NCBI RefSeq assembly: GCF_000682755.1
Contig: NZ_AWFF01000001.1
Coordinates: forward strand, 186,001-250,000
From: Hyphomonas beringensis
GTDB taxonomy: Bacteria; Pseudomonadota; Alphaproteobacteria; Caulobacterales; Hyphomonadaceae
Direction of reading: 5' to 3'
Length of the DNA stretch: 64,000 bases
Part shown: one piece after another, positions 1 to 64,000 of the stretch
Position numbering within the stretch: position 1 is the first letter of the stretch
Layout: each line of letters opens with the position of its first letter
Made by a program: the position numbers and the translations under genes
The notes under the pieces: generated by a model
Seen by the model: only the letters and a program-made list of their open reading frames with translations
Database searches by the model: none
What the model was told of the DNA's origin: nothing

Positions 1-371
1 TGGATGCTACCCGGCTGACGCTCCAGCAGCACCTCTTTCAGCGCGTCGACCATGTCGGCCCGGTGGACGTGCAGATAATCTGCGCCCCAACGGTTGATGG
101 CGGCCTTGCGAAGCGGAATATCGAACAGGCGGCGGCCACTGCGGCCCATACGCATCTCAAGCGCTTTGGGGCGGAACGCATCACGCGAAACCCGCGCCGC
201 GACGCCCAGCGCCTTCAGCACTTTCATGCCATTCGGACTGACCTGAATGCCTGCGCCAACTTCGTCCAGAACACCGGCCTGCTCAAACACCAGGACGTCA
301 TGGCCCAGACGTTGGAGCGCAACGGCCGCTGTCAGGCCTCCTATGCCTCCGCCTGCTATCAGGACACGCAT
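1..371 (-). CDS. FAD-dependent monooxygenase, N-terminal part (runs off the window)
   Basis: The first 123 codons are visible, from the ATG at 371 leftward; the C-terminal part lies outside the window. The N-terminus MRVLIAGGGIGGL is a Rossmann FAD-binding motif, followed by a beta strand ending in VLVFEQA, whose Glu would bind the FAD ribose. Further on are SPNGMKVLKALGV and LHVHRADMVDAL, typical of the UbiH/salicylate-hydroxylase/3-hydroxybenzoate-6-hydroxylase flavoprotein family. These enzymes hydroxylate aromatic substrates with NAD(P)H and O2. The substrate cannot be read from this fragment. The gene is followed by nothing visible and lies 26 bp downstream of the zf-CHCC gene on the same strand, so the two could be co-transcribed. 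Confidence 0.85.
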   Translation of the reverse strand, partial: MRVLIAGGGIGGLTAAVALQRLGHDVLVFEQAGVLDEVGAGIQVSPNGMKVLKALGVAARVSRDAFRPKALEMRMGRSGRRLFDIPLRKAAINRWGADYLHVHRADMVDALKEVLLERQPGSI

Positions 372-397
372 CAGGAAACCTCACTTATCGAGAAAAA

Positions 398-601
398 CTA
401 TTGGGCGCTGGAAGGGTCTTCCCGGCCACCGATCAAAATGAAGCGCCGGTCGCAGTATTTGCACTCGACAAAATCTTCATCACCCATCTCATACCAGACG
501 CGCGGATGGCCCAGCGCGCCGCCGCCCCCATTGCAGGAAACCTTGCGGCTGGTCACCATGGATACTTCCGGCGGATCAAACACATCGCGTTTAGTGGACA
601 T
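398..601 (-). CDS. zinc-finger (zf-CHCC) domain protein
   Basis: A 67-residue protein almost entirely made of a zf-CHCC domain, the family that includes mitochondrial complex I subunit NDUFS6. The predicted zinc ligands are Cys23, His32, Cys47 and Cys50, within CNGGGGALGHPRVWYEMG and VECKYCDRRF. In alphaproteobacteria such small proteins are common; a role linked to complex I assembly is known for the mitochondrial homologue but is only inference here. The ATG at 601 is preferred because GGAAAG lies about seven bases upstream; an ATG at 634 would add eleven residues. It is divergent from the ABC ATPase gene. Confidence 0.85.
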   Translation of the reverse strand: MSTKRDVFDPPEVSMVTSRKVSCNGGGGALGHPRVWYEMGDEDFVECKYCDRRFILIGGREDPSSAQ

Positions 602-719
602 GACTTGTCTTTCCATCTGCAATTTCTGCGGCACCGGTTGCCCATAGTGCTACTCGACCCTACCTAGATTGCGCCGCCGTAAGGTGCAAGATCGTATGGA
701 CAGAGTGAAAAGGCCCAGC

Positions 720-1673
720 ATGTCATCCACGAAAACGGCCCCCGACTTCGCTATTAAAGTCTCAAATCTCCAAAAAACCTACAAAGCCTCGGGAAAAATG
801 CCCGAAAAGCATGCTTTGAAAGGGATCAATCTGGAGGTTCCGCGAGGGTCGATCTTCGGATTGCTCGGACCAAATGGCGCAGGTAAATCCACGTTTATCA
901 ACATTCTGGCCGGTCTGGTGAACAAGACATCCGGCTCTGCCAGCATCTGGGGACTCGATATCGACGAGCATCCCCGCCAGAGCCGCGCGGCCATCGGCGT
1001 CGTGAATCAGGAGATCGTAGCAGACCCCTTCTTCACCCCCATGGAGATGCTGGAACTTATGGCCGGCTTCTATGGCGTCCCGAAATCCGAACGCCGCAGC
1101 CTTGAGATTCTCACCGCCGTTGGCCTGGACGATAAGAAAGACGCCTATGTCCGCCAGCTGTCCGGCGGCATGAAGCGCCGCCTGATGGTGGCGAAAGCCC
1201 TTGTCCACAATCCACCCGTCCTGATCCTGGACGAGCCGACCGCCGGCGTGGACGTCGAACTGCGCCGCTCGATGTGGGAATATGTGCAGGAGCTGCACAA
1301 CAATGGTACGACCATCATTCTGACGACTCACTATCTGGAAGAAGCCGAAGAGCTTTGCGACACCATCGCCATTGTGAACCATGGGGAGATTGTCGCCTGC
1401 GAATCGACACCTTCGCTGCTCTCACGCCTCGACTACAAGACACTGGTCATCACACCGCGTGAGCCGCTGGCCGCCCTTCCGGATGCCCTGTCAGGCATGG
1501 ATGCCGCGATCACGCCGTCCGGAGACCTGCAGATCACCTTCCGCACCAGCGAAACCGGAATTGGCCGCCTGCTGGAGCTGGTCCGCTCCAATGGCATCAG
1601 CGTCGCAGACCTTGAAACCAAGGCACCGGACCTTGAAGACGTCTTCATCTCGCTGACCAGCGAAACGGTCTAA
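720..1673 (+). CDS. ABC transporter ATP-binding protein (ABC-2/DrrA-like)
   Basis: About 317 residues with a complete ABC ATPase: Walker A GPNGAGKST, Q-loop region, signature LSGGMKRRL, Walker B VLILDEPTAGVD and the switch histidine in TTHYLEEAE. The C-terminal ~80 residues (after ACESTPSLLSRL) are a DrrA/NatA-type extension. Such subunits energise ABC-2 exporters for drugs, lipids or polysaccharides in the inner membrane. No permease gene is adjacent: upstream is a divergent small gene and downstream a terminator and convergent trxA. The partner must be encoded elsewhere. The start is uncertain: ATG at 720 gives a compact N-terminus, but ATG 696 has a better spaced AAGGTG, and TTG 669 is also open. 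Confidence 0.88.
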   Translation: MSSTKTAPDFAIKVSNLQKTYKASGKMPEKHALKGINLEVPRGSIFGLLGPNGAGKSTFINILAGLVNKTSGSASIWGLDIDEHPRQSRAAIGVVNQEIVADPFFTPMEMLELMAGFYGVPKSERRSLEILTAVGLDDKKDAYVRQLSGGMKRRLMVAKALVHNPPVLILDEPTAGVDVELRRSMWEYVQELHNNGTTIILTTHYLEEAEELCDTIAIVNHGEIVACESTPSLLSRLDYKTLVITPREPLAALPDALSGMDAAITPSGDLQITFRTSETGIGRLLELVRSNGISVADLETKAPDLEDVFISLTSETV

Positions 1674-1679
1674 CAAAAA

Positions 1680-1708
1680 CGCCGGCGATCTCTCGCCGGC
1701 GTTTTTTT
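1680..1708. terminator. bidirectional rho-independent terminator between ABC ATPase gene and trxA
   Basis: A perfect 9-bp stem, CGCCGGCGA (1680-1688) and TCGCCGGCG (1693-1701) around a TCTC loop, is followed by seven T on the + strand. Five A precede the stem, giving a T-run on the minus strand too. It serves the ABC ATPase gene and trxA, which converge here. Confidence 0.9.
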
Positions 1709-1730
1709 ATGTCTTCAGGGCAGATGCGGA

Positions 1731-2051
1731 TCAGACGCTCTGCTTGATCCAGTCAGCAATCGCCTGCTTGCTCATCGCACCGAGATGCGTTGCGGCAACC
1801 TTGCCATCCTTGAACATCACCAGCGTCGGCAGACCGCGCACGCCATATTTGGACGGCGCAATCGGGTTTTCGTCGACATTGATCTTGGCGACCTTCACCT
1901 TGCCGTCGAGTTCGTCAGAGACGGCCTCGATGTGGGGTGACATCTGTTTGCACGGGCCGCACCATTCAGCCCAGAAGTCCACCACGACGGGGACATCGGA
2001 AGAACCGATCACACCGTCAAAATCATCGTCTGTTACATTGATCGCAGCCAT
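1731..2051 (-). CDS. trxA: thioredoxin
   Basis: A 106-residue thioredoxin, the normal length for TrxA. The redox active site WCGPC is at residues 30-34, after VVVDFWAE, and the cis-proline loop is in RGLPTLVMF. It reduces protein disulfides in the cytoplasm with thioredoxin reductase. The ATG at 2051 gives the standard N-terminus; an in-frame extension to 2129 overlaps addA and is not thioredoxin-like. It is the last gene of the leftward tsaE-amgK-murU-addB-addA-trxA run and is separated from addA by 58 bp, enough for its own promoter. Confidence 0.95.
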   Translation of the reverse strand: MAAINVTDDDFDGVIGSSDVPVVVDFWAEWCGPCKQMSPHIEAVSDELDGKVKVAKINVDENPIAPSKYGVRGLPTLVMFKDGKVAATHLGAMSKQAIADWIKQSV

Positions 2052-2109
2052 AGCGTGAATCCTCAGGTTTCGTTTTGCCTGAATGATACATAGAGACTCT
2101 TCTGTGAAG

Positions 2110-5100
2110 TCAAACCGGCCTCTCGGCACCCTTTAGAGCTGCTAAAAGCAGATCTTCAGGCAAAAACATCAACCGGGGCCCGTCTGTCCAGCACAGCGCA
2201 GCCCGCACCGTACGGCCGGGATAGGCCCGCCTCAGCACCGCCCAATACGCCCCCATCTGCGCCAGATAAGTGTCTGCAACGCCGTCCGGCGTGTCCGGCG
2301 CAGGCTGGTCTGTCTTGAAATCGACGATCAGGACATCGTGGGTCGTCACCACCAGACGGTCGACCCGGCCATTGATGACCAGTCCCTTCGGCAATTCCGG
2401 CGCTGTGCCGACAATGGCGGCTTCAGCCCGTCCACCCGGTGCGAATAGCGCCTTCATCTCAGGTGCCTGCAGCACGGTCATGGCCGCCTGCTTCATCTCT
2501 CGCCGGTCTTCCTCTTCCAACTCGGGCAAGCGCGCAAGATAGGTCTCTGCAGCAGCATCTCTCTGCTCGGCCGGCAACTGCGGCAGGTATTCGAACAAAG
2601 TGTGGATGATACGGCCCCGGCGCAGGCGCGCCTCCCGTGTCTTGCCAAAGGGCGCAAGCACTGGCGTCTTCTGGCCCAGCAGGGTCGTCGCCGCACTGTA
2701 GCGCCGCGCCGTCTCGGCATGTGGCGGCGTGCGGAACACCCAGTCCGGCAAAGTATGGCGGTCTTCTTCCTGCCCGGACCCGTCAATCGACAGCGGCGTG
2801 AGATCGCCATAGCGCATCATGCCGTCTTCATCGGCTTCCACGCCCAGCCGGTTCATCGCCCGCTCGCACAGCGCATACCAGCTGCGCGTGTGATAGCCAG
2901 GCGCCGCTGCGCCATGCCAGTGGCCGGCAATGATCAGCCTGTCCTGCGCCCGCGTCAGCGCCACATAGAGCAGCCGGCGGAATTCTTCTTCTGACTTCGC
3001 ATTGGCAATCGCCCGCGCCAAAGCCGCCCCTGGAATGTCGCCATCCTTGCGGGGGGACCAGATCGGCAGGCCGTCCACATCGAACAGCGTATCGGAAACC
3101 GTCTTCGGCCCGGCGGTCGTATCCGGCATCACGACGACAGGCGCCTGCAGGCCCTTGGCCCCGTGCACGGTCATTACCCTCACCTGCCCTTCCGGGGCGG
3201 CGAGGTCGCGTTTGATCTCGACTGTCTTGGATTCCATCTCGGCCACAAAGGCCTGCATGGAGGACGGCCCGCTTGCGTCAAAGGCCTGCGTGCGGGCGAT
3301 CAGAGCCTGAACCGGATCATGCGCTGGTGTCCCCAGACGCGCATTGATCTTTTCCCACCCCGTCGTGCCATCCGCCGCTGGCACATCCAGAACCGCAGAC
3401 AGGAATTCGAATGGCGGCAGATGGCGCTGCGCCAGCAGGCCAGACAGGAAAGCCACCGCCTGCTGCACCTCAGGCCGCGTATCTGCCTGCATCCGGGACC
3501 AGAGCGTTTCCCCGCGCCCGCGACCTGCCCCAAAGCGATAGAGATACCGGTCATCATCAACAAAGCCGACAAATGGCCCGCGCAGGATTTCCGCCAGCGT
3601 CAGATCGCGCTCCGGTCTGAGTGCAAAGCGCATCAGATTGAGGCAATCCTGCACGCCGATATGATCTGTCAGCTTCAGCCGGTCCGCGCCCGCCACCGGC
3701 AGACCTTCTGACTTAAGCGCCGAAATCATCGCATCGAACAAGCCACCCGTCCGACTGCGGACGAGAATGAGAATGTCCTCGGCGCGCATGCGGCGGCGCT
3801 TCCAGTCGCGATTTGGCAGCTCCTCCCAGACCGTCTCTCCGCGGTCGACCATCTCGCGCAATTGCCGTGCAATCTGCTTGGCCAGCCGCGCCTTCGGAGA
3901 GGATGACCGCATCGCGTTCACCGGACGGGACCAGGCATCTTCATCCGCCTCCTCGGCGCGCTCTTCGACCGGCCACAGCTCAACCAGGCCCGGCTGGTTT
4001 GCCCGCCGGGCCGTGTGTTTCACCTGCTCTGCAGAGAAAGGCGGATGATTGTCAGCGGCAACATCCACCGGCGGCGCAGAATTCCAGACGGCGTCCACAT
4101 AGGACAGCACTTCAGGCGACGAACGGAACGACATCTCCATGGTCAGAGAGCGCAGCTCTGAATCCATCTTGCCCTTTTCCTGTTCCTGCGCACGCAGCTG
4201 GGCAGGCTCTGCGCCCTGGAAGGAATAGATGGATTGCTTCTCGTCGCCCACAACGAACAGGGTACGCGGGTCCTGTTGGCGCTCGGCGCCTTCTCCGGCA
4301 AAGAATTCCTTCGTCAGTTCCGAGATCAAGTCCCATTGCAGCGGGCTCGTGTCCTGCGCCTCATCCAGCAGGACGTGACTTATCCCGCCATCCAGCTTGT
4401 AGAGAACCCAGTCAGACATGCCCCGGCTCTTCAGCAAGTCATGCGTGCTGCGGATCAGGTCATCAAAATCCAGCGCGCCGCGCTTGCGCTTTTCCTGCTG
4501 GTAGGCGCGCACAGCCGGCAGGCCGACTTTCAGCAGCGCCATGTTGCGCTCCACCGCTGCCGCAAGCCGCAGCTTCTCCGCCAGCTCCATCACACGGCTG
4601 ACTTCAGACCCGATCGGGTCCGCCGTGGAGAACAGGCCAACCACATTCGCGTCTTTCCCGGCGCCGGCATTGTAGAGCCGCGAATATGGCTTCTGCGTCC
4701 CAAAGAACGCGCCCTTATAGGCGTGCCATCGTGCCTCTGCAGTCTCTTCCAGCAGGGCGGCCTCCACCGCGGCCGCCGTGCGCAGGTCATCCCGTTTGCC
4801 AGAGGCATGAAGAGAAATCAGCGCTTCCCGCAAAGCCGTAACCGGCATCTCTTCGCCCATGGCGAGATCTAGAATATCCGCCGCGCTGCCCTCCGGCGCA
4901 TTTAGCCCATCGCGCAGGGCCTGCTCCATCCGGTCATGATCAAATTCATGCGCCTCGGCGAAATCCAGGAAGGGCTGGATGCGATAGCGCATGGCGTTCA
5001 GCGGCAGATCAGCCCCCTCATGCCCACCTTCCGTGGCCAGAAGATCCAGCGCCTCGGGATGCTCTGTCTGCGCCTTCAGCACGGCTGCACCGCGCGCCTG

Positions 5101-5634
5101 ACGCCAGATGGCATCGGCCTCGTCTTCCTCAATCTCTGTAAAGCCTGGCAGAACCCCCGCCTCCAGCGGGAACCGCCGCAGGATACGCGCACAGAAGGCG
5201 TGGATGGTCTCGATCCGCAGGCCGCCCGGCGTTTCCAGAGCGCGTGCAAACAGGGCCCGCGCCCCGCGCAGATCATCCGCCGTGTAGGCCGCCTTGTCCC
5301 GGCCCTCCAGCCGCGAGAGTTCTTCGCGCAGCTTCTCGTCCCGCATGATCGACCATTTTCCGAGCGTACGGAACAGGCGCGACAGCATCTCGTTCGCGGC
5401 TGCTTTGGTATAGGTGATGCACAGAATGGAATCCGGCCGCGCACCTTCCCGTCCGTCTTCCCGGCGCAGCAACAGGCGCGCCACGCGATCGATCAGAACC
5501 TTCGTCTTGCCGCTACCGGCATTCGCCATCACGAACACCGGATAGGCCGGATTGGCAGAGGACAGCTGCGCCGCATTGGCCCGGCGATAGTCCTCTGTAT
5601 CCGGAGGGGTCACAGGCATCATGTCGTCAGCCAT
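2110..5634 (-). CDS. addA: double-strand break repair helicase AddA
   Basis: About 1174 residues. It is the UvrD-like helicase/nuclease subunit of AddAB, which processes double-strand ends to load RecA. Walker A (ANAGSGKT, residues 37-44) is followed by a helicase DEAQD motif and the motif VMTVHGAKGLQ. The C-terminal RecB-family nuclease shows INGRVDRL and LIVDFKTDQ, supplying catalytic Asp and Lys. The ATG at 5634 follows GGGAGG with good spacing. It overlaps the end of addB by 8 bp, so translation is probably coupled. Confidence 0.96.
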   Translation of the reverse strand: MADDMMPVTPPDTEDYRRANAAQLSSANPAYPVFVMANAGSGKTKVLIDRVARLLLRREDGREGARPDSILCITYTKAAANEMLSRLFRTLGKWSIMRDEKLREELSRLEGRDKAAYTADDLRGARALFARALETPGGLRIETIHAFCARILRRFPLEAGVLPGFTEIEEDEADAIWRQARGAAVLKAQTEHPEALDLLATEGGHEGADLPLNAMRYRIQPFLDFAEAHEFDHDRMEQALRDGLNAPEGSAADILDLAMGEEMPVTALREALISLHASGKRDDLRTAAAVEAALLEETAEARWHAYKGAFFGTQKPYSRLYNAGAGKDANVVGLFSTADPIGSEVSRVMELAEKLRLAAAVERNMALLKVGLPAVRAYQQEKRKRGALDFDDLIRSTHDLLKSRGMSDWVLYKLDGGISHVLLDEAQDTSPLQWDLISELTKEFFAGEGAERQQDPRTLFVVGDEKQSIYSFQGAEPAQLRAQEQEKGKMDSELRSLTMEMSFRSSPEVLSYVDAVWNSAPPVDVAADNHPPFSAEQVKHTARRANQPGLVELWPVEERAEEADEDAWSRPVNAMRSSSPKARLAKQIARQLREMVDRGETVWEELPNRDWKRRRMRAEDILILVRSRTGGLFDAMISALKSEGLPVAGADRLKLTDHIGVQDCLNLMRFALRPERDLTLAEILRGPFVGFVDDDRYLYRFGAGRGRGETLWSRMQADTRPEVQQAVAFLSGLLAQRHLPPFEFLSAVLDVPAADGTTGWEKINARLGTPAHDPVQALIARTQAFDASGPSSMQAFVAEMESKTVEIKRDLAAPEGQVRVMTVHGAKGLQAPVVVMPDTTAGPKTVSDTLFDVDGLPIWSPRKDGDIPGAALARAIANAKSEEEFRRLLYVALTRAQDRLIIAGHWHGAAAPGYHTRSWYALCERAMNRLGVEADEDGMMRYGDLTPLSIDGSGQEEDRHTLPDWVFRTPPHAETARRYSAATTLLGQKTPVLAPFGKTREARLRRGRIIHTLFEYLPQLPAEQRDAAAETYLARLPELEEEDRREMKQAAMTVLQAPEMKALFAPGGRAEAAIVGTAPELPKGLVINGRVDRLVVTTHDVLIVDFKTDQPAPDTPDGVADTYLAQMGAYWAVLRRAYPGRTVRAALCWTDGPRLMFLPEDLLLAALKGAERPV

Positions 5635-8600
5635 CACTTCCCTCCCCGTCTTCAGTGTCGCCCGCCCATTCGGCGCGGCGGGCCAGCAAATTGAAGCCAT
5701 TGTCATATTTGACAAATTTCACACGCGGCGCTGACAGGAAGGCCGCCGAAGGGTTACGATACTGCACGATCAGGCGCCGCAGGCCCTCTTCGGCCAGTTC
5801 CGCCATCTCTGCTGGCTCAGATGGCAAATTATGCTTGCCTCCCAATGTGAACGCATCCGGCTTGGCCTTAAAGGCCACATAGTGCAGCTGGTCCACACGC
5901 GCGGCGGGCACTTTCTCATAGCCGCCCTGCTGAGCGATCAGTGCCTGCAGCGGCATTTGCTGGCTGAGGCCCGCGCCCACTTCCTTCTCACGCGGCGGAT
6001 TGCCGGTCTTGAAATCGACTATGACAATCTCGCCGGTCGAATTCATCTCGATCCGGTCCGCTGTCGCGCTGAGGCGGAATGGCTCACCCTCCAGATCCAG
6101 CTCTATGCTACCGCGCACCTCGAATTTCGGCCTGCCGCCGCCGATGTCTCGGTCCTTGCGCCAATTGACATACCACTCCGACGTGCGCGCCCAGACCGCC
6201 TTGCGCGCCGCCCAGGCTTCCTCCGTCTCGCCCACGCGCATCAGTTCCCGGTGCAGCAATTCCAGCAGATAGTCCGCGGTCTTGGGTTTGCCGGCTTCCT
6301 CGAAGTCTTCCAGTGCCTTGTGCACCGCCGTACCGCGCGGCGCCGGGCCCAGATCTCCGCCCAGCGGATCAACCTTCACAAGGCCGATCACCTGCTCAGC
6401 CCACAGAGCATAAGGGTCACGCTGCAACGTATCCACGCGCGTGACGGACAGTTTCTTCGGCCAGCCTTCCGGCCGCATGGTCGGCATGGGCTCGACAGAA
6501 AAATCCTGAGGGGAGGCATCGACGCCCTGCTGCTTCAGCGCTTCGGACAGTTTCAGCGGGTCCAGTCCTTCCGGGCTCAGCATCACTTTTGCCTTGTCGT
6601 CCAGTGCGCCTTCGGCCAGCGTCTTCAGACGCCAGACCCAGCGGGACGCCACCGCAGGCGCATCATTGCGGCGCGCGGAATAGACCAGCGTGACATCCGG
6701 CGCGGAGGCCAGCTGAGCGAAATCATGCGCGGCCAGGCCCATCCGGTCCTCCGGATCGCTCAGGCCCAATTGCTGGCGGAAATGCCTCGGCAGGAACGCA
6801 TCCGGTGCAGGACGCTTCGGCCAGACATCCTCATTCAGGCCCGCCAGGATCACGCGGTCGGCTGATTGCAGCCGCGCCTCCAGAGGCCCCCAGATGAACA
6901 GATTCGGATGCTCATCCTGTTTCAGGCTGACTGTCATTTGCGCGGCCTGTGAATTGACCAGCTCGGCCAGCGCAGACGGTGGCATCGGCGTCAGGTAGGA
7001 AGACACTTCGCTGACAAACTCCAGAAGACGGCTCGCCGCCGCGCCGTCTTCTCCGGCCCATGGCAAGGGCGTCTCGCTGACCGCCGCCGCGAGCAGCGCG
7101 ATCCGCTCCAGCCCATCACCGCCGGCAATGTCTCCCATCTGGCTAAGGTCCGCGCCAGTCGCCTCAAATATGTCGATCAGCTTGCCGACAAGCTCTTGCG
7201 CCTCCGCCTGATGCTCATCCGTGAAGTTCGGATAGGGCTCAATCTCGTGGCGTGTACGGATGCTTTCCTTCAGCCCGTCAAGGCTGGTCCAGCGGCGCGG
7301 GCCGCGCAGGAAGTACAGCTCAAGATTTGAGAGGCCAGGCATGGGCGCGGCCAGTTTATGATTCAGCACAGACACGAGCAGCGTCGGGTCCGACGGGTCA
7401 GTCGCCCATTGCGCGCAAAGGCCAATGAAGCTGCCCGCCAGCGTGCGGCTAAGGGGCATACCGGCCGATGGTGGCGCGTCCACGCCCCAACGCCGCAGCA
7501 GCGCAGACACCCGGCGCGCCAGCCCGGCATCCGGCGTAATCAGCGCAGCAGTGCGTCCCGCCTGCTCCAGAGTCTCGCGCAGGATAAGTGCCACGCAGGC
7601 TGCCTCATCGGCCTCATCTGCCGCTTCTATGATCGACAGGCCTTGAAGCGCATCTGCCGCAAAGGCCTCGACACTCACCTCCGCCGCGCCGGCCAACTGG
7701 TCCAGCGTGTCGCGCCAGTCCGCCGTTGCATCCGCTGGGGCGAGCGCCTCATGAATCATCCGGCGGCGCGCCTGACGGTCCCGCGCCAGAGACGCGCCCG
7801 GCCATTGCGAGACGGCCTCAGGTGCCACCTCCAAATGGTTCAGCGTCTGGAACAACACATTCTGCGGGTGGCCAACTTCGCCCAGGATTGAGACGCGCGC
7901 CTCTTCATCCGCATCGAGATCAAGCCCAGGCAACACGATCATGCCGCGCGGCAATTGCAAGGCCGCCTTCATAAGTTCCCGGCCTGCCGGGGTCGCGCCG
8001 GTAGACCCCGCAATGATCACCGGTGCCTCAGGCGGATGTGCCAGCCACGCCGCCGCAGTCGCCTGCGCGGCCTTGAGGCGTCGCTCCAATGGGTCAGACA
8101 CGCCCTGCTCTTCCAGCAAGGCAGGCCAGGCTGTAGTGATGATCTCCAGGAATTTGGCGGAGCTTTCCCAGTGTTTGGCAAGGTCTGCATCCTTGACGAG
8201 ATTGGGCAGCTCGCCCCAATCCGTATCCGGACTGAGATGCGCCTGATCCAGCAGACGGGACAGTTCCATCGCCGCAGACAGTGCAGACGAGGCCGGAAGC
8301 TCCGTCTCGTAATTCACCCGGTAAAAAGTTTGCGCCATGGAGGCCAGCAGGCCGAGGCGCTTGCCCGGTGACAGGGCTGGCGGCAGGTCGATCAGGCTGC
8401 TCTCGGCAACGGGCGGCAGTTCGTCACTTTCCAGATCCCCCAACGCGCGGATTTCCGGCGGCAGGATCGGGCTTTCATCGGCCGCCTCGAACAGGGCGGC
8501 AGACAGGGCCCGCGCCGAGCGCCGGTTCGGCACATAGATGATCGCATCAGCCAGCGCATCGGGGTGTTTCGACAGATGAACATCCTCGGCCAGCGCCCGG

Positions 8601-8686
8601 GCAAACACCTTCAGAAAGTCCTCTCCCGGCGGAATGGTCCAGACCCTGGGCCGATCCGCGCCGAACAGTTTCCCGTCACTCGCCAT
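5627..8686 (-). CDS. addB: double-strand break repair protein AddB
   Basis: 1019 residues, matching the alphaproteobacterial AddB type. The N-terminal part is an inactivated helicase-like fold: it contains PNRRSARAL but no intact Walker A GKT. The C-terminal nuclease domain carries ATADRIEM and EIVIVDFKTG, the second nuclease site of AddAB. It works as a heterodimer with AddA on DNA ends and recognises Chi-like regulatory sequences in characterised systems. It overlaps murU by 11 bp upstream and addA by 8 bp downstream, consistent with one transcript. Confidence 0.94.
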   Translation of the reverse strand: MASDGKLFGADRPRVWTIPPGEDFLKVFARALAEDVHLSKHPDALADAIIYVPNRRSARALSAALFEAADESPILPPEIRALGDLESDELPPVAESSLIDLPPALSPGKRLGLLASMAQTFYRVNYETELPASSALSAAMELSRLLDQAHLSPDTDWGELPNLVKDADLAKHWESSAKFLEIITTAWPALLEEQGVSDPLERRLKAAQATAAAWLAHPPEAPVIIAGSTGATPAGRELMKAALQLPRGMIVLPGLDLDADEEARVSILGEVGHPQNVLFQTLNHLEVAPEAVSQWPGASLARDRQARRRMIHEALAPADATADWRDTLDQLAGAAEVSVEAFAADALQGLSIIEAADEADEAACVALILRETLEQAGRTAALITPDAGLARRVSALLRRWGVDAPPSAGMPLSRTLAGSFIGLCAQWATDPSDPTLLVSVLNHKLAAPMPGLSNLELYFLRGPRRWTSLDGLKESIRTRHEIEPYPNFTDEHQAEAQELVGKLIDIFEATGADLSQMGDIAGGDGLERIALLAAAVSETPLPWAGEDGAAASRLLEFVSEVSSYLTPMPPSALAELVNSQAAQMTVSLKQDEHPNLFIWGPLEARLQSADRVILAGLNEDVWPKRPAPDAFLPRHFRQQLGLSDPEDRMGLAAHDFAQLASAPDVTLVYSARRNDAPAVASRWVWRLKTLAEGALDDKAKVMLSPEGLDPLKLSEALKQQGVDASPQDFSVEPMPTMRPEGWPKKLSVTRVDTLQRDPYALWAEQVIGLVKVDPLGGDLGPAPRGTAVHKALEDFEEAGKPKTADYLLELLHRELMRVGETEEAWAARKAVWARTSEWYVNWRKDRDIGGGRPKFEVRGSIELDLEGEPFRLSATADRIEMNSTGEIVIVDFKTGNPPREKEVGAGLSQQMPLQALIAQQGGYEKVPAARVDQLHYVAFKAKPDAFTLGGKHNLPSEPAEMAELAEEGLRRLIVQYRNPSAAFLSAPRVKFVKYDNGFNLLARRAEWAGDTEDGEGSDG

Positions 8687-9404
8687 GGCACATCAGCCAC
8701 ATTTCGGCATCCTTGACCGCTTGCGGGTCTCCCACATGCAGCCAGAAATCATCCAGCGGCAGGCCATGCAGCCGGCCAGCCTCGACCAGCGGCCCCCAGA
8801 TGCGCCACGCTACAGAGAATGGCTCAACCGGCTGGGACAGGAAGGCCTGCGGCTTCAGGATACGCACACCGGCATAGGCCCAGGGCGCAGTCGCGGCATC
8901 GCCGTGCCGCGTCAGACGGCCGTGCTCATCGCGCGTGAAGTCGCCCGCTCCGGCAAAGCCAAGGCATCGCTGTGTATCGGCCAGCAGCAACAGCTCATCC
9001 ATTTGGTCCGGGTCAAATGCGCCCGCCATATCCAGAAAGGGCTTTGGCGACAGGCTGCCCCAGAACGCATCTGTGTTGACCACGAAGACAGGCTCCTCGC
9101 CGAGCAGTGGCGCCGCCTTGGCAAGCCCGCCGCCCGTCTCCAGCAATTGGTCGCGCTCGTCCGAGAAGACGATCTCGAAATCATCACGCCCTGAGAGATG
9201 CTGCTCAATCATGTCGGCGCACCAGTGCACATTCACGACAAGGCGCTTCACCCCGGCTGCGCTCAATGGATTCAGCAGCCGATCCATCAGGGCCTTGCCA
9301 TTCACCTCGATCAGCGGCTTCGGCATGTGATCTGTCAGCGGCCTCATCCGTGTGCCCAGCCCGGCGGCCAGAACCATGGCGGTGTGTGGTACAGAAATGC
9401 TCAT
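8676..9404 (-). CDS. murU: sugar-1-phosphate nucleotidyltransferase, MurU-type
   Basis: 242 residues of the NTP-transferase family. The N-terminal signature VLAAGLGTRMRPLTDHMPKP binds the nucleotide, and FVVNTDAFWG holds the metal-binding Asp. Together with the upstream kinase gene, which it overlaps by 4 bp (ATGA), it matches the AmgK-MurU pair known from Pseudomonas putida and Caulobacter. There MurU converts MurNAc-1-phosphate to UDP-MurNAc in peptidoglycan recycling, bypassing de novo, fosfomycin-sensitive synthesis. The symbol rests on this context. A related mannose/glucose-1-phosphate nucleotidyltransferase cannot be excluded from sequence alone. Confidence 0.85.
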   Translation of the reverse strand: MSISVPHTAMVLAAGLGTRMRPLTDHMPKPLIEVNGKALMDRLLNPLSAAGVKRLVVNVHWCADMIEQHLSGRDDFEIVFSDERDQLLETGGGLAKAAPLLGEEPVFVVNTDAFWGSLSPKPFLDMAGAFDPDQMDELLLLADTQRCLGFAGAGDFTRDEHGRLTRHGDAATAPWAYAGVRILKPQAFLSQPVEPFSVAWRIWGPLVEAGRLHGLPLDDFWLHVGDPQAVKDAEMWLMCHGE

Positions 9405-10495
9405 GCCAGCCCCGTGAAAACGAAAGGTGTTGCCTCGCGCACAAAGGCGGCCATCGACTGAAGCGCCGGGTGCTGAAGGTTTTTCGCCAGCACTTTCAAC
9501 TGTCTCGGCTGGAACTCAGCATAGCGCGGTTTGCCATCGCGGTGTTGCAGACGAGAAAAGACCCCTGCGATGCGCAGGGCATTCAGCGCGCCGATCACGG
9601 CGAGACGCTCTTCAAAGGCGGCGCGCTCTTTCCCCGTACCATCCAGATAGCGCCGGATCACGGCCTCTGCCACATCCGGCGAAACGTCTCGGCGCGCATC
9701 CTGGGTCAGCATGGCGATGTCCCATGCGTCCCAGCCTTTCACGGCATCCTGAAAGTCCAGCAGGCCGATCCTACCACCGCCCAGCCATAGCAAATTCTCG
9801 GCGTGAAAATCGCGCAGCGTCAGGGTGCGCGGAAAGGCCATGGCCTGCTCGATCAGCGCATCGCGCTCTGCTTCCCAGCGCTGTCGCATCTCGCCGGTCA
9901 GCTTGTCGTGTCCCACTTCCGCAGGCAGCCAGTCCGCGTAGAGGTCTGCATTGCTGGCAAGGGCCAGACGGTCAAATTCCAGAATGGGCCAGATTTCGCC
10001 GTCGCGGCTCAGCACATCCGGCACCGGATGCTCATGCAGGGCGACCAGCACGTCCATGGCCGCAAGATAGGCGTCCTGCTCGGCCACTGTACCGGCTTCG
10101 ATCTGCCGGGCGATTTCCTTGCGCCCTCCAAAATCCTCAATCAGGGCAAAGCCCAACTCGGAATCATGGGCATGTACCTCTGGCGCGGCGAAGCCGAGCG
10201 ATCGCAAATGCTGTGCAATCAGAACGAAGGCATCCACGCGAGAGGCTGCCAGCCGGGTCTGCGCGTTCCAGCCCATCTGGTTGCGCAGCTCATCGCTCGC
10301 CTCCGGGGGGCATGGGTCTGCCTCAATGCGGGGGGCATCCATCAGAATGGCCTTTGCCCCATCCGGGCGTGTCAGGCGAATATACCTGCGGGTAGACGCA
10401 TCCTGATCCAGCGGGCGCAGCTCAGCGCCATCCCAGCCCTGCTTTGCCAGGAAGGATGTTATCTGCCGTTCGCGCTCGCTAGAATCGGAAGTCAT
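9401..10495 (-). CDS. amgK: anomeric MurNAc/GlcNAc kinase, aminoglycoside phosphotransferase fold (AmgK-type)
   Basis: 364 residues of the APH/choline kinase fold. The catalytic loop is LRDFHAENLL and the Mg-binding DFG-like motif is IGLLDFQDA. In characterised AmgK proteins this fold phosphorylates MurNAc at C1 with ATP, feeding MurU. Coupling to the MurU-type gene (ATGA overlap) and its place between tsaE and addB follow the usual alphaproteobacterial order. The ATG at 10495 is used; a TTG one codon upstream is also possible. The gene overlaps the end of tsaE by 17 bp. Confidence 0.86.
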   Translation of the reverse strand: MTSDSSERERQITSFLAKQGWDGAELRPLDQDASTRRYIRLTRPDGAKAILMDAPRIEADPCPPEASDELRNQMGWNAQTRLAASRVDAFVLIAQHLRSLGFAAPEVHAHDSELGFALIEDFGGRKEIARQIEAGTVAEQDAYLAAMDVLVALHEHPVPDVLSRDGEIWPILEFDRLALASNADLYADWLPAEVGHDKLTGEMRQRWEAERDALIEQAMAFPRTLTLRDFHAENLLWLGGGRIGLLDFQDAVKGWDAWDIAMLTQDARRDVSPDVAEAVIRRYLDGTGKERAAFEERLAVIGALNALRIAGVFSRLQHRDGKPRYAEFQPRQLKVLAKNLQHPALQSMAAFVREATPFVFTGLA

Positions 10496-10934
10496 CAAGC
10501 CGTGTTTGCCAGTCTTCGCCGCATGGCACCAGCCTTACAATCCGCTGGTCGCCGTCAAACTCAAGATGGACATCCAGACGCCAGGCAGGCAGCTGGTCCC
10601 CCGCCTTGTCTGGCCATTCCAGAATGGCAACGCCCTGGTCTGTCTCATCCCAGCCCAGTTCGTGCAGATCCTCCGGGCTTTCGAGGCGATAGAGATCAAA
10701 ATGCCAGATCGGGAAGGCATCCGTCTCGTAGATCTGGACCAGCGTATAGGTGGGGCTGGGGACCTCTTCCTCTTCACCCAGAAGGAACTGGATGAGTCCG
10801 CGCGTCATCGTTGTCTTTCCGGCGCCCAATCCACCGTGCAGCGCAAGGACATCTCCGGGCTGCAAAATTGTCGCAAGAGCTGCCCCAAAGGAACGGGTTT
10901 TCTTGTCCGAGGGAAGATGAAAGGTTTTCTCCAT
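10479..10934 (-). CDS. tsaE: tRNA t6A37 biosynthesis ATPase TsaE
   Basis: 151 residues, the family norm. Walker A is GGLGAGKTT, followed by the family motif VPSPTYTLVQ and the HFDLYRL strand. TsaE drives the ATP-dependent turnover of the TsaBD complex that makes N6-threonylcarbamoyladenosine at position 37 of ANN-decoding tRNAs. The ATG at 10934 (MEKTFHLPS) gives the expected start; upstream in-frame extensions lack similarity to the family. It heads the leftward operon. Confidence 0.93.
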   Translation of the reverse strand: MEKTFHLPSDKKTRSFGAALATILQPGDVLALHGGLGAGKTTMTRGLIQFLLGEEEEVPSPTYTLVQIYETDAFPIWHFDLYRLESPEDLHELGWDETDQGVAILEWPDKAGDQLPAWRLDVHLEFDGDQRIVRLVPCGEDWQTRLDDFRF

Positions 10935-11101
10935 ACACCGAGCCATATAAAACAGCGCAGCGAAACGCCATCCTTTCTGTTGTGAATGCGGCATTTGGCT
11001 TGATGACATACCTTGCGGCATTAGGCAGATTGGCTTAGAAAATGTAAAAAATGACGCCAGCGTCACGAATTTTGGCGTCTAGAACAGTGGGGAGGAAAGG
11101 T

Positions 11102-12346
11102 TTGGACCTTTCGGACGCAAAGAAGATTGTCATCCTGGGCGGTGGCCAGGCTGGAGCACAAGCTATCCAGTCGCTTCGCATGGGTGGCTATGAAGGTGAG
11201 CTGACCCTTATCGGGGATGAGCCATCTCTGCCCTATCAGCGCCCACCACTTTCCAAGGCCTATATGAAGGGAGAGTTCGCCGAAGAGCGCCTCTTCTTCA
11301 AACCGGCGGCCTGGTATGAAGACAACAAGGTCGAGCTGATCCTGTCGACCCCGGCATCACGCATCGACCGGAAAAACCAGATCGTTGAAATGGCCCATGG
11401 CGCGCATGTCGAGTATGACGCGCTGGTCATCGCGACAGGCTCTCGCCCGCGCAGCCTGCCGCTGGACGGCGCTGACCTTGAAAATGTGCACGATCTGCGC
11501 GGCCTTTCGGATGTTGAGCGTATCCAGCCGCAAATGGTTGAAGGCCGCAACATGGTCATCATCGGCGCCGGCTATATCGGACTCGAAGCCGCCGCCGTGG
11601 CCCGTCAGATGGGCCTGTCCGCCACAGTTCTGGAAATGGCGCCGCGCGTGCTGGCGCGTGTGACCAGCCCGGTCATGAGCGAATTTTACGAAGCCGAGCA
11701 CCGCCGTCAGGGCGTCGATATTCGCACGAATGCGCGTCTCGCCCGCCTTGAAGGCAAGGATGGCAAAGTTACCGCGGCCATTCTGGAAGACGGCACTTCC
11801 CTGCCCGCAGATCTCGTTCTGGTCGGCATCGGCATTCTGCCGAATGAAGAATTGGCCAATGAAGCCGGCATCGCCTGCAATAATGGCATCCTGGTAGACC
11901 GCGACGCCCGCACGTCTGATCCGCGCATTTTTGCGGCCGGTGATTGTGCCAGCCGTCCGCTGGTCCATTATGGCCGCTCATCGCGCCTCGAAAGCGTGCA
12001 TAACGCCATTGAGCAAGGAAAGCTCGCCGCGGCCGCCATTCTGGGCAAGCCCCGCCCGCCAGAGGATTGCCCCTGGTTCTGGTCTGACCAGTATGATCTG
12101 AAGCTGCAGATTGCCGGCCTCAGCCAGGGCTATGACCAGATCGTGGTGCGTGGATCGCCTGAAGATCGCAAATTTGCAGCCTTTTACCTCAAGAATGGCA
12201 CACTGATTGCGGTAGATGCCGTCAACAGTGCCCCGGAATTCCTGGCCTCAAAAAAGCTCATTATGATGGGTGCAAAGGTTGAGCCGGATACGCTTAGCGA
12301 TACAACAGTCTCGATGAAAGACATTGCCGCTGCTGCTGCAGCCTGA
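11102..12346 (+). CDS. NAD(P)H:ferredoxin reductase (FAD, Pyr_redox_2 family)
   Basis: About 414 residues. The FAD motif [11 protein letters not shown] is near the start, the NAD(P)H motif [15 protein letters not shown] is mid-protein, and the second FAD contact is IFAAGDC. A C-terminal reductase domain follows. This is the rubredoxin/putidaredoxin-reductase type that passes electrons from NAD(P)H to a [2Fe-2S] ferredoxin; the ferredoxin gene begins 17 bp downstream. Start choice: TTG at 11102 has a perfect GGAGG (11091-11095) six bases upstream and starts right at the Rossmann fold. An ATG at 11051 would add 17 poorly patterned residues without an evident ribosome site. Confidence 0.92.
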
Positions 12347-12363
12347 AGGAGAGAAACCCGCCC

Positions 12364-12684
12364 ATGGCAAAAATCACCTATATTGATCATGATGGTACCG
12401 AACGCGTCGTTGAAGCCAAAAACGGCGAAACGGTCATGGAAGCTGCCGTGAAGAACTCCATTCCCGGCATTGATGCCGACTGCGGCGGCGCTTGCGCCTG
12501 CGCCACCTGCCACGTCTATGTGGATCAGTCCTTCATGGACAAGGTGGGCGAGCAGCAGGAAATGGAAAAGTCCATGCTGGACTTCGCTGAAAATGTTCAG
12601 GAAAATTCCCGCCTGTCCTGCCAGATTACCATCTCTGATGAGTTGGATGGCATGCGCGTGACCACGCCGGAAAGCCAGCACTAA
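12364..12684 (+). CDS. [2Fe-2S] ferredoxin, adrenodoxin type
   Basis: 106 residues with the four cluster cysteines at 40, 46, 49 and 86: the spacing C-x5-C-x2-C followed by a distant Cys in RLSCQI is the adrenodoxin/putidaredoxin pattern. It should accept electrons from the reductase encoded just upstream and deliver them to a cytochrome P450 or similar oxygenase, or to Fe-S biogenesis; no P450 gene is in the window. AAGGAG precedes the ATG at the correct distance. Confidence 0.93.
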
Positions 12685-12707
12685 GACAGGCCCTGCGGTC
12701 TGATTTC

Positions 12708-12744
12708 AAAATACGCTCCGCGTAAAACCGGAGCGTATTTTTTT
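12708..12744 (+). terminator. rho-independent terminator after ferredoxin gene
   Basis: Perfect stem formed by AAAATACGCTCCG (12708-12720) and CGGAGCGTATTTT (from 12728/9), with an 8-base loop and a run of T. It ends the reductase-ferredoxin operon. Confidence 0.9.
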
Positions 12745-12819
12745 GCTGCATACCCTAGCGACACACATTGGTTCCTTTTTGGAACCCGATTATCCTGCCC
12801 CGTGCAAGAGGATATAGAG

Positions 12820-13608
12820 ATGGACTTCACACAGCTGATGAACAGCGCGATTGCCTCTGGCAATACACGGCTGACCTTTCATGTTCCGGAAGAGTGGATG
12901 CAGGGCCGCACCACTTATGGCGGCCTGACTGGTGCGATGTGCCTGAAGACGGCGCAGCGCCTGGCAGGTGACCGGCCCATCCGCTCGGCGCAGGTTGCGT
13001 TCGTCGGCCCGGTCTCTGGTGATGTGATCTGCCAGGCTGTTGTCCTGCGCGAGGGCAAGAACACCATCTTCGTGAATGTCCGGATGACCGGCAGTGAGGG
13101 CGTAGCCGCCGACTCCATCTTTGCCTTTGGCATGAACCGCACCTCGGCGCTGGACTTTGCCAACCTCCCCGCCCCGGATGTGACGGCGCCGGATGAGACA
13201 GAAAGCTATTTTGGCGACAGCCCGCTGCGCCCCGCCTTCACGCGGAACTTCAACATGCGCCTCGTCGCAGGCTCGCGCCCCATCTCAGGCGCTGCGGAAG
13301 GCGATATCTCTCTCTGGATGCGCCACAAGGATACAGAGCTGACACCGGATGCCGTTTCGGTGCTGGCCCTCGCCGACGCCCCGCCACCTGCCGCGCTCTC
13401 CATGCTGTCCGGCCCGGCGCGCATCAGCTCCATGACCTGGATGGCGGAATTCCTGACTGATGACATTCAAACCGATGATGGCTGGTTCCTGGCGCGGCAC
13501 ATCGCCGATACCTCGCGCGATGGCTATAGCAGCCAGTCCATGACGCTGTGGAACAGCCGCCGCGAGCCGATCATGATCGGGCGGCAGACCATCGCAGTCT
13601 TCGGCTAG
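12820..13608 (+). CDS. acyl-CoA thioesterase-like double hot-dog protein
   Basis: 262 residues with the TesB-like/4HBT_3 double hot-dog organisation. The first half has GRTTYGGLTGAMCLKTAQRL and an outward-facing sheet (QVAFVGPVSGDV). The second half repeats the fold, ending in YSSQSMTLWNSRREPIMIGRQ. Proteins of this group hydrolyse acyl-CoA to free acid and CoA in the cytoplasm. The ATG at 12820 is preceded by AAGAGG eight bases away; an upstream in-frame GTG at 12802 is less likely. It stands alone and converges on the TIR gene. Confidence 0.78.
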   Translation: MDFTQLMNSAIASGNTRLTFHVPEEWMQGRTTYGGLTGAMCLKTAQRLAGDRPIRSAQVAFVGPVSGDVICQAVVLREGKNTIFVNVRMTGSEGVAADSIFAFGMNRTSALDFANLPAPDVTAPDETESYFGDSPLRPAFTRNFNMRLVAGSRPISGAAEGDISLWMRHKDTELTPDAVSVLALADAPPPAALSMLSGPARISSMTWMAEFLTDDIQTDDGWFLARHIADTSRDGYSSQSMTLWNSRREPIMIGRQTIAVFG

Positions 13609-13618
13609 GCCGGCCTAG
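13605..13618. repeat. 14-bp perfect palindrome holding both convergent stop codons
   Basis: CTAGGCCGGCCTAG supplies the TAG of the thioesterase gene (13606-13608) and, on the other strand, the TAG of the TIR gene (13615-13617). Only six bases separate the two reading frames. It may act as a short bidirectional hairpin; no T-run is present. Confidence 0.6.
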
Positions 13619-14547
13619 TCCTCGGGCTCTTCCGTATCATTGATGATCGGGCCCGGCTCCAGCACCTTTATGAGGGATGCCGGCACTTGTCCGGCCGGGC
13701 AGGCTTCTGTCAGGCGATAGGCATTGCCCACAGGTGGCAGGCCCGCCTGCGTTGTCGCGGGCGCAATGGTCTGCGACCGGAAAACCCAGCTCATGAAGAA
13801 CATGACCACAATCGCCGCGCCAACCGCCGCGAGCGTGCCCCAGCCCATGCCGAGATCCTCTGCCTTGGCGGCTGCGCCTCCATTTGCACTTGCTGCTGTG
13901 GTGGACGTAGGTGCGCGCGGCGCCGGACGGCTTGAAGAGGCCTGGCTGTACTTGGAAGACGGCGCCTTGACGGAGGCCGCTGCCAGCGCTGCAGCGCCCG
14001 CCGCTTCAGCCGCAGGGGGCGGTTTGATGCCGAGGGCTTTCTCACGCTTTTTCTTCGCATCGATCGCCAGTGGGTCTTCCGGGTGAGCCTCAAGCCAGGC
14101 GTCACGCTCTTCCTCGTCCTTGGAGCCGTAGCCCATCCATTCGCGCAGATCGGTCCGGTCCTGGCGTTTACCCAGTTCTTCAACGAGCTGGTAGAAGCCC
14201 TCCGGCATTTTGCGGGAGGTCATGCCCTCCAGCGAATAGCGCTTGTCCTGCTTGAAGGGCTGGTAGGGAATTGTCTTGTCGAGACTGGCCTGCGCCAGCA
14301 TCCCTGGCCGGGAATGGCCAACAGAGGCCGCCGCACGCACCCAGTCGCTCTTCACGGCGTTTTCGGACCATATCACGAGCATGGATTCCGAATTGCCGGC
14401 ATTGCGCGCATCTTTCGCGTCAAAGGTATTGTCGGTCTGCTTCTGATCGAACCAGACCTTGAACTTCAATGACCTCAAACGGCGCGCTACCAGCTTCGCC
14501 ATATCGCGATCTTCTATCGCGGAGACCAGGAAAACATCATATGCCAT
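13615..14547 (-). CDS. TIR-domain protein with Ala/Pro-rich linker and single transmembrane segment
   Basis: 310 residues. Residues 1-~125 form a TIR-like domain: AYDVFLVSAIEDRD, a box-2-like FKVWFDQKQTDN, and VIWSENAVKSDWVRAAAS. A charged region follows, then a low-complexity Ala/Pro/Ser linker (about 170-230). One hydrophobic helix (about 236-256, AAVGAAIVVMFFMSWVF) precedes a short C-terminal tail. Bacterial TIR domains are either NAD+ hydrolases or protein-interaction modules. The Glu expected a few residues after the S-x-W motif in the NADase type is not visible here (Ala residues instead), arguing for a scaffold role. The ATG at 14547 has AGAGG upstream. Function unknown. Confidence 0.8.
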   Translation of the reverse strand: MAYDVFLVSAIEDRDMAKLVARRLRSLKFKVWFDQKQTDNTFDAKDARNAGNSESMLVIWSENAVKSDWVRAAASVGHSRPGMLAQASLDKTIPYQPFKQDKRYSLEGMTSRKMPEGFYQLVEELGKRQDRTDLREWMGYGSKDEEERDAWLEAHPEDPLAIDAKKKREKALGIKPPPAAEAAGAAALAAASVKAPSSKYSQASSSRPAPRAPTSTTAASANGGAAAKAEDLGMGWGTLAAVGAAIVVMFFMSWVFRSQTIAPATTQAGLPPVGNAYRLTEACPAGQVPASLIKVLEPGPIINDTEEPED

Positions 14548-14693
14548 GCGTGTTACCTCTTGATGTAACCCGCCAAGCATACCCATAGACCTTACTAATT
14601 CCACCCAATTCCGCTGTAAGGCGATAAATCAGCCTGTTTTTCGGTTGGAAATCCGGGTATTCGCGCGACGAGACAAATTATGAGGAGGCCATT

Positions 14694-15791
14694 ATGGGCT
14701 TCAAATGTGGCATCGTGGGCCTGCCGAACGTCGGCAAATCCACCCTGTTCAACGCCCTGACCCAGACGGCAGCGGCGCAGGCGGCAAACTATCCTTTCTG
14801 CACGATTGAGCCGAATGTCGGCGAAGTGGCTGTGCCAGAACCCCGCCTGGCGAAGCTGGCAGAGATTGCCGGCTCCAAGGAAATCATTCCCGCGCGCATG
14901 AACTTTGTAGACATTGCCGGCCTGGTCGAAGGCGCCTCCAAAGGCGAAGGTCTGGGCAACAAATTCCTGGCCAACATCCGCGAGACGGATGCCATCATCT
15001 ATGTGCTACGCTGTTTCGAGAATGACGACATCACGCATGTCAGCGGCAAGGTGGACCCGGTCGCCGACTATGAAGTCGTTGAGACAGAGCTGATGCTGGC
15101 CGATCTTGAGAGCCTGGAAAAGCGTAAAGCGGGCGTCATCAAGAAAGCCAATTCCGGTGACAAGGAAGCCAAGGCACAGGTTGCCCTGATAGACCTTGCC
15201 CTGGCCGAACTGGTCGAGGGCCGCCCGGCCCGCCGCGCCGATGTCTCCAAGGACGACATGAAGGCCTGGAACATGCTGCAGCTGCTGACGTCAAAGCCTG
15301 TGCTGTTCGTGGCCAATGTCGACGAAGAGAGCGCCGCAAACGGCAATGACTATTCCAAGCGCGTCGTGGAGCGCGCCGCCGAGGAAGACGCAGCCTGTGT
15401 CGTGATATCCGCCCAGATCGAAAGCGAACTGGCCCTGCTGGATGATGATGACCGCGCCGAATATCTGGAAACGCTGGGCCTGGAAGAGCCGGGCCTGACC
15501 CGCCTGATCCATACCGGTTACAATCTGCTGGGCCTGCAAACCTATTTCACGGTCGGCCCGAAAGAGGCCCGCGCCTGGACCATCAAGGAAGGCTGGACCG
15601 CCCCGAAAGCGGCTGGCGTCATCCATGGTGACTTTGAACGCGGCTTCATCCGTGCGGAAACCATTGCCTTTGAGGACTATGTTGCCTGCGGCGGTGAGAA
15701 CGGCGCGAAGGATGCGGGCAAGATGCGCGCAGAAGGCAAGGAATACATCGTCCAGGACGGCGATGTGCTGCACTTCCGCTTCAACGTTTAA
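14694..15791 (+). CDS. ychF: redox-regulated ATPase YchF (Obg/HflX superfamily)
   Basis: 365 residues, the family length. P-loop GLPNVGKST, switch region [19 protein letters not shown], and the atypical NVDE in place of NKxD, which is why YchF prefers ATP to GTP. The C-terminal TGS domain ends in [18 protein letters not shown]. YchF binds ribosomes and affects oxidative stress response and translation initiation in characterised bacteria. GAGGAGG lies before the ATG. It is monocistronic. Confidence 0.97.
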
Positions 15792-15803
15792 GCCACAGCC
15801 CCC

Positions 15804-15825
15804 TGCCCGGCTTTCCCGCCGGGCA
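15804..15825. terminator. possible hairpin terminator between ychF and acyltransferase gene
   Basis: TGCCCGG (15804-15810) and CCGGGCA (15819-15825) can pair around an 8-base loop between the convergent genes. There is no T-run on either side, so termination efficiency is uncertain. Confidence 0.45.
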
Positions 15826-15833
15826 TCACGGCC

Positions 15834-16874
15834 CTACAGCGCCCCATCCGCGCGCAACGCACGCCTGCGCAGATGATGTGTCAGCGAGGCCCATTGCGGG
15901 CGCTCATATAGAATGCGCATCGATGTGTGCCGCACGCAGGCATGGAACAGCAAAGGCAGGCCAACACAGAAGGCCAGCGTCAGCGCTGTGGCCAGCCCGA
16001 CATCCCCGAATGGCGCGCCTGTTCTGGGCAACACGAACCGCAGCATGAAGGCGAGCGGGAACGCATAGGTCAGATAGATGACGATGGAATTGCGCCCGCA
16101 ATAGCGCAGGAAGCCCGCCCATCTGAAACGCGACAGAAGCGCAGAGACAACGCACACAGCCGTCGCCCCGGCAATGCCCATCACAAAGCTGGTCAGGAAC
16201 ATGTAGTGCATCTCATGCTGCACCATCCACCAGTTGAGCACGGCCCAGATGAGCAACCCGCCGAGCCCCAGAAGAGGATACTTCGCAGCCCGCTTGGCAA
16301 AGGCGAAGATCTGCGGCGCAAAGGCGTACCCGATATAGAAATAGACATAGCGGTTGCAGAACCGGTCCACCACATTCCAGCCCGTATCAATGATGACGAG
16401 TTGGTAGAGGGATTGCAGTATCAGAGCGCCGAGCAGGACAATCCAGACCGGCACATTCCGCACCAGCCATGTCACGGCATAGAAGACCAGCAGCATGTGG
16501 ACAAACCACAGCGAATTGGTCGGCTCGATAAAGCTCATCAGCCATATTTTGGCAAAATAGAGCGGACTGGATGTGAGGGTGCCGAACTCAAGAATGCCCA
16601 GCTGCAAGGTCACCCACAATGTATAGAAATAGATGAAGTGGACGATCTTGCGGTCAATATAGTCTGTAACAGGACCATGTATGCTGCGGCTGAGGAAGAG
16701 GCCGGCAATCAGGAAAAAATCAGGAATTCGGAACGGATAGGCAAACTCCACAATGGGGCGCATCCAGCCCTGCCCGTTCAGCAGATATTCCACATTGTGC
16801 ACCGCATGCAGCATCACCACAAGAATGATGCAGATGCCCTTGGCGTAATCTACCCAGCCGATCCGGTCTTCCAC
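15834..16874 (-). CDS. integral-membrane acyltransferase (acyltransferase-3 family)
   Basis: About 346 residues with roughly ten hydrophobic segments. The N-terminus RIGWVDYAKGICIILVVMLHA carries the conserved His after the first helix that defines acyltransferase-3/OpgC-like proteins. Members O-acylate exported sugars, glucans or lipids from the inner membrane. The GTG at 16874 is chosen because GGAGG lies six bases upstream and the domain begins at once; the ATG at 16940 would add a Cys-rich 22-residue stretch of no clear meaning. The gene runs leftward and is not tightly linked to the ATP-grasp gene (102 bp gap). Confidence 0.85.
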   Translation of the reverse strand: MEDRIGWVDYAKGICIILVVMLHAVHNVEYLLNGQGWMRPIVEFAYPFRIPDFFLIAGLFLSRSIHGPVTDYIDRKIVHFIYFYTLWVTLQLGILEFGTLTSSPLYFAKIWLMSFIEPTNSLWFVHMLLVFYAVTWLVRNVPVWIVLLGALILQSLYQLVIIDTGWNVVDRFCNRYVYFYIGYAFAPQIFAFAKRAAKYPLLGLGGLLIWAVLNWWMVQHEMHYMFLTSFVMGIAGATAVCVVSALLSRFRWAGFLRYCGRNSIVIYLTYAFPLAFMLRFVLPRTGAPFGDVGLATALTLAFCVGLPLLFHACVRHTSMRILYERPQWASLTHHLRRRALRADGAL

Positions 16875-16976
16875 TTTCCCCCTCCAAAAGCTGCACACAC
16901 AAGGGCGTCCCAACCCCTGTTTGCAACATTTCAGCCACATTTATCCAGACTTTGAGAGGATTGGCCTGTATTCTTC

Positions 16977-18041
16977 CTATTGGGAAGACACAATCGTGAG
17001 AGCAGGCTTGTCGGCCTTGAGGCGCGCGAAGTTTTCGGCAATCCAGTCAAAGGACTTGTTCACTCGTGCCACGGCATCGCGTTCGGCAGACAGAACACTT
17101 TTGCGGCCGTCCGGCAGATGGAAGTAGGGATTGGCCTCCCAGATCAGGATCGATCCGTCTGGACGCAGGCTGTAATCCAGCGCGGCAAAGTCCAGCCCCA
17201 TCACGGAGACCGCGCGGACCAGATCGTCATGTCCCTGAGGGACTTCAGAGAAATACTGTTTGTCGACCGCAATCATCTCGTCCAGCAATTGACGATGATA
17301 GCCGAAACGGCGTGCGAAATTGCGGCGCGGTCTTTCCTCCCTGGCGAACAGCGAATTGGACAGGCCGACAATACGATCCTTCGAGAAGAAGAGATGGCTG
17401 CCGATCACGCGGTCCTGGAAGACAATGGCGCGCGCCTTGTGGTGAAAGCGGTAGAACAGGCTGTCAGCGTCCCAACCCGCGCGGCGATATTCCTCGCGCA
17501 CATCATGGCACTTCAGCACAACGGCCGGCAGGAGATCATCGAGAGTGATGCGCTCTACATCGCTTTTGGAATCGACCTGGATGACATTTCGCTGGGCGTG
17601 TTCCTGGTCGCTGCGGATCAGGCAGGGGAAGCCGACCTTCTCAATAGCAGAGTTGAGTTCACTCGGGCTCTGCACCGCCACCGCCTTTGCGGCCGGTACA
17701 TCATGCTCCTGCCAGATGCGGGCCTGACGGGATTTTGTCGTCAGGCTCAAAGCATCGGGGTGGTTGACGATCTTGATGCCGGCATCCTGCGCGGCCTTCG
17801 CGATCTCCAGCGCTTCCAGATAGCATTCCGGATATTTCTGCTTAAGCGGATCGCCCAGCCAAAAGATTACGAGTGAGATGTCAGAAAGGTCGGGTTTGCC
17901 GGTGCCTGTACGATGGAGGCGCATGTCCACCAGAAGTGGATTGTCTGTCGTGGCCAGCCTGCGCAGGAAGGCGTCCCCTGTCGGAACGCACCGACCGCGC
18001 TTTTCCCCATGTGCCACAACCAGAATGTTACTCTTCGTCAC
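16977..18041 (-). CDS. ATP-grasp domain protein (RimK/glutathione synthetase-like fold)
   Basis: 354 residues. The N-terminal part (ILVVAHGEKRG, VIFWLGDP) looks like a small pre-ATP-grasp domain. The central and C-terminal parts contain PCLIRSDQEHAQRN and the magnesium-binding end of an ATP-grasp fold, MGLDFAALDYSLRPDGSILI followed by WEANPYFH, with acidic residues and Asn in the expected E-x-N order. ATP-grasp enzymes join a carboxylate to an amine or thiol via an acyl phosphate. No substrate is recognisable. The protein does not match RimK or GshB closely by eye, and neighbouring genes do not define a pathway. Confidence 0.7.
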   Translation of the reverse strand: MTKSNILVVAHGEKRGRCVPTGDAFLRRLATTDNPLLVDMRLHRTGTGKPDLSDISLVIFWLGDPLKQKYPECYLEALEIAKAAQDAGIKIVNHPDALSLTTKSRQARIWQEHDVPAAKAVAVQSPSELNSAIEKVGFPCLIRSDQEHAQRNVIQVDSKSDVERITLDDLLPAVVLKCHDVREEYRRAGWDADSLFYRFHHKARAIVFQDRVIGSHLFFSKDRIVGLSNSLFAREERPRRNFARRFGYHRQLLDEMIAVDKQYFSEVPQGHDDLVRAVSVMGLDFAALDYSLRPDGSILIWEANPYFHLPDGRKSVLSAERDAVARVNKSFDWIAENFARLKADKPALTIVSSQ

Positions 18042-18428
18042 CGTCTGATGTCTCCCCGGGTGCTATATAAATCCAGGATTAGCGTTCTGCTGATCCTATA
18101 GTATTCATTTAGGCAAGCGCTATGCCATACAATAAGTAGAGACACGTGATAGCGTGGCACTTCTTCACATATCGTAAGTCTTATCTGTCGTTTTGCGATT
18201 TCAAACCACTCGACTCATCTTGTTGTACGGCAAAGAAGGGTATCAGCCGCGTGGTCTTGAAGCAGTCTTTCATCTTCGGTTTTACAGACGCAACGCCACG
18301 GCGCAGACATAAACCGGGGCCCACTCCACGTTGCAGGGGCAACCGGCGTGCCATATCGGGGCTGGCCCTTGGGGGGCCACTGGCCTAAATCGGGGCACTC
18401 CCAATCGAACAGACAAGAGGCCCGAGCC
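18042..18428. other. 387-bp intergenic region between divergent genes
   Basis: No convincing gene is seen. AT-rich stretches near 18060-18200, including TATATAA on the + strand next to the ATP-grasp start, are plausible promoter sites for both divergent genes. The last ~60 bp before the crotonase ATG are GC-rich, with AAGAGG (18415-18420) as its ribosome site. Confidence 0.5.
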
Positions 18429-19214
18429 ATGACGTCATCCTCCATTCGCCTGAAGCTAAATGACGAAACGGCCGAGATCATTCTGGACAAGCCGGAAAAG
18501 CGCAACGCGCTGTCATCCGACATGTGGGGCGCGATCCCTGCCCTTGTCGATCAGGCTGTTGCCGAGAAGACGGTCAAGGTGATCATCCTGCATGGCGGCA
18601 CGGCGGGCGCGTTCGCAGCTGGCGCGGACATTTCCGAATTCGAGGTGATCTACGCCACCGAAGAAGCGGCGCAGGCCTCCGCCGACACCATCACACGCAC
18701 AGTGAACAGCCTGGCCAATTGCCCGAAGCCTGTGATCGCCTCCATTGAAGGGGCGTGCGTGGGCGGCGGCGTCAGCCTGGCCATGGCCGCAGATCTGCGC
18801 GTCGCGGCGGAGGGCTCTCGCTTTGCGGTGACACCTGCGCGGCTGGGCATCGTCTATCCGGCGGATGATACACGCCGCCTGGCAGAGATTGTCGGCGTGC
18901 CCAATGCGAAGGACATTCTTCTGACAGGCCGCTTGTTCGACGGCGAGGAAGCCTTCCGTATGGGGCTGATCAACCGGCTGGTCCCGAAGGGGCAGGCACT
19001 GAGCGCGGCGTATGAGATGGCGGGGGCCATGGGGGCCGTCTCGCAATGGTCCACCCGCGCGATCAAGCAGATGTTCGAAGGCGTCAGCCAGGGCTGGGAC
19101 AATGCCACGCCAGAGGCGAATGCGTTGTTCCTGAGTGGCTTCACGAATGAAGACTTTCAGGATGGCTACAAGGCCTTCCTTGAGAAGCGGCCCGCGAAAT
19201 TCACATTCCGCTAG
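18429..19214 (+). CDS. enoyl-CoA hydratase/isomerase (crotonase) family protein
   Basis: 261 residues. The oxyanion-hole region FAAGADISEF and the second block IEGACVGGGVSLAMAADLRV identify the crotonase fold. The two Glu used by classical enoyl-CoA hydratase are replaced: the GGGCEL position reads GGGVSL and the PE-x-x-LG position reads PARLG. A standard hydration mechanism is therefore doubtful, and another CoA-ester reaction (isomerase, hydrolase or lyase) is possible. The ATG at 18429 follows AAGAGG. Monocistronic. Confidence 0.85.
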   Translation: MTSSSIRLKLNDETAEIILDKPEKRNALSSDMWGAIPALVDQAVAEKTVKVIILHGGTAGAFAAGADISEFEVIYATEEAAQASADTITRTVNSLANCPKPVIASIEGACVGGGVSLAMAADLRVAAEGSRFAVTPARLGIVYPADDTRRLAEIVGVPNAKDILLTGRLFDGEEAFRMGLINRLVPKGQALSAAYEMAGAMGAVSQWSTRAIKQMFEGVSQGWDNATPEANALFLSGFTNEDFQDGYKAFLEKRPAKFTFR

Positions 19215-19301
19215 ACAGAGTTACGTTTCTGCCAGCACGTGCGCCCGGCATGGCGGGGGCCATCCGGTAAGGGGAGCTGAGTTCGGGCAGGAAGTTCCGT
19301 A

Positions 19302-19676
19302 TCAGGACGTGTCGATAGCGGGCGCTGAGTGAACAGCACGCAATTCTGCGATTGCAGCTTCCATGACGTTGCACAGCGCGCTCAGCAAGAGCGGCTGGGC
19401 GTCCTCTGCAAACTCAATTGGCAGGTCACTGCCCAGCGCCGGGCGTTCCCAGGCGGGCACAGCAGGCGCTTCATATTTGTAGAGATTTTTCGGTTTTGGC
19501 TTCGGGCGGTCGGACGCGTATTTCAAACGGACGGAGCCATAGCGTGTGATGCGCAACAGGAAGTGCTGCCCGGTCTCTTTCTGATATTTCGCGATGGCCC
19601 AAAGTTGCAGCCACAACCACGGCCAGAAGACCGGGTGGACATAGGCAAAAGCCGGGGCAAAGCGCGGATCTGTCAT
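19302..19676 (-). CDS. hypothetical protein
   Basis: A 124-residue protein (from ATG 19676) not recognised. It has a Trp-rich stretch (VHPVFWPWLWLQLWAIAKYQ), a basic Lys/Pro segment (DRPKPKPKNLYKYEAP) and a mixed helical C-terminus. The codon use is like its neighbours and the opposite frames are not coding-like, so it is probably a real gene. It converges on the crotonase gene and is divergent from the phosphopantetheinyl transferase gene. The open frame extends to 19793 but the extra part looks non-coding. Confidence 0.55.
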   Translation of the reverse strand: MTDPRFAPAFAYVHPVFWPWLWLQLWAIAKYQKETGQHFLLRITRYGSVRLKYASDRPKPKPKNLYKYEAPAVPAWERPALGSDLPIEFAEDAQPLLLSALCNVMEAAIAELRAVHSAPAIDTS

Positions 19677-19795
19677 GTTCCCAATATACACCGGGAACGG
19701 AGGGTGTCGGACAAGTTTATTTTTACCCCAGTGTTTGCTGCAGGTTGGGGCGGAAAATTTGTGGGATAAGTGACCGGGATGACAAGGAGGCAAGC

Positions 19796-19954
19796 TTGCG
19801 CCTGGGGCCCAGACGCGCGATGGATGAGGGGAGCGTAAAAGCCGGAGGCCGCCATTCCGAACTCCCCTTCCCGTCAGGCCGTCAGGGCCGAGCAGCTTTC
19901 AGCCTATCAAAGCGTGCCCCTTCGGCATGTGATGGGGAAGGTTGCAACGACTGA
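19796..19954 (+). CDS. possible small upstream ORF overlapping the phosphopantetheinyl transferase start
   Basis: A TTG at 19796 has an ideal AAGGAGG (19784-19790) five bases upstream and opens a 52-codon frame rich in Arg/Gly/Ser. It ends 23 bases inside the next gene. No domain is recognised. It may be a leader peptide coupling translation to the next gene, which lacks a ribosome site of its own, or the Shine-Dalgarno match may be fortuitous. Confidence 0.3.
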   Translation: MRLGPRRAMDEGSVKAGGRHSELPFPSGRQGRAAFSLSKRAPSACDGEGCND

Positions 19955-20651
19955 CCTGCCCGCGCTGGAGGAGGATGGCGTACATATCTGGTTGCTGCCC
20001 AGCCCGTGCCCTGCACCGGAGATGGCGAGCGTGCTCTCAGCGGAAGAGCGCGATCGCGTGGACTGCCTTGTCATGCCAGAGCACCGCGTACGCTTCACAG
20101 CGTTTCATGGCCTCACGCGGTACATCCTCAGCGCATATGGCGCAGGCCTGCCAGCGGAGCTGAGCTTTGTGGCTGGCCAGAAGGGCAAACCGGGGCTCGT
20201 CACGCGTGACGGCACGGCGCTGAGTTTCAATCTGTCTCACTCTGCTGACCGGGCGGTGCTGGCCATCAGCCTCGGGGGAGAGCTGGGGGTGGACATTGAG
20301 GCAGTTCGCCAGATCGACCAGATGCAGGCGCTGGCCCGCAATACATTCGCGCCAGCCGAGACGAACGCCATCCTCGCCTTGCCGCAAGCGCAGCAGATGG
20401 AAGCGTTCCTGACCTGCTGGACGCGCAAGGAAGCCCTGATCAAGGCCGACGGTCGCGGCATGGGTGTGCCGCTGAAGGAGTTTGAAGTGACAGTCTATCC
20501 AGCCGAGCCCGCGCGCCTGCTGCGCGCGGAGGGACGCGCCAGCACTCTACTCGAATTTGAGCTGAATGACCTGCCCGCCCTGCCCGGCTACAAGGCCGCC
20601 CTTGCGACAACCGGGACCGGGCGCGCGCTCACCTGCTTCCAGATCGTGTGA
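19932..20651 (+). CDS. 4'-phosphopantetheinyl transferase, Sfp type
   Basis: About 239 residues. The Mg/CoA-binding motif LGVDIEAV and the second motif CWTRKEALIKADGRGM identify the Sfp/Gsp superfamily, which transfers phosphopantetheine from CoA to a serine of carrier proteins. FNLSHSADRAVLAIS is the usual preceding block. Sfp-type enzymes serve fatty acid, polyketide or non-ribosomal peptide carriers; no such cluster is in the window. The start is uncertain: ATG 19932 lacks a clear ribosome site, GTG 19914 is also open, and a small ORF with a strong one overlaps this start. Confidence 0.9.
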   Translation: MGKVATTDLPALEEDGVHIWLLPSPCPAPEMASVLSAEERDRVDCLVMPEHRVRFTAFHGLTRYILSAYGAGLPAELSFVAGQKGKPGLVTRDGTALSFNLSHSADRAVLAISLGGELGVDIEAVRQIDQMQALARNTFAPAETNAILALPQAQQMEAFLTCWTRKEALIKADGRGMGVPLKEFEVTVYPAEPARLLRAEGRASTLLEFELNDLPALPGYKAALATTGTGRALTCFQIV

Positions 20652-20655
20652 CCCG

Positions 20656-21096
20656 CTAGCGGACGACGAAAACCGAGCATTTGGATTTCAGGGAAATGCT
20701 CGATGCCTTGGAGCCAAGCACATGCTCGACCATTTTGGTCGGGCCTGATTGCAGGATGATGAGATCGATCTTGCGCTTCTCTGCGACGCGAACAACTTCA
20801 TGCACCACGGATTCATGGATGGTGAACAAGGGCTCTATCGTGACATCCAGCTTCTCGGATTGCCGACGGACATATTCCAGAAATTCCGGTTTGCGCTTCT
20901 CCGGGACATCGGAGATGTGCTTGCCCAGCGGAAAGGCCACCGTCATCAGTGTGAGGTTCGACGACATGGCCTTGGCCATCCATCCTGCCAGGTTCAGCGC
21001 CTTGTCGGCGTGATCCTTGTGCTTCATGTCGACAAGAACAAGGATGTTCTTTGGCGCGAAGTTCAGGTCTTCCAGCGTCACTTCATTGTCTGACAT
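20656..21096 (-). CDS. universal stress protein (UspA family)
   Basis: 146 residues of the Usp fold. The core strand NILVLVDMKHKDHADKALNL starts the domain, and ESVVHEVVRVAEKRKIDLII and SKCSVFVVR end it. The nucleotide motif G-x2-G-x9-G-S/T is only partly kept (SGPTKMVEHVLGSKASS lacks the second Gly), so ATP binding is uncertain. It begins two bases after the BCCT transporter stop codon, and its ribosome site GAGGAGGG lies inside the end of that gene. Co-expression suggests a role in controlling or sensing the transporter. Confidence 0.88.
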   Translation of the reverse strand: MSDNEVTLEDLNFAPKNILVLVDMKHKDHADKALNLAGWMAKAMSSNLTLMTVAFPLGKHISDVPEKRKPEFLEYVRRQSEKLDVTIEPLFTIHESVVHEVVRVAEKRKIDLIILQSGPTKMVEHVLGSKASSISLKSKCSVFVVR

Positions 21097-21098
21097 GC

Positions 21099-22718
<1,620 letters not shown>

Positions 22719-23196
22719 ATGTCTACAGCTCACTCTTCCTGAAAATCACGCGAAGCGAAAAAGGCTCCGCACCGAGACCCATGTCCATGAGGCCATGGCA
22801 TGCGGGACGCCACCAAGCACCGTCGATCCGAGGCACCCTTGCGAAGGAAATATGCTGGGCTAATCGATAGACCGCCTGCCCGGTTGCTCATGCTGACCGG
22901 CTTCCCCGCCTTGCGGACCGCACGCCTCATCTGCATGGAGCGCTACGAGTCCCGGATTTGAACCTCACCCCACCAGTTAAATTTTCAGACAGGTAAGTCA
23001 ATGCTTTGGCCGCCGAAAGGCTGTTGTGCCCGCAGGCAGAGCAAGCGCGCGTCACAGAGGCTTCCGGCGGGTGAACATGTTTCGACACTCTAAGTATTTG
23101 AGAACGCAGAATGGAGTTAGAGCCCCGGCGCCAGAACAAAAAAAGCCCGGCCGAAGCCGGGCTGAAAGGTATGGAGAGTAGGATTGAGACGATAAA
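22719..23196. other. 478-bp intergenic region upstream of the BCCT gene
   Basis: No supported gene. Two short minus-strand open frames (22730-22936 and 22927-23139) have composition unlike proteins. The region holds the aceA terminator (23138-23163) and a GGTTCAAATCC-like stretch on the minus strand near 22950-22965 that resembles a tRNA T-loop but does not fold as a tRNA. Confidence 0.5.
23138..23163 (-). terminator. rho-independent terminator of the aceB-aceA operon
   Basis: AGCCCGGC (23144-23151) and GCCGGGCT (23156-23163) form a perfect 8-bp stem with a CGAA loop. On the minus strand the stem is followed by seven T. Confidence 0.92.
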
Positions 23197-24819
23197 TCAG
23201 GCGACGTTTTCGAACTGATTCATCGTGTTGTGCACGCCGCCCGCCTTCAGGGCGCGCTCACCGGCCACCATTTCCTTGAACGTATCGCCAAGGTCGGAGC
23301 CGACTTCGTGCTGGTGTTTCACTGCCGACACGCCATTGCGGATTTCGCGGCGCTGGATCGTCTGCACATAGGCGGCCATCTTGTTCTCGCCGAAATAGCC
23401 CTTGGAGAGCTCGTCCATGGCGAAGGCCGTCATGTGGAAGGTTGGCAGTGTAATCAGGTTGTGGAAGACACCGGCGCGGTCGCTAATGTCGTACTGGAAG
23501 CGCTTCAGGCGGGCATCCGCTTCCTGGCCGAGTTCCGTTTCGTCAAAGCGCGCGGACATAAGCTCTGCCTCCGGATATTCCCCGTCGGAGATCTTGCCAG
23601 CTTCCAGCCAGTCCGCACGCACCTGTTTGCGCAGATTGAGCGTCCAGTTGAAGCTGGGGCTGTTATTGTAGGTCAGCTTTGCATTCGGAACGACTTCCTT
23701 GATGCGGTTCACCATGCCGGCAATGACGTCGACGTTTGGTGTATCGGTTTCGATCCAGAGCAGGTCTGCGCCGCCAATGGTGAGGCTGGAGATACAGTCT
23801 TCCACCACACGGTCAGCGCCCGTGCCTTCGCGGAACTTGTAGAGGCCGTTCGCCAGACGTACCGGCTTGACCAGCTTGCCGTCTTTCTGGAGGGCAACGT
23901 CCCCATCTTTCAGCGGGTTAGCTGGCGTGATGTCTTCGGTATCGAGCCATTTGATGTATTCGGAGGCCAGATCGCCGGGCTGTTGGGAGACCGGGATCTT
24001 CTGCGTCAGGCCAGCGCCGAGGCTGTCTGTCCGCGCCACGATGACGCCATCGTCAACGCCCAGTTCCTCAAAGGCCAGACGGCAGGCGCGCAGCTTTTCG
24101 ATGAAGTCTTCACGCGGCACCGTAACCTTGCCATCCTGGTGGCCGCACTGTTTGGCGTCAGACACCTGGTTCTCGATTTGAATACAGCAGGCACCGGCCT
24201 TGATCATTTCCTTGGCGAGCAGATAGGTCGCGTGCTCATTGCCGAAACCGGCATCGATGTCAGCAATGATCGGCACGACATGGGATTCGAACGTGTCGAT
24301 GCGCTGAACGATGGTTTCGATCACATCGGCAGGCGCGCCTTTTTCCTTGGCAGACTTCAGCTCACGGAACAGATCATTCAGGGCAACTTCGTCGGCCTGA
24401 CGCAGGGAGACATAGATCTCCTCGATCAGGTCCACGACAGCGGTTTTCTCATGCATGGACTGGTCAGGCTGGTGACCGAAGCGGTTGCGCAGGCCGGCAA
24501 CCATCCAGCCGGACAGGTACACATAGGTGCCCTTGGCCGTGCCGCGCATGCGCTTCACGGATTTGATCATCTGGTGGGCGTGATAGCCGGACCAGCAGCC
24601 GAGCGACTGGGTGAACTTGCCATGGTCCGCATCATAAGCGGCCATGTCTTCGCGCATTACGCCAGCCATTTCGCGGGCGATATCCAGATGCGTGGAGTAG
24701 GTGTTCTGAAGCTTCAGCTGAACAATATCATCAATGCTGATGCCGGCTGGGGTGACGCCATCGGGATAGCGTTTCAGAACTTCAGCGCGCAATTGGTCAT
24801 AGGTGGGGCGTTTAGACAT
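23197..24819 (-). CDS. aceA: isocitrate lyase
   Basis: 540 residues, the longer (~530-residue) proteobacterial form. The catalytic loop DAKQCGHQDGKV (Cys225) is the KQCGH variant typical of this form. IIADIDAGFGN contributes metal-binding acidic residues and YNNSPSFNW is the conserved glyoxylate-binding segment. It cleaves isocitrate to glyoxylate and succinate, the first step of the glyoxylate shunt. AAGGAGA precedes the ATG. It follows aceB by 45 bp and ends at a strong terminator. Confidence 0.97.
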   Translation of the reverse strand: MSKRPTYDQLRAEVLKRYPDGVTPAGISIDDIVQLKLQNTYSTHLDIAREMAGVMREDMAAYDADHGKFTQSLGCWSGYHAHQMIKSVKRMRGTAKGTYVYLSGWMVAGLRNRFGHQPDQSMHEKTAVVDLIEEIYVSLRQADEVALNDLFRELKSAKEKGAPADVIETIVQRIDTFESHVVPIIADIDAGFGNEHATYLLAKEMIKAGACCIQIENQVSDAKQCGHQDGKVTVPREDFIEKLRACRLAFEELGVDDGVIVARTDSLGAGLTQKIPVSQQPGDLASEYIKWLDTEDITPANPLKDGDVALQKDGKLVKPVRLANGLYKFREGTGADRVVEDCISSLTIGGADLLWIETDTPNVDVIAGMVNRIKEVVPNAKLTYNNSPSFNWTLNLRKQVRADWLEAGKISDGEYPEAELMSARFDETELGQEADARLKRFQYDISDRAGVFHNLITLPTFHMTAFAMDELSKGYFGENKMAAYVQTIQRREIRNGVSAVKHQHEVGSDLGDTFKEMVAGERALKAGGVHNTMNQFENVA

Positions 24820-24864
24820 TATCGTGTCTCCTTGTGGGGGTGCTTGGATGTTTGGGTATTCAGA

Positions 24865-26502
24865 TCAGTCGAGATTGCGCAGTGCCTCGTAGGCGGGGAG
24901 CGTCAGGAAGTCCGGTAGGTCTTTGCCTGTTGCGGTCTCGCTGAAGATTTTCGCGGCGAGTTCATAGCGGCCCTGATCATAGGCCTCGGCGCCGATCATT
25001 TCCCGAATGGCGGTCAACTCTTCATCGAGGATGGAGCGGAACCATTGCGCGGTGAATTGCCTTGCCTCGCCACTGTCGGTCTTCACGTCAGCCTTGTGGT
25101 GGATCCACTGCCAGATCTGGCTGCGGGAAATTTCCGCCGTGGCGGCATCTTCCATCAGATTGTGGATCGGCACAGCGCCGCGGCCATTCAGCCATGCGGC
25201 CGTATATTCGATGCCGACGGAAATATTCGTCCGTACACCAGACTCTGTGATCTCGCCCGTATGTGGCTTGAGCAGATCCTTCTGGCCGATCGGCGGGAAG
25301 CTGCGCTGGGACAGAACCTGGTTACAGGCGGGCATGTGCTGGTTGAAGACATCCATGGCCACCGGAACCAGTGCGGGGTGCGCCACCCAGGTGCCGTCAT
25401 GCCCGGCGCGAACTTCGCGCAGTTTGTCAGCCTTCACCTTTTCGAAAGCGGCGTCATTGGCGGCCTCATCATTCTTGACCGGGATCTGCGCTGCCATGCC
25501 GCCCATCGCATGGGCACGGCGGCTGTGGCAGGTCTTGATAAGCAGCAGCGAGTAGGCCTTCAGGAAGGCGCGGTCCATGCCGACCTGGGCGCGGTCCGGC
25601 AGTACATATTGGCCATGCTGGCGCAGCGTCTTGATGTAGGAGAAGATGTAGTCCCAGCGGCCACAATTCAGACCCGCAGCGTGACGGCGCAGCTCATAGA
25701 GGATCTCGTCCATCTCGAACGCGGCCGGCAGGGTTTCGATCAGCACCGTTGCCTTGATCGTGCCGACCGGAATGCCCAGCGCCTTCTGAGCGTGCTCGAA
25801 CACTTCATCCCAGAGGCGCGCCTCAAGATGGCTTTCCAGTTTGGGCAGGTAATAGAACGGGCCCACGCCCTGCTCGGTCAGCTTGGCGCCATTGTGGAAG
25901 ATGTGCAGGCCGAAATCGAACAGGCTGGCCGACATGGGCTGACCATCTACCAAGAGGTGGGCCTCTTCCATATGCCAGCCGCGCGGACGCACGATCATGA
26001 TGGCGATCTCGTCATTCAGGCTGTAGGATTTGCCATTCTTCGGGTCGCTATAGGCAAGCTCGCCATTGGCGAAATCCTGCATATTGACCTGACCTTCGAT
26101 CATGTTCGTGAAGGTGGGCGAAGAGGCATCCTCAAAATCCGCCATGAACATCTTTGCGCCGGAGTTCAGCGCGTTGATCATCATCTTGCGATCCACAGGA
26201 CCGGTGATTTCCACGCGGCGGTCTTTCAGCACGGCGGGGATGGGCTCGACCTCCCAGCAACCATTCCGGACATTCTTTGTCTCCGGCAGGAAGTCCGGCA
26301 GCTCGCCTGCGTCGAAGCGGGCCTGACGGGCCACTCGGGCGGCGAGCAGTTCGCGGCGGCGCGGGCCGAAGGTGCGCTCCAGTTCGGCCAGAAAGGCCAG
26401 GGCTTCTGGTGTCAGGACGCGCTCAACACCTTCCGCATTTCCGGCGATCTCTACCGAATTGGCTTGGTTTGACGGCTTTTCGAGGATGGCTGTTGCAGAC
26501 AC
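24865..26502 (-). CDS. aceB: malate synthase A
   Basis: About 545 residues, the type A length. MIVRPRGWHMEEAHLLVDG carries the active-site Arg, FMADFEDASSPT holds metal-binding acidic residues, and NLMEDAATAEISRSQIWQW carries the catalytic Asp. It condenses glyoxylate with acetyl-CoA to malate. The GTG at 26502 (SATAILEKP) lies nine bases after GGGAG and is preferred over the ATG-like extension to 26541. It is the first gene of aceB-aceA and divergent from the ScfR-type regulator. Confidence 0.96.
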   Translation of the reverse strand: MSATAILEKPSNQANSVEIAGNAEGVERVLTPEALAFLAELERTFGPRRRELLAARVARQARFDAGELPDFLPETKNVRNGCWEVEPIPAVLKDRRVEITGPVDRKMMINALNSGAKMFMADFEDASSPTFTNMIEGQVNMQDFANGELAYSDPKNGKSYSLNDEIAIMIVRPRGWHMEEAHLLVDGQPMSASLFDFGLHIFHNGAKLTEQGVGPFYYLPKLESHLEARLWDEVFEHAQKALGIPVGTIKATVLIETLPAAFEMDEILYELRRHAAGLNCGRWDYIFSYIKTLRQHGQYVLPDRAQVGMDRAFLKAYSLLLIKTCHSRRAHAMGGMAAQIPVKNDEAANDAAFEKVKADKLREVRAGHDGTWVAHPALVPVAMDVFNQHMPACNQVLSQRSFPPIGQKDLLKPHTGEITESGVRTNISVGIEYTAAWLNGRGAVPIHNLMEDAATAEISRSQIWQWIHHKADVKTDSGEARQFTAQWFRSILDEELTAIREMIGAEAYDQGRYELAAKIFSETATGKDLPDFLTLPAYEALRNLD

Positions 26503-26527
26503 GATCACAAACTCCCTTGCATTGCTT

Positions 26528-26540
26528 TGTTGACACAACA
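26528..26540. promoter_or_regulatory. palindrome in the aceB/scfR divergent promoter region
   Basis: TGTTG-ACA-CAACA is a perfect 5-3-5 inverted repeat 25 bp upstream of the aceB start. It is a candidate operator for aceBA. Confidence 0.4.
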
Positions 26541-26573
26541 CTATTTACAGGGAGGCGATAAATCCAGTACATC

Positions 26574-26639
26574 AATGTTTGTATTGGGTTTTTTAGTTTG
26601 TCGTGTAAACATTAACACGATTGTTTTGTAATGTTTGTA
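26574..26639. promoter_or_regulatory. AATGTTTGTA repeats, candidate binding sites of the adjacent ScfR-family regulator
   Basis: AATGTTTGTA occurs at 26574-26583 and 26630-26639, and its core is inverted (AAACATT) at 26607-26613 inside CGTGT-N8-ACACG. All lie in the divergent aceB/regulator spacer. Related RamB/ScfR regulators recognise T/A-rich GTTTGCAA-like sequences, which makes these sites attractive. Confidence 0.45.
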
Positions 26640-26657
26640 ACATTTGAGAGTGCCTTC

Positions 26658-28097
26658 ATGAGTGTCCGGAAAGAAAAAATCCTAATTGGCCCAAGGCTCA
26701 GGCGGCTTCGCCGGACGCTTGGGATCACGCAGGCACAAATGGGCGAAGACCTGGGAGTCTCGGCCAGCTACATTAATCTGATTGAAGGCAATCAGCGCCC
26801 GATCAGCGCGAACCTGCTGGTGACGCTGGCGCAGGTCTATGATTTCGACATGACAGATGTCGGCGGCGCAGGCGATGCACGGCTTGTGTCTGAATTGCTG
26901 GAGGCGCTGCGGGACCCCGCGCTGGAGGCCGGGCCTGTCGGCAAGAATGACGCGGAAGACATCGTCAACGCAAACCCGGATATCGCACGGGCCTTTCTGC
27001 GCCTCTACACAAATCACCGTGAACTGAGCATGCGCCTCTATTCAGACGCCAACCCGCTGGCCGACCGGGAAAAGGTGGAAGTGCTGGAGCAGTCTGACCG
27101 CAGCGTGGATTCGGTGCGCGAGTTCTTCCATGTTCACCGCAACTATTTCCCGGAACTGGAAGCAGAAGCGGAGAAGTTGTCGTCTGAACTGTTCCTGAGC
27201 ACAGACGAGCCGCACACAACGCTGACGGACCGCCTGAAGACCAAACACAATTACCAGGTGCGCATCGTGCCGACGCATGTGATGCCGAACCAGTTGCGCT
27301 ATTTCGACCGGCACCACCGGCGGATTGATCTGTCGGAATTGCTGCGCCAGTCAGGTCGCCGTTTTCAGCTGGCGGTGCAGGTGGCCCTTCTGGAATACGC
27401 CCCCCTCTTCCGGGAGCATGTCGACCGCGCCGGCCTGCCAGACCGGAGCGCCGAGGAACTGGCCTATCTGAGCCTGGCGAACTATTTCGCCGCCGCACTT
27501 CTGATGCCCTATTCCCGCTTCCTGAAGGAATGCGAGGCGACAAAGTATGATGTCGAATTGCTGAGCCATCGCTTCGGCGCAAGCTTTGAGCAGGTTGCCC
27601 ACCGCATGACGACGCTGCAGAAGCCCGATGCACGTGGCATCCCGTTCTTCTTTGTCCGGATGGACAGTGCAGGCAATGTCTCAAAGCGCTTCAGCGCAGG
27701 GCGGTTTCACTTTTCGAAATTCGGCGGTGCCTGCCCGCTCTGGAACATCCATGATTGTTTCGCCACGCCGGGACAAGTGCGGACACAGATCATCGAGATG
27801 CCGGACAATACGACCTATTTCTCGATTGCGCGCACGATGTCCCGTGCGGAAGGTGCCTATGACCAGCACCAGACGAAATACGCCATCGGCCTAGGCTGTG
27901 ACATCGCCTATGCGCCGCGGCTGATCTATGCGCAGAACCTGAACCTTGAGGCCATGACGCCAGAGAAGATCGGCGTGAACTGCTATATGTGCGAACGGGA
28001 AAACTGCCCATCGCGCGCGCACGCCCCGCTCAACAAGAAGCTGATCTTCGACACGCGGTCGCGCGGTGTCTCCGTCTTCCGGTTCGAGACGGATTAG
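26658..28097 (+). CDS. ScfR/RamB-type transcriptional regulator (XRE HTH, IrrE-like, short-chain fatty acyl family)
   Basis: About 479 residues. An XRE-type HTH lies near residues 10-65 (GPRLRRLRRTLGITQAQMGE, then NLIEGNQRPIS). A central ImmA/IrrE-like domain (about 170-290) follows, and the C-terminal domain has Cys-containing blocks GGACPLWNIHDCF and GVNCYMCERENCPSRAH typical of the family. Members regulate acetate, propionate or glyoxylate-shunt genes (RamB in Corynebacterium, related proteins in alphaproteobacteria) in response to acyl-CoA status. Its divergent position 128 bp from aceB-aceA strongly suggests control of isocitrate lyase and malate synthase. An ATG at 26631 would add nine residues. 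Confidence 0.92.
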   Translation: MSVRKEKILIGPRLRRLRRTLGITQAQMGEDLGVSASYINLIEGNQRPISANLLVTLAQVYDFDMTDVGGAGDARLVSELLEALRDPALEAGPVGKNDAEDIVNANPDIARAFLRLYTNHRELSMRLYSDANPLADREKVEVLEQSDRSVDSVREFFHVHRNYFPELEAEAEKLSSELFLSTDEPHTTLTDRLKTKHNYQVRIVPTHVMPNQLRYFDRHHRRIDLSELLRQSGRRFQLAVQVALLEYAPLFREHVDRAGLPDRSAEELAYLSLANYFAAALLMPYSRFLKECEATKYDVELLSHRFGASFEQVAHRMTTLQKPDARGIPFFFVRMDSAGNVSKRFSAGRFHFSKFGGACPLWNIHDCFATPGQVRTQIIEMPDNTTYFSIARTMSRAEGAYDQHQTKYAIGLGCDIAYAPRLIYAQNLNLEAMTPEKIGVNCYMCERENCPSRAHAPLNKKLIFDTRSRGVSVFRFETD

Positions 28098-28126
28098 CTT
28101 TGCGTGCAGCCCAGCCCGGCTGGAGC

Positions 28127-29560
28127 CTAGAGCTCCCCGCCAGCCTCAGCCACGGCCCGCTCGCCCTTCCGCGCGAAGTAGCGCCGTGTCTCCTTGACCA
28201 CTTTGGGAGAGAGGATGAGCGCCGAGACGAGGGTCGGAACGGACATCAGCGCAAAACTGAGATCGATGAAGTTCAGAATCACATCCATAGACGCGATCGC
28301 GCCGAGCAGTATCGTGCCTACATAGAACGCCGCATAGATGTTCACCCGCCCTGCCCCGAACAGGAAGGAAAAGCACTTCATTCCGTAATATGAATAAGAG
28401 AAGAGCGACGAGATGCCGAACGCCAGGATGCAGAGCAGCAGGATATAGCCGCCAAAGCCCGGATATGCAGCCTCGAAGGCATTTGCCGTTAGCGTGACGC
28501 CGCTGCCGTCTCCGGTCTGCCAGACACCGGTCATCAGGATGGCCAGCGCTGTCATCGTGCACACGATCAACGTGTCGATCACCGGACCCAGCATTGCGAC
28601 GAGACCCTCATGCACGGGCTCTGACGTCTTGGCCGCGCCATGCGCCATCGGCGCTGTGCCGAGACCCGCTTCATTGGAGAAGGCCGCCCGGCGCACGCCC
28701 AGCAGGATGAGACCGCCCAGTGCGCCGCCGAACATCGGCTCTCCGCCAAAGAAGTTTGCGCCAAAGGCATCGGTGAAAATCAGGGTGAGGTACTTCGGCA
28801 CCTCGGAGATATTGATCAGGATGATACCGACAACGGCCACGACATAGACCACCACCATGGCCGGCACCAGCAGGGCCGTCGCATGGCTGATCCGCGTCAG
28901 GCCCCCAAACACAACCGCGGCGGTCAGGGCCATCAGTGTCACGCCGATTACAGCGCTGGCCATGCCAGCCGATGTGAGACCTGCGGGCTCAAGGGCGATC
29001 TCGCGGACGGCCTGGGTCAGCTGGTTGGCATTGAAGATCGGCAGGCAACCCGCCATACCGGCGATGCAGAACCAGATGGCAAGCGGCTTCCACCTTTTGC
29101 CGAGGCCTTCCACGATGACATACATCGGGCCGCCCTGCAGCACGCCGGCAGAATCCCGTCCGCGATACATGACCGCCAGCGAACATGTGAAGTATTTCGT
29201 CGCCATGCCGAGAATGGCCGAAATCCACATCCAGAAGATCGCGCCCGGCCCGCCCATCTTGATGGCCACGGCTACGCCCGCAATGTTGCCCATGCCGATG
29301 GTTGCCGCCAGTGCAACCGACAGCGCCTGGAAGTGGCTGACAAGCCCCGGCGAAGAGGTGCTGTCATGCTTGCCAGCCAGCACGCCGAGCGCCAGCTGGA
29401 AGTGGCGGAATGGCAAGCCACGCGAATACAGGAAGAAGAACAGGCCCGCGCCTGACACCAGGAAGACCAGCGGCGGCCCCCAGACAAAGTTCGCGGCTTG
29501 TCCGATAAACGCTACGAACCGCGCCGCGAAAAATTCCATGTAGTATGTCAGTTCTGGCAC
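28127..29560 (-). CDS. sodium:alanine/glycine symporter (AGCS family)
   Basis: 477 residues, about eleven transmembrane helices. The AGCS signature is seen: SVALAATIGMGNIAGVAVAI and later FSNEAGLGTAPMAHGAAKT. The family imports small neutral amino acids such as alanine or glycine (some members also D-alanine) with Na+. The GTG at 29560 has GGGGG upstream. It is the last gene of the leftward block A that begins with the TBDT, 21 bp after the TPR lipoprotein gene, and is likely to import the amino acids released by the amidohydrolases. Confidence 0.92.
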   Translation of the reverse strand: MPELTYYMEFFAARFVAFIGQAANFVWGPPLVFLVSGAGLFFFLYSRGLPFRHFQLALGVLAGKHDSTSSPGLVSHFQALSVALAATIGMGNIAGVAVAIKMGGPGAIFWMWISAILGMATKYFTCSLAVMYRGRDSAGVLQGGPMYVIVEGLGKRWKPLAIWFCIAGMAGCLPIFNANQLTQAVREIALEPAGLTSAGMASAVIGVTLMALTAAVVFGGLTRISHATALLVPAMVVVYVVAVVGIILINISEVPKYLTLIFTDAFGANFFGGEPMFGGALGGLILLGVRRAAFSNEAGLGTAPMAHGAAKTSEPVHEGLVAMLGPVIDTLIVCTMTALAILMTGVWQTGDGSGVTLTANAFEAAYPGFGGYILLLCILAFGISSLFSYSYYGMKCFSFLFGAGRVNIYAAFYVGTILLGAIASMDVILNFIDLSFALMSVPTLVSALILSPKVVKETRRYFARKGERAVAEAGGEL

Positions 29561-29581
29561 AGATACCCCCTGCTATCCCGA

Positions 29582-30556
29582 CTAGTTTTGAGCCTGATAA
29601 ACGGCCTCTTCCTTCTCGGCGCAAATATATGCCCAGATATTCCAGACATTCGTGGCCAGAACCTGGGCACGCAGCTCATTTGCTGTCGCGACATCACCAT
29701 TGAAACCGGCCCAGTTCGACAGGGCATAGGCAATCGTGGCGTCACGGGCATTCCACTCTTCTAGTGGCTTGGCCGGGTCAAGGATTTCATCCGCAGACAT
29801 GAGTCCCTTATAGAACATGACGCGCTTATAATAGGGATAAGTCTTGTCTGCCTCTATGTCCGCCGGAATGCGCTGCAGAATGGCTTCAGCCTTCGCGTCT
29901 TCGCCATTCTTTCGGTAGATATTGTACAGCCAGTCGACCACACCGATCAGCATGTCGTTCGATGAGGCGGTCTCAAGACAATGCTCATACGCCATGGCGG
30001 CGCTGTCATAATCCTGAGTCAGGTAATAATAGATGCCGAGGTGATACCAGATCCAGTGCTCGTAAGAGCCATGCGGCTGCCCACCCTTCATCTCGATAGA
30101 GGGCGTCGCTTCAAGATTAACCAGTTCCAGGGCCTCATCCAGATCGGCATGGGCTTTTTCGATCTCTCTGACCGTCAGATAGCGATGCGCGCGGTGGCGG
30201 CGAAGCTTGAAGGAGTCCGGATGCAGGAGAATGCCCTCAGAATAGGCTCCGATGGCCTCCTGATACTGCCCGTTGCCGGCAAGTTCAGCGCCGAGTTCCA
30301 AAAACGCGTCTTCGGTAGGCGCGTTTGAGGCGAGCAATGCATTGATCTTCGCCTGGGCATCAAGTTCAGGGGCCGTGTTGTTTCTGTACAGCGGCTGGCC
30401 GAGGAACGAAATTGCCTGAACCTCTCCGCCCACCATGGGGAGAGACTCCTCCATGGCCTGTTCAGAGACAGCGGCCTGCGAAGAATATGCTCCGTTGGTG
30501 GCACATCCCGAAAGAAGGAATGCTGCCCCGCATACGCCATAGAAAAGTGTTTTCAT
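29582..30556 (-). CDS. TPR-repeat lipoprotein
   Basis: 324 residues. The signal peptide ends in a lipobox LLSGC, so the mature protein should be membrane-anchored. Helical repeats with TPR spacing are visible (FLELGAELAGNGQYQEAIGA, SFKLRRHRAHRYLTVREIEK, WIWYHLGIYYYLTQDYDSAA). Such proteins are periplasmic scaffolds or co-factors of hydrolases. It sits between the amidohydrolase genes and the AGCS symporter gene in the same transcript direction. No enzymatic motif is seen. Confidence 0.82.
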   Translation of the reverse strand: MKTLFYGVCGAAFLLSGCATNGAYSSQAAVSEQAMEESLPMVGGEVQAISFLGQPLYRNNTAPELDAQAKINALLASNAPTEDAFLELGAELAGNGQYQEAIGAYSEGILLHPDSFKLRRHRAHRYLTVREIEKAHADLDEALELVNLEATPSIEMKGGQPHGSYEHWIWYHLGIYYYLTQDYDSAAMAYEHCLETASSNDMLIGVVDWLYNIYRKNGEDAKAEAILQRIPADIEADKTYPYYKRVMFYKGLMSADEILDPAKPLEEWNARDATIAYALSNWAGFNGDVATANELRAQVLATNVWNIWAYICAEKEEAVYQAQN

Positions 30557-30598
30557 GTCCTTACCTCAAATCGCATGAGCCTGCCTTCAGAGGGCGCC

Positions 30599-32383
30599 TC
30601 AGTAGAATTCCACATTGTCGATTTCTAGCCAGACGGACTGAGCCGCCTCGCCATGCCTGCCGAAAGAGACATCCAGCAAGCCGGTCACGTCCAGCGGCGC
30701 ACCATTCTCTGCCTTAAGGGAGGCAAAGCCGATCTCGACCGTTTTCCATTCCGGGCTGGCGACAAAGCTCTCCTGTCCCTCTCCCGTCGTGGAGGAGACG
30801 GCGATGTCATATGTGCCACTGCCGCGCGCTTCAAACCGCACGCCGGTAAAGGCGCTGGCATCGACGGGCACAAACTCGCCCGGCGAGAACGGCAGCGTTA
30901 CAAAGGCAAATGGGTCGTCCTTCAGCGCCATGTCTGCGGCCATGTGCAGCGCCTTGCCGCCACTCACACGCTCAACACGGCCTATCATGACTTCCGACCT
31001 GGGCAGGCCGGAATCATATGTCTTGGACAGCTTCGCCCCGTACTTCGTTGTCAGATCATCTGACTCAAAGTCATCAATCATGGCCTGCGCCGGAATGGCA
31101 GATGGTCTTGCTCCGCCTTGCGGTTTGGTCAGCTCGCCATCAGTAACCACTTGCACCCCGTCCACGAAGACATCTTTGACATTCCGCATGTCGGAGATGT
31201 TGTCCCAGGGTTGCCCCTCGACCAGAATGAAGTCTGCGCGCTTGCCGGCCTCGATGCTACCGCGATCGTCTTCCAGCTTCAGAACGGTCGCACTGTTGGC
31301 TGTCGCCGCTTGCAGAGCCTGTGCGGGTGTCAGGCCGAAATCCACCAGGAGTTCCAGCTCTCTCAAATCAGCCTCGCCAAAGGGATTGTTGTCGATGCCC
31401 TGATCGGTTCCGAGGGCGACACGGATGCCAGCGTCAAGGAAGGTCTTCATGTTCGCGCGGGAACGCGCCTGCCGGTAGAGGACCATCGCGGCTGATACCT
31501 TGCTCATTTCCGCGAGTTCATCCTCGAAGGGTTCGTAGACGGTCAGGGTTGGGGAATAGAGGACGTCATGTTCCTGCATCAGGCTGACAAGTTCGTCATC
31601 TGCATCCATATCCTGAATGGCGTGCACGATGGCTGTTACCCCCGCTTCGGAAGCGATCTTCCCGCCTTTCACTGTCACGGTGTGAGTGAGCACAGGTAGC
31701 CCCGCCTCAGAAGCCGTATCAACGACAGCCTCCAGAGCATCCTCATTGATGCTGGTCAGGTTGACCACGCCGCCATAGCGCCAGCCATCGGCGAACACCT
31801 TGATGGCGTCCGGCTTGTAAGGCAGCAGAGCCTCAACGGCCGCCTGCCCTTCGCGCGCTGAAAAAATGACTTTCGTCATGTTCTCATCGCCCCATTCTGT
31901 TCCGTGTCCGTATGGCACGCCCATGCGAGCCGCATAGAAAACGTGCGGAGACGCTATGGTCTTGTGATAGGCGCGCTTGCTCTCAAAGGATTCCGGAGAG
32001 GAATGGAAATCTGTCGCGGTTGTGACACCAGCCTTCAAAAGGTCCGTGGCAATAGACGCGCGGGTCGCCCCATTCATGCCGGTCCAATGTGTGTGGACAT
32101 CAATCATGCCGGGCAGCAGGGCCAACCCATCCGCATCCACAATGCGTGTGCCGGACGGATAATCGGTGATCGTGTCCGCTACCGCAGAGAACCGTCCGTC
32201 AATGACCAGGACATCGCCTTCATGCACCGAGCCATCCGTTACGTCAAAGATGTCTGCATCGCGGATCAGGAGCGCCTCTGCCGAAGCAGATGACACGGAC
32301 GCGCAGCCCGTCAGGCCAGCAGAGCCGAACGTTACACAGCACACGGCAAATATTCGTTTCAGAGCAGTCTTGTTGCCGATCAT
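30599..32383 (-). CDS. exported amidohydrolase with C-terminal CIA30-like domain
   Basis: 594 residues. A lipobox-like LTGC follows the N-terminal hydrophobic segment, indicating an exported lipoprotein. The amidohydrolase barrel has the full ligand set: DVHTHW, AIKVFADG (bridging Lys), LTHTVT, IVHAIQD and ALGTDQG. The closing block GSIEAGKRADFILVEG is standard. Residues from about 430 (AMIDDFESDD to IDNVEFY) resemble a CIA30/galactose-binding-like beta domain, an unusual addition. Related secreted enzymes of this superfamily are prolidase-like dipeptidases in Caulobacter. The gene lies seven bases after its upstream neighbour. Confidence 0.82.
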   Translation of the reverse strand: MIGNKTALKRIFAVCCVTFGSAGLTGCASVSSASAEALLIRDADIFDVTDGSVHEGDVLVIDGRFSAVADTITDYPSGTRIVDADGLALLPGMIDVHTHWTGMNGATRASIATDLLKAGVTTATDFHSSPESFESKRAYHKTIASPHVFYAARMGVPYGHGTEWGDENMTKVIFSAREGQAAVEALLPYKPDAIKVFADGWRYGGVVNLTSINEDALEAVVDTASEAGLPVLTHTVTVKGGKIASEAGVTAIVHAIQDMDADDELVSLMQEHDVLYSPTLTVYEPFEDELAEMSKVSAAMVLYRQARSRANMKTFLDAGIRVALGTDQGIDNNPFGEADLRELELLVDFGLTPAQALQAATANSATVLKLEDDRGSIEAGKRADFILVEGQPWDNISDMRNVKDVFVDGVQVVTDGELTKPQGGARPSAIPAQAMIDDFESDDLTTKYGAKLSKTYDSGLPRSEVMIGRVERVSGGKALHMAADMALKDDPFAFVTLPFSPGEFVPVDASAFTGVRFEARGSGTYDIAVSSTTGEGQESFVASPEWKTVEIGFASLKAENGAPLDVTGLLDVSFGRHGEAAQSVWLEIDNVEFY

Positions 32384-32390
32384 AATCTCA

Positions 32391-33638
32391 TTACTCCCCG
32401 GATTTCATGTATTTTTCGCGCAGAATGATCTGCCTGTCGGCCTTGGGCTGAGCCTCGCCGCCGATATAGAGGACGACCAGATCGGTCAGCGGCTGCAGCG
32501 GATCGCCTGACCAGACGGCGATATCCGCGTCCTGCCCCACAGCGATTTCGCCGGCTGTGGTATCACCGAACATGCGCGCGGGATTGACCGTGATCGCCTT
32601 GATCGCGTCTTCATATGGCAAGCCGTTCGCAACGGCCATGCCGGCATGATAGCGCGTAAGCCGGACATCATGGCCGTCACGATTGCTTGTCAGGGCAAGC
32701 TTCACACCTGCCGCGTTGAGACGCGTAGCATTCTCGATGGACGCCTGAACCTGATCAAAATTCGAAGGCAGATTATCAATAGGGTTGAGGACCACAGAAG
32801 CATCTGCATCAGCGATCTCATCCGCCACGGCCCAGCCCTCAGCAGCGCCGACCAGAACCATTTTGAGGTTCAGGGCCTTGCCGATCTTGAGCATCTGGGA
32901 AATGTCGGACGCGCGGTCCACTTCGATGATGAGCGGTGCCTCGCCCCTTGCGACAGGCGCGAGCGCCTCAAGGTCCGCAAGTGTCCAGTTCTTCTGGGTC
33001 AGGCCGGACATGTCCCCCGGCGTCTCCTTCGCGGCATAGGTGGCTGCATCTTCCAACAGTGCCTTCAGCATAGGGAAGACAGCGGCGCGGCCGGTTTTCA
33101 CGCCGCGCAGATTAAGCGTCACACCGGCATGCGGTAAGATGATCGGGTCTTGCCCTGCGCCAGTATCGATGACAGCCGCCTGCCCGCCAAAGCTCAGCTT
33201 TTCCAGACTGCCGCGTCCGAGGCCTGGCGTGACAATGGCGCGGCTGATGCCACCATTGCGTGCAACCGGGATCAACGTCGATGCCGGATTGACCGCGTAC
33301 TGGATTTCGACACTCGCAGAGAGATCCGATGTCTTCGCTGAGCTGTCATTGGCATTGGCGCGGTCATTCACCTCCACCACACCCAGCGTTGTATTCGCGG
33401 CGACCAAGCCGGGTGTGATAACCCGCCCGGTCATGTCGATGATGTCTGCGCCTGCGGGCACGGTAACGGCCACACCGACTGCTGCAATCTTGCCATTTTC
33501 GATGACGATGGAGGCGTCCTCCAGTTCACCCGCAGAACCCGCGGTCAGAACTTTCGCATGTTCCAGAACCAGGGTCTGGGCCTGCAGGGGCAGCGTCACG
33601 AAGGCCGCCACGCAAAGGGATGTCATGAGTTTCAGCAT
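32391..33638 (-). CDS. exported amidohydrolase-like protein lacking metal ligands (predicted pseudoenzyme)
   Basis: 415 residues with a cleavable signal (MLKLMTSLCVAAFVTLPLQAQ). It has the amidohydrolase framework: an N-terminal beta-sandwich (IVIENGKIAAVGVAVTVPAG), ITPGLV, and the end block EIAVGQDADIAVWSGDPLQP. But the HxH ligands are absent (PGLVAANTTLG where the upstream paralogue has PGLIDPHSHLG). The later His and Asp ligands are also replaced (LVGAAEGW, LTSNRD versus LHSDN). It overlaps the upstream active paralogue by one base (TAATG). It is probably a non-catalytic partner subunit. Confidence 0.82.
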   Translation of the reverse strand: MLKLMTSLCVAAFVTLPLQAQTLVLEHAKVLTAGSAGELEDASIVIENGKIAAVGVAVTVPAGADIIDMTGRVITPGLVAANTTLGVVEVNDRANANDSSAKTSDLSASVEIQYAVNPASTLIPVARNGGISRAIVTPGLGRGSLEKLSFGGQAAVIDTGAGQDPIILPHAGVTLNLRGVKTGRAAVFPMLKALLEDAATYAAKETPGDMSGLTQKNWTLADLEALAPVARGEAPLIIEVDRASDISQMLKIGKALNLKMVLVGAAEGWAVADEIADADASVVLNPIDNLPSNFDQVQASIENATRLNAAGVKLALTSNRDGHDVRLTRYHAGMAVANGLPYEDAIKAITVNPARMFGDTTAGEIAVGQDADIAVWSGDPLQPLTDLVVLYIGGEAQPKADRQIILREKYMKSGE

Positions 33639-34975
33639 TACTGGACCTCCTCACCATACTGGCCTGCCAGGAAGTCCGAGGACTCCTCATCTGTTTCCGC
33701 ATCATCCACGACGGACACGCCATCGATAAAGACTTTGTCTGCAACACTGTAGACGTCGAACGGGTCGCCAGACCACAGCACGATGTCAGCCATCTTGCCG
33801 GGCTCAAGCGTTCCGGTCTGGTCTGCAATGCCCATCAGTTCGGCCGGGTCCGCCGTGATCCACTTGATCGCGGTTTCATATCCGAAATCATATCCGGCCC
33901 GGCGCGCTGATGCCAGGGCAAGCGCGGCTTCGGTATTCATATGCTGTATAAGGATGGAGTTGTCTGAGTGCAGAGCCATCTTCACGCCGGCATCCTCCAG
34001 AAAGCCAGGGGTTGCATCTGAGGCGTCATAGGCCTCCATCTTGAAGCCCCAGCGCCGCGCCCATGTCGCAACACCAATGTCTTCAGCCTTCAATAGGGGG
34101 GCAATCTTGTAGGCCTCGGTCGCATGGTGGAAGGCCCCGATCTTGAAGCCATATTCATGCGAGATGTCGATCAGATGCGCCATCTCGTCCGCGCGGTAGC
34201 AGTGCACGACGGGAATGATTTCCCCATCCAGTACCTTAGCCATCGTCTCCAGCTGTAAGTCTACCGGGGCGGACGGGTCAGCCTCGTGCTTTTCCTTGTA
34301 CTCACGCGCCTTGGCCCAGGCCTTGCGGAATTCAGACATCACGCCCATGCGGGTGAAAGGCTTCTTGCCTGCCCCGCCATATATCTTTATCGGGTTTTCC
34401 CCACATGCCATCTTCAGGAAGTATGGCGCATTCGGAAACTTCATTTCCTTTACGGTAGCCGCTTCGACATTCTTCAGTGTAACGCCTTTACCCGCGATCA
34501 GATTTGTAGAGCCGGGCAGGATTGTCAGCGTCGTGACGCCGCCGCGCCGAGCTTTCTCAAAGCCCGGATCCTGTGGCCAGACAGCATCCTCTGCGCTGAT
34601 ACCCGCCGTGTTGTTTCCGGTCTTCTCGTTCAGATCCATGTTCGACGGCAACAAAGGCGTCGGATACACGCCCAGATGGGAGTGTGGATCAATGAGACCA
34701 GGCGTAACCCAGCGGCCCTCTGCATCAATGATTTCAGCATTCCCGGGCACCTTGACAGTCTTGCCGACCGAAACGATGCGGCCATTTGCGAAAACCACAG
34801 TGCCATCCTCAATCAAGGGCGATGATGCCGTAAGAATGTTCGCATGCGTGATCGCGATGGGACGGGCCTGCTCGCCCGCAACCGCTGTCTGTTCCTGTCG
34901 GACCTCTTTGGCACTCGCGCAGGAAGGCAATAAAGCCACCGCGCTCAGCAGGGTTGTCACAAGCAGTTTTTTCAT
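33638..34975 (-). CDS. exported amidohydrolase (imidazolonepropionase-like/prolidase-like)
   Basis: 445 residues. A signal segment (KLLVTTLLSAVALLPSCASA) is compatible with a lipoprotein or cleaved form. Metal ligands are intact: IDPHSHLG, VVHCYRADE, GAFHHATE and MALHSDNS. The block GTLEPGKMADIVLWSGDPFD closes the barrel. Enzymes of this type include peptidases and imidazolonepropionase-related hydrolases; dipeptide hydrolysis is the best guess from context. ATG 34975 lies six bases after GGGAG. It is immediately downstream of the block A TBDT gene and one base overlaps the pseudoenzyme gene. Confidence 0.85.
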   Translation of the reverse strand: MKKLLVTTLLSAVALLPSCASAKEVRQEQTAVAGEQARPIAITHANILTASSPLIEDGTVVFANGRIVSVGKTVKVPGNAEIIDAEGRWVTPGLIDPHSHLGVYPTPLLPSNMDLNEKTGNNTAGISAEDAVWPQDPGFEKARRGGVTTLTILPGSTNLIAGKGVTLKNVEAATVKEMKFPNAPYFLKMACGENPIKIYGGAGKKPFTRMGVMSEFRKAWAKAREYKEKHEADPSAPVDLQLETMAKVLDGEIIPVVHCYRADEMAHLIDISHEYGFKIGAFHHATEAYKIAPLLKAEDIGVATWARRWGFKMEAYDASDATPGFLEDAGVKMALHSDNSILIQHMNTEAALALASARRAGYDFGYETAIKWITADPAELMGIADQTGTLEPGKMADIVLWSGDPFDVYSVADKVFIDGVSVVDDAETDEESSDFLAGQYGEEVQ

Positions 34976-35014
34976 CACGAACTCCCAATATGGAAAAGCG
35001 GGTTATTCTTGGAA

Positions 35015-35049
35015 ATACACCCCGCCAGGTCGAACCGGGCGGGGTGTAT
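35015..35049. repeat. strong intercistronic hairpin after TBDT 1
   Basis: ATACACCCCGCC (35015-35026) pairs perfectly with GGCGGGGTGTAT (35038-35049) around an 11-base loop. It lies 17 bp after the TBDT stop and 40 bp before the next gene's start on the minus strand. No T-run follows, so it is more likely an mRNA-stabilising or attenuating element than a full terminator. Confidence 0.8.
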
Positions 35050-35066
35050 CAGTTTACATCAGATCA

Positions 35067-38033
35067 TTAGAAATTGATGGTCGCGCCGACAAAGATGTAA
35101 CGGCCCTGGGCATCATAGACCTGGGGATAGGTGTTCCCGCGGCCATCCGTTTCCCCGCCGCCATAACCGGAGAGGGATGTCAGAGGCGGGTCCTGATCGA
35201 AGATATTGTTCACACCCGCACGAAGACGCAGATTTTCAGAGACTTCATAGCGTGCCGCGAGATCGAAGTAAGATGTCGCATCCAGCTTGTTCACTGGTGT
35301 GGGAGCAGAAGAATACTGATCCACCGAGGAAATGTACCGCCAGCTGAAGATGGTCGACAGCTTGTCGCGCGACCAGTCCAGCGCCACACGGTGACGATAT
35401 TCCGGAGCCGGATTGTTACAGGCATCGCCATGATATCCGGCACAATCCAGCTCAGGTGAGCCCGGCAGGGACTGTGATGCCAGCTCGCCAAGGATTGTTG
35501 AGGCATAGGAGATTTTCATATCGCCTGCATTGTCCAGGCCGAAGCGATCAAGACCGAAGCCATAAGATGCGCTGATGTCAAAACCATTTGTCTTCAGAAC
35601 ACCGGTATTGATGAGCGTGCTCTGGATATAAGACTCACCACTTACCAGGAACAGTGTACCTGCGGAGTCACGATTGATCAGACTACAATAGTTTGCATCG
35701 CCCGTGTCCAGACACTGGCCCAGCGTCTCGCTCGGGTCGACCATACCGATAAAGCCGTCAACTTCGATGGAGAAGTAGTCGACGCTGGCCACAAAGCCGG
35801 GCAGATAGCTCGGCTCGTAGACAAAGCCGCCCGTCCAGGTATCAGAGATTTCCGGATCGAGGTTCGGGTTCCCGCCAGCCAGGGTTGGAATGTTATCCGC
35901 GCTATCCAGGATCGTGCCATATTGAGCTGCCGTAACACCAGTTCTCATGCAATCGTCCAGAGAACGGAAGGGCTCTGGCGTTGTCGTATTCGGATCGAAA
36001 TCACCTGCACACGGATCTTTCAGGCCATTGGGCTGACCAGAGAGCGTGCCGCGGCTGAACTCTTGCGGCGCGAACAATTCGATCGGGTTCGGTGACCGCG
36101 TAGCCCGCTGATACTGCGTGCGCAGTCTCAGGTCTGAAATTGGACGCCAGGAAGCACCGAAGGAATAAGTATTCTGTGTCCCTGTGGTGTCATAGTAATC
36201 AGAGTAGCGATATGCGGCAGAGAGCGTCAGCTCTTCAGCAAACGGCATGTCCTGAAGGATCGGGGCCTGGAATTCTGTGAAGAGTTCGTAGACCGGCACT
36301 TCACCTGCAACAGCAACGCGCTGACTGGTCGTCGTGTCGCTGGAATCCGGCGTCAGGGAAAGTGAGTCCTTACGGTACTCAAAGCCGATTGCGGCGCTGA
36401 CACCTTCTGATGCGAACGGGCTAACAACGCCCCAGCGCTCAAGGTTTTCAGAGAGCGTGCCGCCAATGACGGTTTGCTCCGTATCCCCTACACGCAGAGT
36501 TGGCATGGTCACATAATTAGACGCCGCCTGCGTGATGCCATTGGGAGAAAAGACATCAAACGGAATACAGTTTGGATCTTCGCCCGTCAAAACAGAACGG
36601 CAGACGATGTCGCCAGTATCCGGATCTGTCACAGCATCCAGAGCGCGCGTGACGCGGGAAGTGGACACATCATTCAGCAGCAATTCGGTGTAGTCGACTT
36701 TTGCGTGCTGGGCGAACAGCTCATACTCGACCCCGCCGAAGACTTCACCGCGAATTCCGCCAACAACACGCTGGGTATTGAGGTGGAAATTGTTGACGCG
36801 CGGATAGTCCATATTCCGGCGGCCAATTCTCAGCGGTGCTCTCGTAACGCCGTCATTGTCGACAAATACGTTGCCCGCATCACAGAAGGTCGCCAGCATT
36901 TCAGACGTCAGCAACGGGTTATCGCAATTGATGGAAGATGTACGACCAAGGGCGAGACCGCCCGGACCGACCTGAGCTTCCGTCTTATTGTCCGTGACGG
37001 AGAAATCCATGAAGAATTCCATGTTTTCCATCAGGTCGTAGCGGACGAATGCGCCATAGGTGTAGCGTTCGCGTGGGCGCTGCAGATAGTTGCCTGCGGC
37101 AAAGTTGTAGGCATCTGTAGACTGATTGAAGTTCCGCAGATCTCCGCTGGCTTCGTCTACCACCAAATTGAATCCGTCTGATCCTGTACGGGAGTAGCGT
37201 GTCAGGCGCGGCATGGAGCCGGAGCCGCTACAGCCGAAATCCGTGCCATCGTTACGTGTGGTGAACGGGCAGGACGTGATGTCACGGTCTTCCCAGCGTA
37301 CCGCATTATCCTTGGAGTAGCCGGCATAGGCGGTGATGTTGCCGCGGCCATCATCAAAGTTCTTGCCCGCGACCAGGTTCAGGTCTCCGGACTCACCATC
37401 GAAGATGCTGTCCGGGTTCGGTTGGCCGTAGTCGGACAGTACGCGCTCGACATCTGAATTGTTGTTGCCAGCCTGGAAAAGGCTGCCCTGAACATCCAGC
37501 TCAAGGCCTTCAAAGTCGCGCTTCATGATGAAGTTCACAACACCGGCGACAGCGTCAGAACCGTAGACGGCCGTTGCACCACCGGTGAGAACTTCAACGC
37601 GGTCGATCAGCTGGGAGGGAATCTGGTTCAGGTCAGCCGCCACATTGATGGGCGAGCCATACGGAAGGCGCTTGCCGTCCACCAGCACGAGCGTTCTATT
37701 TGCGCCAAGGCCGCGAAGGTTTACCGTTGCCTGCGCGCCGTTCACGCCTGATGTGGAGCCCTGCCCCGATGCCACTTGCGGCAGCGTTCCAAGCAGATCT
37801 TCAACGCGCGTCACACCGCGCACATCAACTTCACCGCCATCCAGAACAGCCACAGAGCTGCTGGAGGTCAGATTGGCATTACCGAGACGGCTACCTGTGA
37901 TAACCACCGTGTCGAAGGCGACTTCTTCATCCGTGTCGTCGACTTGAGCCATCGCACCGCCAGCCAGGGCGGCAGCCAGGACGATTGACGACGCGCCCCG
38001 GACAAGAATTGAGCTTCTGGATTTTCTAAACAT
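35067..38033 (-). CDS. TonB-dependent outer-membrane receptor (large, ~990 residues)
   Basis: About 988 residues with a signal peptide ending near LAGGAMAQ. The plug domain has VVITGSRLGNANL as the TonB-box region, NLRGLGANRTLVLVDGKRLP, and DRVEVLTGGATAVYGSDAVA. The last residues (RYIFVGATINF) form the outer-membrane C-terminal beta strand. The size and motifs match the large proteobacterial TBDT group often found beside peptide or amino acid genes. It heads the block A run of amidohydrolases and transporter. ATG 38033 is preceded by GAGGGG; an ATG at 38045 is possible. Confidence 0.93.
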   Translation of the reverse strand: MFRKSRSSILVRGASSIVLAAALAGGAMAQVDDTDEEVAFDTVVITGSRLGNANLTSSSSVAVLDGGEVDVRGVTRVEDLLGTLPQVASGQGSTSGVNGAQATVNLRGLGANRTLVLVDGKRLPYGSPINVAADLNQIPSQLIDRVEVLTGGATAVYGSDAVAGVVNFIMKRDFEGLELDVQGSLFQAGNNNSDVERVLSDYGQPNPDSIFDGESGDLNLVAGKNFDDGRGNITAYAGYSKDNAVRWEDRDITSCPFTTRNDGTDFGCSGSGSMPRLTRYSRTGSDGFNLVVDEASGDLRNFNQSTDAYNFAAGNYLQRPRERYTYGAFVRYDLMENMEFFMDFSVTDNKTEAQVGPGGLALGRTSSINCDNPLLTSEMLATFCDAGNVFVDNDGVTRAPLRIGRRNMDYPRVNNFHLNTQRVVGGIRGEVFGGVEYELFAQHAKVDYTELLLNDVSTSRVTRALDAVTDPDTGDIVCRSVLTGEDPNCIPFDVFSPNGITQAASNYVTMPTLRVGDTEQTVIGGTLSENLERWGVVSPFASEGVSAAIGFEYRKDSLSLTPDSSDTTTSQRVAVAGEVPVYELFTEFQAPILQDMPFAEELTLSAAYRYSDYYDTTGTQNTYSFGASWRPISDLRLRTQYQRATRSPNPIELFAPQEFSRGTLSGQPNGLKDPCAGDFDPNTTTPEPFRSLDDCMRTGVTAAQYGTILDSADNIPTLAGGNPNLDPEISDTWTGGFVYEPSYLPGFVASVDYFSIEVDGFIGMVDPSETLGQCLDTGDANYCSLINRDSAGTLFLVSGESYIQSTLINTGVLKTNGFDISASYGFGLDRFGLDNAGDMKISYASTILGELASQSLPGSPELDCAGYHGDACNNPAPEYRHRVALDWSRDKLSTIFSWRYISSVDQYSSAPTPVNKLDATSYFDLAARYEVSENLRLRAGVNNIFDQDPPLTSLSGYGGGETDGRGNTYPQVYDAQGRYIFVGATINF

Positions 38034-38366
38034 GCTTCCCCTCATGAAAGACTAGAGTTTGTTTTGCGTGATCCTGATAAACGCGAAATCTGGAGCGCGG
38101 ACGCGTATTGAGAGCCGCAGTTGAAGTCCACTCACAAGCCGTTTTAAGTTCACTTACAAACGATTGTGGTGTTGAACCTTCCCAGTTTTTTTCGAGATAT
38201 CCCTCTCACTTTAGATTTGCCGAGCGCACACAGCCCGAAAGTGCAAACACACGCAGAAATCTCCCTCGGTACGCCACGACCCTGTACTTCTGACGGGCTC
38301 TTGATGTGACGATAATATAAAGGCTAAGGGGGCATCATTGGGAAGTACACCGAAATTTTTTAAGTT

Positions 38367-38407
38367 TTATCCCATTTTTTGCTTATAATCTGGTATTTTT
38401 GGGATAA
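38367..38407. promoter_or_regulatory. perfect 8-bp inverted repeat flanking a TATAAT box before lrp-type gene 1
   Basis: TTATCCCA (38367-38374) and TGGGATAA (38400-38407) are exact inverted copies 25 bases apart. A consensus TATAAT (38384-38389) lies between them. The right arm ends 10 bases before the regulator ATG. This fits an autoregulated promoter, with Lrp-type protein binding at both arms. The 5' part of the divergent region (38034-38366) holds no gene and presumably the TBDT promoter. Confidence 0.55.
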
Positions 38408-38417
38408 TATCACCATT

Positions 38418-38897
38418 ATGAGCAAACTCGCGAAACTAGATGATATCGATCGCCGCATCCTGAATGCCCTTCAGCAGGACGCTTCCCTCTCGATTCAGGA
38501 CATTGCTGACAAGGTCGGCCTCTCCACAAATCCATGCTGGCGCCGTATAAAACGCCTTGAGGATGAAGGCGTCATCCTGAGGCGCGTGGCGCTGCTCGAT
38601 CCCGCAACAGTGGGCCTGGGCATCACTGTCTTTGTATCTGTACGCACAGAAAATCACAGCAAGTCATGGCTTGATGTGTTTGCCCGCTCAGTCGACATAA
38701 TCCCTGAAATCATTGAGTGCCACCGCCTGACCGGCAAGGATGACTACCTTCTTAAAATCCAGGTTGGCAGCATCGACCATTATGATCATGTCTATAAACG
38801 GTTTGTCGAACTCGTCCCGAATCTGGTTGATGTCTCCTCTACATTCTCGATGGAGACCGTGAAGTTCTCGACCTCGCTCAGCCTTCCCTCCAGCTGA
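38418..38897 (+). CDS. Lrp/AsnC family transcriptional regulator 1
   Basis: 159 residues. The N-terminal HTH reads DDIDRRILNALQQDASLSIQ and VGLSTNPCWRRIKRLEDEGV, typical of Lrp/AsnC. The C-terminal RAM ligand domain includes IIECHRLTGKDDYLLKIQV. Such regulators sense amino acids and control transport or catabolism. It is divergent from the TBDT of block A, which makes that block its likely target. The ATG at 38418 is preceded by a near-consensus -10 box and inverted repeats. Confidence 0.92.
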   Translation: MSKLAKLDDIDRRILNALQQDASLSIQDIADKVGLSTNPCWRRIKRLEDEGVILRRVALLDPATVGLGITVFVSVRTENHSKSWLDVFARSVDIIPEIIECHRLTGKDDYLLKIQVGSIDHYDHVYKRFVELVPNLVDVSSTFSMETVKFSTSLSLPSS

Positions 38898-39136
38898 TCT
38901 CCAAGTTCAAACTGGGTGCAAATACCCTGGATACGGGAATCTGCATGCCCCGATATTGAAGAAATATCGCAGCATATGTTTTTCCAATTTTTCCATGATG
39001 TGAATGATTCTATGTGATGAGAGGTCACATTTCACCCATAATTTACCCTTTGGTTGAGCCGCGCATCAACGCAAGCGAGCGCGCAGAACCACTAGCCGCC
39101 ACAGGCAGTCGGTTCCGCCCACAAGGGCGAATTTCT

Positions 39137-40882
39137 CTATTGGCGTTCCCGCCACTCTTCAGCGTTAACACAGGCCTCAACAATATCGCTGGCCTTATAT
39201 CCATAGCGGATTGCAATCGCCTCGACGCAAGATTGCGCGGGAACCGTCTGCCCTGATACATAGACCTGCCATTCGGCATCCTGAGCCCCCAGCGGACGCC
39301 ATGCCAGTGAAGCACCCCTTGTGCCTGAAGAGATATCCAACCGGGCGGCACCATCCTTGTCTCGCAGCAGCCTCAGCACCGGCAAACTCGTGACGGGCTG
39401 CTGCCCACCGGGCCACATCTCGTTGACCATCTCGGCTTCAGGAAGCGCCGACAGGTCTGGCGTCTCCGCAAGCCATCCGTCCAACGCTGAGCTGAGACGA
39501 GCCAGTACATCTGTCAACGCTGCATCCTGGGCCAAATTGCGCATCTCATCAGGGTCAGAAAACGTATCATAAAGCTCAATGAGCGGCCGCGGAGTGTCAA
39601 AATATTGCTCAAGAGAGGGCGGTAAATCGCCCTTCATATGCAACCCATTGAGCGCTTGCATGGATCGTAGCTCCTCACGAAACGCAACAGGCTGAAAAAA
39701 GGGCACATCATTTTGATAGTTCAAAATGAGCTTGTATCTCTCATCCCGAACAGCCTTTACACGATCCATCCAGGCGTCCATCCGATCACTAGACGCAAAG
39801 ATGTATTGATTTGGATCCTCTCTGTTGTCGCCCAGGAAATTTTTCCCCTGAAGCCAGTCAGGCACAGGAGCGCCTGCGAGACTGAGCAGCGTGGGGGCGA
39901 AATCCACAAAGCTGATCATCTCGTCACGGACTTCCCCTGCATAATTTCCACCTGGAAAACGGATCATCATCGGCACCTTGATGCCCGAATCATAAATGGA
40001 ACGCTTTGCGCGTGGAAACCCGTCCCCATGGTCGGTCGTGACGATGACAAATGTACTATCCGCAAGACCTTCCCGTTCAAGATCCGAGAGGAGCTGAGCC
40101 AGCTTCTTCTCTGTAAAAGTGATATTGTCGTATTGTGTTGCAATCTCTTCACGGACTTCTTCCGTATCCGGCAACCATGGCGGCACGATCACGGCGGCAG
40201 GATCCGTCACTCTTTCCTTGCCCGCCAGTAGCCGAGCATTGCGCGCACCAACACTCTTGGCCAATTCGGTGTCACGCACAGGCACTTCAGGAAACAGGAA
40301 GGATTCATGCGTCGTCGCCAGTGTGACCATGCCGAAGAAGGGTTGGCCTGGTTTGCGTCCTCGCCAACTGGCATTGACGTCATCCTGATTCCAAATGGTC
40401 AGGGGTGTACCAAACTGATAATCCTTCTTGTTGGAAATGACCCAACCGCCATAGCCGACAAAGGTATAGTATCCAGCCTGGCGCATAAGCTCCGGAAAGG
40501 CTTTCACCTCCGGCGGTGGAACAGAAGCATAGCCAATCTCGAACCCGGCAGGATCATACTCTGTACCAAATGCGTGAGTTCTCATATGCTGCGCGCCAAG
40601 CGTCTGTTGGTGGACACCCGTAATCAAGGCCGCACGTGATGGGGCGCAGACGCCTGCAGTTGTAAACGTGTTCGGATAGATGACACTTTGCCCGGCGAAG
40701 GCATCAAGAACCGGTGTGGTGGCGACCGGATCGCCAAAGGCCCCAACCTTCTGGCTCATATCTTCAAACACAACGAGCAAAATGTTTGGCCTGACTGCGG
40801 CAACCTTTTCAGCAGGCCTGATATGTTGACATGCGTGCAGGCAAAGCAAACCACACATCATGAGCGTCCGCATCAGCATCAT
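39137..40882 (-). CDS. sulfatase (type I, formylglycine-dependent), predicted lipoprotein
   Basis: 581 residues. The sulfatase signature CAPSR (Cys79-Arg83, within CAPSRAALITG) carries the Cys converted to formylglycine. NILLVVFEDMSQ gives the first metal-binding acidic site and VIVTTDHGD the second. The N-terminus has a hydrophobic stretch ending LHAC, a plausible though atypical lipobox. It hydrolyses sulfate esters, probably on a sugar. The start overlaps the end of the GPH symporter gene by 4 bp (ATGA), and GGGAG precedes it. Only the Cys-type motif is present, so an aerobic formylglycine-generating enzyme must be encoded elsewhere. Confidence 0.93.
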   Translation of the reverse strand: MMLMRTLMMCGLLCLHACQHIRPAEKVAAVRPNILLVVFEDMSQKVGAFGDPVATTPVLDAFAGQSVIYPNTFTTAGVCAPSRAALITGVHQQTLGAQHMRTHAFGTEYDPAGFEIGYASVPPPEVKAFPELMRQAGYYTFVGYGGWVISNKKDYQFGTPLTIWNQDDVNASWRGRKPGQPFFGMVTLATTHESFLFPEVPVRDTELAKSVGARNARLLAGKERVTDPAAVIVPPWLPDTEEVREEIATQYDNITFTEKKLAQLLSDLEREGLADSTFVIVTTDHGDGFPRAKRSIYDSGIKVPMMIRFPGGNYAGEVRDEMISFVDFAPTLLSLAGAPVPDWLQGKNFLGDNREDPNQYIFASSDRMDAWMDRVKAVRDERYKLILNYQNDVPFFQPVAFREELRSMQALNGLHMKGDLPPSLEQYFDTPRPLIELYDTFSDPDEMRNLAQDAALTDVLARLSSALDGWLAETPDLSALPEAEMVNEMWPGGQQPVTSLPVLRLLRDKDGAARLDISSGTRGASLAWRPLGAQDAEWQVYVSGQTVPAQSCVEAIAIRYGYKASDIVEACVNAEEWRERQ

Positions 40883-42231
40883 ACAGACTCCCTCTCTTTC
40901 AGAAGCGCAACGATTTCCTCATGCCGCCGTCCCTTAAGCGGATAGAACTGCATAATCAGCGTGGCCAGCAAAGCGAAAATGGCGGGCAGCAAAAATGCCA
41001 TTAGGCGCAATCCAGACAGAGTCTGCGAAGATTGATCCGTATTGGCGACATATCCAATAGCTTGAAGGATCAGTCCGACGGCACCAACACCCAAACCGCT
41101 TGCCGCCTTTTGAGAGAACTGGAACAGTCCGAAGAATATACTCTCATCTCTGATCCCTGTCTTCCATTCTCCATATTCCACAGTGTCTGGAAGCATGGCC
41201 CAGAAAGCGACAATCGTGGCAGCCATGCCGATACCCGCCAGGATAACAAACAAGAAAAACAGGCCCTTGTCTTCTGGTGCCAGGACATACAACGCAAAAA
41301 GAGCACATGCGTTGAGCAGAAGCCCAACTGTCAGCACACGGGATTTTGATGTCATCCGCGCCAGCGCTGTCCAAGCCAGAACGGCTGCAGCCGCCGCTAT
41401 AGTATATAACGTAAGCGCTTCGCGTACTGCGGCAGGTTCACCAATGATATAGCGCGCATAATAAACTATGGACTTAGTGAAGACCGTAGAGGCAAGTGCA
41501 TTGAGAACGACGCCCGCAAACAATATCCAGAAGGCGTGATTACCTCTGGTCACCTTCAATGTATCCCGGAGACTGAGAGATTTTGCATCAGTCTCCACAC
41601 GCTCCCGCACGCTGAAGAAGGCGAGAAGGAAAACTCCCTCCGCAAAGCAGGCATAGACCACAGCGGTCAGCATGTAACCGCGGATCAAATCCCCCTGCCC
41701 AAATCTTTCAGCAAGCCAGGGTGTGAGAAAGGCGGTTGCGATTGCGCCCATGGTTGCGAATTGCATGCGCGCCCCTGACAAGGATGTGCGCGCCTTGCCG
41801 CTCGTCGTCATTGCGGCAGATATTGACGCATACGGAACACCAAAGACTGTATAGACTGTTCGGAATAGGAAGTGACTAAGAAAGCAGGCCAGTGTTACGG
41901 ATGAGGCCCACAATACCGGAGCGGCAAACAACAACACAAAGCTTGCCCCAAGAGCCGGACCAGCAAAAAGGAGGTAAGGACGATACCGGCCGAACCGCGA
42001 GCGTGTGCGCGATGCAATCACCCCCATAAAAGGATCTGTCACAGCATCCCACAACAGGGCTGTCATGAAGATCGTCCCGGCAATGCCCGGCTCAAGCCCC
42101 ACGACATCGGTATAGTAATAGAGGAGATATAGGTTCAGTCCGGTATAGAACAGGTTTAGGCCGAAGTCGCCAGAGCCGTATCCTATGACCATTGATAACG
42201 GTAGAGCTCGCGCTCCTTTCGCATTCGACAT
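40879..42231 (-). CDS. GPH-family sugar:cation symporter (MFS, MelB/XylP-like)
   Basis: 450 residues from ATG 42231, about twelve transmembrane helices. DAVTDPFMGVIASRTRSRFG followed by RYRPYLL is the GPH/MFS_2 cytoplasmic-loop signature, and YYYTDVVGLEPGIAG the usual first-helix region. The family imports glycosides, pentosides or hexuronides with H+ or Na+. The start is fixed by GGAGGAAGGGA just upstream. It is first in a two-gene operon with the sulfatase gene and divergent from the TetR regulator, so it is the inner-membrane importer of block B. Confidence 0.9.
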   Translation of the reverse strand: MSNAKGARALPLSMVIGYGSGDFGLNLFYTGLNLYLLYYYTDVVGLEPGIAGTIFMTALLWDAVTDPFMGVIASRTRSRFGRYRPYLLFAGPALGASFVLLFAAPVLWASSVTLACFLSHFLFRTVYTVFGVPYASISAAMTTSGKARTSLSGARMQFATMGAIATAFLTPWLAERFGQGDLIRGYMLTAVVYACFAEGVFLLAFFSVRERVETDAKSLSLRDTLKVTRGNHAFWILFAGVVLNALASTVFTKSIVYYARYIIGEPAAVREALTLYTIAAAAAVLAWTALARMTSKSRVLTVGLLLNACALFALYVLAPEDKGLFFLFVILAGIGMAATIVAFWAMLPDTVEYGEWKTGIRDESIFFGLFQFSQKAASGLGVGAVGLILQAIGYVANTDQSSQTLSGLRLMAFLLPAIFALLATLIMQFYPLKGRRHEEIVALLKERESV

Positions 42232-42276
42232 TCCCTTCCTCCCCGTATTTATTGATAAGTTCCTAGCATAACAATT

Positions 42277-42290
42277 CATCCGTTTGGAAG
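42277..42290. promoter_or_regulatory. degenerate palindrome in the symporter/tetR divergent promoter
   Basis: CATCCGTTTGGAAG resembles the perfect palindrome at 43104-43117 (11 of 14 bases identical). It lies 46 bp upstream of the symporter start and 84 bp upstream of the TetR start. Confidence 0.4.
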
Positions 42291-42374
42291 ATTTTAATGC
42301 CATAACATGTATAGTTCCAGAAAAGGCTATAAGGCTGGCTTTAGTAAATTCCATAGCGAGTGGAGACGACACGT

Positions 42375-43055
42375 ATGGCCGGAAAGACCGCGCGCAAGCC
42401 TGTACAGGCAAGATCAGAAGCCACCAAGGCCCGCATTCTGGAGGTTGCCCGCCACCATTTTGCCGAGCGTGGCTTTGAAGCTGCCAACACACGCGACATA
42501 GCGAATGATGCCGATGCCTCGCATGCCATGATCCGCTATCACTTTGGAACCAAGGATAATCTTTGGCGGGAAGCTGTGGCAGATATGTTCCAGCGTCTTC
42601 GCAAAGAGCTGGGATTTGAAAACGGCACACCGCCGGAACTGAACACTATAAATGGCTACAGGGAATTCTTACGCCGCTATATCTACTATTGCGCAAGGCA
42701 TCCCGAGCATGCCCGCATCATGATTTCAGAATCGGTTCGGGGCGGCGAGAGACTTCACTGGATGGTGGAGAACTTCATCCAGCCCGGACATGCAGTGTAT
42801 GCAGGCCCCACAAAGAAGCACATGGATAACGGGGATCTGCCAAGCGCCTGGCACCCTTCCCTGATCTTCATGATCACCTCCATTTGCCAGATGCCATTCG
42901 TTTTGGCGGCAGAAGCCCAGGAACTCTATGGGGTCGACATGCTGTCGGACTCCGCCATCGAGGCCCACATCGATTCTGTCTTGGCCTTCCTGCTGAGAGA
43001 CCCATCCAGAATGCGCAGTGACTGGCCCGCCCTGCCAGACTGGCTAACCAATTAG
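42375..43055 (+). CDS. TetR-family transcriptional regulator
   Basis: 226 residues. The TetR HTH reads ARHHFAERGFEAANTRDIAN and HAMIRYHFGTKDNLW, with the conserved YYHF-type turn (RYHF). The remaining helical part is a ligand domain with no recognised specificity. It is 99 bp upstream of the block B TBDT gene and divergent from the symporter-sulfatase operon, so it probably represses both. ATG 42375 is used; a GTG at 42360 is open. Confidence 0.9.
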   Translation: MAGKTARKPVQARSEATKARILEVARHHFAERGFEAANTRDIANDADASHAMIRYHFGTKDNLWREAVADMFQRLRKELGFENGTPPELNTINGYREFLRRYIYYCARHPEHARIMISESVRGGERLHWMVENFIQPGHAVYAGPTKKHMDNGDLPSAWHPSLIFMITSICQMPFVLAAEAQELYGVDMLSDSAIEAHIDSVLAFLLRDPSRMRSDWPALPDWLTN

Positions 43056-43103
43056 GCCAACCTTCGCCAAGGCTGGTTGACATTATTTCAACGACATGAA
43101 ATC

Positions 43104-43135
43104 CATCCACTTGGATGAAAACTGGATCAATCCAG
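43104..43135. promoter_or_regulatory. two palindromes upstream of TBDT 2, candidate TetR operators
   Basis: CATCCA-CT-TGGATG (43104-43117) is a perfect 6-2-6 palindrome. CTGGAT-CA-ATCCAG (43122-43135) is a second 6-2-6 palindrome five bases later using the same half-site in inverted order. They lie 20-51 bp upstream of the TBDT ATG. Confidence 0.55.
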
Positions 43136-43154
43136 ATTCCCAGGGAGGACAATC

Positions 43155-45446
43155 ATGTTTAATAATCATCTCAACATCACAGCTTCATGCATCGTCTTGG
43201 CATCATGCCTGGCGATGCCAGCTTTCGCACAAGACGCAGACAGCGATGCCGAACGCACGCTAGAAACCGTCATGGTCACAGCAACCAAACGTCCTGAGAC
43301 CTTGCAGAATGTTCCGGTCGCCGTCTCAGCCAAATCCGGGCAGGACCTTGAAAATTCCGGCGTCTCTTCGATTGAGGGCCTGGCGACCCTGGTTCCATCC
43401 CTGACATTCACGCAAAGCTCCAATGAGCTGAACAGCTCCGTCCGTATACGCGGCGTGGGAACGGAAGTCTTTTCATCGGGCGTAGAGCCTAGCGTCTCCT
43501 TTGTCGTGGATGATGTTGTTCTGGCGCGACAAGGCCAGGGGTTTCAGGATCTGGTCGACATAGAACGTGTAGAAGTTCTGCGCGGACCGCAAAGCACCCT
43601 GTTCGGAAAGAATGCCTCTGCCGGCGTCATCTCAGTCACGACGAAGGCACCCAGCGATACACTTTCAGGCAAGATCGACATCACAGCAGCAGAAGGTGAT
43701 GAATATGCCCTTCGCGGAACAATTTCAGGCCCGCTTTCAAAGACAGTATCCGGCCGCCTCACCGGCTTCACGAAATCCCTCAAAGGGCATATTAAAAACA
43801 TTCCAGACGGGCGGGACCTGAATGGTTATGACAATTGGGGTATGCGCGGCAAGCTGCTGATCGAGCCCAGCAGCGCTTTGGATATAACCCTCATCGCAGA
43901 CTATCGCGACACACAGCAAGATTGCTGCGCTTACCAGATCCGCGACACATCAACCGCACTGAACCCGGTTGTTGGCGCAACCCTGGACGCTTTGCTTAAT
44001 CCCGTTGTCGCGAGCCCCGAGAACCGCCAGACACATCTTAATGCGCCTGTATACAATAATAGCGAACAGTGGGGTGTTTCCGGGAAGGCGGAATATAGCT
44101 TTGATAATGGCTATATATTCACATCCATCACGGCCCATCGCGAGTGGGACTTTGAGAACAATCTGGATGTTGATGCGCTGAGCTTCGAAGATCCGATGCC
44201 TGGTGTTGTAACGTTCGACCTAAACAGCGGGCAGACAAACCTGACACAGACGTCTCAAGAGTTCCGTCTTGCATCGCCTGAATGGGAAAACTTCGATTAT
44301 GTGATTGGGGCCTATTTCTTTGAACTGGATCTGGACCGCTCTTTCCGCCGCCGTATTGAAGCGATGACAGGACTGGGCGCTGTTGCCCAGAGTGGTCAAT
44401 TCAATGGCTCCGTTGGTAACAAGAATTATGCCGTGTTCGGCAGCGGTAACTGGAGGCTCGGACAGGGCACTACGATTTTTGGCGGACTGCGCCTTTTGAA
44501 CGAAACGCTCGATTACCAGGTCTATCGCGATCCGACCAATACACTTCAACCGGGAGATTTCCCGCTTGGAGGATCGGCTGGAACCTTCGCAGATATTGAT
44601 GGTGATACATCTGATACGGCTCTGGTCGGAAATGTCGGCATACGCCATCAATGGAACGACGATCTGATGACCTATGTACGTTACGCCAGAGGCTACAAAG
44701 GTCGCGCGTTCGACGTGATCTTTACAGCACCCCAAGACACACAAGTGGTGGATGCGGAGCAATCCGACAGCTATGAAGCTGGCCTGAAATTCCAAACCGC
44801 AAACAACCGCCTCCAGATGAACGCCGCAATATTCTGGACAAATTATGAGGACTTCCAGGCCCAGGAGAGAGATGTTTCAGCATCAACAGTGGTTGTCGCA
44901 AATGCGGGCGAAGTCAGCACCAAAGGGATCGAACTTGATGCCACGGCATTGCTGACGAACACAACGATGCTTCAGGGTGGCATTGCCTACACAGATGCCA
45001 AGGTTGATCGCTTCCCCTTCGCACAATGCTATCGAGGGCAGACTTTGAGCGAAGGATGCATCAACGGCGTGCAGGATCTTTCGGGCAAGGACCTTCCCAA
45101 CTCTCCTGATTGGCGTTTCACCGCAAGCTTGCGGCAGGATATTCCGCTGAAGACACTTCCCTTTGATGGCTTCATCCAGGTTGACGGCAGCTGGCAGAGC
45201 GAAGTTCAGTTTCAAATTGACCAAAACCCAAATACGACCCAAGACGGATACGGTCTCCTGCACTTGAGCGCAGGCATTCAGGATAAGGATAATATCTGGA
45301 CCGCTTCGGTATTTGTCCGGAACCTGCTAGACGAGACATACGCCTCAAATGTCTTTGCAGATCCACTCTATCCAGGTGTCATCAGCCACTATCTGCCACG
45401 CGACTACGAACGTTATGTCGGCGCGCGCCTGGCGGCGTCCTTCTAG
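43155..45446 (+). CDS. TonB-dependent outer-membrane receptor (763 residues)
   Basis: 763 residues with a signal peptide ending in AMPAFAQ. The TonB-box region is LETVMVTATKRPETLQNVP. The plug shows SVRIRGVGTEVF and DIERVEVLRGPQSTLFGKNA, and the protein ends in an outer-membrane strand (YVGARLAASF). Shorter than the other two receptors in the window and of a different subfamily, typical of receptors for glycosides, aromatics or sterols. Followed by a strong hairpin and the GH3 and esterase genes in the same direction, so it should import their substrate. GGGAGG precedes the ATG. Confidence 0.94.
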   Translation: MFNNHLNITASCIVLASCLAMPAFAQDADSDAERTLETVMVTATKRPETLQNVPVAVSAKSGQDLENSGVSSIEGLATLVPSLTFTQSSNELNSSVRIRGVGTEVFSSGVEPSVSFVVDDVVLARQGQGFQDLVDIERVEVLRGPQSTLFGKNASAGVISVTTKAPSDTLSGKIDITAAEGDEYALRGTISGPLSKTVSGRLTGFTKSLKGHIKNIPDGRDLNGYDNWGMRGKLLIEPSSALDITLIADYRDTQQDCCAYQIRDTSTALNPVVGATLDALLNPVVASPENRQTHLNAPVYNNSEQWGVSGKAEYSFDNGYIFTSITAHREWDFENNLDVDALSFEDPMPGVVTFDLNSGQTNLTQTSQEFRLASPEWENFDYVIGAYFFELDLDRSFRRRIEAMTGLGAVAQSGQFNGSVGNKNYAVFGSGNWRLGQGTTIFGGLRLLNETLDYQVYRDPTNTLQPGDFPLGGSAGTFADIDGDTSDTALVGNVGIRHQWNDDLMTYVRYARGYKGRAFDVIFTAPQDTQVVDAEQSDSYEAGLKFQTANNRLQMNAAIFWTNYEDFQAQERDVSASTVVVANAGEVSTKGIELDATALLTNTTMLQGGIAYTDAKVDRFPFAQCYRGQTLSEGCINGVQDLSGKDLPNSPDWRFTASLRQDIPLKTLPFDGFIQVDGSWQSEVQFQIDQNPNTTQDGYGLLHLSAGIQDKDNIWTASVFVRNLLDETYASNVFADPLYPGVISHYLPRDYERYVGARLAASF

Positions 45447-45455
45447 TTGCCCTCC

Positions 45456-45481
45456 CTCCGGAGTTCGCCTGTGCGAGCTCC
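45456..45481. repeat. strong intercistronic hairpin after TBDT 2
   Basis: CCGGAGTTCGC (45456-45466) pairs with GCGAGCTCCGG (45471-45481), one G-U wobble, around a CTGT loop. It lies ten bases after the TBDT stop and 26 bases before the GH3 ATG. No T-run follows. Confidence 0.8.
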
Positions 45482-45507
45482 GGCACTTGTTGAAGAGTGG
45501 ACAAGAG

Positions 45508-47643
45508 ATGACTGTGAACACCACATCCAAGGTCGATGCACTGCGAAAAATGACACCGGAAGACATTCTCATGGCCTTGAGCCTGGAAGAGAAGGTTTCC
45601 ATGATGTCAGGGAGCGGATTTTACCGCATCCATGCCGAGGCCAAAAAATGGGGAGCAACGCCTTACCCTGCTGGCGGCGCAAATGAACGTTTGGGCATCG
45701 ACGGACTAAAATTCAGCGACGGTCCGCGCGGCGTTATTGTTGGTCATTCGACATGTTTTCCATGCTCCATGGCCAGAGGGGCGACGTTCGACCGCGATAT
45801 GGAGCGGGAGGTTGGTGAAGCAATGGCAAAAGAAGCCAGAGCGCAAGGTGTAAACTTGCTCGGCCAGGTCTGTATCAACCTGCTTCGCCATCCTGGTTGG
45901 GGCCGTGCGCAGGAGACGTATGGCGAAGACTCCTATCATCTCGGCGAGATGGGCTCGGCCCTATCCCAAGGCACGCAGCATCATAATGTTATCTCAACCG
46001 TGAAGCATTTCGCCGTCAACAGCATTGAGAACACACGCTTTAAACTGAATGTTGAAGTCGACGATAGAGTCTTGAGAGAAATATACTTGCCTCACTTTCG
46101 CAAGGTTATCGAATCCGGATGCCTGTCAGTTATGAGTGCATATAACAAGGTCAACGGAGCCTATTGCGGACAGAATAAGTATCTCCTTACGGACATTCTT
46201 CGCGACGAATGGGGCTTTGAAGGCTTTGTACATTCTGACTGGGTTCTTGGCGTCTACAGTCCCCATGGCGCAGAAGCCGGTCTTGATATCGAAAACCCTG
46301 AACCCGCATGGTATGGTGACAAACTGATCCAGGCCATCAAGGACGGGAAGATATCAGAAACGGCAGTGGACACAGCCGTTCTCCGTATCCTGACAACACT
46401 TCAAAAGGTGATGCTGGCTGAGGACCCCCAATCGGACTACCCCATGGAAGCAGTTGCAGGAGCAACACACACGGCCCTCGCGAGAAAAGTCGCAGAACAA
46501 TCTGCCGTATTATTGTGGAATAGAGAAGTTCTGCCGCTTAGCAGGTCGAAGACAAAACGCCTCGGCGTGTTTGGACGATTGGCAACGTTGGAGAATACGG
46601 GTGATAAAGGGTCATCCCGTGTGGACTCTCCTTATATCGTTACGCCCCTGAAAGGGCTGGAGACCTATCTCGGCGCTGACGCAGTCATATACGCTGGAGA
46701 TGAGCTTGCACCAGATATTGCGGGCCATGCAGCCAAAGATTTTGACGCAGCCATCGTTGTCGTAGGCTATACCGCAGCGGAAGAAGGTGAATACATCCCG
46801 AGCGAAATAAATCTTGGACAGGATGATATTCCTGAAAACCTTTCCTCCATCCTCGACGGGGCACGCCAACGCGGCGGTGGCACCTCAATTGGGGGAGACC
46901 GGGGCAGTCTGTCTTTGCCACCAGCTCAAATCGAGCTCATTCAGTGCGTCGCCAAGGAAAATCCAAACACCATTGTCGTCATCATCGCCGGGTCAGCTGT
47001 CATGGTGGAAGAATGGATTCATACGGCACCTGCCTCTCTGCAGACTTTCTATTCAGGAATGGAGGGCGGCTCTGCCCTGCCGCGTCTTCTGTTTGGAGAC
47101 GTCAGTCCATGCGGACGCCTGCCCTTTACTGTAGCAAGAGACCAGACACATTACCCATTATTTGATCCGTCTTCGGAGTATACCAGATATGGATATTGGC
47201 ATGGCTACGCCCTGTTTGATCAGGAGAATACCGAGCCGCGCTTTCCTTTTGGACATGGCCTCACCTATAGCCATTTCGACTGCACGAACATAAGAGCAAG
47301 ACGCACCCCGGATGGCGGGGTGGAAGTCAGCGTAACGGTTCAGAATACCGGAAGCACTGAAGCTATCGAGACGCCTCAGCTCTATGTCTCATGGCCCGCA
47401 TGTGCTGTGATACGTCCGCGGAAAAGCCTGCGCGGTTTCAGCAGAGTCAAGTTGGCCGCTGGACAAGAGACTGAAACCACTTTCTATGTCGCGCCACGAG
47501 ATCTCGCCTGGTTTGACGCAGCTTCACGAACCTGGCGCATCGATAGCGGCCATTATGGTATCAGTGTGGCCAGGTCAGCTCGTGATCCGGACGCACTGGA
47601 GACAACACTCAACTTTCCCGAGGAGATGGGCCTTGGCATTTAG
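45508..47643 (+). CDS. glycoside hydrolase family 3 (beta-glucosidase-like)
   Basis: 711 residues. The GH3 N-terminal barrel has GLKFSDGPRG and the nucleophile Asp244 in FVHSDWVLG. The alpha/beta sandwich has the block GGDRGSLSLPPAQIELIQ and a C-terminal fibronectin-like end (VSVTVQNTGSTEAIETPQLY). No signal peptide is visible from ATG 45508, so it is likely cytoplasmic and acts after import by the GPH symporter. Its end overlaps the start of the esterase gene by 11 bp. Confidence 0.93.
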   Translation: MTVNTTSKVDALRKMTPEDILMALSLEEKVSMMSGSGFYRIHAEAKKWGATPYPAGGANERLGIDGLKFSDGPRGVIVGHSTCFPCSMARGATFDRDMEREVGEAMAKEARAQGVNLLGQVCINLLRHPGWGRAQETYGEDSYHLGEMGSALSQGTQHHNVISTVKHFAVNSIENTRFKLNVEVDDRVLREIYLPHFRKVIESGCLSVMSAYNKVNGAYCGQNKYLLTDILRDEWGFEGFVHSDWVLGVYSPHGAEAGLDIENPEPAWYGDKLIQAIKDGKISETAVDTAVLRILTTLQKVMLAEDPQSDYPMEAVAGATHTALARKVAEQSAVLLWNREVLPLSRSKTKRLGVFGRLATLENTGDKGSSRVDSPYIVTPLKGLETYLGADAVIYAGDELAPDIAGHAAKDFDAAIVVVGYTAAEEGEYIPSEINLGQDDIPENLSSILDGARQRGGGTSIGGDRGSLSLPPAQIELIQCVAKENPNTIVVIIAGSAVMVEEWIHTAPASLQTFYSGMEGGSALPRLLFGDVSPCGRLPFTVARDQTHYPLFDPSSEYTRYGYWHGYALFDQENTEPRFPFGHGLTYSHFDCTNIRARRTPDGGVEVSVTVQNTGSTEAIETPQLYVSWPACAVIRPRKSLRGFSRVKLAAGQETETTFYVAPRDLAWFDAASRTWRIDSGHYGISVARSARDPDALETTLNFPEEMGLGI

Positions 47644-49345
47644 ACTCGCAGCCATTCTGCCCCTCTGCCTTCTTGCAGCGTGCGCAAAAAGCACCGTTCC
47701 GGCAGAGACCGCCCTGTCCCAGAAGGCGAGCACACTTGTACAGACAGATGCCGGTCCAGTTATTGGCGGCGTATCTGAAAACTCCGCCAAAACCTGGCTG
47801 GGCATTCCCTATGCAAAGCCACCCGTGGGTGAGTTGAGATGGCGCCCCACAGAAGCCGCCGAGCCATGGCAAATGCCGGTGACGGCGCTGGAACATGCCA
47901 ATTGGTGCCCTCAGCTGACGAATGGACTGGATGGCCTGTTCGGCATGCCAAAAGGTGAGCTCCGCGGCGACGAGGATTGTCTTTATCTGGATGTCTATGC
48001 TCCTTCCGGCTCGTCCGCAGACAGCGACCTGCCCGTCATGTTCTGGATCCATGGCGGTTCAAATATCTGGGGCCGCGCGGAACAATATGACGGCTCCAAG
48101 CTCGCCGAGTCTGGTCAGGTCGTGGTCGTGGTTGTTCAATACCGGCTGGGGCCTCTCGGCTGGTTTGCGCACCCCGCCCTTGAGGACGGAATTGCGAACT
48201 TCGCCCTGCTTGATCTGGTCCAGGCGTTGCAATGGACGCATAACAACATCCAGAAATTTGGCGGGAACCCTGACGCCGTCACCCTGTTCGGAGAAAGCGC
48301 TGGCGCAAACAATGTGCTCGGCCTGCTTGCCATGCCGAAGGCTGACGGCCTGTATCGCGCAGCGATCGCGCAGAGTGGGCTCCCCGCTAGCGCGCCCCTG
48401 TCGCTATCCCGGGATGGCCTGGATGACAGAGTAACGGGAGCAGTTCCTGCAGCCCGTTCGTTTACGAATAAAGAAAGCCCCAAGGCAGAAGACCTTCGCA
48501 GCGCGCCGCTGGATAAAATCTTCGCTGAATATGGCTCGGGCCTGACGCCCGCTGTCATCCGCGATGGCACGACTCTTCCCGACATGCCGCTGGATGATGC
48601 CGTAGCGCAGCACCAGTCCGGACGTGGCCTTCCGATCATTATCGGATCCAATCGCGATGAAGCCAAATACCTACTGGCGTTTGACCCCGACATGACCAAA
48701 AAGGCCTTGCTGCTCTTCCCGAAAGCAAAAGACAAAGCCTATTACAATGCCCTGTCATACTACATGACCGGTGTCTGGCGGACTATTGGCGTAACAGATT
48801 TCGCCAAGAAACTGGTCGAGCATGACGCCGGGCCCATACGCACCTATCGGTTTGACTGGGACGAAGAAGCAAAAGTTGGCATGAGCGACCTTGGCCAATT
48901 GATCGGCGCCGCGCATAGTATGGAAATTCCATTTGTCTTCGGACATTTCGAACGCTTTCTTGGCAAGCTGGACAAGCGGCTGTTCACAAAAGGCAATCAG
49001 GAAGGTCGCAAAGCCGTGTCAGAGACAATGATGAGTTGTTGGACCGAATTTGCACATAACGATGCCCCCGGCTCTGTCACTGGAGCCTGCCCGGCCTGGC
49101 CCGCTATTGAAGCGAACGGTCCACGAACGACTATGATCTTCGACACACCCAGAGATGGTGGCAGCCGCATAGAAACAGAGACATTGACCATCTCAAAACT
49201 GACCACCGAAATGAAGGCCGACCCAGCCCTGCAGAATGACAACCGGGCATGCGAGATGTCACAGCGCCTGGTCCAGGCCTTTGGTCTTGTTAGGCTGGAA
49301 ATGGAGAGTGACCTTGAGGGTCTCTGCCCCGCAGATGAATTATAG
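47633..49345 (+). CDS. type-B carboxylesterase lipoprotein
   Basis: About 570 residues. The start is a TTG at 47633, seven bases after AGGAG inside the end of the GH3 gene. It gives a clean lipoprotein signal MAFRLAAILPLCLLAAC (lipid Cys17). The alpha/beta hydrolase shows oxyanion FWIHGG, nucleophile GESAG (Ser222), acid residue in SNRDEAKYLL and His in GAAHSMEIPF. Type-B esterases remove acyl or aryl esters, including feruloyl or acetyl groups on glycans. Context suggests periplasmic removal of ester groups from the block B glycoside. Any upstream ATG in frame (47486) would lack a signal peptide. Confidence 0.9.
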   Translation: MAFRLAAILPLCLLAACAKSTVPAETALSQKASTLVQTDAGPVIGGVSENSAKTWLGIPYAKPPVGELRWRPTEAAEPWQMPVTALEHANWCPQLTNGLDGLFGMPKGELRGDEDCLYLDVYAPSGSSADSDLPVMFWIHGGSNIWGRAEQYDGSKLAESGQVVVVVVQYRLGPLGWFAHPALEDGIANFALLDLVQALQWTHNNIQKFGGNPDAVTLFGESAGANNVLGLLAMPKADGLYRAAIAQSGLPASAPLSLSRDGLDDRVTGAVPAARSFTNKESPKAEDLRSAPLDKIFAEYGSGLTPAVIRDGTTLPDMPLDDAVAQHQSGRGLPIIIGSNRDEAKYLLAFDPDMTKKALLLFPKAKDKAYYNALSYYMTGVWRTIGVTDFAKKLVEHDAGPIRTYRFDWDEEAKVGMSDLGQLIGAAHSMEIPFVFGHFERFLGKLDKRLFTKGNQEGRKAVSETMMSCWTEFAHNDAPGSVTGACPAWPAIEANGPRTTMIFDTPRDGGSRIETETLTISKLTTEMKADPALQNDNRACEMSQRLVQAFGLVRLEMESDLEGLCPADEL

Positions 49346-49428
49346 CCGGGCACTTAGTCGGATATAATATAGTCCGCCATCGGTGATGCTTCCGCGCCTA
49401 CTATGCTTGGGCTAATGCGCTCTCGCCG
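49346..49428. other. short convergent spacer
   Basis: Esterase and S10 genes converge here. A weak stem-loop (GCTAATG at 49411 with CGTTAGC at 49427-49433) overlaps the S10 stop codon. No clear terminator is present. Confidence 0.3.
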
Positions 49429-51021
49429 TTAGCGTTTGGGATCTGGCTGCAGGAAGTGCCTCAGATCATTGGAGAACTTCTCTGCCGTTCCGCCCAGATA
49501 GAGCATATGGCCTGACGGATAATCTTCAAAGATGACCCGATCCATGGGAAGATCAGCTGCGTCAAGCTGTGCCCGTGCTTCTGTCGGCGTTGTCACAAGA
49601 TCATAATAGCCAGACGCCACAAAAAGACGCAGAGCGGGATTGCGACGCATCGACCATTTCAGGTCAACCGCAAAACTCTGACCGGGCGCTACACCGCGTC
49701 GCTCCCAGTTCCAACTCGGAAGAAGGTCTTTCCAGTGTATGGCAATGTAAGGCCGCGTCATGTCGACTTCCAGATCCTCATGAAGCATCTGATTAAAGGC
49801 CGCGACAAATCCTGGAACGTACCGCCCCATGGCAGGATCATCCGCAACAGGATCCCCCCCGCTGCCATCAAGGGGCAATGTATAGCGGCTGTCATACATG
49901 CCGACTTCAAGGTTCTTGCCTTGCAGAAGTGTCTTGGCGAACTCCCGCTCGTCAATATGGATGTCATTTCCAATCTGCTCAGCCGCAAGGCCCGTCATGC
50001 CTGCTAGACGGCGAAGAATGGCGTCCCGCTCATCTGGCGGCAAAGTCCCTTCAGCATGCTTCAACAACGCGGCCTGATAGGCATTCTGCGCAAACTCCGT
50101 GGACTGTTGATAGATATCTGCCGGAGAGAGTTCGGCCATATTGCCCAGCCCGTGATAGGCTGCAGTCAGCACCAGCCCAGGAAGGTCACGCGCCAGCTTA
50201 GCCGCCTGCTCCTGTTCACTGAGCTCCGCTACATACCTATTGGACTCAAGCGTCGTACCGAGGAGGATAATACCATCGAGCGTAATGCCACGCATCACAC
50301 CATTATAAATTGGGCTTCCCATTAGCGCCCGTGGCAGAACCGAGGCCCGCTTAGACCCATAACTTTCACCCATAACATATTTTGGGGAGTTCCAGCGGCC
50401 ATGCTCGGTGAGCCAGAGCTCGATGAATTGGGCAACGGAGTCGGCATCCTCATCCACACCCCAAAAGGTTTTCGGGTCGACACCCTCTTCAGCCAGGCTG
50501 AACCCCGTTCCCACAGGATCGATGAAAACGAGATCAGCAACATCCAGCACGCTGTAGGGATTATCCTGTATACCAAAAGGCGGCACATTGGATGGGTTCA
50601 CCTCGGCATCGAGAACAACCCGCTTTGGCCCGATAGCGCCCATGTGAATCCAGAGCGAGGAAGACCCCGGTCCGCCATTGAAAATGAATAGAACCGGGCG
50701 GTCCGGCTGCTGCACATCTGTACGAATGTAGCTGAAGGAAAAGATACGCCCCGTGGGCCTTCCGTTCATATCTGAAAGGACGGTCTCGCCGACAATCGCA
50801 TCATAGGTAATCTTCTCACCCCTCACGGCCAGATCATGGCTCGTGATCTTGCGGTATGTATTTGCAGGTGAGGCGCCGGTAGGATCTGACACGGAACCGT
50901 CAGGCGCCGCTGTCTCGACAGAGGTCGGAATACTGTATTGCTGGGCACTCGCACAATTCGCCAGAATAAGCGCCGATAGGATGGCAGCAGAGCCCGTGAT
51001 TTTTCTAACCGTGCACAACAT
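49429..51021 (-). CDS. S10 serine carboxypeptidase-like enzyme 1, exported
   Basis: 530 residues with a signal (LSALILANCASAQ). S10 hallmarks are intact: NGGPGSSS (residues 115-122, oxyanion and C-terminal recognition), nucleophile GESYG with Ser220, Asp in VASGYYDLVTTP and His in DYPSGHMLY. S10 enzymes, best known as yeast carboxypeptidase Y, remove single C-terminal residues from peptides, usually at acidic pH. Bacterial versions are periplasmic. Second gene of the two-gene run with S10-2, 28 bp apart. AAGGGA precedes the ATG. Confidence 0.92.
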   Translation of the reverse strand: MLCTVRKITGSAAILSALILANCASAQQYSIPTSVETAAPDGSVSDPTGASPANTYRKITSHDLAVRGEKITYDAIVGETVLSDMNGRPTGRIFSFSYIRTDVQQPDRPVLFIFNGGPGSSSLWIHMGAIGPKRVVLDAEVNPSNVPPFGIQDNPYSVLDVADLVFIDPVGTGFSLAEEGVDPKTFWGVDEDADSVAQFIELWLTEHGRWNSPKYVMGESYGSKRASVLPRALMGSPIYNGVMRGITLDGIILLGTTLESNRYVAELSEQEQAAKLARDLPGLVLTAAYHGLGNMAELSPADIYQQSTEFAQNAYQAALLKHAEGTLPPDERDAILRRLAGMTGLAAEQIGNDIHIDEREFAKTLLQGKNLEVGMYDSRYTLPLDGSGGDPVADDPAMGRYVPGFVAAFNQMLHEDLEVDMTRPYIAIHWKDLLPSWNWERRGVAPGQSFAVDLKWSMRRNPALRLFVASGYYDLVTTPTEARAQLDAADLPMDRVIFEDYPSGHMLYLGGTAEKFSNDLRHFLQPDPKR

Positions 51022-51049
51022 ACTTTGTATTCCCTTGCCAAATCGCGGC

Positions 51050-52558
51050 TTATTCTACGTTTGCCCAGTTGCCCTGACCGGTAACCCAGTCACGAATATC
51101 CTGGCCGAAGCGCTCTGCTGAGGTATCCAGAGAATACGCCATGTGGCCGCCTGGATAAAACGACAACCTGACTTGAGAGCCAGGCCAATTTGCCTGTGCC
51201 GCCAGATACTCTGCAGCGCCAACAGTGGTCATAGTGTCATGATATCCGTTGCCGATCAGGACGCGCAGATCGGGGTTGGCCTCAAATGCCTTGTCGATTC
51301 CGACACTGTAATCATATGCACTGAAAGGGGATGAGCCGCCCCAATCCCATGCGCTAAGACCAGCAACCTCGGCAGAAGGTTTGTAAGTCCCCTCAATGTC
51401 GAGCCCGAATGTTTCCGTCATGTATTGCCGGAAGCCATTGTAATACCCGTAAGAAATGACACCAGACGCATCTTGCTTCGCATCGTCACTAATATAACGA
51501 CCGTCAGCGACGCCGAGGACTTTGCCCTCATCAGCTAATAGCGCAAGACGGTATTCATCCTTTTTGACCTTCAGGCCCTTTTCAACAAAATACTCCGCTG
51601 GCAGACCGGTGTAGGACTCAAGCTTAGAGGCGACCGATTGCAGTGCATCGTCACTCAACCGGTTTCCCTGGAAAAGGGCCAGAAGATATTCGGTTTCAGC
51701 AAACTCACTTGCTTCGGCCATGTATTCCTCAACGCTCTTGCCGTGCGTATCGACCTTGCCCTGCTCTACCCCCATTGCGACCAGCGTAGGAAGTGACACG
51801 ACATAGCTGATGATGTTCTGGCGGCGCTGGGCATATTCGATAATGTTGACCGCCTGCCCCATCAGGAAGACTCCTGCCGGAGCATTGACGTCTTCAGCCT
51901 CGGCAAACTGACCCGCCGCCTCTGCCGCGCGCATGGTCCCATAACTTTCACCCAGAATGTAGACCGGCGCTTCCTGCCGGTTATGGCGTGACAGCCAGGC
52001 CGCAACAAAATCTGTGAACTGCTGTGCGTCCGCCTCTACAGAATAATATGCTTCAGGATCCCCCCCCTCTACGACGCGACTGAAGCCTGTAGACGCCGGA
52101 TCGAAAAGCACGATGTCTGCAACATCCAGTGGGGAGTACGGATTATCGACCAGAGTATAAGCGTCGACGGACGCGCTCAAATCCTCTGGCACATGCACAC
52201 GCTTCGGCCCTACGGCGCCCATGTGGAGGTAAAGCGATGCTGAGATCGGCCCGCCATTAAAGACAAACAAGACCGGACGAGGCGGCGCATCAGCCTTCGG
52301 CTCAGCCACATAGGAGACGGATACCAGCTCGACACCGGGCCGCCCCTCCTTGCCAGAAATGTCATAGGTTTCGAGAGCGGCCTCATAGCTGACCTGCTCG
52401 CCACCGAACACGCCTTCGCCTGTCACGCGCATTTCTTGCGTAAATGGCGCCGCAACAGAAACAGCTCTGGACTTGTTGGCGGGCGCGATACCCGTAGAAC
52501 ACCCTCCTAGTGCCAGGAGCGCAATTGCGCATACAGCCGTGCTCGCAGCAAATTTCAT
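51050..52558 (-). CDS. S10 serine carboxypeptidase-like enzyme 2, lipoprotein
   Basis: 502 residues with a lipobox ALGGC (Cys20). Nucleophile GESYGT (Ser205), Asp in GNGYHDTMTTVG and His in YPGGHMAY are kept. The glycine-rich motif is altered to NGGPISAS (residues 101-108): the Gly after Pro, normally GPGSSS, is Ile. This changes the loop next to the oxyanion hole and probably the S1' pocket. It is first in the leftward two-gene run with S10-1. Confidence 0.9.
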   Translation of the reverse strand: MKFAASTAVCAIALLALGGCSTGIAPANKSRAVSVAAPFTQEMRVTGEGVFGGEQVSYEAALETYDISGKEGRPGVELVSVSYVAEPKADAPPRPVLFVFNGGPISASLYLHMGAVGPKRVHVPEDLSASVDAYTLVDNPYSPLDVADIVLFDPASTGFSRVVEGGDPEAYYSVEADAQQFTDFVAAWLSRHNRQEAPVYILGESYGTMRAAEAAGQFAEAEDVNAPAGVFLMGQAVNIIEYAQRRQNIISYVVSLPTLVAMGVEQGKVDTHGKSVEEYMAEASEFAETEYLLALFQGNRLSDDALQSVASKLESYTGLPAEYFVEKGLKVKKDEYRLALLADEGKVLGVADGRYISDDAKQDASGVISYGYYNGFRQYMTETFGLDIEGTYKPSAEVAGLSAWDWGGSSPFSAYDYSVGIDKAFEANPDLRVLIGNGYHDTMTTVGAAEYLAAQANWPGSQVRLSFYPGGHMAYSLDTSAERFGQDIRDWVTGQGNWANVE

Positions 52559-52916
52559 GATGTCTCCGCCTTATTTCACTGCCTCATGCCATGGATTTTA
52601 TGCCGGCGCATGTTCTGCTCTGCAGCCGGCGCCCAAGGCTTGTCTATGTTCATGATGCTATGAGGCCGAGAGAGGTATTTTTATACCTTATGCGAGACGC
52701 CCCCCGCTTGTTGCGCAATTATTATTCCCTACCGGGGCGCATGGGCATTCCGTTCTCATATTCACGGAAACGAATGGAAAGGAGCAGAAAGACAATCGCG
52801 CGCCCGCTGTAATAGAATATACATCAAAAAGACAAAACACATATAGATATTGCCATTTTTCGCATAATGACGGATTATGTCTTCCCGATCAGATAATATC
52901 AATCATAGAGCCACCC
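52559..52916. other. 358-bp divergent promoter region of S10 genes and lrp-type gene 2
   Basis: No gene seen. It contains the motif TTGCGCAATTATTATTCCC (52711-52729), whose core recurs upstream of TBDT 3, and the palindrome CATAAT-GACGG-ATTATG (52863-52879) near the regulator start. Confidence 0.6.
52863..52879. promoter_or_regulatory. Lrp-like palindrome before regulator 2
   Basis: CATAATGACGGATTATG is a 6-5-6 inverted repeat, A/T-rich and about the size of an Lrp/AsnC half-site pair. It is 37 bp upstream of the regulator ATG. Confidence 0.5.
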
Positions 52917-53399
52917 ATGACCGAAGAACTCTCCTCATTTGACATCAAGATTCTCGAACAGCTTCAGAAAGACTGTTCTGTCTCAACTGTTGAGTTGGCT
53001 GAAATTGTCGGCCTGTCACAGTCGCCGTGCTGGCGCCGACTGCAAAGGCTTAAGGAAGAAGGCTACATCAAGCAACAAGTCGCCATTCTCGACAGCGAGC
53101 GGCTTGGCTATGGCCTGCACATCTTCGCATACCTGAAAGTGTCACGCTTGTCGGAAAAGGACCGCGCATCCTTCAGTCGCAAGGTGCAGAACACCCCCGA
53201 AATTCTGGAATGCTATTCCATCTTTGGAGAGATGGACATCATGATGAAAATCCAGGCTAAATCCATGAAATGGTATCAGGACTTTCTGATGAACTTCCTG
53301 ATGAACCTGCCGGGCGTCGAGAATGTGAACTCCACAGCGACACTGGGTGAAATCAAGTGTACGACGGCCGTCCCTGTTCGGGGCAATATGGCTTACTAG
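52917..53399 (+). CDS. Lrp/AsnC family transcriptional regulator 2
   Basis: 160 residues. HTH: SFDIKILEQLQKDCSVSTVE and GLSQSPCWRRLQRLKEEGYI; C-terminal RAM domain with ILECYSIFGEMDIMMKIQ. It is similar in plan to regulator 1 (both have CWRR after the HTH loop) but clearly diverged. Divergent from the S10-1/S10-2 pair and convergent with the amidohydrolase/S10-3 pair, so block C is its likely regulon. Confidence 0.92.
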   Translation: MTEELSSFDIKILEQLQKDCSVSTVELAEIVGLSQSPCWRRLQRLKEEGYIKQQVAILDSERLGYGLHIFAYLKVSRLSEKDRASFSRKVQNTPEILECYSIFGEMDIMMKIQAKSMKWYQDFLMNFLMNLPGVENVNSTATLGEIKCTTAVPVRGNMAY

Positions 53400-53438
53400 G
53401 TTAAGCCAGGAACGCGGCCGCAAGCACAACACTGCCGC

Positions 53439-53464
53439 AAGGCGCCTCTAGTGAGAGGCGCCTT
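53439..53464. terminator. perfect 11-bp hairpin between convergent genes
   Basis: AAGGCGCCTCT (53439-53449) and AGAGGCGCCTT (53454-53464) form a perfect stem with an AGTG loop. It overlaps the amidohydrolase stop codon, and the + strand continues TAATTT. A terminator of moderate strength for both genes is likely. Confidence 0.6.
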
Positions 53465-55490
53465 TAATTTCGTCCGGTTTCGAAGCAAATGGCTCAATCG
53501 ATAGAGCCTGATAGATTTCTTCCGGGAAGTATACATCACCATTCTTTACCACCATGCGTGGGGTCTTGATAACGTTGAAGGTTTCCAGAGGATTGGAGGG
53601 CAACAGGACAAAGTCAGCGTATTTACCCGCCTCAATCGTGCCGAGATCGTCGCCATAACCGAGATATTCAGCAGGCTGCAAAACCCCAATGCGCAATACA
53701 TCTTCGGCAGGTATACCAGCGATCCTGTAAAGCTCCAGCTCGCGATGAACAGTGAAGCCTGTTCCGTCATCTGTGCCAGGCAAAATTACGATGCCCGCAT
53801 CATACATGCGCTGCAAAGTATCCATGAGAACCTGGAAGCTGTCTCTGTACGCCTTGTCCGCGGCCTCGTCCTCCAGTGTGACAAATGTGCGCTTGCGATA
53901 CCGCTGATATGAGATCGGCATGTGGTCCAGATAGTCCACATCTCCCGGAGGGGTCTCACCCGCCCGGCTCATCATCAGCCGTTCAAGTATGACAGCTGTA
54001 GGATCTATGCCGACATTATTTTCCTGCATCAGGGTCAGGGTTTCCTGAACCTTGTCAGAGTCCAGATCCAGCCCGGCTGCACGCGCCATACCCGTGAGAC
54101 GTAACGGTGTCCGCGTATCCTCATCCGGTGTCAGCAACCAACCCAGCATCAACTGGTTGATATGCGTTATTTCGTCATAGCCAGCACGGATCATGGCGTT
54201 TGCATTCGTGAATGCCGGAACGTGGCCGATCACACGCATACCGCGGCCATGGGATTTCTTCGCCATGGCAGGCACCCAAGCCGGATTCATGGAATTATAG
54301 ATCTTGATGAACGTATAGCCTCGCTCAGCATACCAATCGACGGCATCGAGGGCCTCCTGCTCACTCGCGACGACAATGCCGTAACGCGCTGAATAGGGGC
54401 TGCGCCCCTCAATGAAGCCAGCTGGGGTAATGCGGGGTCCGATCAGTGTCCCGTCATCAAGATCTTTCATGAGCTGTTGAAGAAACTCATTATTGTTGCC
54501 CATATCACGCGTGGATGTGACGCCCGCCGCAATATAATATAGGCCTGAGCTCAATGAGGCGTGTGAGTGCATGTCCCACATGCCGGGCATGATCGTGCCG
54601 CCTGCCCCATTGAACACCGTGACATCATCGGGATAGGTCTTGCCTGGCTGATAAGGCTCAATCGCCTCGATGCGCTCGTCTTTCACCAGTATAGTTGAGG
54701 GCGCGCTGATGCCTGCTGTGCGTGGGTCCAGTATATGGACATTCACGATGGCATATGGAGCGTCATAGGTATGACGCAGTTGCTGGGCCAAATCCTTGTA
54801 GCGCTGCGTTTGAAGCTCACGCGCCAATTCCATGAGAGAATTGGCCAAAGCCACATAGCCGTCCTTCACAACAACTGAGGCCTCAGAGAATTGAGAGAAA
54901 AACTTGCCCTCCTCGTCAAGCGCGATCAAGGTGGGGGCAAGGTCAATACCTGACAGCCTGTACACTGACAGAACGGCCTTCTTGCCGTCCGCTGCCAGGG
55001 TGACGTCCTCGACCTTCTCCAGCTTCATCTCACCGGTCGGAATGACAGGCAGTCTATGGTCTGCGTCTGCAAGCAGTGCCTTCGCGTAAACATAGTTTGC
55101 CCATGGACTGCCATCATTAACAGCATAAAGAACATCTCCCTGAACATCAGCATGCCCCTGGTCGGCCTGGCTATTCCAGATTGCCACGCCGTCTGACAGC
55201 TTGAAGCTTTCCTCGACATCCCCACCCATGAGAGACTTGCCCACAATAGACCATTCTAGCGGCACATTGTGTGGCCCCATAATGATCTGCTCAGTGTGCT
55301 TTGGGCCCCTGCCATTATCGTCCATGTAATATTCTACTGACGTCGAAGCTCCATCTTCGATGACCTTCAGATACCCGATCTCTTCATCATTCTGAACAAG
55401 ACTATAGGAATAGGTTTCCTGTGCTGCAGCCGTCAGGCCTGAGCAGACCAGGCCACAGGCGGCAACCAAAGCACCAGCGATATACTTCAT
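53448..55490 (-). CDS. exported amidohydrolase with a long N-terminal domain
   Basis: 680 residues, signal ending LTAAAQ. The first ~235 residues form a separate beta-rich domain (YSYSLVQNDEEIGYLKVIED, LPVIPTGEMKLEKV) not recognised. From about residue 250 comes a complete amidohydrolase barrel: WDMHSHAS, FIKIYNS (bridging Lys), IGHVPA, ITHINQ and LPGTDDGTG. Related secreted members hydrolyse dipeptides or cyclic amides. The ATG overlaps the end of S10-3 by 4 bp (ATGA), so the two enzymes are co-translated and likely act on the same peptides. Confidence 0.85.
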   Translation of the reverse strand: MKYIAGALVAACGLVCSGLTAAAQETYSYSLVQNDEEIGYLKVIEDGASTSVEYYMDDNGRGPKHTEQIIMGPHNVPLEWSIVGKSLMGGDVEESFKLSDGVAIWNSQADQGHADVQGDVLYAVNDGSPWANYVYAKALLADADHRLPVIPTGEMKLEKVEDVTLAADGKKAVLSVYRLSGIDLAPTLIALDEEGKFFSQFSEASVVVKDGYVALANSLMELARELQTQRYKDLAQQLRHTYDAPYAIVNVHILDPRTAGISAPSTILVKDERIEAIEPYQPGKTYPDDVTVFNGAGGTIMPGMWDMHSHASLSSGLYYIAAGVTSTRDMGNNNEFLQQLMKDLDDGTLIGPRITPAGFIEGRSPYSARYGIVVASEQEALDAVDWYAERGYTFIKIYNSMNPAWVPAMAKKSHGRGMRVIGHVPAFTNANAMIRAGYDEITHINQLMLGWLLTPDEDTRTPLRLTGMARAAGLDLDSDKVQETLTLMQENNVGIDPTAVILERLMMSRAGETPPGDVDYLDHMPISYQRYRKRTFVTLEDEAADKAYRDSFQVLMDTLQRMYDAGIVILPGTDDGTGFTVHRELELYRIAGIPAEDVLRIGVLQPAEYLGYGDDLGTIEAGKYADFVLLPSNPLETFNVIKTPRMVVKNGDVYFPEEIYQALSIEPFASKPDEIKGASH

Positions 55491-57004
55491 TCTTTACCCT
55501 CAAAATCCTTTGACGAAGGCAGGGAAGCGTGCGTCAAAAACCTGTAAATCCTGTTCGAAAAGCGCGCCCTGCCGTCCACCTCATCAAAGGGAGAATGCCC
55601 AGTCGGCATCTTGATCAGGTCAACACGCTCTTCGGGCAGACCCGCATGGCTGAGCGCGTATTGTGTGGCCAATACCGGCGTAGCGAGATCACGGTAACCG
55701 CCAAACACCAATAGCGAGACATTGTCATGGTCCTGCAGGAAGTCTCCCAACAGAGGCGCTCCATTGGTATAAAATAGACCGCTATTCTGGCTGGACCAGC
55801 CCCAGGCAAAGTTCGCATCCAGGTTAAGGGACCAGTATCCATCAAGGCCTGCCAGGCCAGTTGCCTGCTCCAGATAAGAAGCAATGTCTTCCGCGATAAT
55901 CTTGTTGGAGCTGCCGAGTCCAAGTGACGGGTCATTTGCGGCAGCCGGCCTATCCGAATTTTCCGGTTTCTTCACCGGGCGAACAATCGCCGTATTGAGG
56001 CGGCTCACCAGCATGCCCTGATCTGCCATGACGTTTTCAAGAAACATCTGCGTATCGATACGCAATTTCGACGTGAGGATATCCTGCTTGGCAAGACCGG
56101 TCATTGCAGCCAACTTCGCCGCTATATCCTCAGCCGTTTGAGGACTTAAAAGATCGCCCTGCTGCAAGGCGACGAGATACTCTGTTTCAGCAAATTCACG
56201 GGCGACATTCCATACTTCGCCTTCGCTATCGACTTCAAGGTGAGACTTGCCCAAACGCCAGGCAGTAGCTGCCATGGTTGGCAGAGCAAAAACATAGCCG
56301 AGATCGCTCTCACTCCCACTGGCATCCAGCATGGGTGAGACAAGGACAAGACCCGCGACTTTCACGTCCCCTATCGACGGCATCATGTTTGCCAGCCGGA
56401 AGCCGCCATAGCTCTGCCCTGTGATGAAGACAGGCGCGTTTTCCCGGTCGTGCTCTGCCAGCCAAGCATGAATATATCTGCTGACAGCCTCCGCATCGCC
56501 ATCAATGCTTAGATACGGGCTCTTGCCATCAGGATCTGAGGCGCGGCTAAAGCCAGTTTCGACCGGGTCGATGAAGACCAAGTCGGCTGCCCTAAGAAGA
56601 GTGTCAGGATTCTCCGGGAATACGCCATCTGCGCCAGTCCCCTTCTCCGGACGACTACGCGGGCCAAGAGCGAAGTGGAGAGGAGAAGAAGAGGCCCCAG
56701 GCCCGCCATTGAACAGGAACATGACGGGCCGTGCGGCGCCCGCCTCGCAGGATTGACACAGATAGGATGTACCGGAAATCGTAGTGGCATGATCGTCACT
56801 CGTAATTTCGAGCGCGAAGCTGTCCCAATGCACCACATAAGAAAGCGGGTCTGCGCCGTAAGTATCAGAGACATGGAATGTCTTGTCGGTTTGCACATGC
56901 TCCCAAACGGCAGGCGCGGGCTCTGCTGCGGCATGCAAGGCCGCTGCACCAAATGCAGATGCCAGCGCAGCAGCGAAGAGAGACTTTCGACAAAACATGC
57001 TCAT
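55487..57004 (-). CDS. S10 serine carboxypeptidase-like enzyme 3, exported
   Basis: About 505 residues with a signal ending AALHAAAE. Glycine motif NGGPGASS (99-106). The nucleophile motif is GQSYG (Ser198) where S10 enzymes have GESYG: the Glu that contributes to C-terminal carboxylate binding in carboxypeptidase Y is replaced by Gln. Asp in GGYRDLATPVLAT and His in PTGHSPFDE complete the triad. It is first in the two-gene run with the amidohydrolase. Start: ATG 57004 is five bases after GAGG; 57007 and 57028 are alternatives. Confidence 0.9.
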   Translation of the reverse strand: MSMFCRKSLFAAALASAFGAAALHAAAEPAPAVWEHVQTDKTFHVSDTYGADPLSYVVHWDSFALEITSDDHATTISGTSYLCQSCEAGAARPVMFLFNGGPGASSSPLHFALGPRSRPEKGTGADGVFPENPDTLLRAADLVFIDPVETGFSRASDPDGKSPYLSIDGDAEAVSRYIHAWLAEHDRENAPVFITGQSYGGFRLANMMPSIGDVKVAGLVLVSPMLDASGSESDLGYVFALPTMAATAWRLGKSHLEVDSEGEVWNVAREFAETEYLVALQQGDLLSPQTAEDIAAKLAAMTGLAKQDILTSKLRIDTQMFLENVMADQGMLVSRLNTAIVRPVKKPENSDRPAAANDPSLGLGSSNKIIAEDIASYLEQATGLAGLDGYWSLNLDANFAWGWSSQNSGLFYTNGAPLLGDFLQDHDNVSLLVFGGYRDLATPVLATQYALSHAGLPEERVDLIKMPTGHSPFDEVDGRARFSNRIYRFLTHASLPSSKDFEGKE

Positions 57005-57198
57005 CATATCCTCATTTTCAGCCAACATGCCCTATCTTTCCTATGCCTATTTCCACGCCCTGGATGATAGAACCGAAAAAATCATGCTGGAGGGCGGTAT
57101 TCCCTGAATGATCCATTCTGCGAGCCTGTGATTCCTGCATGTCTTCACTGTCGACTAGCCTCAGTAAAGAGTTAGACTCGGTAGCGTAATCGAGAGAG

Positions 57199-58461
57199 AT
57201 GATCATGCTGCTGTCCCGCCGAAACTATTTGCTCTTGTCTGCTGCGGCGCTTGCTGGGTCGGCCTCCTGCAAATCTGCCTCCGCTTTAGAGACGCCGCTG
57301 CCTACGGCGCGCAAGAGTGATGTAAAACTGCCTGATCGCAATGACTTTCGCCTTGGCGATACAGTCTATCTCGATGCCGGATCACAGCACCCGATCTCAA
57401 ACATGGCACGCGCATCGCTGGAAGCTTATACCGACCACCGGCAAACCCTTGCACCTGACGACGACTATTCCCTGAACAGCGACGCGGCGATTGAAAAATT
57501 CGCGCGCCTGGTCAACGCAGACCCCGACGAGATCACTTTTGTCCAGAGCACGACAACTGGAGAACAAATGATCATCAGGTCACTCGGCCTACCTGAGAAA
57601 GGCGCAAAAGTCGTCACCGATACGCTGCACTTTTTCGGGTCTTTTCCGCTCTATGAAGAGCTGGAGAAGCAGGGCTGCGACGTAACTTGGGTATATGCAA
57701 AAGACGGCCGCATTGACATGGCTGACATGGACAAGGCCATCACGCCGGGAACTCGGCTCGTCAGCCTGTCACTTGTATCTACACTGAATGGATTCGAGCA
57801 TGACCTCAAGGCTGTGTGTGACCTAGCCCACTCGCGCGGTGCGCTTGTCTATGCAGACATCATCCATGCGGCAGGCTGTGTCCCAGTGGACCTGCATGCC
57901 AGCGGCGTCGATTTCGCTTGCTGTGCCAGCTACAAATGGCTGATGGGAGATTTCGGACTAGGCTTTATCTATGCACGGCGTAATGCCATGAAGCACCTGC
58001 AGCGTACAAATTACGGCTATTATGGCATCAGCCAATTCACCTCTCACGTCTATCCGTATGACACGCCGGGAGACACAGTAGCTGATTATGCTTTTGCAGA
58101 TGATGCTGCCGGATGGTTTGCGCTGGGAACTTATTCCCACACGACCGTGGCAATGCTGAATGCCGCTCTGGACCTGATCCTGGATCTTGGAGTGGAGACG
58201 ATCCAGAACCATGCCATCGGACTGACGACCAGGCTGAAAGAAGGCCTTCTTTCCAGAGGGTACAATCTCATCACTCCGCCAGAAGCGACGACACCTCTTG
58301 TAGCGTGCGCTTATGAAGGTGCGCGTGAGAATCTGAAAGAGCCGATGAAGAAAGCCGGTATCGTAACGACACTGTCTACCAACCGCTTTCGTCCGAGTGT
58401 CTCCATCTTCAACACGGAAGATGATGTGGACATGTTCCTCGAAACCGTCGGAACAGCCTGA
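57199..58461 (+). CDS. Tat-exported class V aminotransferase fold PLP enzyme
   Basis: 420 residues. The N-terminus SRRNYLLLSAAALAGSASC carries a twin-arginine motif (S-R-R-x-Y-L), hydrophobic core and possible cleavage after SASA. The mature part is a fold-type I, class V PLP enzyme: Asp220 in VYADIIHAAG and Lys246 in ASYKWLMG should bind PLP. Relatives include cysteine desulfurases and isopenicillin N epimerase-like proteins, so epimerase or lyase action on amino acids or peptides is possible; the reaction is not decided. Divergent from the S10-3/amidohydrolase pair. ATG 57205 is equally plausible, spaced six bases from GAGAG. Confidence 0.88.
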   Translation: MIMLLSRRNYLLLSAAALAGSASCKSASALETPLPTARKSDVKLPDRNDFRLGDTVYLDAGSQHPISNMARASLEAYTDHRQTLAPDDDYSLNSDAAIEKFARLVNADPDEITFVQSTTTGEQMIIRSLGLPEKGAKVVTDTLHFFGSFPLYEELEKQGCDVTWVYAKDGRIDMADMDKAITPGTRLVSLSLVSTLNGFEHDLKAVCDLAHSRGALVYADIIHAAGCVPVDLHASGVDFACCASYKWLMGDFGLGFIYARRNAMKHLQRTNYGYYGISQFTSHVYPYDTPGDTVADYAFADDAAGWFALGTYSHTTVAMLNAALDLILDLGVETIQNHAIGLTTRLKEGLLSRGYNLITPPEATTPLVACAYEGARENLKEPMKKAGIVTTLSTNRFRPSVSIFNTEDDVDMFLETVGTA

Positions 58462-58486
58462 TTGGAACAGTCACAGGGTTCACGAA

Positions 58487-59443
58487 TTAGCCCGGCTCCT
58501 GAGACATGCTCATCCAGACATGGCCAGCTGCGGCGATGTCCTGAATGATGTGACCCAAGGATTTGTAGATTGTAATGTCTGCATCGGATGTACGGCCGTC
58601 TACCTTGCTCAGAAGAACCTCACCGATCTCTCCCAGAAGATGGCTGGCCTGTATGGCACCGCTTGCAAGAGCGTGACGATATTCCGACCCTTGAGCCTCA
58701 ACAGAGGGCCGGGAGTCGGCAAAGTAACGAGACCGGCTCACCAGCGCATCATCCACCTCGCGCGGGCCGTCAAAACTTGAGCCGACAACATTCACATGTG
58801 TGCCCGGCTTTACCATATCGGCCAGCAAGACGGGTAGATCCGAAGACGTCACTGTACAAATGATATCCGCCACGCCTACCGCCTGTTCAACATCATGATG
58901 AGCCGTCGCGCGTATGCCCATCTCGTCTTCTACCTTTGCGGCTAATGCTGAGGCCTTTTCCGGCGTTCTCCCCCAGATGCGAATCTCATCCAGATCGCGA
59001 ACTTCCGGCAAGGCCCTGGCATGGTGAAGTGCTTGCTCACCCGTGCCCAGAATTGCCAGAACCTTACTATCCTCGCGGGCCAGAACATCCGTTGCCATGG
59101 CACTGGCACTCGCGGTACGGCGCGACGTGATCTCTCCTGCTTCCGCTATGCAGGCGGGCGCACATGTTCGGGGGTCAAAAACGACCACGACACCTTGGTG
59201 GGACGGAATATCATTCTGAGCGGAGTGCGGCGTTACGCAGATCAGCTTGGAACCAAACGCTGCGCTCGTGCCCATCGTACCAGCCATGATCCCGAACATG
59301 CGGCCTTCATCCAGTGGCAAGATCTGCCTCAGCATCTGCTCCGTCGTGCCACCGGACAAGCGTGCCATGGCCGCGCGCATAACAGAGATGCAATCATTGT
59401 AACTGAGATGCGCTTTGATGTCGTCTGCACTTACAACAAACAT
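58487..59443 (-). CDS. ornithine cyclodeaminase/mu-crystallin family oxidoreductase
   Basis: 318 residues. The NAD-binding motif AILGTGEQALHHARAL is followed by WGRTPEKA, and the family end YKSLGHIIQDIA. The N-terminal domain has the Arg in EITSRRTASASA used for the substrate carboxylate. Members include ornithine cyclodeaminase, alanine dehydrogenase and Delta1-pyrroline-2-carboxylate/ketimine reductases that work on imino acids from D-proline or hydroxyproline. It lies last in the leftward run permease, TBDT 3, this gene, so catabolism of an imported amino acid is likely. It has no signal and is cytoplasmic. Confidence 0.9.
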   Translation of the reverse strand: MFVVSADDIKAHLSYNDCISVMRAAMARLSGGTTEQMLRQILPLDEGRMFGIMAGTMGTSAAFGSKLICVTPHSAQNDIPSHQGVVVVFDPRTCAPACIAEAGEITSRRTASASAMATDVLAREDSKVLAILGTGEQALHHARALPEVRDLDEIRIWGRTPEKASALAAKVEDEMGIRATAHHDVEQAVGVADIICTVTSSDLPVLLADMVKPGTHVNVVGSSFDGPREVDDALVSRSRYFADSRPSVEAQGSEYRHALASGAIQASHLLGEIGEVLLSKVDGRTSDADITIYKSLGHIIQDIAAAGHVWMSMSQEPG

Positions 59444-59471
59444 GGAGTTTTACTCTGCTGTCTGAAATTAA

Positions 59472-59517
59472 CTTGCGCCGATGGCCACAGACCAAAGCCT
59501 GCGAACATCGGCGCAAG
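59472..59517. repeat. strong intercistronic hairpin after TBDT 3
   Basis: CTTGCGCCGATG (59472-59483) pairs perfectly with CATCGGCGCAAG (59506-59517), loop of 22 bases. It lies about 95 bp after the TBDT stop and 29 bp before the cyclodeaminase start on the minus strand. The minus strand continues TTAATTTC, so partial termination is possible. Confidence 0.8.
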
Positions 59518-59611
59518 ACCGGAGGGGGAGATAGCAAACAGACATTTACAGACGCTGTTCGGAGGTACCCCAGCACTGCGTAGCATGTAAGTTATCTCCC
59601 CAAGCCGAACA

Positions 59612-62600
59612 TCAGAACTTGTAGTTCACACCGGCGAAGTAACGACGGCCCAGAATATCACCATAGGACAGGGTCGGGTAAGACGGCTGCTCATCGGTAA
59701 AGTTCGTGATACCTGCGCGGATCGCCAGACCATTGTCGAAATCATAGATAGCAGAGATATCGTGGGTGATGTTACTGTCGATGAACGGGTTCGGATTATT
59801 TTCGATCGTCGCCCCTTGCTCAGCGCTGACATTGTCCAGATAGTTCAACTGATAAGAAACGATCAGAGGCCCGGTTGCATAGCGGGCGTTGAAACGGCCC
59901 GTCCAATCAGGATCATCAACCGTGTTATCGCTGCGATTGAAGGTCGTGCCGGTAACTGATGTGCTCAACTCTGACACGTGTGTTGCCTCAAGGCCAAAGG
60001 ACATCTGACCAGGCGCACCATTCCAGACAGCATCAAGGTCGAAATCATAGTTCGCGTAATATACTTCGCCCTTGAAGATGATTTGACCGGCATTGAAGGT
60101 CGTCGTTCGCCCCGTCACCACCGTGCCCGCCGGGTTCGTGCCGTCTGCCGCCTGAAGGCGGGTAAAGGCAGAACACACCTCATCAGAGGGGCTAGCGCTG
60201 TCATAACAGGCGGCCATGAAGTCTTCCGTCGTGAAGGCCGAAAGACCGTCTGTCAGGTCGATTTCGATGCGGTCCGCAGACAGAGTCAGACCCGGGACTA
60301 GGAAGTGGTCAAATACGATACCGTAGGTGACCGTATCAGAGACCTCGTTGCGCAGCTCCGGGTTACCACCGACAGCAACGCTCGTGATCGAGAAGTTCTC
60401 GGCCGGATCCTGGAAGGATGCCAGATCACCATATTGAGGATTAGCAGCCCATTCGGCTTCACAATTGGCGCGGCGGATAGACGGGTTCGGCCCCGCATCG
60501 ATCCGATCAGCGTCACATGGGTCATTCCCCGCATTGGAGATCGTCGTGTTGGCGGGTGCAAACAACTGCTCAAGCGTCGGTGCACGGAAGTTACGGCTCT
60601 TCGTGGCACGAATCGTCACGCCATCTGTCACTTCCCAGCGCGTGCCTACACTCCAGACAGATTCCTCGCCTGCGATGGAGTTGTCGACAAAACGGTATGT
60701 ACCATTCAGCTCAAGAGCCTGAGCGAAGGGCAGAGTTACATCACCGCCCAGAATAGGCACCAGAACCTCAGCTGACAGCTCGTTCGTATTGTAGTCGCCG
60801 GATGTCGGCACTTCCTGCGTGCCGCCAGAGAGAAGGCCAAGCTGGTTGGCTTCATAAGGCGTGAAGCTGGCTTCCTCACGGCGATGCTCATAGGCCAGCA
60901 CCATGTCGATTGCGCCAGCCGGAAGCTGATAAACTTCCGTACCGATGGTGGCCAGGAAATCGAACTGCTTGTTCTTGTAGTCCATGCCGGACATCACAGA
61001 GACATAGCGAGATGCAGCTTCGCTGATATTGCCGGCACCGAACGGGTTCAGCGGGGCACAGTTCGGGTCGTCATTCGTCGTGTCAGAATCTGCATTGATG
61101 GCACAAACAATGTTGCCGGCGCCGTCATCTACAGCCCGAACGGCATTGTTGAACTTGGCGATATCCGCATCCCAAACGGACTGTGAACCGCTGACTTCAG
61201 CATAGCTGCCTGATACGGTCCAGTAGAAGTTCCTGTCGGCGGCATCAAAGTCACCTTCCAGGCCAACGAGACCGCGCCAGACTTCTGTTTCGTTCTTCTG
61301 AACATTGGATGGGAACGTATCATTGTAGAAGTTCCGAGACAGCCACAGAGGCGCACCAGCCGCAAAAGATGGGCTTGCGGCGGAAAGTGACGCAATCGCA
61401 TCATCCGTCAGGAAGGGATTGCTGCGAGTGAATAGAATTGCACCAAGCGCAGGATCTGTCTGGTTCAGAACCGTACGCGCATATCCCTGTGGAACGCTCT
61501 CAGCATCCGTCTTGGAGTAAAGAAGCTCCGTATTGAGACGGATACCCGGCGTAAGGTCATAATGGCCAATCAGGTTACCGCTCAAGCGGTCAACACCTGT
61601 GCGCAGGCCTGCAAGATCGCTATAGCGCGTGCCCTGGCCACCTTCCGCGAACGGGATCCCCAGGACATCACCCGGATCGTAAGAGATGATCGAGCCATCA
61701 GGCGCAAACTGGATAGGCGTACCATCCAGCGTCGTCTGGAACATTTCCAGCGGCGCCGGGACGCTGTAGACAACACCGTTGCCATTGAAGTTCCAAAAAT
61801 AGGCCGGGATGACTTCCCTCAAGGACGGAATGCCGTCATTGGGCCCCGTATCATCCGGGTTGCCCTGCGTGATGCGGGAGCGATTGGACGTCGGGAAATC
61901 CGAGAAGCGGACAAGCGGCGTGCTGGAGCCTTCGATATTGATCGCGACATTACCGCGGTCATTGTCGAAGTTCTGCCCCGCAGTTACGCGCCAGGACGTC
62001 TGCTCGTAATTGTTGAGTTCGGTGTCACCATACTGAAAGTCCAGTTCGACGCCTTCGAAGTCATCGCGCAGGATGTAGTTTACAACACCGGCAATCGCGT
62101 CAGAGCCATATACAGCGGCGCCACCAGCCTGCACGACTTCGATACGGTCAATCAGGCCCGTCGGGATGATATTGGCATCAACCTGAGCATCACCGAGACC
62201 GCTGGAGGTCGTAACGAAACGACGGCCATTAACCAACGTCAGAGTGCGCCCGGCTCCCAGACCGAACAATTCGGCATATTGCTGGCCGTCGCCACTACTG
62301 CTGCCGTCGCCTGCTGCCTGGTTATATTGCGGCACCAGAGAAGTTATCTGGTTGAGGGCGTCTGCAGCGCTGACAAGTCCGCGCTCGGCGAAGACCTCGT
62401 CACCGATGCTCGTCACCGGGGCAGACGTTTCCGCGACGCTGCGGCGGATACGGGATCCGGTTACAACAACAGCATCCATGGTCGCCGTTTCATCTGCGGC
62501 CTGCTCGGGAACTGACAAGGTGTCACTTTCCTGGGCGTTTGCCGACGATGCGACGAGAACAGGCACAAGGGCCGCAGCGGCACAGGTGCTAAGCAGATTT

Positions 62601-62623
62601 TTGATAACAACGGCACGTTTCAT
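59612..62623 (-). CDS. TonB-dependent outer-membrane receptor 3 (large, ~1000 residues)
   Basis: About 1003 residues with a signal ending SSANAQ. Same subfamily as the block A receptor: VVVTGSRIRRSVAET, LGAGRTLTLVNGRRF, DRIEVVQAGGAAVYGSDAIA; it ends with a barrel strand (RRYFAGVNYKF). Located between an APC permease gene and the cyclodeaminase gene, all leftward, so it probably imports peptides or amino-acid derivatives. ATG 62623 (MKRAVV) is used; ATG 62635 would add four residues. Confidence 0.94.
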   Translation of the reverse strand: MKRAVVIKNLLSTCAAAALVPVLVASSANAQESDTLSVPEQAADETATMDAVVVTGSRIRRSVAETSAPVTSIGDEVFAERGLVSAADALNQITSLVPQYNQAAGDGSSSGDGQQYAELFGLGAGRTLTLVNGRRFVTTSSGLGDAQVDANIIPTGLIDRIEVVQAGGAAVYGSDAIAGVVNYILRDDFEGVELDFQYGDTELNNYEQTSWRVTAGQNFDNDRGNVAINIEGSSTPLVRFSDFPTSNRSRITQGNPDDTGPNDGIPSLREVIPAYFWNFNGNGVVYSVPAPLEMFQTTLDGTPIQFAPDGSIISYDPGDVLGIPFAEGGQGTRYSDLAGLRTGVDRLSGNLIGHYDLTPGIRLNTELLYSKTDAESVPQGYARTVLNQTDPALGAILFTRSNPFLTDDAIASLSAASPSFAAGAPLWLSRNFYNDTFPSNVQKNETEVWRGLVGLEGDFDAADRNFYWTVSGSYAEVSGSQSVWDADIAKFNNAVRAVDDGAGNIVCAINADSDTTNDDPNCAPLNPFGAGNISEAASRYVSVMSGMDYKNKQFDFLATIGTEVYQLPAGAIDMVLAYEHRREEASFTPYEANQLGLLSGGTQEVPTSGDYNTNELSAEVLVPILGGDVTLPFAQALELNGTYRFVDNSIAGEESVWSVGTRWEVTDGVTIRATKSRNFRAPTLEQLFAPANTTISNAGNDPCDADRIDAGPNPSIRRANCEAEWAANPQYGDLASFQDPAENFSITSVAVGGNPELRNEVSDTVTYGIVFDHFLVPGLTLSADRIEIDLTDGLSAFTTEDFMAACYDSASPSDEVCSAFTRLQAADGTNPAGTVVTGRTTTFNAGQIIFKGEVYYANYDFDLDAVWNGAPGQMSFGLEATHVSELSTSVTGTTFNRSDNTVDDPDWTGRFNARYATGPLIVSYQLNYLDNVSAEQGATIENNPNPFIDSNITHDISAIYDFDNGLAIRAGITNFTDEQPSYPTLSYGDILGRRYFAGVNYKF

Positions 62624-62723
62624 TGAGGACCCCATTTTCCTGCACGACTTTTGTTGGCGCACCAACTTTGTCGGTCGGCGCAAATTTCTCTCTGAGAACA
62701 CGCTAGAAACAGGATGACGAAAA

Positions 62724-62775
62724 TTTTATCCTATTTGCATGACTTGCCTGCTGCGTAGCGCAACAATTATTCTCC
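62724..62775. promoter_or_regulatory. promoter region of TBDT 3 with motifs shared with other promoters
   Basis: TTTTATCCTATTT (62724-62736) matches TTTTATCCCATTT at 38365-38377 in 12 of 13 bases. GCGCAACAATTATTCTCC (62758-62775) matches the core of 52713-52729 at most positions. Both lie 100-155 bp upstream of the TBDT ATG in the TBDT/permease spacer. Confidence 0.35.
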
Positions 62776-62808
62776 AGGCCTATTCCCATGAATATTCATT
62801 TCAGATGG

Positions 62809-64000
62809 TCAGGAGACTGGTGCAGCCTTGGACGCACGGCCCTGGCGAAACACGATGAAAGCGTAATAGGCGCAGCCCAAAAGTGACCAGACCAGCAACA
62901 GAGCATAAGGTCGCCAATCGGCTGACCAGCCTGCTACGATTATGAATATGCCAAGAACTATGCCCAACCCGGACAGAAAGAAAAGAAGTGTTCGGGAGGG
63001 ACGGAATTTCGAGGCTTCATGCAGGTCCGGCCTCTTTACGAGCAGGGAGATCGTGGCGAGGCAGGTCGCGGAATATTTGAGAATGGTCGGGATATTCACC
63101 GCCAGAAACAAAAAGACCAGATTGCCTGGCAACAACAATCCCGCACAGCACATGACAAATGTGCATAAAATAGCCGCGCGCGGCACACCATGCCGGCCAT
63201 CCACCGTCGCCAGACGGGCGGGCAACATACCCTCCCTTGCCATGGCGTAGAGGAATCGGGACATGATGATGAAGGTCGCGTTCACTGAGCTGCCGATCGC
63301 AACAATGGCGCTCAGAACGATCAGGTAACGCCCCCAGTCGCCAAAGACTGCCATGCCGGCATCCAGCAGAGGGGCTTCGGAAGCGGCCAGCTTTTCCGGC
63401 CCCAGCACACCGAGCGCAGCAAACGCGACCATGAAGTAGGTCGCCGCTGTCAGCAGAATGGAAATCGTGATCCCTAGCGGAATTGTGCGAGCGGGGTTCT
63501 TTACCTCACCACCAACTTCCGTGGCACTCTCAATCCCCAGAAAAAGGGAAATCAGAAGCGGAATGGCTGCGAAAATGCCCACCACCCCTTCACTCATAAA
63601 GGGGTGAAAGCGGGAGATCTCAATATCCGGAACACTGCCGACAGTGAACAGCACGCAAGTGGCCAACAAAACGAGTAGCATGATGAACTGGCTCTTTGCG
63701 GCAGCAGATACACCCATCAGGTTCACCAGCATGACGAAGACCAGAAGGCCAAACATGGTGGGTTTCAGAGGCAGCGCGAAAATGCTGCTGACATAGGAGA
63801 CAAGCACCATGGTGAGCACGATCATGGCTGACGTGCTGCCAGCGATACGCAACCAGCTGATAAAGAAGCCCAGAAACGGGTGGACGAAACGGCGCGGCCA
63901 CTCAAAGGACGCTCCCGTCACGGGAACCGCAGCCCCCATAAACGCATAAATTATGGCGTAAACCACCATCGGGATCATCGCCAGCAACATGGCAACCAAC
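62809..64000 (-). CDS. APC-family amino acid permease, C-terminal part (start outside the window)
   Basis: At least 397 residues are visible; the N-terminus runs off the right edge. About ten transmembrane helices remain. The conserved APC segment LGIESATEVGGEVKNPARTI gives the family, as does the helix IMSRFLYAMAREGMLPARLA. The family imports amino acids or exchanges them. It is upstream of TBDT 3 in the same direction, 185 bp apart, and fits block C as inner-membrane importer. Confidence 0.9.
   Translation of the reverse strand, partial: LVAMLLAMIPMVVYAIIYAFMGAAVPVTGASFEWPRRFVHPFLGFFISWLRIAGSTSAMIVLTMVLVSYVSSIFALPLKPTMFGLLVFVMLVNLMGVSAAAKSQFIMLLVLLATCVLFTVGSVPDIEISRFHPFMSEGVVGIFAAIPLLISLFLGIESATEVGGEVKNPARTIPLGITISILLTAATYFMVAFAALGVLGPEKLAASEAPLLDAGMAVFGDWGRYLIVLSAIVAIGSSVNATFIIMSRFLYAMAREGMLPARLATVDGRHGVPRAAILCTFVMCCAGLLLPGNLVFLFLAVNIPTILKYSATCLATISLLVKRPDLHEASKFRPSRTLLFFLSGLGIVLGIFIIVAGWSADWRPYALLLVWSLLGCAYYAFIVFRQGRASKAAPVS

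Follow-up and report, generated by a model that had tools for sequence, protein, structure and literature searches.

A conserved gene block in Hyphomonas beringensis and other Proteobacteria, with S10 peptidases, a Tat-type PLP enzyme and a TonB-dependent receptor: a candidate peptide utilisation cassette

Genes of the block

The window, 64,000 nucleotides of the Hyphomonas beringensis genome (contig NZ_AWFF01000001.1, here C1, positions 186,001 to 250,000), ends in a block (49429-64000) for which a preliminary description had listed nine genes. Profile searches placed all nine where they had been called, including the TonB-dependent receptor (TBDT) of some 1000 residues, which has 1029 aa (59612..62701, minus strand; Plug and barrel domains). 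The APC amino acid permease gene (62809..64000 in the window, minus strand) ends 155 bases beyond it and encodes 448 aa as a whole (C1:248809-250155). It is followed on the same strand, outside the window, by genes for a class I aminotransferase (C1:250133-251347) and then an M61-like peptidase (C1:251527-253173), which are part of the conserved unit and bring it to about eleven genes.

Three genes on the minus strand encode paralogous S10 serine carboxypeptidases: the exported S10a (49429..51021, 530 aa; Pfam PF00450, 61 bits; residues S220/D474/H505), S10b (51050..52558, 502 aa; NGGPI in place of NGGPG; a lipoprotein-like signal, LGGC, read by eye) and the exported S10c (55487..57028, 513 aa; GQSYG in place of GESYG), all three scoring above the Pfam cut-off for Peptidase_S10. 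The genome (3.8 Mb, 119 contigs) holds six matches to this family, and under uniform placement the chance that three of six fall within 7.6 kb, as they do here, is about 2.2e-4. In an alignment of the three proteins with 154 of 157 relatives (three short ones were left out) the catalytic Ser, Asp and His are intact in all 157 rows. NGGP is likewise present in every row, followed by Gly in 134 and Ile in 23, and the second position of GESYG is Glu in 142, Gln in 14 and Gly in one; by triad and motifs these are S10 family members. One of the 157 clustered S10 reading frames best matches the PLP reference and may be fused or a wrong reading, and an S10a match in genome G028 has an internal stop, which was left unaltered. 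Since a phmmer search of S10a against the PDB gave no match, its fold was modelled. The AlphaFold model (pLDDT 86) has the S10 fold: its ten best PDB fold matches are all S10 enzymes, namely cathepsin A and carboxypeptidase Y, with E values from 9e-14 to 1e-11 and query TM scores of 0.49-0.53, the next match having 8e-9.

The gene of the exported amidohydrolase (53448..55490, minus strand, 680 aa) overlaps that of S10c by 4 bases. The protein has an N-terminal extension of about 240 aa, followed by a metal-dependent hydrolase domain with metal-site residues H308, H310, K396, H423, H443 and D574. This H-x-H, Lys, His, His, Asp site, of the Xaa-Pro dipeptidase kind, is kept in 40/40 rows of an alignment of sequences longer than 500 aa (the window protein and 39 of 56 relatives, 17 shorter ones being dropped). 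The score against the NCBIfam equivalog NF051886 is 76 of 500 bits, below the cut-off; in the profile search neither this protein, nor the PLP enzyme, nor the OCD protein discussed next reached any listed NCBIfam cut-off.

The OCD/mu-crystallin family protein (58487..59443, minus strand, 318 aa) had been described as an ornithine cyclodeaminase-family enzyme. Profile matches bear out the family. The nearest solved structures are ketimine and pyrroline-2-carboxylate reductases, and a true cyclodeaminase is disfavoured. The column read by eye as equal to the catalytic Asp (D228) of the Pseudomonas cyclodeaminase is Ser in 33/33 rows (the window protein and 32 of 34 relatives). From its sequence, the protein looks more like an imine/ketimine reductase of the mu-crystallin type.

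Two genes are on the plus strand, those of an Lrp/AsnC-family regulator (52917..53399, 160 aa; Pfam HTH_24 and AsnC_trans_reg; 85-92% identity among genus relatives) and of the class V PLP enzyme (57199..58461, 420 aa), which has a twin-arginine signal (read by eye) and Schiff-base Lys246. The divergent promoter region between the PLP gene and S10c (57029..57198) carries TTCCTATGCC, which is exact in eight of 11 loci and has one mismatch in the remaining three. A common operator for the block promoters was not found, no copy of TTCCTATGCC with at most one mismatch being present in the others. One-mismatch copies do occur within the coding sequences of S10a, S10b and APC, as well as beyond the block. 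A word search also took in adjoining coding sequence, for which reason the other words that it gave were set aside.

Conservation within and beyond the genus

All seven genus relatives that have the PLP enzyme share a single gene order; six hold all eleven genes, and in the seventh the block is interrupted by contig ends. An S10a orthologue (at least 62% identity) occurs in exactly the eight of 42 genus genomes that have the PLP enzyme and in no other. TBDT orthologues (70-80%) are found in nine of the 42, own genome included, and the TBDT (at least 70%) and the amidohydrolase (at least 59%) are both present in the eight PLP-bearing genomes and in G007. The latter was considered as a partial system and rejected, its pieces of the block stopping at contig ends. 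Presence of the block in the genus is near all-or-none, and it is a real unit.

Beyond the genus, the block families recur in shuffled order around relatives of the PLP enzyme, the anchor gene of the cassette, in Alpha-, Beta- and Gammaproteobacteria. The preliminary description had named a lack of co-conservation in relatives as counting against its reading, and in both respects, order within the genus and recurrence in three proteobacterial classes, the block withstood that test. Among the best 80 of 237 confirmed PLP matches (seven of these 80 loci are shorter than 15 kb, and L045, L047, L048, L049, L050 and L114 overlap with the set of genus relatives; of 76 tree rows, 12 are closely related members of Sphingobium), clusters of open reading frames (ORFs) gave S10 in 63 loci, the amidohydrolase in 54, APC in 51, TBDT in 45, the class I aminotransferase in 36, Lrp in 35, OCD in 34 and M61 in 32. 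The co-conservation of a TBDT, periplasmic degradative enzymes, an inner-membrane transporter and a regulator is that of a TonB-linked nutrient utilisation system.

The shuffled order outside the Hyphomonadaceae, and the scarcity of families in some loci (at most one other cassette family in 16 of the 80, by ORF clusters), would fit a loose grouping of catabolic genes without functional connection, gathered by chance or in a shared transfer. Such a grouping is nevertheless highly improbable and strongly disfavoured, given that the genus shows a single order and a presence close to all-or-none, that the same families recur in distant lineages, and that four 20-kb flanks of such blocks were compared, in which no S10, amidohydrolase, OCD, APC or aminotransferase gene of the block type was found. 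One of these flanks holds a 26% PLP paralogue and another one other TBDTs.

S10 genes were found by tblastn in 64 of the 80 loci, against the 63 obtained with ORF clusters, and 39 loci have exactly three, from separate old clades. In a FastTree tree, cut into clades at an arbitrary depth and with a support of only 0.70 for clade c, none of the six large clades has more than one copy per locus, on which ground local tandem duplication was rejected. We propose that the three carboxypeptidases are non-redundant, their activity being predicted from the families and the catalytic residues. Both methods agree on the absence of S10 in 16/80 loci, of which the Sphingobium group accounts for 13. This indicates that the PLP enzyme can act without S10 peptidases.

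The block is adjoined by genes for DgcN, DgcA, a serine hydrolase, an Amidohydro_3 protein and a TBDT. DgcA scores 405 bits against the model for N-acetyl-D-Glu racemase (cut-off 400), and the same genome has a second module of the DgcN/DgcA type with an S10 gene nearby. These neighbours would suit a block that recycles D-amino-acid or cell-wall peptides, as implied by the D- or epimerised residues suggested in the preliminary description. We regard such a role as quite improbable: DgcN (E 1e-60) is found in ten of the 42 genus genomes, of which only three (G000, G007 and G021) have the block, and across the 80 loci there was no match for DgcN or Amidohydro_3, one for DgcA and two for the serine hydrolase. 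The S10 enzymes, moreover, probably prefer L residues. The DgcN/DgcA D-glutamate module was rejected as a part of the block, its distribution in the genus being different.

The PLP enzyme and its RidA partner

The catalytic stretch of the PLP enzyme is kynureninase-like: taken alone, it has kynureninase as its best match (2.1e-13; runner-up 8.1e-8), and the D-x-x-H and Tyr-Lys patterns are common to both (PDB 1qz9). The whole protein reaches 61.5 of the 246.4 bits of the kynureninase model TIGR01814 and, unlike kynureninase, it is exported; nor is there a kynurenine-pathway gene among the ten families that recur in at least 20 of the 80 loci. Its overall fold is also like that of the cysteine desulfurases SufS and CsdA (TM 0.73-0.77 among the 50 matches listed), but the loop bearing the catalytic Cys is absent, with no Cys in any of 44 sequences selected from the 80 loci, and a desulfurase identity was rejected. 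Arg398, which by analogy with class V enzymes would bind a carboxylate, is invariant in all 44.

The invariant Arg398, and the occurrence of the S10 clades as one copy each per locus, which suggests a fixed substrate, would also suit a block dedicated to dismantling a single compound, be it a modified peptide or a natural product, such as a siderophore or another bioactive peptide. The PLP enzyme would then remove or rewrite a head group with a free amino group and carboxylate, and the peptidases would clear the remainder. There is a precedent in PvdN and PtaA, which, according to PMC6206403, are periplasmic PLP enzymes that tailor the peptide siderophore pyoverdine. The PvdN model NF051467, however, gives only 41 of 650 bits, below its cut-off, no synthetase or iron regulator is found among the ten recurrent families, the TBDT could be of any kind, and the Lrp and APC proteins indicate amino acids. 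A single-product role thus seems rather unlikely to us.

RidA proteins deaminate 2-aminoacrylate produced by PLP enzymes, according to PMC5619798. A RidA accompanies the PLP gene in 36 of the 80 loci by tblastn (24 by ORF clusters, which missed the fused domain), either as an exported neighbour or fused to the amidohydrolase. In 17 of 23 loci the RidA gene and a PLP gene are immediate neighbours, as they are in a Variovorax plasmid; in the Variovorax PLP relative (45%) some active-site columns differ. A C-terminal RidA domain on the amidohydrolase is found in six of the seven genus relatives, and RidA is fused to the amidohydrolase in Henriciella and Ponticaulis as well. The PF01042 scores, 81 bits in the partner at locus L094 and 80.9 in the fused protein at L044, are well above the cut-off of 27.3. 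By tblastn no RidA was found in the block of the window, G029 or G007, and the window amidohydrolase lacks the domain. A single PF01042 protein was found in the genome of the window, a distant one in which no signal peptide is seen by eye. The deaminase step would therefore seem dispensable in some carriers.

Proposed function and comparison with known systems

The gene content supports peptide scavenging, as the preliminary description had proposed. Its case for peptide cutting has in fact grown, given the M61-like peptidase and an S9 gene in five Nitrospirillum loci; the wider interpretation stands in part. It is backed by the conserved block and the peptidases, while peptide uptake by this TBDT, any S10 specificity and the use of D-, epimerised or modified residues are conjectural, and the OCD protein resembles a reductase more than a cyclodeaminase. 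On balance we favour, with some confidence, the reading that the block is inherited together as a TonB-linked cassette for the utilisation of peptides or peptide-like compounds and includes a periplasmic PLP step.

In such a cassette the TBDT would carry the substrate across the outer membrane, and in the periplasm the M61-like aminopeptidase, the three S10 carboxypeptidases and the prolidase-type amidohydrolase would free amino acids. The Tat-exported, kynureninase-like PLP enzyme may act on one particular freed amino acid, yielding an imine or enamine. In the many lineages where RidA is exported as a separate partner or forms part of the amidohydrolase, it could hydrolyse this product. The APC permease would import the products, the class I aminotransferase and the mu-crystallin-type imine reductase may complete the breakdown, and the Lrp protein is a candidate amino acid sensor controlling the block. 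More tentatively, we suggest that an amino acid derived from peptides may be cleaved or deaminated by PLP chemistry while still in the periplasm, and that the enzymes responsible form a new kynureninase-like subfamily coupled to exported RidA, as neighbour or amidohydrolase domain, so that part of the breakdown precedes import.

If true, the block is a conserved peptide counterpart of the TonB sugar loci with a periplasmic PLP/imine chemistry of its own, and amino acid catabolism begins outside the inner membrane, an unusual location for such chemistry. Numerous unassigned S10, class V PLP and exported RidA genes, in Sphingomonas, Novosphingobium and Hyphomonas among other genera, would also gain a role that can be tested. 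Among the titles listed by searches of open PMC papers for this combination, none describes such a cassette.

Sugar-uptake loci with TonB receptors (PUL/CUT-type) are well known. The Pseudoalteromonas ong cluster (GlcNAc1A) has two such receptors, and PMC9537276 places deamination in the cytoplasm. The present block has the same plan as these loci, with a TonB receptor, periplasmic hydrolases, an inner-membrane importer, a regulator and cytoplasmic finishing enzymes, but its hydrolases are peptidases, and in contrast to the ong cluster the PLP enzyme and its RidA partner are predicted to be periplasmic. With PvdN and PtaA, as described in PMC6206403, the PLP enzyme shares export in the folded state via Tat, to judge from its signal; those two serve biosynthetic tailoring, whereas the present enzyme sits among peptidases and uptake genes.

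A conserved cassette at the right end of the window

Family searches bore out all nine genes that the preliminary description had assigned to the block. The window spans C1:186001-250000; the APC permease gene crosses its right end, and on the same strand genes for a 404-aa class I aminotransferase and then a 548-aa M61/M1-type peptidase lie beyond it, the peptidase having an HELLH motif and, by eye, a lipobox. The gene for the exported class V PLP enzyme (window 57199-58461, plus strand) was found in 8 of the 42 genus genomes, the window genome (3.8 Mb, 119 contigs) included, the relatives being 67-72% identical. Co-occurrence of the block genes, proposed earlier as a check, was indeed observed in a single order in all seven relatives: Lrp regulator, amidohydrolase, S10c, PLP enzyme, S10a, ornithine cyclodeaminase-family (OCD) protein, S10b, TBDT, APC permease, aminotransferase, M61-like peptidase. 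Six relatives carry all eleven genes, and the seventh contig, only 12.5 kb long, has the middle seven. Among the loci compared, S10a and S10b lie beyond the Lrp gene only in the window. A second, diverged M61-like gene (28-31%) lies past the first in six of the seven relatives; the window genome has a deacetylase-family gene at this place.

An S10a ortholog is present in exactly the eight PLP-bearing genomes, matches elsewhere in the 42 being at most 41% identical. Orthologs of the amidohydrolase and the TBDT occur in the same eight and in genome G007, where these two, Lrp, a partial S10c, APC permease, aminotransferase and M61-like genes sit at the truncated ends of two contigs, so that G007 probably carries the block too. 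Fisher tests of co-occurrence in the genus gave 8e-9 and 8e-8, with kinship ignored. The cassette is a real conserved unit.

Directly to its left lie a TBDT, a GH3 glycosidase and a carboxylesterase (window 43155-49345); the called frames overlap at 45349-45446 and 47486-47643, their starts probably being further in, and the GH3 and carboxylesterase genes were unmatched in the stretches fetched from genus relatives. To the right, past the M61-like and deacetylase-family genes, a serine hydrolase, an Amidohydro_3 protein, DgcN (444 of 480 bits), DgcA (405 of 400 bits) and a further TBDT make up a D-glutamate catabolism module just past the window (C1:254877-263128 on the same contig; L008:4877-13128). 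DgcN has three matches in the window genome, and a second DgcN/DgcA module (C54:125001-145000; L132) includes Amidohydro_3, serine hydrolase and a TBDT piece; an S10 gene, two more amidohydrolases, an M3 peptidase and an RPE65-family gene are found near it.

Spread beyond the genus and the S10 set

A scan of named genomes yielded 237 relatives of the PLP enzyme, the best 80 of which were examined with flanks of up to 10 kb per side. These loci belong to Hyphomonadaceae, Asticcacaulis, Nitrospirillum, Sphingomonas, Novosphingobium, Sphingobium, Erythrobacteraceae, Duganella, Roseateles, Dyella and Pseudidiomarina, among others. ORF clustering of these best 80 of 237 placed S10 in 63 loci, amidohydrolase in 54, APC in 51, TBDT in 45, class I aminotransferase in 36, Lrp in 35, OCD in 34, M61 in 32 and RidA in 24; with tblastn S10 rose to 64 and RidA to 36. 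Of the nine other families in the clustering, 25 of the 80 loci hold seven or eight, and 16 hold at most one. Four 20-kb control stretches flanking such blocks were without block-type S10, amidohydrolase, OCD, APC or aminotransferase genes; 11 loci of distant PLP paralogs (25-29%), short ones with about 1.5 kb per side or less, had no other block gene; and the window genome's other three S10 genes are not accompanied by the other block genes, one lying near a DgcN/DgcA module.

Class-wide, the PLP enzyme is rare: at E 1e-60 it was matched in 3 of 385 genomes, the window's and two that share a genus. A Novosphingobium megaplasmid bears a rearranged set that includes three S10 genes. This scattered presence, together with a PLP tree in which families and classes are intermixed, suggests horizontal transfer. 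In the Nitrospirillum cassettes (L055-L059) the OCD genes are in tandem, Lrp is present twice, and there is also an S9 prolyl oligopeptidase-type gene; the one S9-type gene checked scored 114 of 900 bits for Dpp5 and 94 of 400 bits for lasso isopeptidase.

Three clustered S10 genes were counted in 39 of the 80 loci, two in 16, one in 8 and none in 17; tblastn recovered one S10 in locus L093, leaving 16 without. A tree of 157 S10 sequences has six large clades, each occurring at most once per locus. The window copies fall in three separate clades, in agreement with the three diverged enzymes described earlier; the other three are used by most Sphingomonas and Novosphingobium/Erythrobacteraceae loci, and Nitrospirillum mixes them. 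Since no clade occurs twice in a locus, the S10 enzymes are old, separate and retained as a set, and this retention argues for different specificities. The triad residues are intact in every aligned row; NGGPI is confined to S10b-type sequences (23 rows, window S10b included) and GQSYG to S10c-type ones (14 rows). Modelled with confidence (pLDDT 86), S10a has cathepsin A and carboxypeptidase Y as top fold matches.

The exported PLP enzyme and its RidA partners

The PLP enzyme has a twin-arginine signal; RR lies within the first 45 residues in 65 of the 76 clustered relatives, which include truncated sequences. Its confident model (pLDDT 91) has the fold of SufS/CsdA but lacks their sulfur-carrying Cys loop, and none of 44 sequences has a Cys there, so that a cysteine desulfurase was rejected. 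The Schiff-base lysine stretch fits kynureninase best (2.1e-13 versus 8.1e-8 for desulfurase). H144, T195, N197, D220, H223, Y245, K246, H283 and R398 are invariant in all 44. Because none of the listed NCBIfam models reaches its cut-off, the enzyme forms an unnamed subfamily.

Of the 23 loci in which both genes could be located, 17 have a RidA gene directly beside a PLP gene, namely in Sphingobium, Nitrospirillum and Duganella (in the last beside a second PLP copy, 40%). By eye, 22 of 24 clustered RidA proteins start with a signal peptide or lipobox, the exceptions being L061 and L066. In the Hyphomonadaceae the exported amidohydrolase itself carries RidA as a fused C-terminal domain, in six of seven genus relatives (one open frame of 806-831 residues across both domains) and in four Henriciella and Ponticaulis loci (L044, L046, L051, L052). 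Pfam upholds both domains of the L044 fusion (L044:5709-8285), and a hydrophobic tail after its RidA domain suggests an inner-membrane anchor. In G029, in G007 and in the window the amidohydrolase carries no RidA domain. A single RidA-type protein was found in the window genome; it is distant and, by eye, lacks an export signal. RidA proteins deaminate enamines and imines, e.g. 2-aminoacrylate from PLP enzymes (PMC5619798). From this activity and the pairing and fusion we infer that the product of the PLP enzyme, released in the periplasm, would be an imine or enamine; the RidA helper would be dispensable in some lineages, including that of the window.

On a Variovorax boronicumulans plasmid (L136:13845-15643) a diverged Tat PLP enzyme (45%; T195 and H223 positions differ, by eye) lies 5 bases from a RidA with a lipobox, with no block peptidase within the 29 kb read. 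Neighbors including benzoylformate decarboxylase and aromatic-ring cleavage genes hint that the PLP substrate may be an aryl-substituted amino acid. Ten S10-less PLP relatives of the Sphingobium group (L094, L096, L099, L112, L115, L116, L118-L121) are near a Tat-type class I aminotransferase (that of L120 scoring 327 of 500 bits with the PtaA model), and six related loci have a Tat-type flavin amine oxidase and a second RidA, mostly with export signals by eye; these loci perhaps encode another periplasmic amino acid pathway.

End products, regulation and overall reading

For the OCD protein the closest matches are mu-crystallin (a ketimine reductase), pyrroline-2-carboxylate reductase and iminosuccinate reductase; solved structures gave no specific match for the class I aminotransferase. 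Taken together, OCD protein, aminotransferase, APC permease and Lrp regulator suggest that the end products are amino acids. In the divergent S10c/PLP promoter TTCCTATGCC is exact in 8 of 11 loci and has one mismatch in the other three, the surrounding promoter having drifted; shuffled controls score 11-12 versus 30. Since TTCCTATGCC, allowing one mismatch, is absent from the other promoters of the block, a common operator is not supported.

On gene content the cassette most likely serves to scavenge peptides, as proposed in the preliminary description, with a PLP step that is unusual in being periplasmic. Judged by their titles, the open PMC papers listed gave no description of it. It belongs to a known kind, the TonB-linked utilization loci, relative to which its peptidase set and its predicted exported PLP and RidA chemistry appear to be new.
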